Below are positions 1-38,314 of a stretch of DNA of 38,314 nt, in pieces (position 1 is the first letter of the stretch; the number at the start of each line of letters is the position of its first letter). The translations under genes and the position numbers were made by a program. Below the pieces are notes generated by a model. That model was not told where the DNA came from, ran no database searches, and worked only from the letters and a program-made list of their open reading frames with translations. The stretch covers positions 1-38,314 of the forward strand of contig JAHCMJ010000007.1 in NCBI GenBank assembly GCA_019192485.1, in the 5' to 3' direction. This DNA comes from Cyclobacteriaceae bacterium HetDA_MAG_MS6 (GTDB lineage: Bacteria > Bacteroidota > Bacteroidia > Cytophagales > Cyclobacteriaceae).

Positions 1-194
1 TATCATGTGAGGCCTTGCACCTCAGCTGTATCGTTTGATCAAAGTAATAGCATGCTACCTGGCAGGCTCGGCAGTTTCAAAATATCTCTGAAAAGGGTAG
101 GACTAGAGCTGATGTAATCATAAGCTGATCTAACTCAAAATCAGGTCATTAGGTATTGTTAATTGTAGAACCTTCAAAAAACGATATCCCCGTA

Positions 195-219
195 AAAGTG
201 TCAAACGGGCTAATGCCCG
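195..219 (-). terminator. Possible terminator of the coiled-coil gene
   Basis: Read on the minus strand, a 5-bp G/C stem (CGGGC / GCCCG, loop ATTA, positions 206-219) is followed by a T-rich tract, TTTGACACTTTT. It lies about 50 bases past the stop codon at 272. The T run is interrupted, so this is a moderate candidate. Confidence 0.4.
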
Positions 220-230
220 GAGGCAAGGTA

Positions 231-260
231 TGCGGAAGATAGGGGTGACTATCTCCCGCA
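231..260 (-). other. Strong 12-bp hairpin downstream of the coiled-coil gene
   Basis: Arms 231-242 and 249-260 pair over 12 bp around a 6-base loop. The one imperfect position is a G-U wobble when transcribed on the minus strand. It starts 11 bases after the stop codon of the minus-strand gene. No T run follows directly, so it may be a 3' end stabiliser or part of a double-hairpin terminator with the stem at 206-219. Confidence 0.5.
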
Positions 261-271
261 TCATCAATGAT

Positions 272-919
272 TTATGATCTGACTACAATTCCCAGCTTTT
301 CGAGTAATTGTGATCGCCCTTCGAGGGCTATTTCAGCAATTGCTTTTAGTTCGGTGGTATAGTCATCTAATTCATCGAGTTTTTCATTCCTGAGACGGGT
401 AGCTTCCTGAGCTTGTCCCTTTTCGGCTGTGGCTTCGTTACGAAGTTGCCTGAGGTCTTCGATAGCTACTTTCTCCGCGTTCAACTGGCGTCGGGTTACT
501 TTAAAGTTGCCAAGCTTTGCTACAAAATCAGACTCATTGAGTAGGCGGTTGTAAAAGTCTACTGCGTTATCAATCCATGATGCAATCGCGTTTACCCGGC
601 CATTTTGTAGGCCTAATCTATTCTGCAGGTCCTTGTCCTTTCGAGATAGGACCTTCACCAATTTCAATGTGCGGTTGAAGTCGGCTTCCGCATCATCTTT
701 CTCAAGGTAAAACTTGTCATAAGCAAGGCTTTGTTCCTGGTATTCCTTCTTTTGATCATCTACTAACTGCATCGCTTCGTTGTAAAGCGTTTCGCCCCGA
801 TCTATGTAGGGCGTATCTATGCCCATCACGTCCAGTGGCGGTGCTACGTCGGGATCTTTACTGTTGAAGATGAGCAATCTTGCTGATTCAAGTTTTTCGG
901 TGAGTGTTTTTCTGGCCAT
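272..919 (-). CDS. Coiled-coil protein of unknown function
   Basis: The protein has 215 residues and begins MARKTLTEKL. An in-frame start 31 codons upstream exists, but that stretch is low-complexity and lies in the presumed leader, so the inner ATG is preferred. The protein is rich in Glu, Lys, Leu and Asn, has no signal peptide or membrane segment, and has long heptad-like helical stretches around residues 40-120 and 140-205 that suggest a cytoplasmic coiled coil. I do not recognise a family. It is transcribed away from the restriction operon and stands alone at the window edge. Two hairpins follow its stop codon. Confidence 0.7.
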   Translation of the reverse strand: MARKTLTEKLESARLLIFNSKDPDVAPPLDVMGIDTPYIDRGETLYNEAMQLVDDQKKEYQEQSLAYDKFYLEKDDAEADFNRTLKLVKVLSRKDKDLQNRLGLQNGRVNAIASWIDNAVDFYNRLLNESDFVAKLGNFKVTRRQLNAEKVAIEDLRQLRNEATAEKGQAQEATRLRNEKLDELDDYTTELKAIAEIALEGRSQLLEKLGIVVRS

Positions 920-1630
920 ACTTAATTTTTGATTTTTATGTGTTAGAAAATGATTTTGATTCGAGTGAGTTTGACGGTCGCCGCGATTATCCTTGTAAAC
1001 CGGAAGCAGCAAAAAACATCGAAATTCACCCTTTTGGTAAATAATGGTTTAAATATAAGTATAATAACGGTTCAAGGTATACGTAAGTACATCATGAAGG
1101 TGCGTTTGTATACTTTGATGATGGACTTTCCCTCGTTGATGGTGCTGTTTCCCCAATGAATCATGGACTTTCCCCCGTTGATGGTGCTGTTTCCCCAATG
1201 AATCATGGACTTTCCCCCGTTGATAGTACTATTTCCCCCATGAAAATGGACTTTCCCCATCACATGATGCTGTTTCCCCCATGAACTATAGACTATCCCC
1301 GGCAAATACCGCCTTGGGACGGATAAAAGTGCTATTGTACCATGCAAGCATGGACTTTCCCCACTGTAACGTGCATTTTCACTTGGTAACTATTGAGTTT
1401 CCCCTATTTATGGTGTGTTTCTACGGATCTGAATATGTGTTTTCCGTTACCAACTGAGGAGATTGCGCTGGGGTCGGGGTGAAAACCCCATCTTTCATAC
1501 TTATTAGATAACCTGATGTGCACTGCGTAGAGTCCGAAATCGAAAGGTAACACCTACTCAACAATATCTCACCTTATGATATAGTTATATTTCATTTCGT
1601 TATTTTCGACTTCTCGAACCCTAAAAGTTA
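920..1630. other. 711-bp gene-poor region between two divergent genes
   Basis: The region contains the upstream DNA of the minus-strand coiled-coil gene (about 920-1100), the 21-bp-periodic TTTCCCC array (1121-1447) and the leader of the XRE regulator. A short GGGGT-GAAA-ACCCC hairpin with a GNRA-type loop lies at 1476-1489. I see no convincing gene here. A minus-strand frame across the array (1072-1347) codes only for a 14-residue repeat dictated by the DNA repeat. Confidence 0.6.
1121..1447. repeat. 21-bp-periodic TTTCCCC array, 42-bp tandem repeat decaying rightwards
   Basis: Two alternating 21-bp half units, beginning ATGGACTTTCC and GTGCTGTTTCC, form a 42-bp repeat that is nearly perfect at 1121-1245. 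TTTCCC(C) cores start at 1127, 1148, 1169, 1190, 1211, 1232, 1252, 1273 and, degenerate, 1294. After a gap, cores return almost in phase at 1356, 1377, 1398, 1418 and 1440. Twenty-one bp is two helical turns, so all cores face the same side of the DNA. This fits a cooperative protein-binding array or an iteron-like element. It is not CRISPR, because there are no unique spacers. Function is unknown. Confidence 0.85.
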
Positions 1631-1828
1631 ATGAATCGAATCAAAGCTGTCCTCGAAGAGAAGAGAATCAAGCAAACATGGCTAGCTGAGAAGCTCGACA
1701 AGAGCTATAACATGGTTAATTCTTATGTTCAGAATAGGAGACAACCTAGCTTAGATGACCTTGTTAAAATCGCAGAGATCCTAGACGTTGATGTAAGAGA
1801 CCTAATAGAACCTACAAAAGAGAAATGA
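1631..1828 (+). CDS. Small XRE/Cro-type helix-turn-helix regulator
   Basis: The 65-residue protein is essentially one HTH_3 domain. The recognition-helix region is around residues 17-40 (WLAEKLDKSYNMVNSYVQNR), and the sequence ends in the typical tail with VRDLIEPT. Its stop overlaps the start of hsdM in an ATGA junction (1825-1828), so it is translationally coupled to the methyltransferase. By position and family it is probably a controller of the type I restriction-modification operon, a common arrangement in Bacteroidota. Whether it represses or activates is an inference. Confidence 0.88.
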   Translation: MNRIKAVLEEKRIKQTWLAEKLDKSYNMVNSYVQNRRQPSLDDLVKIAEILDVDVRDLIEPTKEK

Positions 1829-3960
1829 CAGACGAGCAGTTAAAGAAGTTAGAAGACGATTTGTGGGAAGCTGCGAATAACTTAAGAGCAAATTCAGATC
1901 TTAAGTCAACTGAATATGCTTCACCTGTATTGGGATTGATATTCTTGAAGTATGCGGATAACAAATACAAAGCTGTAGAAGAGGAGATTAAGAAAGAATT
2001 AGACGCACAGAAATCTTCCAGAAGGAAGAGACAGGAACATGAAATAGCCATTGAGAAATGTGGTTTCTACCTGCCATACAATGCACGCTTTGATTACCTC
2101 CTTCATTTGCCAGAAGAAAAGAGCATGGCTGAAGCACTGAAAACCGCCATGACAGGTATAGAAGAACATCAAGAAGAGAAATTCAAAGAAGTTCTTCCGA
2201 AAGATGATTTTGCCCGATTAGAAAAAAGCAATCGTACCATATTGCCAGAACTATTAAAAGCATTCTCAGATATACCGGAGGATGCCGGAGGGGACGTATT
2301 CGGTAAAATCTATGAGTACTTTCTAGGAAAATTTGCTTTGTCAGAAGGTCAAAAAGGTGGAGAGTTCTTTACACCACCTTCGGTCGTAAAATTCATTGTT
2401 GAAGTTATTGAGCCTTATCATGGGAGAGTTTACGATCCAGCTTGTGGTTCTGGAGGTATGTTCGTTCAGTCTGCCGAATTCATAAGGAAACGAAGACATG
2501 GTAAAGCCGAAGATATCTATGTGGAAGGGCAGGAGAAGACAGGTGAAACGGTCAATCTAGCAAAGATGAACCTCATGGTCAATGGACTTAGAGGAGAGAT
2601 CAAACAAGCTAACTCCTATGCGGAAGATCCATTCAAGAGTTATGGCAAGTTCGACTATGTGATGGCCAATCCACCTTTCAACGTGAAGACAGTAAAGGAA
2701 AGCACAGTCAAGAATGATAAGCGCTTTTACCAATACGGACTTCCAAAGAACAAAGGGAAAAAGGAAGATAAAATCACGGATGCCAACTACCTCTGGATCA
2801 GCCTTTTTGCGACTTCATTAAAAGAAGATGGTCGGGCTGGTTTCGTAATCGCTAATTCTGCTTCAGATGCTCGGAATTCTGAATACGACATACGCAAGAA
2901 GATTGTAGACTCAGGAATGGTGGATATGATGGTGACCATGCCTTCAAATATGTTCTATACGGTCACTTTGCCAGCCACACTTTGGTTTTTTGATAAAGGC
3001 AAAATCAAGACAGATCGAAAGGACAAGATTCTGTTCCTGGATGCAAGAAATGTATTCCGCCAGATCGATCGAGCACATAGAGAATGGACAGAAGAGCAGT
3101 TTCTGAATTTAGCCACCATCATCCGTTTGCACAGAGGTGAAGAAGAACGATTTACCGAACTGATTAGTAGCTACTTATCAAAAGCTGATGAATACATCAG
3201 TCCAAGTAAATCAGCCGGTGATAAAGTGGTGGAAACACTTCAATCGTCTATTGCCAACTTGAAAAAATATGTGGATGATTTGACGGAGAAATTCTCCAAA
3301 GCTCAAATCAAAAAGATGAATGAATACCATTGGCTAGAGCGATGGAATGCGCTTAATACATTGGAGATAATGCCACAAGTTGATCTTAATGAACTTGAGA
3401 AAGTGTTTGAACAAGTCAAGCAAACTTCTACGAATGTAGATCAACACCAATCAGCTCGAAAGTTATCTGAAGTGGTGAATTACCATTCGGAATGGATCGC
3501 ATTGATCAATAATGCAAAGAAGAGCCTAGAAGAATTACTCAAATGGGCCGATAAGAACCTAAAAGTTAAGAATACCAAAAACTGGTCTGATCTCATGCTC
3601 GGAAGAGCCATTAAGAACATTGAAGAACAGGTTAAAGCTTACACCAGAGAAAAGGATTTACTGGCCTACTTCTTTGAAAACATCCAATGGATGCAAAAGC
3701 AGTTTCCTGACGGAAAATATGCAGATGTAGTCGGTCTATGCAAAGTAGCTGACAGATCTGAATATGTAGATGAACAGGACTATTCATTAAATCCCGGGAG
3801 ATACGTTGGAGTAGAATTAGAGGAACATTTTATTTCAGCTGAAGAGTTTAAATCTGACATATCTGCTCTTAACTCTGATCTTCACTCTTTAAATGAAAGT
3901 GCCCATGAATTGGAACAGCTGATATCTTCCAACCTCTCAATTCTTATTGATGATGATTGA
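1825..3960 (+). CDS. hsdM: Type I restriction-modification methyltransferase subunit HsdM
   Basis: This is the N6-adenine DNA methyltransferase of a type I system, which works with HsdS in M2S and R2M2S complexes. An HsdM_N helical domain occupies about residues 5-140. The SAM-binding motif I, DPACGSGG, is at residues 204-211, and the catalytic NPPF is at 282-285. At 711 residues it is clearly longer than the classic roughly 500-residue enzymes. Residues from about 440 to 640 form an extra helical, coiled-coil-rich region before a short tail (LNPGRYVG). The start is fixed by the ATGA overlap with the XRE gene. Its 3' end overlaps hsdS by 14 bases. No inactivating change is visible. Confidence 0.96.
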   Translation: MTDEQLKKLEDDLWEAANNLRANSDLKSTEYASPVLGLIFLKYADNKYKAVEEEIKKELDAQKSSRRKRQEHEIAIEKCGFYLPYNARFDYLLHLPEEKSMAEALKTAMTGIEEHQEEKFKEVLPKDDFARLEKSNRTILPELLKAFSDIPEDAGGDVFGKIYEYFLGKFALSEGQKGGEFFTPPSVVKFIVEVIEPYHGRVYDPACGSGGMFVQSAEFIRKRRHGKAEDIYVEGQEKTGETVNLAKMNLMVNGLRGEIKQANSYAEDPFKSYGKFDYVMANPPFNVKTVKESTVKNDKRFYQYGLPKNKGKKEDKITDANYLWISLFATSLKEDGRAGFVIANSASDARNSEYDIRKKIVDSGMVDMMVTMPSNMFYTVTLPATLWFFDKGKIKTDRKDKILFLDARNVFRQIDRAHREWTEEQFLNLATIIRLHRGEEERFTELISSYLSKADEYISPSKSAGDKVVETLQSSIANLKKYVDDLTEKFSKAQIKKMNEYHWLERWNALNTLEIMPQVDLNELEKVFEQVKQTSTNVDQHQSARKLSEVVNYHSEWIALINNAKKSLEELLKWADKNLKVKNTKNWSDLMLGRAIKNIEEQVKAYTREKDLLAYFFENIQWMQKQFPDGKYADVVGLCKVADRSEYVDEQDYSLNPGRYVGVELEEHFISAEEFKSDISALNSDLHSLNESAHELEQLISSNLSILIDDD

Positions 3961-5248
3961 GATTGTCACTAAAAGGATATCAGAACTTGGAGAGGTGATA
4001 ACTGGAAACACTCCTCCAACCACTAACAGAAGCCTGTATGGGGGCAAATACCCATTAATAATGCCAACTGACATTGCAATTGGCAGCAAGTATATAGGCG
4101 AAACGGAAGAAACTTTATCTGAAGAAGGATATGAAAAATATCAAAAGTCGTTGCTGCCAGCAAACACACCCTGTGTAGTCACAATTGGTACTATTGGAAA
4201 GAAAATCTGTCTCAGCAAACAAGATTGTTTCACTAATCAGGCGATTAATGCAGTCAATGTCTATAGAGATAAGTACGATCCAGTATTTATTTTCTATTTG
4301 TTGAAATTCAACCTTCCCCAGGTGAAAAACCTTTCTAGCGGAACTGCTTCTGGAAGAGAAAACGTCAGTAAATCTTCATTCAGTAATATAAAAGTTAGGC
4401 TTCCTGAAGACTTGAAAATCCAACAAAAGATCGCCTCTATTCTTTCTGCCTATGATGAGCTTATCGAAAACAACAATAAGCGCATTGCCATACTTGAAAA
4501 CATGGCTGAGGCAATCTACAAAGAGTGGTTTGTGCGGTTGTGGTTTCCTGGATATGAAGAGGTGGAAGTAGTTGATGGTGTGCCGGAGGGGTGGGATAAT
4601 CCACGAGTTTCCGAAATATGCAGTTTGATAAATAGAGGAATAGCACCTAATTACCTTGATGAAGGAAAATCAATTGTTATCAATCAAAGATGTATTAGAG
4701 ATAATAAAATAGACTTAAATCTGAGCCGAAGACAGTCTAAAGCAATTCCTCCTGAAAAATTGGTTCAATATGGAGACATTTTGATTAATTCAACAGGGGA
4801 AGGCACATTAGGACGTGCCGCACAATTCTATCAAAATACTAGCAGAAGAAGTTCTCCTATTTCAGTTGATACTCATGTAACTATTGTCAGAGCTATAGAG
4901 AATCACCATTTAGAAGTGCTTGGTTCTTACATCATGTCAAGTCAAGAACTGATTGAAAGATTGGCACTTGGGTCTACAGGACAAACTGAATTGAGTAGGT
5001 CAGATATTGGAAGACTGAGAGTACTTATTCCAAATGACGATTTGGCTAAAAGGTTCTCTAAGTTGATAAGACCAATGAGAGAACAAATAGTTCTTCTTTC
5101 AAATAAGAATGAAGTCATTCAAAAGACTAGAGACTTATTGTTGCCTCGTTTGATAAGTGGAAAGCTGTCAGTGGAACATCTCCTAGAAGAGGCAAGAGAT
5201 GAACTAGTGATGGCTGATGAATCCATTCCCCCTTATCAAGGGGGCTAG
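3947..5248 (+). CDS. hsdS: Type I restriction-modification specificity subunit HsdS
   Basis: The 433-residue protein provides DNA target recognition. A first target-recognition domain spans about residues 5-155 and starts with the typical ISELGEVITGNTPP. A central conserved helix is at about 160-205 (QQKIASILSAYDELIENN, then EAIYKEWFV). A second target-recognition domain is at about 215-375, and a terminal helix ends in LLPRLISGKLSVE. Three consecutive ATGs (3947, 3950, 3953) overlap the end of hsdM, so the exact start is uncertain by two residues. The last eight residues (SIPPYQGG) are encoded by the palindromic repeat at 5225-5254, so the original C terminus was probably altered by the insertion next to it. 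Confidence 0.95.
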   Translation: MMMIEIVTKRISELGEVITGNTPPTTNRSLYGGKYPLIMPTDIAIGSKYIGETEETLSEEGYEKYQKSLLPANTPCVVTIGTIGKKICLSKQDCFTNQAINAVNVYRDKYDPVFIFYLLKFNLPQVKNLSSGTASGRENVSKSSFSNIKVRLPEDLKIQQKIASILSAYDELIENNNKRIAILENMAEAIYKEWFVRLWFPGYEEVEVVDGVPEGWDNPRVSEICSLINRGIAPNYLDEGKSIVINQRCIRDNKIDLNLSRRQSKAIPPEKLVQYGDILINSTGEGTLGRAAQFYQNTSRRSSPISVDTHVTIVRAIENHHLEVLGSYIMSSQELIERLALGSTGQTELSRSDIGRLRVLIPNDDLAKRFSKLIRPMREQIVLLSNKNEVIQKTRDLLLPRLISGKLSVEHLLEEARDELVMADESIPPYQGG

Positions 5249-5254
5249 GGGGAT
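5225..5254 (+). repeat. Left C/G palindromic repeat of the DUF559 cassette
   Basis: A 30-base unit is built as ATTCCCCC, TTATC, AAGGGGG, CTAG, GGGGAT. It contains an inner CCCCCTT/AAGGGGG hairpin plus a second G5 block. Its reverse complement matches the right copy at 5644-5672 at nearly every position. The hsdS stop codon (5246-5248) lies inside it. Confidence 0.85.
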
Positions 5255-5267
5255 AAAAAAGAGGAAA

Positions 5268-5675
5268 ATGAAAAACAACTATCACTACAACAAAAACCTG
5301 AAAACATTCGCTCGTGATCTACGGAATAACTCTACCCAAGCCGAAATCCGCCTTTGGAGTGAATTGCTACGAGCTGGCACCTTAAGAGGCTATAAATTCC
5401 TGCGTCAGCGACCTATTGGAAACTACATCGCTGATTTTATGTGCAAAAAGCTCAAATTAATTATAGAAGTTGACGGTTATTCTCATAATTTTAAAAACAA
5501 TGAAGACAAAGTAAGGGACAAAGAATTGTTGAAGCTAGGCTTTCAAACGGTAAGGTTCTCAGACAAGGAAGTAATGAATGATCTGCCGAATGTGCAGCGA
5601 ACACTGGAAATGTTTATTGATGAATTTGAGGAGAAAAATAATCATCCCCCTAACCCCCTTCAAAGGGGGAATTAG
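5268..5675 (+). CDS. DUF559 endonuclease-domain protein (Vsr/PD-(D/E)xK-like)
   Basis: The 135-residue protein is of the DUF559 family, related to very-short-patch-repair endonucleases. Visible family marks are AEIRLW (E26), a strand with IADF (D56), and LIIEVDGYSH with E67 and D69 as likely metal ligands. The ATG at 5268 is preferred because an AGAGGA ribosome-binding site lies just before it. An upstream in-frame ATG at 5217 would translate the repeat. The C-terminal HPPNPLQRGN is encoded by the right palindrome. It lies between hsdS and hsdR but is not a known subunit of type I enzymes. It is more likely the enzyme of its own repeat-bounded cassette. Confidence 0.88.
   Translation: MKNNYHYNKNLKTFARDLRNNSTQAEIRLWSELLRAGTLRGYKFLRQRPIGNYIADFMCKKLKLIIEVDGYSHNFKNNEDKVRDKELLKLGFQTVRFSDKEVMNDLPNVQRTLEMFIDEFEEKNNHPPNPLQRGN
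5644..5672 (-). repeat. Right C/G palindromic repeat of the DUF559 cassette
   Basis: A 29-base unit is the inverse of the left copy: ATCCCCC, TAA, CCCCCTT, CAAA, GGGGGAAT. It differs from the reverse complement of 5225-5254 only around the small loop and at one base of the TAG/TAA spacer. It encodes the DUF559 C terminus, and the stop codon follows immediately. Confidence 0.85.
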
Positions 5676-5680
5676 AAGAT

Positions 5681-8600
5681 ATGGCTAATTATCTATCAGA
5701 GGACAACATAGAGAAAGCAGACATTGATTTATTCTTAAATCAATTACACTACGATGAGCACATTGATGCCTATGGAAAGAAACTGATAGATCGTGACAGT
5801 CTCAAAGAAGTCGTTTTTAAAGCCAGACTTGAGAGGGCCTTAAAAAAGCTGAATCCTAGTCTTACGGATCAAGCAATTGAACTAGCCAAAGAGGAACTGG
5901 TAAAATCAAGATCATCAATGACGCCAGTAATGGCCAATAAGGAGATTCACGAATTTCTAAAAGATGGCGTTCCGATAACCTATACCAATCATGAAGGAAA
6001 AGAAGAGCCAATCAATGTTAAATTAATTGATTACCAAAAACCTTCAAGCAACGAATTTTTGGTGGTATCTCAGCTGAGCATTGAGTATCAAAGACTGGAG
6101 GGAATTACGAGAAGACCAGACCTTCTCATCTATGTAAATGGTTTGCCTCTTGTTTTCATTGAGCTAAAGAATGCATCAGAGAATGTAAAACAGGGATATG
6201 ATGATAATCTAGCAAACTACAAAGAGGACATACCGCAATTGTTCGATTATAACTTGTTGGTATGTATTTCTAACGGGATCAAAACCCGAATAGGATCTTT
6301 CAATGCAGATTGGGAACATTTCTTCCCTTGGGTCAGAAGCAAAGATGCATCTGTTGACAAAACACAATTGACGCTAAAAGAAATTGAGTCACAGTCCGAG
6401 GTAGAAAAGAGAAAAATCAGCTTACAATATTTCTGTGAAGGTCTTTTGAACAAGGAAAATCTGGTGGATTATCTGGAGAACTTTGTGTTGTTCAGCAATA
6501 ACAAAGCAAAGATCCTCGCTAAGAACCATCAGTTCATCGGTGTAAACAATGCCGTCAGATTATTCAGGGAGAATCAAAAAGGAGGGAAGCAAGGCGTTTT
6601 CTGGCATACCCAAGGTTCCGGGAAGTCCTATTCGATGATCTTCTATTCGCGGAAAATCAATCGCAAGATTGCAGGTAACTTCTCTTTTTTGGTAATCACA
6701 GACCGGACTGATTTAGATGGCCAGATCTATAGGAACTTCCTTGAAACGGAAACGATTCAAGTCAATAACGAGCAAAAAGACAATTATTACAAACCGAAGG
6801 ATCGTGACCAGCTCATTGGATACTTAAAGACCAATAGGAAATATATCTTTACCCTTATTCAAAAGTTTGGACTGCCAAAAGGACAGCAATTTAAACCTGT
6901 TTCAGACCGTGACGACTGGATAGTGATGATTGACGAAGCACACCGCTCTCAATACAAAGGACTCGCAGACAACCTTAGAATTGCGCTCAAAAAAGCCCAA
7001 TTTATTGCCTTTACCGGAACACCTTTAATTAGAGGTGGAATTACCGAAAAGTGGTTCGGAGACTATGTCTCAGAGTACAATTTTGCTCAAGCAATCGAAG
7101 ATGGAGCAACCGTCCCGCTTTACTACAAGAAGTCAGTTCCAACAATGGTAAATGTTGAGGAAGATCTGGTAGAAAAGGCAGCAGAGATACTAGCAGAAGA
7201 AAACATCTCTGAAGAGGATCAAGAAAAGCTGGATAAGGAGTACTCAACTTTAGTACAGGTTGTCAAACGAGACGATCGGTTAGAGGAAGTCGCTAAACAC
7301 ATCGTGAGCCATTTTCCTTATCGACTTGATGTCGTTGATGAAAATCTGGACCGTAAGCCCATGAAAGCAATGGTAATTGCCATTGACAAATTTACGGCAG
7401 TCAAAATGTATGATAAGGTCGAGTATCATATCAAGGAATACATTAAAGAGCTTAAGCGAGAATTAACAAAGACATCTGATCCAGTCGAGAAAGAGAAATA
7501 TGCGAATGCCATTCACTTCATGAAAGAAACAGAAATGGCGGTTGTAGTTAGTTCCGAAAAAGGGGAGAAGGAGAAGTTTCAAAAGGCCGGACTAGACATT
7601 GGAAAACATAGGAAGAGATTGGATATCTCTGATGATGACGGTCGAAATGTTGAGGACTATTTTAAAGATGCCAATGACAAACTGAGAATCGTATTTGTCA
7701 CAGCAATGTGGATGACTGGTTTTGATGCACCTGCAGTGTCCACGCTTTATCTAGATAAGCCACTTCAAAACCATTCAATCATGCAAACCATTGCTCGAGC
7801 TAACAGGGTTTTTGATGCTAAAAAGAATGGTCTTGTTGTAGACTACTTTGGTGTTTTCCGTAACCTCAAGAAGGCTTTGGCCATGTACGCTGAAGGAAGT
7901 GGAAGCAATGAGGAAGATGAAGAAGATTTACCGCTAAACGAGTTTGAAGAGCTTATAGGTATTCTCGAAGAAGCTATATCCGAAGGAAAGGAATTCTGTA
8001 TTCAACATAATGTCAATTTGCAGGAGATCATTGACCTGGGTGAAAAGGGATTCAAAGAAGTGGAGCTGTTCGAAACTTTTGCAAATAGGTTGTTAGTCAA
8101 TGATGATGTGAAGAAGAAATACAGCCTTTACACCAATTCAATAGTATCACTTTACGACTCCTGTAAACCGGATATTTATGATTATCCGGAGATCAAGAAA
8201 ATCAAAGAAGTTTTTGAGTATTTGAAGAATGTCATTGACAGAAACAGTGATAATCGGGAGAGAATTGAAAAAGCAAAACGAAGAATAGACGAGTTGCTTG
8301 ATGAGTCAATTCTAGCCGAAGGATCAATTGCTAATGACCCGCCTGGCGAATACATAATCAAAGCTCATGCACAAATTGATCTAAGCAAATTGGATTTCGC
8401 ATTGCTACGTGAGAAATTCAAAATCAACGATCATAAGAACATTGCAATAACAGATTTACGTGGGTTTTTGGAAATTAAACTCCAACAAATGATCCGTAAG
8501 AATAAGACCAGAACAGGATTTCTTGAGCGATTCCAACAAATAATAGACGAGTACAATGCAGGGAGTAATTCTGTGGAAGAAACTCATGAGAGACTTGTCA

Positions 8601-8965
8601 AATTGATGGAAGATCTCAGCGAGGAAGAGCAACGGAATGTAAAAGAAAACCTGACCGATGAGGAACTTGAAATATTCGATTTATTGAAGAAAGAAAAGCT
8701 CACCAAGGAGGAGCTAAAAAGAGTAAAACTAGCCGCAAAACATCTTCTTGAGCGCTTGAATGAAGAAAAATCAAGCCTGTTTGTAATTGATTGGTACAAA
8801 TCTAGAACTACACGTTTGAAGGTTAAAAACCGAATTGAGCAAGTTCTTGACAAAGAACTACCTGAGACGTATGAAGAAGACACCTTCAACGAGAAGAGCG
8901 ATCTTGTATATCGTCATATTCATTCACTAGCAGAACAAGGTAGAGCTTGGGCTGAAGCTTCTTAA
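5681..8965 (+). CDS. hsdR: Type I restriction enzyme subunit HsdR
   Basis: This 1094-residue protein is the ATP-dependent translocase and endonuclease of the type I system. The N-terminal nuclease core has a PD-(D/E)xK pattern with D147 in RRPDLLIY and E161-L-K163 in FIELKN. The helicase part has Walker A QGSGKS with K315, DEAH at 418-421, FTGTPL, MWMTGFDAPA and IARANRVF. A helical C-terminal region follows, as expected for contacts with the methyltransferase core. The ATG lies 5 bases after the DUF559 stop. All key motifs are present, so the system could be active. Confidence 0.97.
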   Translation: MANYLSEDNIEKADIDLFLNQLHYDEHIDAYGKKLIDRDSLKEVVFKARLERALKKLNPSLTDQAIELAKEELVKSRSSMTPVMANKEIHEFLKDGVPITYTNHEGKEEPINVKLIDYQKPSSNEFLVVSQLSIEYQRLEGITRRPDLLIYVNGLPLVFIELKNASENVKQGYDDNLANYKEDIPQLFDYNLLVCISNGIKTRIGSFNADWEHFFPWVRSKDASVDKTQLTLKEIESQSEVEKRKISLQYFCEGLLNKENLVDYLENFVLFSNNKAKILAKNHQFIGVNNAVRLFRENQKGGKQGVFWHTQGSGKSYSMIFYSRKINRKIAGNFSFLVITDRTDLDGQIYRNFLETETIQVNNEQKDNYYKPKDRDQLIGYLKTNRKYIFTLIQKFGLPKGQQFKPVSDRDDWIVMIDEAHRSQYKGLADNLRIALKKAQFIAFTGTPLIRGGITEKWFGDYVSEYNFAQAIEDGATVPLYYKKSVPTMVNVEEDLVEKAAEILAEENISEEDQEKLDKEYSTLVQVVKRDDRLEEVAKHIVSHFPYRLDVVDENLDRKPMKAMVIAIDKFTAVKMYDKVEYHIKEYIKELKRELTKTSDPVEKEKYANAIHFMKETEMAVVVSSEKGEKEKFQKAGLDIGKHRKRLDISDDDGRNVEDYFKDANDKLRIVFVTAMWMTGFDAPAVSTLYLDKPLQNHSIMQTIARANRVFDAKKNGLVVDYFGVFRNLKKALAMYAEGSGSNEEDEEDLPLNEFEELIGILEEAISEGKEFCIQHNVNLQEIIDLGEKGFKEVELFETFANRLLVNDDVKKKYSLYTNSIVSLYDSCKPDIYDYPEIKKIKEVFEYLKNVIDRNSDNRERIEKAKRRIDELLDESILAEGSIANDPPGEYIIKAHAQIDLSKLDFALLREKFKINDHKNIAITDLRGFLEIKLQQMIRKNKTRTGFLERFQQIIDEYNAGSNSVEETHERLVKLMEDLSEEEQRNVKENLTDEELEIFDLLKKEKLTKEELKRVKLAAKHLLERLNEEKSSLFVIDWYKSRTTRLKVKNRIEQVLDKELPETYEEDTFNEKSDLVYRHIHSLAEQGRAWAEAS

Positions 8966-8975
8966 TAAATACTTT

Positions 8976-9104
8976 ATGAGCTATAACTACAATCCAACTG
9001 AGGTCTTAAAGTTGATATCAAAAGGTGAATCGATACTTCTTGAGAATGGAGTTCTCACGTCATCAGCAGCCTTTGGCTTGCTGATTCCTCAGAATGACGC
9101 TTAA
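8976..9104 (+). CDS. Short ORF after hsdR, unknown
   Basis: This 42-codon frame starts 10 bases after the hsdR stop with MSYNYNPTEVLKLISKGESI and ends at 9104 in a stretch with small inverted repeats (9062-9083 and 9097-9115). It may be an intact small gene at the end of the hsd operon, or the N-terminal piece of a broken gene continuing in other frames to 9661. No family was recognised. Confidence 0.35.
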   Translation: MSYNYNPTEVLKLISKGESILLENGVLTSSAAFGLLIPQNDA

Positions 9105-9661
9105 GGATAAAGCGTTGGCAAGCAAGGCTAGCCGCCCGTATGTTTACAGGCAAAATCCTATCGCTGAGAATGGCGTATTTGAAATCAAGCTGACCATTAA
9201 TACGGATATGCTCTGAATTGACCAAAAAACAAGGTCTCTCTCCAACGATTTTAAAAACAGGTGAAGAAAGAAATGAGGAATTCGCCAAACGCTTAAGCAA
9301 GTTTTTTCTGAACAAGAAATTTCGTCCAGGCAAGTACGAAAAAGACGCTGTTGTATCGTGTGTCAACTATCTTGAAAAACTGGATATTCATGTTTCGTAC
9401 AGGGTGCAGCTTGTCTTCAAGCACTCAGAAAATCAACTTAGATCTGCTTTTTTAAAGCACAGCGAATCATACGATGAATTTAAATATCCGCCTTTCAAAT
9501 ATTATTGGAATGGACCAATACAATGTTTGTACGTCTATAAAGACCTCAACAATCAGGTCAAGTTTGACTGGGAAAATTCATCGTTTGAATCGAAGGCGCA
9601 TCAGCTGAAATCCGTGATAGAAATCATTTCCAGAGATATTCTGAACTTGATAGGCAGATAA
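9094..9661 (+). pseudogene. Probable frameshifted gene of unknown function
   Basis: An ATG at 9094 opens a 40-codon frame (MTLKDKALAS... ENGVFEIKLTINTDML) that stops at 9214-9216. Removing one base at about 9214 joins it to the next frame (ELTKKQGLSP), which runs to 9661. The joined product would be about 188 residues. The downstream part on its own would need a TTG start at 9218 (147 residues). The C-terminal half is rich in aromatic and charged residues and looks like a real soluble domain, but I do not recognise it. Two independent genes remain possible. Confidence 0.45.
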
Positions 9662-9719
9662 GGCGCTGAAAATGTCACTTCTTCAGATCAGGTATTGGTT
9701 ATTACAATTTAAAGGAAGG

Positions 9720-12380
9720 CTAATACGCCAACAATTCGGAAGGTAGTTTTCCAAACCTCTTTTTAAAGGCTTGGGTAAAGTATGAAACATTACTCATTCC
9801 GACCTCGTGTGCCACTTCATTTACGCTACTTTTCTCGTTAAACTCAATCCGGCGCTTGGCGATCTGAAGTCGCACCTCTTTCATGTAGGATGCTGGAGAT
9901 TGGCCTGTAGCAGCTTTCACTTTTCTCCTTATACTGCTTTCACTGCTGTGAAAGTGGTATCCCAGATCGATAACACTTAGTTTCGAGTTGCCCATGTTTT
10001 CGATAATGTATTTATCAAGCTTGTTTTTAAAAGTGGCCATCTCCGACAAAGGGAAGTCTTTGTTGGCATCTATCATGTTTGCCATCTGATTGCCTCCGTA
10101 TTTAAGAAGAATATTAATTCTATGCTTAAGTTCCTTAATGTTGAATGGTTTAATGATATAGTCATCCACACCCAGATTCAATACATTAAGCTTATCACTT
10201 TCAAGGGTACGGGCCGTCAAGAAAATAATGGGTATAGATGCAAAGATCTCCAGTTGCTTTAACGTTTTCATGAAGGTATAACCATCCATCTCAGGCATCA
10301 TGTAATCGGTGATGATAAGCTGTGGTCTGGGAATAGATTTCAACAAACTCAAGGCTTCTTGGCCATTGACTGCCTCGTAAATATTGTACTCAGTCATTTG
10401 ATGATCCAGATACCCACGCATGTCATGGTTATCTTCCACCAGTAATATGGTCGGCTTTGCCGGATCCATGGGTTTGAGCGAATTGATCACATGAGACGAA
10501 CCATTTTCTACTTCCTCTCGGGTATTAGTAGCTTCAAAGGTCAATTTAAAAACCGAACCCTTTCCGATCTCACTGGTTAACTGCACCTGTGCTCCATGCA
10601 AGTCCATGAATTCCTTTACAATAGATAGTCCAAGTCCGGTTCCTCCTGTATCACTAGAAGTATTGACCTGATAATACCTGTTAAATACTTTTTCAATATC
10701 CTTTTGAGCAATTCCTATTCCGGCATCTTCTATGCAAATAGTGACCATACTCAGGGTCTTTTTTACTTTGACATGGATGTACGTATTGGGTTTGCTGTAT
10801 TTGATCGCATTGGAAAGCAGGTTGATGATGGTTTTTTCAAATTTCCCACGGTCTATGGGTATTACTACTTTATCAAAAGAGTGCGTAAAGTAGATAGTCT
10901 GTCCTTTTTCAGCGGCGTGAGCCTTAAAAGATTCAATAATACCGGCCAGAATAGGAACTACATCTTGTTCTTTCTTAATGATGCTAAGTTCGCCTTGATC
11001 AAGCTTAGATAGATCTAGAATTTCATTGACAAGTTGCAACAAATACTTTCCATTTTTCAATGACATATTCAACTGTTTCTTCAAGTCATTGGGTAGTTCT
11101 CTTTCTTCAAGTGTATTTTCCAGGGGACCTAAAAGTAAGGTAAGCGGAGTCCTGAGCTCATGCGAAACATTGTTGAAAAAGATGGTTTTCAGCTTTTCTA
11201 TTTTTTTTAGTTCCTCTTTCTCTTTTTGGAGTTGTGCTACTTCCATCTCTTTAACCGCCACCTTTGTTCTATTCCTGGCATAATCTTGCCCCAGATCGAT
11301 GACAAAAATCAAATCCCGGTAAACAAAACCAATATACAGGATACCCACAGTGATAAAATGATGAGGAAGTAAACCCCTAAGTGCTAGAAACAGAATAAGC
11401 GTCATGGCCAGGCCGATGCTTTGAGCAAGTAAAAACACGCGAACCCTGTAATTGTCTTTTTTTCTCAACTGGATCAGCGCTATCACCATGATGACGTTTG
11501 CGATCAGGAGGTAGATGAGGTTGACACCGTCAAAATAGAAGTCACCTGCATAAATGGCTCCGGGAATGGTCAATAGAATGTAGGGGACAGTCATGATCCG
11601 ATGCAAAACCACGGAATAGTCTTTTAAGCGTAAATAGTAGGAGCTGAATGCTGAAAAACTATAAAGCGTAAGCGTTGAAAAGGCAAATTCTAAGGTGCGA
11701 TGTACTGGACCCGGTCGCAGGAATTCATCAAAAACTTGAAAATGGAAAATCGAGTACATAATCCCCGATGACATCAGGAATACATAAAAAATATTTTCCC
11801 AGGACCTGCTCAGATAGGTGATATACAAGAAGATCAGCAGTAGTACTACTTCCATTCCTGTTATGAGTACAAATGATACTTTGACTTTCAAGTAATACTT
11901 TTCGAAATCTTGGTCTGAGAGGTATTCAAGGTCAGTTAAAGAGCGCCCTGACAATGATTCCGGTCTATGGCATGTAAGTTTGACGTAGAAAGTGTCGGTG
12001 AGATCAAAATTGAGTGGAATAGCGTTTTTATAAAACCCTTTCGATATTGATCGATCGATGTAATCTACATACCTTCCGGTTGTGGCAGAAGCTCTCCTTT
12101 CGTGTAAGCTTTCAAAAGATTCTATTTTATCAAAGAAATGGCAGAGTAAGAGCACGCCTTCTTTCAGCGATTCATTGCGCTCCAGTTTTATCCAGTAGAC
12201 GGAAGTTGAGTTGTCGAAACCCTGGAATGCCTCAAGACCTTCCCATTCTACGTCACTACGACCGAGTTGCTGGATATCACCCTTATGCACATATACCAAA
12301 GGTTCATTGGTCTTTGCTATTCCTTTTGCAGCAATAGTAGATATTAAAAGGAGTGCAATCACCACACCCTTATTACTCAT
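9720..12380 (-). CDS. Hybrid two-component system protein, 7TMR-DISM sensor with AraC output
   Basis: This 886-residue protein combines sensor, kinase, receiver and DNA-binding output. A signal peptide (1-24) is followed by an extracytoplasmic 7TMR-DISM-type sensor domain (about 25-165) and seven membrane segments (about 165-380). A coiled linker leads to HisKA with phospho-acceptor H407 in SHELRTPL, then HATPase_c with GGTGLGLSIV. The receiver domain has its phospho-acceptor aspartate at 692 (ITDYMMPEMDG). A C-terminal AraC-type HTH occupies about 785-886. It is divergent from the TonB_C gene, with a dyad in the shared upstream region as a possible target. The 7TMR-DISM input suggests a small-molecule ligand, but which one cannot be told. 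Confidence 0.93.
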   Translation of the reverse strand: MSNKGVVIALLLISTIAAKGIAKTNEPLVYVHKGDIQQLGRSDVEWEGLEAFQGFDNSTSVYWIKLERNESLKEGVLLLCHFFDKIESFESLHERRASATTGRYVDYIDRSISKGFYKNAIPLNFDLTDTFYVKLTCHRPESLSGRSLTDLEYLSDQDFEKYYLKVKVSFVLITGMEVVLLLIFLYITYLSRSWENIFYVFLMSSGIMYSIFHFQVFDEFLRPGPVHRTLEFAFSTLTLYSFSAFSSYYLRLKDYSVVLHRIMTVPYILLTIPGAIYAGDFYFDGVNLIYLLIANVIMVIALIQLRKKDNYRVRVFLLAQSIGLAMTLILFLALRGLLPHHFITVGILYIGFVYRDLIFVIDLGQDYARNRTKVAVKEMEVAQLQKEKEELKKIEKLKTIFFNNVSHELRTPLTLLLGPLENTLEERELPNDLKKQLNMSLKNGKYLLQLVNEILDLSKLDQGELSIIKKEQDVVPILAGIIESFKAHAAEKGQTIYFTHSFDKVVIPIDRGKFEKTIINLLSNAIKYSKPNTYIHVKVKKTLSMVTICIEDAGIGIAQKDIEKVFNRYYQVNTSSDTGGTGLGLSIVKEFMDLHGAQVQLTSEIGKGSVFKLTFEATNTREEVENGSSHVINSLKPMDPAKPTILLVEDNHDMRGYLDHQMTEYNIYEAVNGQEALSLLKSIPRPQLIITDYMMPEMDGYTFMKTLKQLEIFASIPIIFLTARTLESDKLNVLNLGVDDYIIKPFNIKELKHRINILLKYGGNQMANMIDANKDFPLSEMATFKNKLDKYIIENMGNSKLSVIDLGYHFHSSESSIRRKVKAATGQSPASYMKEVRLQIAKRRIEFNEKSSVNEVAHEVGMSNVSYFTQAFKKRFGKLPSELLAY

Positions 12381-12519
12381 GATGAGATGTTTTGAAGCCT
12401 ATCATGCATTAAAAATGGATCATCTGGTTAGAAGTTTGCTCATGAAAAGGGTTTTTTGACTGCTGTGCAACAAATATTGACCGGAATTTAACTACCAGAC
12501 CTCACACCTTTGGATCATT

Positions 12520-12548
12520 CAATTCGCTGTGTTTTGCACAGTCAATTG
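12520..12548. promoter_or_regulatory. 12-bp-arm dyad between divergent genes, candidate operator
   Basis: The arms CAATTCGCTGTG (12520-12531) and CACAGTCAATTG (12537-12548) are inverted copies with 10 of 12 positions paired around the loop TTTTG. It lies about 140 bases upstream of the regulator gene and 95 bases upstream of the TonB_C gene. No T tract follows, so a protein-binding site is more likely than a terminator. Confidence 0.5.
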
Positions 12549-12642
12549 GAAGATCAGTACTTACCCCTATATGTAATGGGCGCTTTTAAACAAGTATCTG
12601 TGAAACACCTTCAAGAATACTAATCATATAACTAATAAAATC

Positions 12643-13068
12643 ATGAAGGCATTAATGACCGCTTTTTTGTTTTCTACTGTTTTCATTACTCACGGACAGC
12701 ATCAGTCAAGTCTGGCTTCCACTTCAAATCAATTGGCATTTAATACATCGGATTCTCAAGCCTCCATTAGCCAGCAAGCAAGCTATCCAGGTGGTACGAA
12801 TGCGTTTTACCATCACCTTAAAAATGAACTGACCTATCCAGAAGAGGTAAGACGCCAATGTAAGGAAGGTTCGGTAGTTGTATCATTCCTGATCAGCAAA
12901 GAGGGTTCGTTGCAAGACTTTGAGATTGTGCAATCACTAGGGGAGCCATTTGACAACGAAGCACTGCGGGTGCTAAAGAAAATGCCTCAATGGATACCCC
13001 GTGTGCGGAATGGCGTACCAGTAGCCCAAAGATGGATACAGCCCATCAAATTCACATTTCCCGACTAA
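12643..13068 (+). CDS. Secreted TonB C-terminal-domain protein
   Basis: The 141-residue protein has an N-terminal signal peptide (about 1-19, MKALMTAFLFSTVFITHGQ). A single TonB_C domain follows from about residue 50 to the end, with the family marks YPEEVRRQ, GSVVVSFLISKEG and the final WIQPIKFTF. A true TonB has an uncleaved N-terminal membrane anchor and a proline-rich spacer. Both are missing here, so this is a free periplasmic TonB_C domain, a form common in Bacteroidota and not necessarily an energy transducer. It is divergent from the hybrid sensor/AraC protein and may be under its control. Confidence 0.8.
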   Translation: MKALMTAFLFSTVFITHGQHQSSLASTSNQLAFNTSDSQASISQQASYPGGTNAFYHHLKNELTYPEEVRRQCKEGSVVVSFLISKEGSLQDFEIVQSLGEPFDNEALRVLKKMPQWIPRVRNGVPVAQRWIQPIKFTFPD

Positions 13069-13087
13069 TCAATAAAGCTAAATACCT

Positions 13088-13150
13088 ATGGAAATAGACT
13101 TTAATCGCAGTGCAAGTGGTTTTATTGACAATCCCATATTAACCACATGA
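13088..13150 (+). CDS. 20-codon ORF overlapping the next start
   Basis: ATG at 13088 reads MEIDFNRSASGFIDNPILTT and stops at 13148-13150. The stop overlaps the ATG of the following secreted-protein gene (13147) in an ATGA junction. The exact overlap suggests translational coupling or a leader peptide. It is too short for any homology statement, and chance cannot be excluded. Confidence 0.3.
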   Translation: MEIDFNRSASGFIDNPILTT

Positions 13151-13452
13151 AGAACTACACATTCAAAGCAACATTTCTGGCTATTGGTTCATTTGCAGCT
13201 TTTACCTTTTCACCAAACTATGCCATTGTCACATCGGATCCATACAGCTGCCAAGACCCCAATAACTACCTGGATCCAACGAATGGTGTATCCGGTCAAT
13301 GCCTTCCACAAGATGTCACCTCTTTGTTTTGGGTAGATACAACTTTAGCCGCCATGGTGAATACATTTGATGTAAGCGACTATCCTCCAGCTGCGCCAGG
13401 AAATGATTGTAGTACTACTACATCGAGTAATGAGAATGAAGTTACCCAATAA
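13147..13452 (+). CDS. Small secreted protein with three cysteines, unknown
   Basis: The 101-residue protein has an N-terminal signal peptide (about 1-27, hydrophobic FLAIGSFAAFTF). The mature part is polar, rich in Asp, Asn, Pro, Ser and Thr, with three cysteines in YSCQDP, GQCLPQD and NDCSTTT and a Ser/Thr/Asn/Glu tail. There are no membrane segments after the leader. I recognise no family. The overlap with the 20-codon ORF before it and with the broken frame after it suggests one small transcription unit after the TonB_C gene. A signalling or peptide-product role is possible but unsupported. Confidence 0.6.
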   Translation: MKNYTFKATFLAIGSFAAFTFSPNYAIVTSDPYSCQDPNNYLDPTNGVSGQCLPQDVTSLFWVDTTLAAMVNTFDVSDYPPAAPGNDCSTTTSSNENEVTQ

Positions 13453-13725
13453 GCTACTCATTCACTCAAGAGATCCTTATTTAACAACAGGTTCAACACG
13501 ACAAATGATCGATCGATTGTAAGAAAGATTCGGGATAGGGCACTCTTACGTTTTGAACCTACTAAGCAACTAGAAACAGTAAATGCAGAAATTGCTGAAC
13601 TTGAACAACGTGTCTCATTGCTAAACCAACTAGCACCTTCGATGTTGGAACGCTTAAAATGGGATCTTCAAATATTCACAAGGAAAAGTGAGATTAACGA
13701 AAAAGAAAAATGGCCCTGGCAATAG
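13436..13725 (+). pseudogene. Probable frameshifted small gene, coiled-coil product
   Basis: An ATG at 13436, overlapping the previous gene by 17 bases, opens MKLPNKLLIHSRDPY...QMIDRL and stops at 13520-13522. Inserting one base at about 13520 continues in the next frame as VRKIRDRALLRFEPTKQLE through a clear coiled coil (ETVNAEIAELEQRVSLLNQL) to WPWQ and a stop at 13723-13725. The joined product would be about 96 residues. The second half has no good start of its own. Function is unknown. A sequencing error is the alternative to a true frameshift. Confidence 0.45.
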
Positions 13726-14140
13726 TTGATTCCTTAGACGAAATACTCTGAAATGTTTTCCATTTTACTCTCCCAGTTGGCACTTTGCTAAGGGATCTAG
13801 GGCAAGAGAGCGGGAGTTCTCTTAACACTATCATGAGTGCGTAGAGTTTGTTACTTGGGCATTGACTAAGTTGAGGTGATTTCTAAGGTGATCCGGTGCC
13901 AACTGTAAAGCCGTTTCAGTATGTAGCATTACTTTAAATGATGTCTTGTTTAGTAGCACGGACAATGGTAGAGTGGTTAGCAAAAGTGACAATGACATCT
14001 TTTGTTCCACTAAAAGGAGTAGTAGTTTGCTGGAACCTGATAGACACTATACGTGGAAGCAGTTCAGAGATGCCCTTTTGATGATACGCTTACTGAAATA
14101 GTTTAGCTAAGAGTAGCAATCAACCGTTCAAATAATCAAA
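13726..14140. other. 415-bp stretch without a clear gene
   Basis: Nothing intact is visible. A 69-codon open frame without a start codon (13892-14101, plus strand, ending QFRDALLMIRLLK) may be the remnant of a gene. The right end leads into the Fur-family palindrome at 14141. No RNA gene or terminator with a clear stem and T run was found. Confidence 0.4.
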
Positions 14141-14155
14141 TGCAACACTGTTGCA
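14141..14155. promoter_or_regulatory. Fur-family (probable Zur) box 1, perfect 7-1-7 palindrome
   Basis: TGCAACACTGTTGCA is a perfect 7-1-7 inverted repeat, the architecture bound by Fur-family dimers. It lies 31 bases before the GTG of the first gene of the large operon. Near-identical palindromes occur at 25038-25052 and 26850-26864, each before genes with a zinc link. Zur rather than Fur is inferred from those genes. Confidence 0.75.
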
Positions 14156-14186
14156 ATAGATTAAAGATTGCCATACTTTAGCCTTT

Positions 14187-14522
14187 GTGAAACCTTTAGT
14201 TCACATAGCTGCTAGGTTGTTAATGGCCTATTTCCTTGCACTACCTATATTGTTCGGGTGTCATACCCTTGGACATGGGCATAGCAGCGTAGAGGAAACT
14301 GGTCATCAGGAAGCGTATGCACAATTCGCTCCTGACTGTGAAATCTGCGATCTTTATTATAGCCAAGCTGCCACCGTAGCGACCTCTTGGCTCTGTTTGA
14401 TTCATTTTCCATTAGGTTCTCTGGATGCACTATTAGCAGGAAGTGTGATTGAGGTCTGTTCTAACCTCCTGTTTCTTAGAGGACCGCCGTCGGTCGATAG
14501 CTTTCTATTCTTATTCACCTGA
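14187..14522 (+). CDS. Small membrane protein with His and Cys motifs
   Basis: The 111-residue protein starts at a GTG 31 bases after the palindrome. The alternative ATG at 14223 would cut the first membrane segment in half, so GTG is preferred. A membrane segment or signal (about 5-25) precedes a polar part with H26, H30, H32, H40 and the pair C51-E-I-C54. A second hydrophobic stretch is at about 62-97. The His/Cys array suggests metal binding. As first gene of a palindrome-controlled operon with COG0523 GTPases, it is probably a zinc-binding accessory. The exact family is not recognised. Confidence 0.6.
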   Translation: MKPLVHIAARLLMAYFLALPILFGCHTLGHGHSSVEETGHQEAYAQFAPDCEICDLYYSQAATVATSWLCLIHFPLGSLDALLAGSVIEVCSNLLFLRGPPSVDSFLFLFT

Positions 14523-14588
14523 TTTGATTCATTTTCAGTAGGGAATAAAGCTGGATGATACCTACTACGAACAACTCTATTTTACCCC

Positions 14589-15314
14589 ATGCTAGAAGCC
14601 ATTAAATTATCCAAGAAATACGGAGAGCGCGAAGCGCTTACCGATTTGAATCTTTCCGTAGCAGCAGGCGAAGTATTTTGCTTATTAGGTGCCAATGGTG
14701 CCGGTAAAACAACTACTATTAACCTATTTATGAGCTTTATTTCGCCAAGTGCCGGCCAGGTCAAAGTGAATGAACTTGATGTAAATACCCAAGCAATTGA
14801 AACCAAAAAGCATCTGGCCTATATTCCCGAAAACCTCAACTTGTATGGCAACCTTACCGGGCTGGAAAACTTGCAGTTTTTTGCTGGATTAGGTGGTGAA
14901 AAACCCGATAAAACCTCCGCAAAACAATTGCTTGGATCAGTAGGTCTGCAGGCAGATGCCGTATATCGGCGTGTTTCCCAATATTCAAAAGGCATGCGGC
15001 AGAAAGTGGGTATTGCCATTGCTAAAGCAAAGCAAGCGAATAATTTGTTACTGGATGAACCTACTTCAGGGTTAGATCCGCAGGCAAGCAATGACTTCGC
15101 ACAACTCCTCACTGACATGCGTCAAAACGATGTGGCGATCTTGATGGCCACACACGACTTGTTCCGAGCCAAGGAAAGCGGTACTCATATCGGAATTATG
15201 AAGGCGGGAAAGCTCATTCATTCGCTAAACAGTGATGAGATCACCCTGACGGAACTAGAGCATTTGTATTTGGAAACGATGAAGTCACAAAGTCATGCTG
15301 AAGCTAGTCATTAA
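14589..15314 (+). CDS. ABC transporter ATP-binding protein
   Basis: The 241-residue ATPase subunit has Walker A GANGAGKT (residues 34-41), a signature SKGMRQ (133-138), Walker B LLLDEP (153-158), a D-loop SGLDP and switch H189 (ATHD). It resembles NosF/CcmA-type ATPases that work with ABC-2 permeases. Its 3' end overlaps the first permease gene by 20 bases, so ATPase and permeases form one transporter. Substrate and direction cannot be read from the sequence. The operon context suggests a role in metal or envelope adaptation during zinc limitation. Confidence 0.93.
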   Translation: MLEAIKLSKKYGEREALTDLNLSVAAGEVFCLLGANGAGKTTTINLFMSFISPSAGQVKVNELDVNTQAIETKKHLAYIPENLNLYGNLTGLENLQFFAGLGGEKPDKTSAKQLLGSVGLQADAVYRRVSQYSKGMRQKVGIAIAKAKQANNLLLDEPTSGLDPQASNDFAQLLTDMRQNDVAILMATHDLFRAKESGTHIGIMKAGKLIHSLNSDEITLTELEHLYLETMKSQSHAEASH

Positions 15315-16719
15315 GAAAGAATTCTTGACCGCTTTGCGAGACGTTCGCTTGCAGGTTTCCGGTGTCATCCTAATCAGTCTAATGCTGACAGCAGTATTCG
15401 TGGGGCGACAAGGGCAAAAACAGATACAAAAAGAGCGCGTCCAAGCTCAATCTGCCATGTACGACAAATGGGTGAATCAAGGCAACAAACACCCGCACAG
15501 CGCAGCACATTACGGACAGTTTGCATTCAAGCCCAAGCCGGTACTGAGCTTCTTAGATGTTGGATTAGATAACTACACTGGGATTTCGGTATTCCTAGAA
15601 GCGCACAAGCAAAACGAAGTGTTGTTTAGTGCTTCCCAGGATAGTAATGGTATGACTCGATTTGGAGAAATGACCGCTGCTTTGATTCTTCAGGTGCTAT
15701 TGCCTTTGTTGATCATCTTCCTGACATTCAACACTTTCAGCAAAGAGCGTGAAGAAGGTACACTCAAACTGATCCATGCGCAGGGCTTGTCTATGAGACA
15801 GTTATTTATGGGAAAGGTTTGGGGCACCTACCTGATGGTGTTACTGATCTTTTTGCCGATCATCTTGCTCGCTTATCTACTGCTGGGTCAGCAATCAACT
15901 GGTTTAGGTTCTGGAGTCACCACCAAATTCTTGTTATTGACCTCGGCGTATGCTATCTACTTTTTGATATTTGTATTGCTATGTGTTTTGATCTCAGCTT
16001 TCGGTAAAAACTCAGGTTTTTCTTTGCTGTCGCTACTTGGACTCTGGATTGCTTCCTGCATCATTATGCCAAAAGCTACCACCAACCTGGCAGACAAAGT
16101 GTATCCTACACCTTCGCAATTTGAATTCAAAAAAGTCATTAATGACAAAGTGAAAAATGGTATTGACGGGCATAACCCTTCAGATGTTCGTCTGGCATCT
16201 TTGAAACAACAAGTAATGGATCAATATGGCGTTGGAAGCATTGAAGAGTTGCCGGTGAACTGGAGTGGTATTGCAATGCAAGCGGGGGAAGAATATACGG
16301 ATCAGGTATACGACGCTGAGTTTACCAGGATAGAACACATTTTCAATCAACAGAACCGACTATCCGAGTGGATAGGGTTTGTTAATCCTTATTTAGCGGT
16401 GAGACACCTATCTATGGCCTTGGCAGGAACAGACTTTCACCATCACATGGCTTTTGCCAAAGCGGCAGAAAACTATCGAAGGGAATTCGTGAAAAAGATG
16501 AATAAAGACATGGAAGTGAATCACAAACCCGGTGTAGCTTATGGAGATTACAATGTGGGTAAAGAAATGTGGTCGAGTATCGAGCCTTTTAACTATAACC
16601 TTCCAGGTGCCACTACCATTTTGTCTAATCAATGGCGAAGTATTGCCGCATTGGTCTTGTGGCTGGTGGGGCTATTCTTCGTTTCTTTCATTTATGCACC
16701 TAAAACTTCCAGGTTATGA
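15295..16719 (+). CDS. ABC-2 family permease, DUF3526 type (first of two)
   Basis: The 474-residue protein has one N-terminal membrane segment (about 18-37), a large soluble extracytoplasmic part, then segments around 125-145, 170-197, 212-235 and 238-258. A second soluble part (about 260-445) follows, and a last segment is at about 446-467. The KEREEGTLKLIHAQG stretch after the second segment is typical of NosY-like/DUF3526 permeases. It overlaps the ATPase upstream (20 bases) and the next permease downstream (ATGA). The two permeases probably form a heterodimer with the ATPase. Confidence 0.88.
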   Translation: MLKLVIKKEFLTALRDVRLQVSGVILISLMLTAVFVGRQGQKQIQKERVQAQSAMYDKWVNQGNKHPHSAAHYGQFAFKPKPVLSFLDVGLDNYTGISVFLEAHKQNEVLFSASQDSNGMTRFGEMTAALILQVLLPLLIIFLTFNTFSKEREEGTLKLIHAQGLSMRQLFMGKVWGTYLMVLLIFLPIILLAYLLLGQQSTGLGSGVTTKFLLLTSAYAIYFLIFVLLCVLISAFGKNSGFSLLSLLGLWIASCIIMPKATTNLADKVYPTPSQFEFKKVINDKVKNGIDGHNPSDVRLASLKQQVMDQYGVGSIEELPVNWSGIAMQAGEEYTDQVYDAEFTRIEHIFNQQNRLSEWIGFVNPYLAVRHLSMALAGTDFHHHMAFAKAAENYRREFVKKMNKDMEVNHKPGVAYGDYNVGKEMWSSIEPFNYNLPGATTILSNQWRSIAALVLWLVGLFFVSFIYAPKTSRL

Positions 16720-18023
16720 AAACCATACTGCACATCCTCTTCTTCGAGTGGAAAACGCTTTGGCGTAGTAATACACTCAAGGTATTGTTGCTGGTTGTTT
16801 TTGGTGCTGGCATCTATGGTATCTATTTTGGCAAATTTGAAATAGACAAGCAAGAAGATCGTATTTCACAAGTCCAAAAGTATGAACGACAGCAATTTGA
16901 TAGTCTCCTCGTGTGGGCGAAGCTGGATACTTCTATTATCAACAATAAAGAAAAGTACCAAAAGGCTGTTTCTCCTACTGGCTTTGGTTGGAGCAAACAC
17001 TTTACTTACTATCTGACTCATGAATCATCAGCTACAGCCGGGCTCTGTCTCGGTCAAAGAGATTTATTTCCGGTTTATTACGGGTTTAATGTGACAGATC
17101 TCGCTCGTCAGGTAAACACAGGTGAGTTGGCCAATCCCATGAAGCTTTTGACGGGGAATTTTGACTTATCCTATGTTTTTGTTTTCCTTTTCCCACTGTT
17201 AGTGGTGGCCTTGTTTTACAATCTCTATGCAGGAGAAAAAGAAGGTGGAACGCTTTCCTTATTACAATCGCAATCTACCTCGCTACGGACGATCCTTTTC
17301 GGTAAAGGATTGTTGCGATTGTTGATTGTGTGGGGACTTGCAACTATTTTGTTGATACTAGGGTTTTTACTTCAAGGCATCGCTTTTGGAGCCACGGGAC
17401 AGCTGTTCTTGCGATGGTCGCTGATCGTTTTGGGATACTGTTTGATATGGACAATTCTCATGGGAGTGATTGTTTGGTTTCGTCAGCGATCCGCTTTGAG
17501 TGCCATGTTAGGCTTAGGTGTTTGGTTGATCTTTACTTTGATCACACCCGCGATGCTCAACCTTTTCTTGCTGGCCAATGAGCCTTTGCCTAATCGATCG
17601 CAAATGATCCATACATTAAGAACAATGAATGACCAGAACTGGGAGCACCCTAAGTCATATGTGCTAGATAAGTTTTACCCGGATAACCCTCAATTCAATG
17701 ATGGTGATACGACAGACTTTTATAAGTGGTATTATGCCAGTTTTACATTGCTTGACAAGGAAGCGAAAGTCATGAATGATGAATTTGAGAAACAGATAAA
17801 AAAACGGAATTCGTTGATAGAAAAATGGGAATGGCTTGCTCCAGCAGCCATAGTACATGAAAAGCTATCCGAACTATCCAGTACTGACAGAGATAGCCAC
17901 CTTGCGTTTATGAAAGACGTGCGAGCTTACCACCAGGGACTGAAAGATTTGTACTATGCCAGGATTTTTTCTGGTGATCAATTCACCATCAAAGATCTTC
18001 AAACACTCAAAAAGCAACTATGA
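16716..18023 (+). CDS. ABC-2 family permease, DUF3526 type (second of two)
   Basis: The 435-residue protein has the same plan as its neighbour: an N-terminal membrane segment (about 20-38), an extracytoplasmic loop, a segment at about 148-170 followed by AGEKEGGTLSLLQSQ, then further segments up to about 295 and a soluble C-terminal part. It lacks the final C-terminal membrane segment of the first permease, so the pair is asymmetric. Both junctions are ATGA-type overlaps (16716-16719 and 18020-18023), which indicates strict co-translation. Confidence 0.88.
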   Translation: MKTILHILFFEWKTLWRSNTLKVLLLVVFGAGIYGIYFGKFEIDKQEDRISQVQKYERQQFDSLLVWAKLDTSIINNKEKYQKAVSPTGFGWSKHFTYYLTHESSATAGLCLGQRDLFPVYYGFNVTDLARQVNTGELANPMKLLTGNFDLSYVFVFLFPLLVVALFYNLYAGEKEGGTLSLLQSQSTSLRTILFGKGLLRLLIVWGLATILLILGFLLQGIAFGATGQLFLRWSLIVLGYCLIWTILMGVIVWFRQRSALSAMLGLGVWLIFTLITPAMLNLFLLANEPLPNRSQMIHTLRTMNDQNWEHPKSYVLDKFYPDNPQFNDGDTTDFYKWYYASFTLLDKEAKVMNDEFEKQIKKRNSLIEKWEWLAPAAIVHEKLSELSSTDRDSHLAFMKDVRAYHQGLKDLYYARIFSGDQFTIKDLQTLKKQL

Positions 18024-18298
18024 GTGAACAAGCGATCTTAGGGGACAGAATAGGCATGCAGACCTCTATCATTTGTAGGACTCAATGCATTGCAATTTTA
18101 CTTTTTCGCACAGGACTTATTGCGCGTCGACAGCACTTTATTTCTGTGCTCTTCGTCTCTGTTTGTCTATCGCTAATCAGCAAAGAATCCGTTGTAGGTT
18201 CATGGATTTCAGCGAGCCTAGTCGTTGCTGCTGAGAAGATGGCCGCCTATGCTCGCATTCAAAACGTAAAATGGAAACAGGATGTTTTTGCTCGTTAG
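18020..18298 (+). CDS. Small operon protein with one hydrophobic stretch, unknown
   Basis: The 92-residue frame overlaps the permease stop by 4 bases (ATGA) and the next gene by 17 bases. The middle is hydrophobic (FISVLFVSVCLSLI), and the end is amphipathic and basic (AAEKMAAYARIQNVKWKQDV). No family was recognised. Tight overlaps on both sides support a real gene. The composition before residue 40 is unusual, so a decayed gene is also possible. Confidence 0.4.
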   Translation: MSEQAILGDRIGMQTSIICRTQCIAILLFRTGLIARRQHFISVLFVSVCLSLISKESVVGSWISASLVVAAEKMAAYARIQNVKWKQDVFAR

Positions 18299-18704
18299 CT
18301 TTTTGCTCACTTGGACTGCCACCATTCAAGTATCAGGGTGGGAGGTATTTACCGATACTCGCTTCAAATGGCAATGGGCCGAGGAGTTGGGAGCAAAAGT
18401 TGAGATCCCCGTTTTCGGTGAAAGAATAAAAGAGCTGGAAGGCAAGGAGATCACACTTACCGGGTATTACCTACCATTGGAACTGGGTGGTGAGCGGATC
18501 ATTATATCTAAGTATCCCTATGCTTCTTGCTTTTTCTGTGGCGGTGTGGGGCCCGAATCTGTAGCTGAGGTAGTACTCGATTTTGGGCATGCTTCCTTTG
18601 TCGGAGATGAGCTGATCACCGTCAAAGGGCGACTAAAACTTAATGAAAATGACTTTGAGAGCTTAGTTTTCATTTTAGAAGATGCCAAAATCGTTCAATC
18701 ATGA
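18282..18704 (+). CDS. Exported protein with CFFCG motif (copy 1)
   Basis: The 140-residue protein has an N-terminal signal peptide (about 1-19) and a small beta-rich domain. The conserved stretch YASCFFCGGVGPESVAE contains C83 and C86. The flanking strands (GKEITLTGYYLPL and DELITVKGRLKLN) look like an OB-fold. A paralogue with the same motif is at 24497-24946 near the second palindrome. The Cys pair could bind zinc or be redox active. It belongs to a Bacteroidota family I cannot name with certainty. The signal peptide places it in the periplasm. It overlaps the next gene by 4 bases. Confidence 0.65.
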   Translation: MFLLVSFLLTWTATIQVSGWEVFTDTRFKWQWAEELGAKVEIPVFGERIKELEGKEITLTGYYLPLELGGERIIISKYPYASCFFCGGVGPESVAEVVLDFGHASFVGDELITVKGRLKLNENDFESLVFILEDAKIVQS

Positions 18705-19112
18705 GGAAATTTCTACTGATCGCAGGGGTAGTTGCGTGTACCAGCTCAAATGATGAAAGGCTACTTACGAAAAGCACTGATATTCATGATCTGGCAATCA
18801 AGACCGGTAAGCGTGTGAGCGAAAAGATCCAGACGGTCGCCACTCATACCGAGCAGCTCGATGAGCCATTGAAATCACTTTTAAGAGATTCTGTTATGGT
18901 ACTGACCAAAGACTACGCTTACTGGGAATCTACCATCATCGAAGTAGGGGGTCATGAACAACGAACAACACGACCATGTCGGACATCATCATCACGATCC
19001 CTTACCAGACCTTACAGCAGAGCTGATATTGGACATTCAAAAAGACTTAAGAGCTCGAATAGATCAACTCAATATTCGCGCTCAAAAATTACTAGACACA
19101 CTTGAAAAATAG
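18701..19112 (+). pseudogene. Frameshifted lipoprotein with His-rich tail
   Basis: The frame starting at 18701 has a short lipoprotein signal with lipobox VVAC (C13) and a helical domain (about 25-85). After the run of five G at 18947-18951 it continues in a nonsense-like, Ser/Arg-rich frame to 19105. Skipping one base at the G run continues as NNEQHDHVGHHHHDPLPDL and a helical end to 19112, five bases before the GTPase gene. The second frame alone has an ATG at 18954 (52 residues). A metal-binding His-rich tail fits the zinc context. This may be a true mutation, a phase-variable G tract or a sequencing error. Confidence 0.6.
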
Positions 19113-19117
19113 ATGGA

Positions 19118-20341
19118 ATGAACCTATTAAAGAAAAAGAAAAAGCTTCCTGTTACGGTACTTAGTGGTTTTTTAGGAGCTGGCAAGACCACCTTACTTAA
19201 TCATGTGCTCAACAATCGAGAAGGACTCAAAGTCGCGGTGATTGTGAATGACATGAGTGAAGTCAACATCGATGAAAAGCTCATTGCTAATGGGGCCAAA
19301 CTCTCCAGAACGGAGGAAAAACTGGTTGAGATGAGTAACGGCTGTATCTGTTGTACTCTCCGAGAGGATCTGATGATTGAAGTAGAGCGGTTAGCCAAAA
19401 TGAAAAAGTTTGATTACCTGCTTATCGAAAGCACGGGCATCTCTGAGCCGATTCCAGTGGCCCAAACTTTTAGTTTCGCCACGGGAGATGAGCTGTATGA
19501 CCTCACACAATTCAGTCAATTGGATACTATGGTCACGGTGGTGGACGCGTTCAATTTCTTCAAGGATTTTGGGAGTGCCGATACCATTCTTAGTAGGGAA
19601 ATGACCGATGATCTTGAAGATGACCGCTCTATCGTCAATCTACTAACCGATCAAGTTGAGTTTGCTAATGTGATCATTCTCAATAAATCTGATCTTGTCA
19701 CAGAAAGTCAGTTAGGCGTTTTGGAAAAGATACTTTATAAGCTAAATCCTACTGCTAAAATTATTCGCACCTCACACAGCAAAATTGATCCGAAAGAGAT
19801 ACTCAATACGGGATTGTTTGATTATGAAGTAGCTGAACAATCAGCAGGATGGCAAAAGGAATTGGAATTAGCGCAAAAAGGAATCGGCCACAGTCCGGAG
19901 ACCGAAGAGTATGGGATCAGCTCCTTCGTATACCAAAATGCGAGGCCTTTCCATCCACAAAGATTTTTGGAGTATGTAAGCCAAAATTTTCCGTCTACCA
20001 TTATCAGAAGTAAAGGGATATTCTGGATCGCATCTCGTCCTGATAAGGCGGTGCTCTGGAGTCAAGCTGGAGGTTCGCTGAAAGCCGAAATATACGGTAG
20101 ATGGTGGGCCAGCGTGCCCATGAAGCAACGTGCTATGAGTGAATCTTATCTTGAGAATCAAAGAGAGATTCAAAAGAAATGGAACCCAAAATGGGGCGAT
20201 CGAATGAATGAGCTAGTACTCATCGGGCAGGACATGGATAAGAAAAAGATCATCGCTGATCTGGACAATTGCCTGTTGACAGACATCGAGGTTGTTGGTA
20301 TGGAAGCCGGTAATGGGTTTCAAGATGATTGGCCAATATGA
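19118..20341 (+). CDS. COG0523 (CobW-like) GTPase, probable zinc metallochaperone
   Basis: The 407-residue G3E GTPase has P-loop GFLGAGKT (17-24), the metal-site motif GCICC (75-79), switch motif ESTGISEP (104-111) and NKSD (189-192). A CobW C-terminal domain occupies about 290-390. Proteins of this family deliver metal ions to client enzymes, and one branch is linked to zinc limitation through Zur. The acidic insert at about 160-172 and the length near 400 residues fit the longer zinc-linked forms. The next gene's ATG (20338) overlaps its stop codon. The operon holds a second, shorter paralogue. Confidence 0.9.
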
Positions 20342-21003
20342 AGCTACTTACATCCATTCCATTTGTAAAACCAAAACCTAAAATTCCACGACAGGTCATC
20401 AGCACCTCGTGGCTGGATCGATGGGAAATACTAAAAGATGATGTCAACTTGTTTTGCTGGAAGCGAGTGTTTGAGCCCAGTATTCTGGCTTACTTAAAAG
20501 ACTTGCTAGGCCATAATCCTAAGTCGATTCGGCTATCTGTCAACCAAGCAAATATTCCTAATCAAATAGAGAGAGTCAGCGCTCACTGGGACCAGTACTC
20601 GACAGTTGATGGTCAGCCTTTTTGGAAAGATATCTCGTATATTGTTAGCGATTTTCTTGATTTTTCAGATAGTGGCATTGGTACCATGCATTTGAGGATT
20701 ATAGAAGACAATGCTTGCACCAAATTTCATACAGATGGATATCCGCTAAGGTTGTTTACGACCTATACGGGAAAAGGTACAGAATGGCTTCCGGAAAAGG
20801 CAGTCAACCGGACGGCTCTCGGCACTGCAAATGAGGAGATTGTGAAGGATCAGAGTCAGATTCACCAAATGGTGGCGGGTGAAGTAGGTATTTTAAAAGG
20901 TGAGTTGCCCAAGAGGAGAAAATCGATAAAGGGCATTGTCCATCGATCACCAGAGATTAGTCAAACTAGTGAGAAGCGTATCATTTTACGAGTAGATTTA
21001 TGA
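20338..21003 (+). CDS. DUF1826 family protein (copy 1)
   Basis: The 221-residue protein is placed in DUF1826 by [29 protein letters not shown] and VHRSP. The ATG at 20338 is chosen because it overlaps the GTPase stop (ATGA). A TTG 9 bases upstream is possible. H131, D133, H202 and, 12 residues on, R214 are spaced like the HxD...H...R signature of 2-oxoglutarate/Fe(II) dioxygenases, and the second copy in the window keeps them. I infer, but cannot show, such a fold. It sits between two COG0523 GTPases and overlaps the second by 4 bases. Confidence 0.88.
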
Positions 21004-21977
21004 AGTTAAAACCTGTCCATATTATCACCGGATTTTTAGGAGCTGGAAAGACCACTTTTCTCAATCATTTTATCAAGGAACGACTTCCGGAAAGAATTTT
21101 TGTTATAGAAAATGAATGTGGCTCTACCAATGTGGATGGTGGGCTTGTCATGGCCGGTGTGGAAGAGGTGGTGGAGCTAAGCGCTGGCTGTCTGTGCTGC
21201 TCACTGGCAGATGGTTTACTAGATGTGCTCGCAGAAGCACACAAGCAAAGAGATCAATACGATCGAATGATTATTGAAACGACCGGTATAGCCGATCCAT
21301 CATCTATTGTTCAGGTATTTTTGGAAAATCCGGCTGTGGAGAAAGCGTACGAACTACAGCAAGTGATCTGCCTGGTGGATGCCGACCAGGTAGAGGAGTG
21401 GTTGAAAGAAGCGGAAGAGGCACTTCGCCAAGTTGCTGTAGCTGATGTGTTGCTGATCAATAAGATCGATACTGTTTCTCAAGGTAAGCTGACAAGGGTA
21501 CTTTCGGTACTCAACGGGATCAATCCACAGGCTAAAGTCTTCACAGGTGAAAATGGAAACTTTCCTATTTCGGAAATCATGAGCATTGGAACAGTAAAGC
21601 CAGAAACAGTCGAGCCCTCCGTAACCAAATCCGAAGGTCATCAACATGAGCACGGAGAAAATAACAGCCATAAGATCACAACTTTTACCCTTACTTTCCC
21701 TAGTCCATTAGACCTCAACCACCTACAGATGGACCTGAACCGCATCGTGCATCTATATCGTCATCAGGTTTATCGGGTAAAAGGGTTTATTGCTATACCA
21801 AACTATCCAAATCGTGTCATTCTGCAGTCCGCTCGAAGTACTTTCATTGCTACAGACGGTACCCCCTGGGAAGATGAAGAAAATCGGGATGGCAAGCTGG
21901 TTTTTATCGGTCGTGGATTGAAAAAGGAGGCTTTTGAAAGAATGTTTAATCGGCATTTGGTGGAGTACGAGACCTAA
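21000..21977 (+). CDS. COG0523 (CobW-like) GTPase with His-rich linker
   Basis: The 325-residue G3E GTPase has P-loop GFLGAGKT (11-18), metal motif CLCC (64-67), ETTGIADP (93-100) and NKID (154-157). A His-rich linker, EGHQHEHGENNSH (212-224), is the classic metal-holding loop of zinc-linked members, and a CobW_C domain follows from about 228. It overlaps the DUF1826 gene by 4 bases. Together with the longer GTPase it probably forms a pair with different client proteins. Confidence 0.9.
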   Translation: MKLKPVHIITGFLGAGKTTFLNHFIKERLPERIFVIENECGSTNVDGGLVMAGVEEVVELSAGCLCCSLADGLLDVLAEAHKQRDQYDRMIIETTGIADPSSIVQVFLENPAVEKAYELQQVICLVDADQVEEWLKEAEEALRQVAVADVLLINKIDTVSQGKLTRVLSVLNGINPQAKVFTGENGNFPISEIMSIGTVKPETVEPSVTKSEGHQHEHGENNSHKITTFTLTFPSPLDLNHLQMDLNRIVHLYRHQVYRVKGFIAIPNYPNRVILQSARSTFIATDGTPWEDEENRDGKLVFIGRGLKKEAFERMFNRHLVEYET

Positions 21978-22004
21978 ATAGACTTTAACACTGGACTCCA
22001 AACG

Positions 22005-24209
22005 ATGAAAGGGCCATTAACTCTATCGCTGGTTTTAACCTGTTCGCAAGTGCTATGGAGTCAAGAAGACCAAAACTTTTCACCACCAGACAAAGCTCCT
22101 ACTGTTACGGCTCAAAAGGTTCAGGAAGCAATCAAAGTGGATGGTATACTTGACGAATCTTCCTGGCAAAGAGCAGAAGTGATTACCGAATTTTTTCGGA
22201 TGGAGCCACGGCAGGGAGGAGATTATTTACATGATACAGAAGTCCGATTGATTTACGATGAAAAGAATTTGTATGTCGGAGCTTTTTGCAACGACTCCCT
22301 CGGCAAGAAGGGTATTCGCGTTCAAGATTTGAGACGGGATTTTAGCTGGGGTGAAAATGACATCTTCCTCGTACAGCTTGACCCCCAGAACCTGAGGCAA
22401 TACTGTGTATCATTCCAAACAACACCTCATGGCAACCAAAGGGACTTACAAAGTTTCAACGATCGAAATACGGACAATGACTGGAATGCCTTGTGGTCGG
22501 TTAGAACTCATCGTACTGATTCCGGCTACTATGCGGAGTTTGCCATTCCTTTTAAATCGATTAGATATGAGGAGTCCCGCGATGGCATATCCCCGACTTG
22601 GGGAATTACATTCAGCCGGTTAGCCCGTAGAGATTATGAACAAACGGTGTTTCCTGCTATACCGCAATCATTTTCTCCTTACCGCATGACCTACGCTGCC
22701 AGTTTGGAAGGGCTAGAGTTGCCAGAGCCAAGTGCCAATGTTCGCATCGAACCTTATTTGTTGTATCAGTATGACAACATCGAAGAAGGAGAATCAAACA
22801 TGTCTAATGGTGATGTGAAACTAGGAGGGGACGTAAAGTGGGCCATTAGCTCGCGTTCGGTACTTGATCTCACCTTTAATACGGATTTTGCACAAGCCGA
22901 TGTGGATAGGGCCGTAAACAACCTCGAAAGGTTTAATATTTTCTTTCCTGAAAGGCGACAATTCTTTTTGGAGAACTCAGGTATTTGGGCGGGAGCAAGT
23001 AATGAATCTGTCATACCCTTCTTTAGCCGAACCATAGGGCTACAAGGGAATTTCAACGCAGCACCTGCTCGTATTGATGTAGGTGGACGCTATACCATGA
23101 GAAATGAAGACCGAGCAATTGCCGGACTATACATTCGCCAGGCTGAGACTGCTAATTCGCCAGCGGCAAACTTCGGGGTTGCACGCTACCTTCATAATTA
23201 TGGTAATGAAAACAACATTGGTGTGATGCTAACTCACCGCATGGATGAACAATCCAGTGAGCTGGGTGTGCAGCAAAGTGACAACACGACCCTGACCATT
23301 GATGGATTTGTGCGCCCCAAGGATACCTGGAGTATTTCCTATATGATCTCAGGATCACGTGACAACTCTGATGACACACTGGGAGTCGCTAGTCGAATCT
23401 CTTTGAAAAACCGGACAAATCAATATTATCTAGGATATATAACGGACTTGGTATCAGAACAGTACAATCCCGATATGGGATTTGTTTTTCAGAAAAATGT
23501 GGTTCGACATAGTCCGGGTGGATACTACATCTGGCGACCCAAAAACATTCCCTGGATCAGGCGATCAGACCCAGGAGTGTTTTTTAACTTGAATCATGAT
23601 TTTAAAGATCTTGGGCAGTTTCAACAAGCCAATATTTATATCTTCCCCGTGTACACTTGGTTTAAAGACAACAGCTTCATCGAGATCTCATTTACTCCTA
23701 CTTGGCAAAACATCAATTTTGATTTTGATCCTTTGGGTATCCAGATTGAGCAAGGAAATTACTTCTATACGCGGTATTTGATCCGATACAATACAGATCG
23801 GTCAAAAAGATGGTCAGCAGGCGCAAATTATGACTTTGGAAGGTTTTATGATGGATCTAGGAAGACGATGTCATTCAACAGCAGGCTAGCACCTATCCCG
23901 CATGTAGCCTTTACCTTTGATTATGAGCGAAACGAACTCAGGAAAATGGGCTTTGAAAATCAAAACCTGAATACAGATTTAATTACCGTAGGTTCACGTT
24001 TTGCGCTAAACCCAAGAGTGCAATTATCCGCTTTTTACCAATACAACACGTTCGATGAACAGGGTAGGTGGAACGTACGTACTAGCTGGGAATATCAACC
24101 GCTATCCTTTATCTATCTGGTTTTCAATGATACGCAGATTGATGGATTGGACGAGCCTTTTCAAGAGCAGCAGTTTATCGGAAAGGTGACTTTTTTGAAG
24201 CAGTTTTAA
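22005..24209 (+). CDS. DUF5916 outer-membrane protein with CBM9-like domain
   Basis: The 734-residue protein has a signal peptide (about 1-20). A carbohydrate-binding family 9-like beta-sandwich (about 35-210) follows, with IKVDGILDESSWQRA and YAEFAIPFKSIRY. The remaining 500 residues (DUF5916) are rich in alternating aromatic and polar beta strands and end in Phe (KVTFLKQF), as expected of an outer-membrane barrel. It follows the second GTPase after 27 bases and closes the operon. The family has no settled function. A place in a zinc-linked operon suggests a surface role in metal or ligand uptake, which is only an inference. Confidence 0.88.
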   Translation: MKGPLTLSLVLTCSQVLWSQEDQNFSPPDKAPTVTAQKVQEAIKVDGILDESSWQRAEVITEFFRMEPRQGGDYLHDTEVRLIYDEKNLYVGAFCNDSLGKKGIRVQDLRRDFSWGENDIFLVQLDPQNLRQYCVSFQTTPHGNQRDLQSFNDRNTDNDWNALWSVRTHRTDSGYYAEFAIPFKSIRYEESRDGISPTWGITFSRLARRDYEQTVFPAIPQSFSPYRMTYAASLEGLELPEPSANVRIEPYLLYQYDNIEEGESNMSNGDVKLGGDVKWAISSRSVLDLTFNTDFAQADVDRAVNNLERFNIFFPERRQFFLENSGIWAGASNESVIPFFSRTIGLQGNFNAAPARIDVGGRYTMRNEDRAIAGLYIRQAETANSPAANFGVARYLHNYGNENNIGVMLTHRMDEQSSELGVQQSDNTTLTIDGFVRPKDTWSISYMISGSRDNSDDTLGVASRISLKNRTNQYYLGYITDLVSEQYNPDMGFVFQKNVVRHSPGGYYIWRPKNIPWIRRSDPGVFFNLNHDFKDLGQFQQANIYIFPVYTWFKDNSFIEISFTPTWQNINFDFDPLGIQIEQGNYFYTRYLIRYNTDRSKRWSAGANYDFGRFYDGSRKTMSFNSRLAPIPHVAFTFDYERNELRKMGFENQNLNTDLITVGSRFALNPRVQLSAFYQYNTFDEQGRWNVRTSWEYQPLSFIYLVFNDTQIDGLDEPFQEQQFIGKVTFLKQF

Positions 24210-24472
24210 ATCCACTTCTCTTTAAGGTCTTTGTATTTAGTTCTTCCAATAGGGATGAATTTTTCATTGCTAAGTCCAGCCATGTATTTGCTTCCGGATG
24301 CTACGGTTATTTCTTTTATCTCAGACATCTTCACCAGATAAGATTTATGGATGCGATAGAAAGTAGGGGACAACAGCTGCTCCAGTTTTTCGAGTGATTT
24401 ATCATGAAGCTCTTTTGTGCCATCGACCAGAAAGAGTTCGGTGTAGGTGTGTCTGCTTAGTCGATTTTTGGA
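24206..24472 (-). pseudogene. Truncated LytTR response-regulator remnant
   Basis: On the minus strand an 88-codon open frame without a start encodes the last two thirds of a LytTR DNA-binding domain. Recognisable parts are YTELFLVDGTKELHDKSLEK, FYRIHKSYLVKM and FIPIGRTKYKDLKEKW. A stop (24473-24475) closes the frame upstream. The first strands of LytTR and any receiver domain are missing. Its end overlaps the end of the DUF5916 gene tail to tail. It is most likely the leftover of a regulator deleted during rearrangement. Confidence 0.75.
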
Positions 24473-24496
24473 TTACGGCAACCTCAGCATTACAAG

Positions 24497-24946
24497 CTAT
24501 TTTCTGTCATAGACTTCGGCTTCCTCAAAAATGTAATTGCAATGATACACATCCTGTCGGTTCAATTTTAATATTCCCTTGATTGTCACGATCTGATCCA
24601 TCTTGAACCTCGGATGGCCCGATTTCAGTTTTAATTCGACAATAGATTCAGGGCCACCATTGCCACAGAAAAAGCAAGAAGAGTATGGATTTCGGGACAG
24701 GATGAAAATGCCCTCACTTGGATTAATAACTAGTATATGGCCTTGGAGAAATACTTCTTTTCCCTGTAAGGCCTTGACTGATGATCCAAAGTGCGGGTAG
24801 TAATAATATGCGTCCAATTCCTTGCTGTAGCGATCTGTGAAATTCACATCCTCCAAGGTTTCCCAAGTGATTTTCGCTTGCGAAACACCTTCAATGGTTG
24901 CAAAAAACAATGGGAGGATTAGTAATTTCAATATATGCCGGTTCAT
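24497..24946 (-). CDS. Exported protein with CFFCG motif (copy 2)
   Basis: The 149-residue protein starts at the ATG giving MNRHILKLLILPLFFATIEG, a good signal peptide. A start 25 codons upstream would spoil it. The motif SSCFFCGNGGPESIVEL contains C91 and C94, and the flanking beta strands match the paralogue at 18282-18704 (GKEVFLQGHILV and DQIVTIKGILKLN). This copy also has the N-terminal block ITWETLEDVNF and a Tyr-rich stretch. It is divergent from the dCTP deaminase gene, with the palindrome at 25038-25052 between them, so it may share control. Confidence 0.72.
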   Translation of the reverse strand: MNRHILKLLILPLFFATIEGVSQAKITWETLEDVNFTDRYSKELDAYYYYPHFGSSVKALQGKEVFLQGHILVINPSEGIFILSRNPYSSCFFCGNGGPESIVELKLKSGHPRFKMDQIVTIKGILKLNRQDVYHCNYIFEEAEVYDRK

Positions 24947-25037
24947 AAGTGAGTCGATCGAGAAAACGATCTTGTATATCATTGATAGAGAATTCATCTG
25001 CGAATTTGCGTAATACTTCAAAGATTAGCGAACTCAA

Positions 25038-25052
25038 TGCAATATTGTTGCA
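25038..25052. promoter_or_regulatory. Fur-family (probable Zur) box 2
   Basis: TGCAATATTGTTGCA is a 7-1-7 inverted repeat with one mismatch against box 1. It sits between divergent genes: 59 bases before the dCTP deaminase gene and 91 bases before the CFFCG gene. It could regulate both. Confidence 0.75.
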
Positions 25053-25111
25053 TTTGTATTTTCAATATTACATTTGCTCACAGTTTTAAATAGTGAATGC
25101 TTCTTTAGTAA

Positions 25112-25651
25112 ATGATATTAAGCGGACTTGAAATAGCAGAAAGGATGGGGAAGGATATAGATATTGATCCTTACCATTCGGACCAACTCAATCCCAATAG
25201 CTATAACCTTCGATTACACCAGGAATTGATGGTGTATGACGATCCTGTTTTAGACATGAAAGTGGAAAACAAAGCCTCAAAGCTTACTATTCCTCTTACT
25301 GGGTTGAGACTGGATCCTGGGAAGCTTTATCTGGGTCGTACTGTAGAATATACACGTACTGACCATCTGGTTCCAATGCTCGAAGGTCGAAGCAGTATTG
25401 GCCGGCTAGGAATGTTCGTGCATGTTACAGCTGGTTTCGGTGATGTTGGCTTTAGTGGATTTTGGACCTTGGAAATCTTTGTGGTGCAACCTCTTATCAT
25501 CTATCCAAACGTTGAGATTTGTCAGATATATTACCATCATTTAGATGGGGCCTACAGGAACTATCAAAGTGGGAAGTATCAGAATAATTCTGGTATTCAG
25601 CCAAGCAAGCTTCATGAAGATTTCGTGCAGGATAAGGTTATTCCGGACTAG
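25112..25651 (+). CDS. dcd: dCTP deaminase (Dcd family)
   Basis: The 179-residue enzyme deaminates dCTP to dUTP for thymidylate synthesis and belongs to the dUTPase/Dcd trimeric fold. The family motif EGRSSIGRLG is at 91-100, with R93, S94 and R98 matching known active-site positions. HVTAGFGDVGFSGFWTLE follows with probable catalytic E121. The end has the usual KYQ...G...S..HEDF. Dcd enzymes do not need zinc, whereas dCMP deaminases do. Control by a Zur-like box would make this a zinc-sparing copy. It is followed after 27 bases by a DUF1826 gene. Confidence 0.92.
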   Translation: MILSGLEIAERMGKDIDIDPYHSDQLNPNSYNLRLHQELMVYDDPVLDMKVENKASKLTIPLTGLRLDPGKLYLGRTVEYTRTDHLVPMLEGRSSIGRLGMFVHVTAGFGDVGFSGFWTLEIFVVQPLIIYPNVEICQIYYHHLDGAYRNYQSGKYQNNSGIQPSKLHEDFVQDKVIPD

Positions 25652-25678
25652 TACCATAAGCAAACTTTAAGATTCATC

Positions 25679-26314
25679 ATGGAAACAACGGTAACAGTTA
25701 AAAATTGGGAAATAGGAGACAACTCTTCCGTATTAAAGCGTATCCATGACCGCGAATTGAACATCGTTCTTTTCGAAAGAGACATAGCAGCGCTGAAGCA
25801 TGAAATAACTAACTTAATCACAAGAGATATTGAATTCAGGGCAAGTGGAGACCTTGATGCTGTTTTGACCGCTATTGGCCGAGCAAGTGACCTTAATGAT
25901 TTTCCGCTAATAAAAGGTGACCTAGAAAGTCTTCTTCATCTTTTCCTTGAAGTAACAGAAACGAAAAGCTACCGGTTGTTTTTTGCTACTATTAGTAGCA
26001 ATATGTGTAGAAAATTTCACACGGACATCAATGATTTGAGGATGCTATGTACCTACGAAGGGCCTGGGACTTTATGGCTTACTGAGGACAATGTAAATCA
26101 GGCGATGGACAACTGTGGTGAGGCTGAAGAATGTTTAGTGATAGATGAGAGTCGGATTCAACAAGCTAATACAGGTACTGTTGTCATTTTGAAGGGAGCT
26201 ATCTATCCGAAAAAGGGTACAAAACCGATACTGCATAGAAGCCCCACCATCGAAGAGAATAGTGAAAAAAGAGTTTTGCTACGTATCGATACCGATAATT
26301 TTGCCAGTTTTTAG
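25679..26314 (+). CDS. DUF1826 family protein (copy 2)
   Basis: The 211-residue DUF1826 protein has CRKFHTDINDLR (110-121), CTYEGPGTLWL (124-134) and LHRSP (185-189). H114, D116, H186 and R198 are spaced as in copy 1 at 20338-21003 (His to His 72 versus 71, His to Arg 12 in both). The N-terminal halves of the two copies are poorly similar, so they diverged early or serve different partners. It lies between dcd and yidD in the unit that starts at box 2. The 2-oxoglutarate/Fe(II) dioxygenase idea is an inference from these residues. Confidence 0.88.
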   Translation: METTVTVKNWEIGDNSSVLKRIHDRELNIVLFERDIAALKHEITNLITRDIEFRASGDLDAVLTAIGRASDLNDFPLIKGDLESLLHLFLEVTETKSYRLFFATISSNMCRKFHTDINDLRMLCTYEGPGTLWLTEDNVNQAMDNCGEAEECLVIDESRIQQANTGTVVILKGAIYPKKGTKPILHRSPTIEENSEKRVLLRIDTDNFASF

Positions 26315-26353
26315 ATATGTGAGTCAACTCACAGACGATAAAATGATTGTAGG

Positions 26354-26605
26354 TTGAAGAAAATACTCAGATATCCAGTTATAGCTGCCATACGCTTTTA
26401 TCAGATAGGTATTTCCCCCTACTTCCCGGCTTCATGTCGACATCAGCCTACGTGCTCGCAATACATGATTGATGCGATTAATGAATGGGGGCTTGGAAAA
26501 GGACTTATTCTGGGAATGAGGAGACTTTCGAGATGTCATCCTTGGGGAACTCACGGGTATGACCCGGTTCCGAAAAAGCGAAACAATACGAATAACAGGT
26601 TTTAG
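26354..26605 (+). CDS. yidD: YidD-type membrane protein insertion efficiency factor
   Basis: The 83-residue protein matches YidD from its first residues: AIRFYQIGISPYFPASCRHQ, PTCSQYMIDAI and CHPWGTHGYDPVP. The start is a TTG, as no in-frame ATG fits. YidD is a small amphipathic inner-membrane-associated protein that helps Sec/YidC insertion and is usually found beside rpmH, rnpA and yidC. Here it stands 39 bases after a DUF1826 gene in the palindrome-controlled unit, an unusual place suggesting a second, conditionally expressed copy. The three conserved cysteines could bind metal. Confidence 0.88.
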   Translation: MKKILRYPVIAAIRFYQIGISPYFPASCRHQPTCSQYMIDAINEWGLGKGLILGMRRLSRCHPWGTHGYDPVPKKRNNTNNRF

Positions 26606-26612
26606 CATACCT

Positions 26613-26690
26613 ATGCTAACCAAAAAATGGACAGTAATCGTACTTAGTGGATTTCTGAGAGCCAGAAAAATAACCTTCTTAGATTTCTGA
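26613..26690 (+). pseudogene. Remnant of a third COG0523 GTPase
   Basis: A 25-codon frame reads MLTKKWTVIVLSGFLRARKI and ends after TFLDF. It aligns with the N terminus of the 19118 GTPase ([18 protein letters not shown]), but the P-loop glycines are replaced (GFLRARKIT) and a stop follows. It must be a decayed duplicate. A further 40-codon frame with no known similarity (26693-26815, MKATPKGLHYSSQ...) follows before the third palindrome. Confidence 0.7.
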
Positions 26691-26849
26691 TTATGAAAGC
26701 AACACCTAAAGGGTTACATTATTCAAGTCAGTTTCAAAAAAAAACTTCATTTCAAGACTTAAAATGTGTGTTTTCAAAAATAGAGAATGCCTTTTCATGG
26801 AATTTTAATAGTTGACTTGAAGTTATAATAGCTGCGATAATGCTATTAT

Positions 26850-26864
26850 TGCAACAATATTGCA
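26850..26864. promoter_or_regulatory. Fur-family (probable Zur) box 3
   Basis: TGCAACAATATTGCA is a 7-1-7 inverted repeat with one mismatch against box 1. It is 17 bases before the TTG start of the MerC-domain gene, so it probably overlaps the promoter and would block transcription when bound. Confidence 0.75.
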
Positions 26865-26881
26865 TTTACAATTGAAGAGAA

Positions 26882-27265
26882 TTGAAACTTTCACTTAAGC
26901 TTAACCTCGACAAGATAGGCATTTGTGCCTCTACAGTATGTGGACTTCATTGCTTACTGACACCATTTATCCTTTTGGCGCTTCCGTTCGCTAGTTTAGC
27001 CTTTTTGGCATCTGAAGGCTTTGAGATTGGGCTGCTGATCCTTAGTTTTCTTTTAGCGATTGCTTCATTGGTAGTATCCTATTTTCGAAAGCATTTCAAC
27101 GTGATGCCAACGATTCTAGCCGGTGTTGGTTTTTTGCTTTTTATGATAGGTAAAGCGATTCCTTTAGAAATAGCGGAGATCATACTCTCTGTAGCTGGAG
27201 GAGTGTTTATCGTACTGGCTCACTATAGAAACATAAAACTGACTAAGCAGATCGCTGTGAAATGA
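26882..27265 (+). CDS. MerC-domain membrane protein, probable metal transporter
   Basis: The 127-residue protein has four predicted membrane segments and the N-terminal metal motif of the MerC family, ICASTVCGLHC (C15, C20, H23, C24). MerC proteins move mercury and can carry other soft or transition metals. There are no other mercury-resistance genes here, and a Fur-family palindrome lies immediately before it, so zinc import is the better guess. The start is a TTG at 26882, with Lys-Leu-rich residues before the first segment. It overlaps the next gene by 4 bases. Confidence 0.83.
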   Translation: MKLSLKLNLDKIGICASTVCGLHCLLTPFILLALPFASLAFLASEGFEIGLLILSFLLAIASLVVSYFRKHFNVMPTILAGVGFLLFMIGKAIPLEIAEIILSVAGGVFIVLAHYRNIKLTKQIAVK

Positions 27266-27513
27266 AACTGTCATCGACCACCCCAAAGCAGGAAGAAGTG
27301 ATTTCTTGGATCAGGAACTTCAGGAAAACTTCCGGCGCTATTAAGGTGTCTAGCTATTGCTACAACTGCTTTTTAACGGAAAGTACCAAAACGAAGACAT
27401 TGATTGTTTTTCCTGAAGAAGTTGATACAAAAGGAATTATAACAATTGATAAGCCACTTGATGAAGTAGAACTCACGGATATCATCAAGTTATGTAAAAG
27501 AATTGCCTGGTAG
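27262..27513 (+). CDS. Small partner protein of the MerC gene, unknown
   Basis: The 83-residue soluble protein is joined to the MerC gene by an ATGA overlap. It has a YCYNCF motif (CxxC) at about residues 32-37 and no signal peptide or membrane segment. The coupling and the Cys pair suggest it takes part in cytoplasmic handling of the transported metal. No family was recognised. Confidence 0.6.
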   Translation: MKLSSTTPKQEEVISWIRNFRKTSGAIKVSSYCYNCFLTESTKTKTLIVFPEEVDTKGIITIDKPLDEVELTDIIKLCKRIAW

Positions 27514-27649
27514 GCTCAAAAAATATTACGCCCTCGAACCTGGATCAGAAATCTTGGTGCTTATATAAGCTCTAGAACAGATTCCATGATTTAACGTTAA
27601 CTGCAATTAGTCAACTTTCTCCTATAAGTACATAAGAGAGAAGAGGATA

Positions 27650-27696
27650 AGCGGCTTCAGTATCTGGCGATTGACCTAACGCCTCTGAGCGCCGCT
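27650..27696. other. Inverted repeat in the gene-free gap after the MerC unit
   Basis: The arms AGCGGCTTCAG (27650-27660) and CTGAGCGCCGCT (27685-27696) pair with one bulge around a 24-base loop, near the end of a 286-bp gap (27514-27799). Only a weak T tract follows, so terminator function is uncertain. I see nothing else in the gap. Confidence 0.35.
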
Positions 27697-27799
27697 TTAT
27701 GATTGGTTCATTCCTTTTTATTAGCTCCATGATCTCTTGTACAAACGAAATATGGATGCATATGCCTCCTGCAATTGTAAGGAAATGAAGCCGCTATTG

Positions 27800-28513
27800 T
27801 TAGAGATTCTTCACTTCCACCACCTCAAAATTTCTGGCATCAAAGTAGTCATCCAACCCATAGTCCGTATTGATGATGATACCGCCTAACAGCGCCACTT
27901 TGTCCACATGGAATTCGTTCCTACATGACTTTAGATGATTATGAATTTTTTGATGAATCACTTCATATGTGGCTTCGGTAATTGCTTTTTCCGGATTTTC
28001 GCTTTCCAGAATTTGCTCGCGATAAGAGATTAAGCTCTCTTCCAACTTCATTTGTTGATAGTCATCATCGCTCAAAATAGGGGCGTAGCTGCTGTCTTTT
28101 AGTCTATCTAACGCCAGCATAAGCGCACCGCAGGAGTTGCCTGTATGCTCTTGCCTTGGCCTGTACATTTTGCCGAGGTCACCATCCAGAGTTATTCCGA
28201 TATGAGGGCCATAAAAAATAAAGGCACTTCCCTCATCTGGGATATGATGAGCAAAAGCTGTCATACCTGTCTGTCCTGCAAATGGTAAACCTCCAAGACC
28301 TCCCATGATAAAGGGGCCGAATAATACGTTGAAGAAGGTTGTAGAGGGTACATTGATATCATCCGAACATACGGAGGTTGCCATTAACACTTTAGAAATA
28401 TCAAGCTTATGCTCGATCTGCATCTTTCCCAGGTAATGAATGGAGGTGTCTTTGGCGTCTTTTGCATTTGGAAAAAACTCCTTAACGACTTTATCAAATT
28501 TTCTTTGTAACAT
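27800..28513 (-). CDS. LCIB/LCIC-type (theta-class) carbonic anhydrase domain protein
   Basis: The 237-residue protein has the landmarks of the LCIB family of beta-like carbonic anhydrases. They are SVCSDDIN (C49, D51), LGGLPFAGQTGMTAFAHHIP (H89/H90), PHIGITLDGDLGKMYRPRQ, GNSCGALMLA (C128) and the end block KVALLGGIIINTD. The Cys-His-Cys set would bind the active-site zinc, and the Asp and an Arg form the usual dyad. Known members interconvert CO2 and bicarbonate, and algal ones belong to the carbon-concentrating system. It has no signal peptide, so is probably cytoplasmic. It is divergent from a carotenoid oxygenase gene across 254 bp. Confidence 0.82.
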   Translation of the reverse strand: MLQRKFDKVVKEFFPNAKDAKDTSIHYLGKMQIEHKLDISKVLMATSVCSDDINVPSTTFFNVLFGPFIMGGLGGLPFAGQTGMTAFAHHIPDEGSAFIFYGPHIGITLDGDLGKMYRPRQEHTGNSCGALMLALDRLKDSSYAPILSDDDYQQMKLEESLISYREQILESENPEKAITEATYEVIHQKIHNHLKSCRNEFHVDKVALLGGIIINTDYGLDDYFDARNFEVVEVKNL

Positions 28514-28767
28514 TTTCTTGAATTAAGGGTGAAACCGATTCGATGAGTATGATTTTAACCTTTAGGTGAATATAAGGGATAATATTTTTAACATACAAAT
28601 GTTTGCTGTTCGGCTTTTTGCTTTGAGCCACTTTCAGCTATTCTTTCGCCAACTATCTGACTTCAGGAAAAACAAAAATCCCAACTTATGGAAATATTTT
28701 ATGCTTTAATCACTTACTTTATTTTTCTACAGGTACTGTTCATCTAACTACAAAATAAGATATCCTT

Positions 28768-31035
28768 ATGGAAAAGCTTTTGTCTGCAACAAGAAAGGAA
28801 CTGGACATTGAACTAAATGTAATTGAGGGGGAGATTCCCCGTACAATTCACGGTTTCATGTTCATTAATTCTGCAGTCGGGAGCATTAATTCTGGCGGAC
28901 TACCATATGAAAGAGGTAATGATGAATTTAATACGCCTATTTTCAACGGAGATGGTTATGTGGTAAAGTTGGATTTTACCGAAAAAGGTAAAATCAAGCT
29001 CAAATCGCGGCTCATGAAGACCCCAAGTTATTACGCTGACGAGGCCCTTCGGGAGAATGGCCCTGCCCGTGATAATAAGAAATATGAGGGGTGGGAGTTC
29101 AAAAATAATGGAATGGCCAGGATGAGCAAGGTCCTTGGTCAGCGCAACCAGGCTAATGTCGCTGTGGTCCCAGTCAAATTTCGTGAAAGCGAGCCTCTGA
29201 GAATGTTGGCAACCTATGAAGCAGGAAGACCCTGGGAGATTAACTCAGAAACACTAGATGTTATTGCCCCTGCTGGTAAGTCAGAAGATTATCTTTCGCT
29301 TGTTCCAAGTTGGTTTTTAAGATACCCATTTCCGGCGGTGTTATCCAGCTCACATCCGGTGTATGACTTTGAAACCAAGGAAATGTTTACTGTCAGTTTT
29401 ATTCAAGGTATGGATGTGATGTTGAGTCTTAAAAAGCTGAGATTCAAGGCTGTAGAAAACCCAGTAGAAACAGAAAGAAAGCTCGTAAACGCTATTGATA
29501 AGGCGCTAGAATTAGAAGGAGAGGAGCGTAGAAACCACTTCAAATCGTGGTTGCTAAATGCACATCCAAAGGACGACCAGCACTTTAGTGAAAGCACAAA
29601 AATCGGTTTTTTAGAGGGGCTCAAGGATAAATTTGTTCAGGATGATGAAGTACGTCTTTTGAGATGGGATGGTACACCGGATCTAAAAAAATGGCGAGTG
29701 AGATGTGATGGAAAGGATATCAGTATTACCCAAAATATGCACCAAATGGGTATTACGGAGGATTACATCATTCTTTCAAACAGTTCATTGAAGATCAACC
29801 TGAGTTTGATGTTCAATTATCTATGGCCACAGTATCCACACCTTGAAGAGAAACTTAGAAAGTTGCTATCCAGTCCCATGATACCACAGTCAGAGTTGTA
29901 CTTTATTAAGCGCAAGGATCTCAAAACAGGTGATGATGTCGTTTCTGCTGTTAAGGCAATTATTCCTCTGGAAACGGTACATTTCACACCCAATTATCTT
30001 AATCCAAACAACCGGATCACCGTTATGACGGCGCATAATACGGCTAACTGTCCGGCAGAATGGATACGGTACTTTGATAAGAGGCTGGTAGATGGAGAGC
30101 CTGTTGACCCTGATCATTTGAGCTACCTCTCTACGGGGCAAATGGATATTGGCAGAATGGGTAGAATGGTATTTGATGCAGAAACAGGGGAGTTGCTGGA
30201 AGATCAATCCGATGTACTTTTTAAAAAGGGAAACATAGAAGAACCCGAAAAGATCGGCCCACATACTTGGGGTGTAGGACTCTACTCATTTCGTGGCTAT
30301 GAGGAGTTGATGCCACGCGTACGCGAGATTAAAAATATTTACTGGCAGATCTTCGGATTGGATCGCAATTTCCTGACGGAATTTGTGTACGAACTATATC
30401 GAGATTACCCTAACAGAGTAGCTTCCGTGGAAGAGATAGAAAGACTCACTAAAGAAGGCGTGCCCATAGGCCTGGCCAGGGTGGATCATAGTGAGCAGGA
30501 AATGGATATTAAGGACTTTTATCTTTTTGAAGAAGATCATCACATGCGCTCTATTCAGTTCATTCCCAATGAAGTTCGTAATCCTGCAGTGACTGAAGAT
30601 ATGGATGGGTATATTCTATGTACCATAAAAGTACCTGAAGAGAAGCAGGGGCATTACACGAGTCAGGTTTGGTTATGGGATGCTACTCACTTGGCAAAAG
30701 GTCCGGTGTGCAAGCTTGCACATGACCAATTATGTTTTGCGTATACTTTTCATAGCGTATGGACCTCCGAAGCTGAATTTACCAACCCGAAGGATCAGAT
30801 TGATATCATCGATGATATTGATGATATGGTGAAGTTGATCATCAATTCCAATAAGCAGGTTAAAGTAGAGGCGTTTATGGATGATTATGTATATCCTCAC
30901 TTTGCCAATCAAAAGAACAAGATTGCTGACAGTGATCCTGCTGATTATTTAGGAAGGATTCACAAGTGGACCGCTAATTTGTTCCGAAAGGAGAAATATC
31001 CGTATGAGACAAAGTTTAAAGAGAAGAAAAAGTAA
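28768..31035 (+). CDS. Carotenoid oxygenase family protein (RPE65/CCD-like)
   Basis: The 755-residue protein is similar to carotenoid cleavage dioxygenases, nonheme Fe(II) enzymes with four His ligands on a seven-bladed propeller. The N terminus has VIEGEIPRTIHGFMFIN and FNGDGYVVKLDF. The His-bearing blocks visible are THNTANCPAEW or a nearby His, MHQMGITEDYIIL (H325), a C-terminal FHSVWTSE and others. It is longer than the typical 450-550 residues, with inserts around residues 90-270 and 470-560. Substrate cannot be assigned: apocarotenoids, stilbenes or lignin-type aromatics are all possible. No signal peptide is seen. Confidence 0.85.
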   Translation: MEKLLSATRKELDIELNVIEGEIPRTIHGFMFINSAVGSINSGGLPYERGNDEFNTPIFNGDGYVVKLDFTEKGKIKLKSRLMKTPSYYADEALRENGPARDNKKYEGWEFKNNGMARMSKVLGQRNQANVAVVPVKFRESEPLRMLATYEAGRPWEINSETLDVIAPAGKSEDYLSLVPSWFLRYPFPAVLSSSHPVYDFETKEMFTVSFIQGMDVMLSLKKLRFKAVENPVETERKLVNAIDKALELEGEERRNHFKSWLLNAHPKDDQHFSESTKIGFLEGLKDKFVQDDEVRLLRWDGTPDLKKWRVRCDGKDISITQNMHQMGITEDYIILSNSSLKINLSLMFNYLWPQYPHLEEKLRKLLSSPMIPQSELYFIKRKDLKTGDDVVSAVKAIIPLETVHFTPNYLNPNNRITVMTAHNTANCPAEWIRYFDKRLVDGEPVDPDHLSYLSTGQMDIGRMGRMVFDAETGELLEDQSDVLFKKGNIEEPEKIGPHTWGVGLYSFRGYEELMPRVREIKNIYWQIFGLDRNFLTEFVYELYRDYPNRVASVEEIERLTKEGVPIGLARVDHSEQEMDIKDFYLFEEDHHMRSIQFIPNEVRNPAVTEDMDGYILCTIKVPEEKQGHYTSQVWLWDATHLAKGPVCKLAHDQLCFAYTFHSVWTSEAEFTNPKDQIDIIDDIDDMVKLIINSNKQVKVEAFMDDYVYPHFANQKNKIADSDPADYLGRIHKWTANLFRKEKYPYETKFKEKKK

Positions 31036-31377
31036 AGGTGTATCCTGCAATCGATTTAGGCCCTCCGAATCAACTTTATGGTAACCACTCGCCATTCTAA
31101 TGAAGATGCATAGCATTTACATTACATAAGATCAACGCAGCCCTAAGGTGTAATATCACTAGGTGTAACAACAAAAAAGTAAGACTGGCAATAGAGTTGG
31201 CTCGAAAGCCCATAGATGGGCTTGGGGTTGTTTGAGCATGAGCATCTACCTTCTATCAATTGGAGGTCGCACATTTATATATTCAATTTACGTGTAGTAG
31301 ACTGTTTGTATATCCTATTCGGCAAAGTCTTTAAAATCAGAATTCTAAATTGGGCCACAAGAATTCTGTAAAATTTA
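31036..31377. other. 342-bp gene-free gap
   Basis: A hairpin AAGCCC/GGGCTT with inner AT pairs (31206-31223) is followed by a G/T-rich tract and could be a weak terminator. The rest holds no recognisable gene. Confidence 0.4.
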
Positions 31378-32295
31378 ATGGCAATGAGAAAACTTTTAAT
31401 ATTATCAATTTTTGTGGCAAGTACTAGTGCAATTGCTCAAACTACTTATAAAACTGTAGATAAGTTACCCAAGGGTTGTGAACTTTATTCTGACACACAA
31501 AAAGGAAAAGAAATTTGTGATCGATACAATTGGATATACTATCCACCTAAAAAAAGAGCTTCATTTAAAGACGCACTAAATTCATCAATCGATAGTAATG
31601 TGGGGACTAATATGAGTGAGGAAAGAGAGGCCAGCAGAGAATTACCCTGCGCTGATATAATAGGCGAATTCAATATTGGAGCAAATGATAAAAGATTTCA
31701 TGAGGGATATTATTATATCTTAAATGTTCCAGGTGAACAATTAATGTTTGCTTCCAAGCCTTATGTAGACCCGTACCTTATTAAGGAAAAAATAGCCAGT
31801 GAATTGGATGACTTCAAGTCTACCATAGAATATGATACCCAATTAGAAGGAGTCAAGGAGCTTAAACGTTTCAACGACGGCCGCACCCTAAGCAACAAGG
31901 GGAAAACTTATAACGGAAAATCCACTATTGTCTTTGATGACTTCGAAAGTGACAGGATTTACATTGAAAAAGGGAGTGAGTTGGATAGGGTCAGGTACAA
32001 TTTTAAGTCTAAGGCCTTCAGAGGTTTTTATGAGAAAATCGTGAAACTTGATGATGAGATGAAAGAAGCTTCCAAAGAATCAGGTTTATACTTATATCGC
32101 TTTACAACGACTTTTTACTACGCACCGAGAAAGTCCGAGCGATACTTAGGAGAAAAAGACAATGAAGAAAAAAATTGCTATTATATATTGTTTGAATACA
32201 GTTATAGAAAAAAAGGCGGTGGGAGTAAAGATGAAGTCGATGAGAAATTCTACTTATTTGAAGATGGATTCAACTTTGATGCGCTGTTCAAGTAA
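31378..32295 (+). CDS. Secreted protein of unknown function
   Basis: The 305-residue protein (or 303 from the second ATG at 31384) has a clear signal peptide, MRKLLILSIFVASTSAIAQ. The mature protein is highly charged, rich in Lys, Glu, Asp and Tyr, with four cysteines (GCELY, EICDRY, LPCADI, NCYYI) and no membrane segments. I recognise no family. The gene stands alone between gene-free gaps and its A+T content is higher than its neighbours', which may point to recent acquisition. Confidence 0.72.
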   Translation: MAMRKLLILSIFVASTSAIAQTTYKTVDKLPKGCELYSDTQKGKEICDRYNWIYYPPKKRASFKDALNSSIDSNVGTNMSEEREASRELPCADIIGEFNIGANDKRFHEGYYYILNVPGEQLMFASKPYVDPYLIKEKIASELDDFKSTIEYDTQLEGVKELKRFNDGRTLSNKGKTYNGKSTIVFDDFESDRIYIEKGSELDRVRYNFKSKAFRGFYEKIVKLDDEMKEASKESGLYLYRFTTTFYYAPRKSERYLGEKDNEEKNCYYILFEYSYRKKGGGSKDEVDEKFYLFEDGFNFDALFK

Positions 32296-32435
32296 CTCTA
32301 TCTAGATTATAAAGAAGGTTACATCCTAGTTACTATTTGTGAGAGACCCCAATGCAAGCATCTCAGGATGAAGCCATTCAGATGCGGAGCGACCCAAAAA
32401 ATAGAAAATTGTCCTGGAGCTATTAATCGTTTATT

Positions 32436-32463
32436 TGTAACACCATTTGATCTTATGCATCCA
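32436..32463 (+). promoter_or_regulatory. Putative ECF promoter of the sigma factor gene
   Basis: TGTAACACC, 11 bases, TGCATCCA. The same two blocks at exactly the same spacing stand before the SRPBCC operon (33411-33438). The TAACA-type -35 is typical of ECF sigma factors. The second block ends 20 bases before the sigma start codon. Autoregulation is inferred. Confidence 0.65.
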
Positions 32464-32483
32464 ATGAGTAAAAGATATATGAT

Positions 32484-33353
32484 ATGCATAACCCATTGAC
32501 AGAAAGATATTCAGAAGAAGAAAACATAGCGTTGGTTCGTAAGTCCTTGAGTGGAGATCGTAAGGCACTGGATCAGCTTGTCCGATTACACCAGCCATTC
32601 ATCTATAATGTCGCTTGGAAAATGGCCTGGGAACCTGATGATGCCCTGGATCTGACTCAAGAAGTCCTCATTAAGGTAATCACCAAGCTCTCACAGTTCA
32701 ACTTTGAGAGTCAATTTAGAACCTGGCTATATCGCATCGTGGTGAATGAGTTTTTGCAAGCCAAAAGGAGAAAGGGAGAAAAGCAATTCTCTACTTTAGA
32801 AGATCATGGAAATAGGCTGGATGCAGTTCCTGGGGAGGATTTAACCGTGGAAGAAGAAATAGAACTCAAAGAACTGACAGAAGAGGTTCAGTTCAGGTGT
32901 CTTTCAGGAATGCTGATGTGCCTTACCAGAGAACAGCGGTTGATTTTTATTTTGGGAGATACCTTTGGAATTGATCACAACATTGGAGGAGAAATTTTTA
33001 ATGTTTCCAAAGAGAACTTCAGAGTAAAACTTCATCGGGCAAGAAAGGAACTCTGCAATTTTATGGATAATAAGTGTAGCTTGATCAACCCGAAGAACCC
33101 TTGCCGGTGTGCCAAAAAGAGTAAGTTCTTTTATAAACAAGGTCTTTTGTCCGAAGATAAGAAAACCTTCAATGTGGGGTACAAAACAAAAATGCTGGAT
33201 TATGCTTCAGAAAATTATAAGGCATCCAGTGAGGCTGTGTATGAAAAACACTCTGACCTATTTCGCAATCATCCGGCCAAAGACCAATTTGATGCAGACA
33301 CAGTAATTGAAGAGATCTTGAATGATGAGAATCTGATGCATTTTTTTCAATAA
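32484..33353 (+). CDS. ECF-type sigma-70 factor with Cys-rich C-terminal tail
   Basis: The 289-residue protein has sigma region 2 at about 25-95 (YNVAWKMAWEPDDALDLTQE and FESQFRTWLYRIVVNEFLQ) and region 4 at about 135-193. A roughly 95-residue extension follows that ordinary ECF factors lack. It opens with C191, C198, C207 and C209 (CSLINPKNPCRC), a CxC-type metal-like cluster. No anti-sigma gene lies nearby, so the tail may be the built-in sensor, as in CorE-type metal-responsive ECF factors. The promoter-like signal before it is repeated before the SRPBCC operon. Confidence 0.88.
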   Translation: MHNPLTERYSEEENIALVRKSLSGDRKALDQLVRLHQPFIYNVAWKMAWEPDDALDLTQEVLIKVITKLSQFNFESQFRTWLYRIVVNEFLQAKRRKGEKQFSTLEDHGNRLDAVPGEDLTVEEEIELKELTEEVQFRCLSGMLMCLTREQRLIFILGDTFGIDHNIGGEIFNVSKENFRVKLHRARKELCNFMDNKCSLINPKNPCRCAKKSKFFYKQGLLSEDKKTFNVGYKTKMLDYASENYKASSEAVYEKHSDLFRNHPAKDQFDADTVIEEILNDENLMHFFQ

Positions 33354-33375
33354 AAAAGCTGACACTTCGATTAAT

Positions 33376-33401
33376 AAAGCATGCATTCGCATGCTTTTTT
33401 T
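33376..33401 (+). terminator. Rho-independent terminator of the sigma gene
   Basis: A 9-bp stem AAAGCATGC / GCATGCTTT with loop ATTC (33376-33397) is followed by a T run to 33401. It lies 22 bases after the sigma stop codon and separates that gene from the SRPBCC operon, which therefore needs its own promoter. Confidence 0.88.
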
Positions 33402-33410
33402 ATTTGCTAC

Positions 33411-33438
33411 TGTAACACCTCAAACATCACTGTATCTA
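33411..33438 (+). promoter_or_regulatory. Putative ECF promoter of the SRPBCC operon
   Basis: TGTAACACC, 11 bases, TGTATCTA. It matches the signal before the sigma gene in all nine -35-block positions and six of eight -10-block positions at equal spacing. It lies right after the terminator and 25 bases before the ATG at 33464. Confidence 0.68.
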
Positions 33439-33463
33439 ACTCTCAAATCAACAAAATACAGTG

Positions 33464-33964
33464 ATGAACATAAAAAAAGAAATCATAGTGAACAAACCTG
33501 CCAAAGAAGTTTGGGAGGTCTTGGGCGATCAGTTTCCAGATGCCTACAAATGGGCTCGAGGGCTGGATCATTCACAAGGTCATGGAGACCCTTTTGATGG
33601 AACCCCATGTAACAACAGAACCTGTGAGGTTCCAGGATTTGGAAAAATCCAAGAGGCAATCAGGAAGTTTGATTCGAACAAACACATTCTTGCGTATGAG
33701 GTCACCCACGGGTTTCCCGGCTTTATTGCTTCAGCGGTAAATACCTGGAAACTTACACCCCAAGGTTTCAATACCAAGGTGGAAATGAACATGGAGATGC
33801 AAACCAAGGGAATAAAAGGTGCTATCATGGGACCCATGATGAAAATGAATCTTAGCAAGACTGTGGCTGGGGTGCTATCCGATCTTAAAACCTACGTGGA
33901 GACAGGTGAACCTAGTGAGCAAAAAGCAAAGGAAATAGCCAAGGCTTCCATGAAAGCAGCATAG
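33464..33964 (+). CDS. SRPBCC (START-fold) protein 1, cytoplasmic
   Basis: The 166-residue protein is of the SRPBCC superfamily, whose helix-grip fold encloses a hydrophobic ligand pocket. Marks are the opening IKKEIIVNKPAKEVWEVLGD and the long C-terminal helix (about 120-150, KTVAGVLSDLKTYVETGE). The ATG at 33464 is preferred over a GTG one codon earlier. No signal peptide is present, unlike the three paralogues downstream. C47 and C52 lie in PCNNRTCE. It is first in a cluster under the ECF-type promoter. The ligand is unknown. Confidence 0.85.
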   Translation: MNIKKEIIVNKPAKEVWEVLGDQFPDAYKWARGLDHSQGHGDPFDGTPCNNRTCEVPGFGKIQEAIRKFDSNKHILAYEVTHGFPGFIASAVNTWKLTPQGFNTKVEMNMEMQTKGIKGAIMGPMMKMNLSKTVAGVLSDLKTYVETGEPSEQKAKEIAKASMKAA

Positions 33965-33992
33965 TTCAGTTAATAAGAAATAAGTAAAAGTT

Positions 33993-34595
33993 ATGAAAAC
34001 AAAAATGATAAGTGCAGTGCTACTGCTGATTGGGACAGTTGGTATAGCCCAGAAGATGGACAAAAAATATAAGTCTATAGAGGTGGAGATAGAAATCAAC
34101 GCTCCGGCAGAAAAAGTATGGAATACGATGGTAAAGGACTATGGAGCTATATCTAATTGGTCACCATACATCTATGCAGCCAGCTGTGAAAATGGATCAC
34201 TTCAAGGTGTGGAAGGTGCTGAAAGAAAATGCGATCTCAACGAGAACGGGAGCCGATGGGTTCATGAGCGTATTGCCTCTATTGATGATAGGAAGATGGA
34301 AATGAGGAACATCATACTTGATGGGGCAAAATTTCCTCTTGACAAGGAAAATACACAGGCGTACTACAGGGTGAAGGACAATGGAAATGGAACTTCTAAA
34401 GCTTCCTACTTGATGGAATTTAGGGGAAAGCCTGCTATCATGACTGGCATGATGAAAGGGAGCTTTAAGAAAAGTCTTGAAAACAATCTAAAAGGTCTGA
34501 AGCACTATGTGGAAACGGGTGAGGAGGTGACTCCTGCGAATGACCGGATCAAGGGCATTAAAGATTTGTACAGGGTAAATCATATATCAAAATGA
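33993..34595 (+). CDS. SRPBCC (START-fold) protein 2, exported
   Basis: The 200-residue protein has a signal peptide (about 1-19, MISAVLLLIGTVGIAQ). An SRPBCC domain follows (SIEVEIEINAPAEKVWNTMV, then SYLMEFRGKP and a C-terminal helix with NNLKGLKHYVETGEEV). The sequence between strands, GVEGAERKCDLNENGS, is shared in form with SRPBCC protein 4 (VVGAERNCEVFPEG). It starts 28 bases after gene 1 and overlaps the AhpD-like gene by 4 bases (ATGA), so these two products are made together. A periplasmic carrier or enzyme for a lipid or aromatic is possible. Confidence 0.85.
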   Translation: MKTKMISAVLLLIGTVGIAQKMDKKYKSIEVEIEINAPAEKVWNTMVKDYGAISNWSPYIYAASCENGSLQGVEGAERKCDLNENGSRWVHERIASIDDRKMEMRNIILDGAKFPLDKENTQAYYRVKDNGNGTSKASYLMEFRGKPAIMTGMMKGSFKKSLENNLKGLKHYVETGEEVTPANDRIKGIKDLYRVNHISK

Positions 34596-35176
34596 AAGAA
34601 ACACTAAGAGGATTTAAAATGGATGAGGTGGGAAATGAACCAACGGAAGTCCAGGAAGTATTTGATTGGTACAGGGAGAATTTTGGTTTTGTACCCAATC
34701 TTTCGAAAGTACTAAGTGCATCTCCAGCAGCATTGCGGTCATACTGGCTCACACAATTAGAGTTGTCCAAACACGGCTTGCTGACACCAGCAGAGCACAA
34801 CATCATTCAAATGTCCATTGCAGTGGAAAACAAATGCAAATACTGCACTTCAGGACATCAAATGGCGGGGGTGCAGTTTTTTGGGTCGGAAGAAGAGGAT
34901 CTTATAGCGATCAGGAATGAAGGAACTATTCCTTCTTCAAAATTTGATGCGCTTCGATCATTCACACTTGAAGTGTATAGGAACAAAGGTCGTATTTCCG
35001 ATCAGGTCTTGGAAAGCTTTTTAGCGGAAGGTTATACAAAACCACAGGCTGTAGAGGTCATCACCAATATCGGCGTAAAAGTCATGTCAAACCTAACCAA
35101 TCAACTGACGATGACAGAAGTTGAGGAGCCATTCGCTCCACTTTCTGAAGGGCTTTTCGAAGATGTATTGAACTAA
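34592..35176 (+). CDS. AhpD-like/carboxymuconolactone decarboxylase-family protein
   Basis: The 194-residue protein has the AhpD core EHNIIQMSIAVENKCKYC, with C82, C85 and H89 (CKYCTSGHQ). These form the redox-active CxxC and the proton-relay His of peroxidase-type members. The N-terminal WYRENFGFVPNLSKVLSASP is typical of the peroxidase-related branch. It has no signal peptide. It overlaps SRPBCC gene 2 by 4 bases. In an ECF-controlled cluster, a thiol peroxidase or reductant role in an oxidative or electrophile stress response is likely. True decarboxylase activity is unlikely because of the CxxC. Confidence 0.88.
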   Translation: MKETLRGFKMDEVGNEPTEVQEVFDWYRENFGFVPNLSKVLSASPAALRSYWLTQLELSKHGLLTPAEHNIIQMSIAVENKCKYCTSGHQMAGVQFFGSEEEDLIAIRNEGTIPSSKFDALRSFTLEVYRNKGRISDQVLESFLAEGYTKPQAVEVITNIGVKVMSNLTNQLTMTEVEEPFAPLSEGLFEDVLN

Positions 35177-35202
35177 TAATTGAACAATAAATAATAAACA
35201 GA

Positions 35203-35718
35203 ATGAAAATTGGAAATTTAATCTTACTGCTTGTTGCCGTGATGGCAACCGGAAGCATTAGCACAACTTATGCACAGAATTCTGATGCAAAAAAAACCTA
35301 TACAAAGGTAGTTGACGCTTCAGCGGATAATGTATGGTCAGTATTGAGAAAAATGGATCAGATTGACAAATACTCGCAGAATGTTGCACGTGTTGAATGG
35401 TCCGGAAATATGGGTGTCGGTGGGTCCAGAAAGTGTTTTGCCCCTGATGGTCAGGGTTATTTCAAAGAAAATATAGTGGCTTATGATGATACCAATAGAA
35501 CCTTCAGCTACTCTGTCGTAGAGGGTGTTCCGGTAAAGGGAATGGTTAACTCATGGAAAGTTGTGGACCTTGGATATATGAAATCAATGGTGGTATGGAC
35601 TACAAACTATGATGAGTTTATAGAAAACCCTCAAATGACATTCGACCAGTTCATGGGTTTCATCGACTCCTCGCTCAATGAGTTTGTTGGAAATGTGGTG
35701 GCTGAGGCCAAAATGTGA
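35203..35718 (+). CDS. SRPBCC (START-fold) protein 3, exported
   Basis: The 171-residue protein has a signal peptide (about 1-25, ending TTYAQ). An SRPBCC domain follows, with YTKVVDASADNVWSVLRKMD, GVGGSRKCFAPDGQGY and a closing helix (QFMGFIDSSLNEFVGNVV). It starts 26 bases after the AhpD-like gene. A hairpin with a T-rich tract follows its stop (35730-35765), so transcription may partly end here. Ligand unknown. Confidence 0.84.
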   Translation: MKIGNLILLLVAVMATGSISTTYAQNSDAKKTYTKVVDASADNVWSVLRKMDQIDKYSQNVARVEWSGNMGVGGSRKCFAPDGQGYFKENIVAYDDTNRTFSYSVVEGVPVKGMVNSWKVVDLGYMKSMVVWTTNYDEFIENPQMTFDQFMGFIDSSLNEFVGNVVAEAKM

Positions 35719-35729
35719 GGTAGTTTTTA

Positions 35730-35765
35730 AAGTGTGGTGGTAGTGGCTGCCACACTTATTTTATT
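35730..35765 (+). terminator. Probable terminator or attenuator within the SRPBCC cluster
   Basis: The stem AAGTGTGG (35730-35737) / CCACACTT (35750-35757) with a 12-base loop is followed by ATTTTATT. It lies 11 bases after the third SRPBCC gene and 20 bases before the fourth. It could lower expression of the fourth gene or end the operon. Confidence 0.65.
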
Positions 35766-35785
35766 AATGCATTCAAAGATTATCT

Positions 35786-36367
35786 ATGAAAAAAAGAATA
35801 TTACTTGGATCTATCGTCACGCTTGCCTTGCTGGCTATCATTGGGTTCATTGCTCAGTACAGATCGAATCAATCATTCGTTCATATAGAAGGTGAAATAC
35901 TTATACCAAGACCCGTAGCGGACGTTTGGACTTATATAGCTACGGATTTTGACAAGATTCAAGACTATTCAGCAGGAGTAAAGAAGTCATATTATACTAA
36001 TGGTCACTATCAGGCAGTAGTAGGGGCTGAGCGAAATTGTGAGGTCTTTCCGGAAGGCTATATTACCGAGCAAATAACCGAATTCGATGTAAATAATCGA
36101 ATGCTAGCGTTCGAGGTTAAAGCTGGTGATTTGCCCATTGATATTGCTGTTGGAACCTGGGAGCTATATGAAGTTGAGGGAGGAACAAGAGTTGTTGAGA
36201 AAGTTGATTTCAGAATGAAATACTTCTTTATGAATGGACCGGCAGAAAAGAATTTTCAGGAGGGTATTAATCAGAATCTTGCCGGATTAAAGAATCTGGT
36301 TCTAAATGGGACGTCTGCCACACCTGATAACATATCTTCTATCATGTCCGAGTATTGGGAACAATAA
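35786..36367 (+). CDS. SRPBCC (START-fold) protein 4, membrane-anchored or exported
   Basis: The 193-residue protein has an N-terminal hydrophobic helix (about 4-24, ILLGSIVTLALLAIIGFIAQ) without a clear cleavage site, so it is probably a membrane anchor. The SRPBCC domain has VHIEGEILIPRPVADVWTYI, VVGAERNCEVFPEGYI and a terminal helix (NFQEGINQNLAGLKNLVLNG). It is most similar in layout to SRPBCC protein 2. It lies after a terminator-like hairpin, and no ECF-type signal is visible in its leader. Confidence 0.84.
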   Translation: MKKRILLGSIVTLALLAIIGFIAQYRSNQSFVHIEGEILIPRPVADVWTYIATDFDKIQDYSAGVKKSYYTNGHYQAVVGAERNCEVFPEGYITEQITEFDVNNRMLAFEVKAGDLPIDIAVGTWELYEVEGGTRVVEKVDFRMKYFFMNGPAEKNFQEGINQNLAGLKNLVLNGTSATPDNISSIMSEYWEQ

Positions 36368-36383
36368 GGCTAAAATTGATCGC

Positions 36384-36759
36384 ATGACTAAATCCTATCC
36401 TGTTTCTCGGCTGCATCAGAGGCTTCAAGTTTTTGTAGAACATGTAAAATTGGCTGATTCCGAGGACGTATGGTGGCTCAATGATAAGACATACGCTACC
36501 GCCAAACCTTAGATATATTGTACCTAAGAAGAACGTAGTTCAGGATTTTATACTGTCTTCGGAATTTCGAAAGAATGAAAGTCCTATCTCATCACTTCGC
36601 TTATCAGTAAAGTATCCATACCGAATTGAAATTGAAGAAGTTGGATGGCTTTATAAGGGGTTGTTGCATGGAAGCAATGAACTTGGCGAAATGATTGCTT
36701 TCAATCCAGCTGAAGTGAGCTTTAGATTAGACCCCATTAAGAATGGATCTAAAGTCTAA
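36384..36759 (+). pseudogene. Two overlapping short frames, perhaps one broken gene
   Basis: ATG at 36384 opens 42 codons (MTKSYPVSRLHQRLQVFVEH...) ending at 36512. ATG at 36481 in another frame opens 92 codons (MIRHTLPPNLRYIVPKKNVV...) ending at 36759. The second frame looks more protein-like, with VKYPYRIEIEEVGWLYKGLL. They may be one frameshifted gene or a small intact gene with a spurious overlap. No family was recognised. Confidence 0.35.
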
Positions 36760-36835
36760 AGAGGTAATTATTCTCTTACTCTGCTGTTCGGTTTTCAAGT
36801 GCTGAATTGTAGTCTAAGATTTATTTTGGTTTACA

Positions 36836-37351
36836 CTAGTTCTGATACTCTATTTTAAGAATTTTCCATACAAAATCACCCATTTTGGTTTTAACTATTG
36901 CTTCATCTCCAACAGTTTTATCAAGAAGCGCTTTAGCCATTGGGGAGTCCATAGAGATATAATTTTTATTACCGATAAGCTCTTCGTAACCTACAATTCG
37001 AAATCGTTTTTGAAGACCTTTCTCTTCATTTTTAATTTCTACCCATGCTCCAAACATCACTTTTCCTTCTTGATTGGGGTGATAGTTAATGACTTTAAAG
37101 TCATCAATACACTTGCGTAAATAGCGAAGGCGCTTATCAATCTCTCGCAGACGTTTTTTGTTGTAGTGGTAATCGGCATTTTCTGAACGATCTCCCAAAC
37201 TTGCAGCCCATGCCACCTTAGCGGTAACGTCTGGACGTTCTACTCGCCACAAGTGATCATGTTCTTCCCTTAATTTTTCGAGGCCTTCGGGAGTGATCAT
37301 TTGCGAGCGATTGAGTTTTGGTAGCGTTGATTCAGGGATTTTTCGCCTCAT
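36836..37351 (-). CDS. greB: GreA/GreB-family transcript cleavage factor
   Basis: The 171-residue protein fits GreB better than GreA in length and in its basic N-terminal extension (MRRKIPESTLPKLNRSQMIT). The coiled-coil tip has LGDRSENADYHYNKK with acidic residues D54 and E57, which activate transcript cleavage in RNA polymerase. The C-terminal FKBP-like domain has MDSPMAKALLDKTVGDEA. It is a minus-strand single gene facing the cluster before it. The symbol is by family; GreA or a Gre-like paralogue cannot be fully excluded. Confidence 0.88.
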   Translation of the reverse strand: MRRKIPESTLPKLNRSQMITPEGLEKLREEHDHLWRVERPDVTAKVAWAASLGDRSENADYHYNKKRLREIDKRLRYLRKCIDDFKVINYHPNQEGKVMFGAWVEIKNEEKGLQKRFRIVGYEELIGNKNYISMDSPMAKALLDKTVGDEAIVKTKMGDFVWKILKIEYQN

Positions 37352-37384
37352 AAGTAGATCTTATTTTGAAAACCTTCGCAAGGT

Positions 37385-37503
37385 AATATAATGATGTATT
37401 ATATAACAACCCAGCTAGAAGCACTACACCAAAAAAACATCAATCAGAAACGTGCACGTCAAAGTCCAGCTCTGCTGGTTAACATAATATCATTATATAA
37501 TCT
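37385..37503. repeat. Imperfect A/T-rich inverted repeat, MITE-like
   Basis: The left arm (37385-37419, ATATAATGATGTATTATATA then CCAGCTAGA) and the right arm (37471-37503, TCTGCTGG then ATCATTATATAAT) are imperfect inverted copies around about 50 bases. A third related A/T palindrome, GTTATATAATTTATATTATG, is at 37553-37572. No gene lies inside. It could be a small non-autonomous element or a folded promoter region of the greB gene. Confidence 0.45.
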
Positions 37504-37590
37504 AAGCTGACAGATATTCGTCAAACAGCATAGCAGTAATAAATAACAACTTTGTTATATAATTTATATTATGTTAAGTAAACGATTATC

Positions 37591-37629
37591 AATAAAAAAG
37601 GCCAAACTGTTAAGAATGGCCTCTTTATT
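37591..37629 (-). terminator. Terminator of the minus-strand gene at 37645
   Basis: The stem AGGCCA (37599-37604) / TGGCCT (37617-37622), extended by A-T pairs on both sides, has a T run after it when read on the minus strand. It lies just past the stop codon at 37645. The A/T flanks would also allow some function on the plus strand. Confidence 0.75.
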
Positions 37630-37644
37630 TATCACCTGTACTGC

Positions 37645-38070
37645 TTATTCTACTTTTACTAATTCGTCAGAGTTATTTGCTAGTGGCAAATCTTTTACTC
37701 CTTCTGCAATATATGCATGCAACATCTTCTTCTCTACCTGCGTCAGTTTCTTCCATATTTGCGTCAATCTACCAATTCCAGGATAGACTTTGGCTCCATT
37801 CATCTCATCTTCTACTCTGTCCAGAAAGTTGTGATAACTGAAATCTTCAAAAAAAGACTTAGTATGAATCAGCTCATCCAGCTCTATAATCTTCTCCGCT
37901 ACTGATTTCAAGATTGGGCTTATCTCGCTTCTAAGGGGTCTGGTTACCTTTATTCGGTACTCAAGTTTCTCAGGGTCTAGCTGAATCTTTTCTACGAGTT
38001 CATAATCTCCTTCGAGCTTCTTCCACATGGCTTTAAGCTCGTCCATACTTGTTGAATAAATGCTGATCAT
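37645..38070 (-). CDS. Helical protein of unknown function
   Basis: The 141-residue soluble protein (133 residues from the second ATG, MDELKAMWKK) is rich in Lys, Glu and Leu with long predicted helices. It includes SEISPILKSVAEKIIELDEL and GRLTQIWKKLTQVEKKM. There is no signal peptide or membrane segment. No family was recognised. A good terminator follows its stop. Confidence 0.6.
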   Translation of the reverse strand: MISIYSTSMDELKAMWKKLEGDYELVEKIQLDPEKLEYRIKVTRPLRSEISPILKSVAEKIIELDELIHTKSFFEDFSYHNFLDRVEDEMNGAKVYPGIGRLTQIWKKLTQVEKKMLHAYIAEGVKDLPLANNSDELVKVE

Positions 38071-38314
38071 CTGGTCGGTCGTTTGCTGGTGTACGTTTTG
38101 GTTATTAAAAGAGTCTTTTTTACGTTTATTATGAAACTAAACTCTACAATATCCGGGTCTTTTACATCCTGTAGTGGTTGGACAGGAAAAAAACACGTGT
38201 GAACAAGTCACCTCGGTTTACCGAACCATGTCTAATAAAGGCCTACCGCAAAGACGGCGTCATTGGTAAAAAAGCAGGACGCTCTATAGGTTTGACGTGC
38301 TGATGAATATAGTC

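Follow-up and report, generated by a model that had tools for sequence, protein, structure and literature searches.

In the analysed window (38,314 nucleotides of Cyclobacteriaceae bacterium HetDA_MAG_MS6), an ECF sigma factor gene and the SRPBCC operon next to it probably constitute an autoregulated stress module confined to one locus, in which the sigma factor would carry a built-in thiolate/metal switch and have a regulon restricted to SRPBCC proteins. Anti-sigma factors control the majority of ECF sigma factors, and only a small number of those with a built-in sensor are understood in detail; in this case, sequence is enough to read off the promoter, the target genes and the probable sensor residues. 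The system is conserved in marine Flavobacteriaceae (Polaribacter, Psychroserpens, Aquimarina and Winogradskyella), some strains of which are cultured, which makes the mechanism and the role of SRPBCC proteins in Bacteroidota directly testable, and its recurrence across a phylum points to an undescribed stress-sensing system. The source draft genome has 4.69 Mb in 460 contigs, is 94% complete and is G000 among the 196 genomes compared. The sigma gene is followed by a terminator and then by SR1, SR2, a CMD/AhpD-like gene, SR3 and SR4, with these features:

32436..32464, forward strand: sigma-gene promoter, TGTAACACC-N11-TGCATCCAA, conserved in orthologs
32484..33353, forward strand: ECF sigma gene, 289 aa, with sigma2 at 32-98, sigma4 at 138-190 and a cysteine tail from about 191
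33376..33397, forward strand: intrinsic terminator in the gap between sigma gene and operon, 9-bp stem and T-run
33411..33439, forward strand: operon promoter, TGTAACACC-N11-TGTATCTAA
33464..33964, forward strand: SR1, cytoplasmic SRPBCC protein, 166 aa, R52-x-C54 motif
33993..34595, forward strand: SR2, SRPBCC protein with signal peptide, GAERKC motif
34592..35176, forward strand: CMD/AhpD-like gene, CKYC, 4-nt overlap with SR2, outside the conserved core
35203..35718, forward strand: SR3, SRPBCC protein with signal peptide, GSRKC motif
35730..35757, forward strand: terminator-like hairpin in the gap between SR3 and SR4, 12-bp stem
35786..36367, forward strand: SR4, membrane-anchored SRPBCC protein, GAERNC motif

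The sigma protein matched Sigma70_r2 in Pfam (5e-15) and TIGR02937 above its cut-off (8e-22), the Sigma70_r4_2 match (3.8e-5, 23.7 bits) being just under the cut-off of 25.7. The composition of an ECF sigma factor, sigma2 plus sigma4 with no sigma3, was recovered by Pfam, TIGR02937 and Foldseek. The structural model (pLDDT 84.6) had as its best PDB match SigW bound to the anti-sigma factor RsiW, with a TM score of 0.79 to 0.83 (target length), and further Foldseek matches were SigE and CnrH (bound to CnrY).

Most sigma homologs continue for some 80 to 100 residues beyond sigma4; conservation is poor in the last 80 residues, past the cysteine motif, and the model is less confident there. C146 was found in 105/105 homologs and C139 in 102/105, and each of the 103 homologs that extend into the tail has C198, C207 and C209, with the reservation that C198, being part of one search pattern, is biased among the homologs collected by that search, the other four cysteines being unbiased. 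The five-cysteine set spans Bacteroidota, Proteobacteria, Chloroflexi and Firmicutes (Acetobacterium has all five). Most homologs have Y, F, H, R or Q where the window protein has C191, and C191 was rejected as a sensor residue because it is not conserved. The sequence-only reading, that the sigma factor, with C191, C198, C207 and C209 in its tail, may sense a metal, redox state or ligand directly, therefore holds in principle and for the last three residues, while C191 has to be dropped and the linker cysteines C139 and C146, which it overlooked, have to be added. Since one conserved cysteine set ties the linker preceding sigma4 to the tail, it suggests a putative thiolate or metal site, made of C139/C146/C198/C207/C209, which connects the tail with the linker and may position sigma2 and sigma4.

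The cysteine site could also be purely structural. In one alternative, the sigma factor either answers to an anti-sigma factor encoded elsewhere or is regulated solely through its transcription, the cysteines forming a structural zinc site. A strictly invariant site fits this too, and some other ECF sigma factors have unlinked regulators. However, no anti-sigma family was present among the 25 commonest operon-mate families at about 100 loci, and most members retain the C-terminal extension after sigma4; this explanation is considered unlikely. The absence of an anti-sigma gene beside the sigma gene, already pointed out from the sequence, was confirmed in the window neighbourhood as well as by this family-wide tally.

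The closest parallel is provided by CorE and CorE2 of Myxococcus xanthus (former ECF44, now near ECF238), which likewise have no anti-sigma factor, control adjoining genes, and carry cysteines both in the linker between sigma2 and sigma4 and just behind sigma4. In CorE, four cysteines of the tail are invariant, C181-x2-C184-x7-C192-x-C194, and the linker has a CXC motif (PMC3107203), whereas the window sigma factor has C198-x8-C207-x-C209 in the tail and C139-x6-C146 in the linker. Also, CorE targets copper-handling genes and the window sigma factor SRPBCC genes. Of the features of the CorE-like group (former ECF44), the window protein shares the lack of an anti-sigma factor and has neither the CxxC-x7-CxC tail nor the linker CXC; because both CorE-specific cysteine patterns fail, it should not be filed under CorE. 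Judged on its sequence, it is a putative sensor sigma factor that works like CorE but stands outside the CorE-like group. A metal sensor of the CorE type, in which zinc, cadmium or copper would be sensed directly at the cysteine site and the operon would respond to metal stress, is somewhat unlikely. It has a precedent in CorE and CorE2, ECF sigma factors without anti-sigma, with linker and tail cysteines and an activity that requires metal (PMC3107203, PMC8999054), and the overall linker-plus-tail cysteine plan is common to both. Against it stand the different cysteine spacing, targets that are hydrophobic-pocket proteins, and the lack of metal-efflux and metal-chaperone families among the 25 commonest families of the 145 predicted operon-mates, which counts against a pure CorE-like metal response.

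Other ECF groups with C-terminal extensions were also considered. ECF288 (with an example from Blautia producta) and ECF287 are named as cysteine-rich C-terminal groups (PMC8999054) and resemble the window sigma factor in this extension, as compared by description only; neither targets nor promoters of these two groups were found in the literature searched. The window sigma factor may belong to one of the groups in that work, with ECF288, ECF240 or ECF248 as candidates by description only. ECF41 and ECF56 (SigJ, SigG1) also have a C-terminal regulatory extension, with SnoaL fused to the sigma factor, and share with the sigma family studied here a link to SnoaL, since SnoaL, CMD and SDR proteins are among its neighbours; the window tail, in contrast, is short and cysteine-based. 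Membership in ECF41/ECF56 was rejected because there is no Pfam match, and hence no SnoaL, beyond sigma4, and membership in ECF42, which has a C-terminal TPR domain of about 200 residues, because the tail has about 95 residues and no TPR match.

The bipartite signal that had been read before the sigma gene and the SRPBCC operon, TGTAACACC-N11-TGYATCYA, is present and exact at both sites. In the sigma promoter it consists of a -35-like box, TGTAAC, containing the ECF-promoter AAC, and a -10-like CATCYAA box. The first match (32436-32463) ends 20 nt short of the sigma start codon (ATG at 32484), and the second (33411-33438) 25 nt short of that of SR1 (ATG at 33464). The number of chance matches expected in the window is 0.23 for the motif with up to 3 mismatches. 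The genome-wide search suggested by the sequence-only reading was run as a pattern search with TGTAACN14TGYATCYA on the whole 4.69 Mb draft, where the two locus sites are the only exact matches; besides them, there are two strays with one mismatch, and the reversed control matches twice.

The window's own form of the motif, unfitted to relatives, was then scanned at the other sigma-homolog loci, scoring sense positions just before the sigma gene or within 700 bases after it. With at most 1 mismatch, 13 sense matches were found at 9 other sigma loci, with 0 antisense and 1 elsewhere across 1.9 Mb of strand-positions, and with at most 2 mismatches, 26 matches in 16 loci, with 0 antisense and 8 elsewhere. 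Absence of the motif from orthologous loci, named with the sequence-only reading as a refuting condition, was looked for, and the motif was present. Both sites with intervening hairpins occur in orthologs of Saprospiraceae, Cytophagales and Flavobacteriaceae: the sites precede both units, with hairpins between them, in L045, L046, L083, L084 and L086-L088, and a third motif copy lies within the operon in L045, L083 and L086-L088. Other sigma clades have at the same place a variant, [GT]TCACAC followed by TCTAA (20 sense, 1 antisense, 7 elsewhere). The terminator noted earlier between the two units was found as the 33376-33397 hairpin and T-run (folding z of -2.55), with comparable hairpins at the equivalent place in L045, L083, L084 and L086-L089, as assessed by eye.

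A refined consensus, TGTAACAC-N13-GYATCHAA, gave 11 matches in the 196 genomes of the family (group) and 0 for the reversed control. Seven of these are at the sigma-SRPBCC locus (2 in G000, 3 in G070 and 2 in G131), these being the only genomes of the 196 with a close sigma ortholog, and the consensus is absent elsewhere in them; the remaining 193 genomes have 4 single stray matches. As the consensus was partly drawn from G070 and G131, this search shows exclusiveness and not discovery, the scan with the window motif (at most 1 or 2 mismatches) being independent of that fitting. An AAC-type -35 element (TGTAACAC), as in autoregulated ECF promoters, is found before the sigma gene and is kept in orthologs, and the shared promoter thus backs by comparative sequence the earlier proposal that the sigma factor controls itself and the SRPBCC operon. 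A global regulon was rejected because the promoter copies lie only at the locus in the three ortholog-bearing genomes; the predicted regulon appears confined to its own locus, although further targets may be missing since the draft is 94% complete.

The comparison of the sigma-SRPBCC neighbourhood across Bacteroidota, also proposed from the sequence, showed a pairing conserved across the phylum, with homologs gathered by the sigma sequence alone. An SRPBCC gene adjoins the sigma gene at 27/101 loci, which cluster on the tree (9 changes, where shuffling gives a mean of 24); one supported clade of 34 rows holds 23 of the 27. The 145 operon-mates include 41 Polyketide_cyc2, 13 SnoaL_2, 6 short-chain dehydrogenases and 5 ABM, whereas 138 genes more than 4 kb from the sigma gene include 3 SnoaL_2, 2 short-chain dehydrogenases and at most 1 Polyketide_cyc2; the enrichment of SRPBCC among operon-mates has a Fisher p of about 1e-12, uncorrected for relatedness. 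DinB proteins are also among the operon-mates. The layout is present in Firmicutes too, other sigma clades pair with SnoaL or ABM proteins in place of SRPBCC, and no published description of the sigma-SRPBCC pairing was found in the literature searched.

The four SRPBCC proteins all match Polyketide_cyc2 (PF10604) with E < 1e-14 and 57 to 60 bits, above the curated cut-off of 27.4, and the AF2 model of SR1 (pLDDT 95.8) has the helix-grip (Bet v 1/START) fold, which assigns them to the SRPBCC/Polyketide_cyc2 family, with the fold modelled for SR1. The closest solved structures to SR1 include Bet v 1, PYL receptors, ZhuI and TTHA0849, and XoxI, YPO0625 and MSMEG_0129 as well as ZhuI and TTHA0849 share the fold and Pfam family of SR1-SR4. 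Inspection by eye gave the same placement as before for one cytoplasmic, two exported and one anchored protein: SR2 and SR3 begin with a signal peptide, which SR1 lacks, and SR4 is anchored in the membrane by its N-terminal part. An R-x-C pair is carried by 12/12 sigma-linked SRPBCC proteins checked and by 2/18 unlinked ones of the same genome sample, several of the latter being only partly aligned; unlike the sigma-linked members, the best-aligned solved relatives in the PDB are without this pair, its cysteine being missing.

One of these proteins could itself be a ligand receptor that binds the sigma factor in trans, as plant PYL does, with feedback and with the cysteine tail being only structural. 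SRPBCC is indeed the commonest co-regulated partner, the PYL receptors have the same fold, and the co-regulation is tight, with sigma and SRPBCC genes read from one promoter type. However, several sigma genes (as in L050 and L053) pair only with signal-peptide SRPBCC proteins, which are unable to meet a cytoplasmic sigma factor, and this weakens SRPBCC as an obligatory trans-regulator; together with the SnoaL or ABM partners of other clades, it makes this explanation very unlikely.

Here it is proposed, for the single-locus module with a thiolate/metal switch, that a basal pool of the ECF sigma factor would be held in check, or kept ready, by the C139/C146 and C198/C207/C209 thiolate site, which most likely holds a metal, for instance zinc. 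Thiol modification or a change of metal would free the sigma domains to RNA polymerase, and the sigma factor would then use the TGTAACAC-N13-GYATCHAA promoters, for which there is comparative evidence, to transcribe both the SRPBCC operon and the sigma gene itself, giving positive feedback. The SRPBCC proteins in the cytoplasm, periplasm and membrane would bind or convert a hydrophobic small molecule, as their fold supports, and the most likely signal may be a thiol-reactive lipophilic compound, for example, a quinone-type electrophile.

The genome encodes another sigma factor of this family (contig C144), whose promoter, GTCACACC-N12-TCGTCTAA, has only one other copy in the genome, upstream of an operon of a flavodoxin-fold FMN reductase (azoreductase-like) and a Pyr_redox_2 gene, that is, a pyridine nucleotide-disulphide oxidoreductase. 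FMN azoreductases in other bacteria function as quinone reductases. This link, together with the SnoaL, ABM, DinB and short-chain dehydrogenase neighbours, weakly favours a thiol-reactive small molecule over a metal as the signal of the SRPBCC locus, to which its transfer is indirect because the azoreductase belongs to the C144 sigma factor. Separately, a carotenoid-oxygenase-like (RPE65) gene lies upstream of the window locus and BLUF genes lie beside the relatives L040 and L055; these neighbours are not conserved and the literature search was empty, and a light or singlet-oxygen response, which they had suggested, was rejected.

More broadly, and tentatively, a widespread one-component sigma family is conceivable in which the linker-to-tail thiolate switch replaces the anti-sigma factor, and each member would read a reactive small molecule and induce only the local ligand-binding set (SRPBCC, SnoaL or ABM) that traps, converts or carries it, with the R-x-C cysteine of the SRPBCC proteins taking part in the same chemistry.

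The AhpD-like protein, which had been counted as part of the system, is a local addition, and was rejected as a core component because among close orthologs only the window operon has it. It has the CKYC motif and matches PF02627 (3e-4, 21.2 bits; cut-off 23) and TIGR01926 (5e-14, 52 bits; cut-off 81.8) below their cut-offs, and at L089 a CMD gene lies past the operon end, beside a different gene set. Further downstream in the window operon, the 35730..35757 hairpin indicates possible attenuation of SR4.

Besides the window's sigma factor, the genome that carries it (G000) encodes another one from the same family. Its promoter, GTCACACC-N12-TCGTCTAA, is common to this gene and one operon only (locus L165, G000:C259:4617-4644), with AraC and NmrA genes adjoining the latter.

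L035, G000:C144:6577-7437: second sigma factor of the family
L165: operon encoding a Pyr_redox_2 protein and proteins that resemble FMN azoreductase and alpha-acetolactate decarboxylase

In several orthologs of the window's sigma factor, the SRPBCC operon holds an internal third promoter copy, 5' of the second gene. In the window, a strong hairpin resembling a terminator separates SR3 from SR4 and may reduce SR4 expression.

L045:7164-7192: third promoter copy
L083:7514-7542: third promoter copy
L086:7505-7533: third promoter copy
L087:7508-7536: third promoter copy
L088:7511-7539: third promoter copy
Window 35730-35757: terminator-like hairpin, SR3/SR4 gap

The R-x-C motif also occurs in two SRPBCC proteins that are not encoded next to the sigma gene (L180, G131:C220, and L188, G131:C81), both from a genome that bears a close sigma ortholog.

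Upstream of the window's sigma gene lies a carotenoid oxygenase homolog, which is not kept next to the sigma orthologs.

Window 28768-31035: carotenoid oxygenase (RPE65) homolog, 755 aa

In another clade of the sigma family (L071, L072, L073 and L074), the sigma gene is followed by a SnoaL gene and one for an alkyltransferase-like DNA-binding protein (DNA_binding_1), neighbours that suggest a link to alkylation. Two relatives have BLUF-type light-sensor genes 3' of the sigma-SRPBCC genes (L040:8494-9439 and L055:4763-5188), after which a PhzF-like gene was recognized by eye.

Elsewhere in the window, inspection by eye also suggested a type I restriction-modification system (HsdM, HsdS and HsdR, 1825-8965) and two CobW/COG0523-like GTPases with a GAGKT motif (19118-20341 and 21000-21977), which may be metal chaperones.
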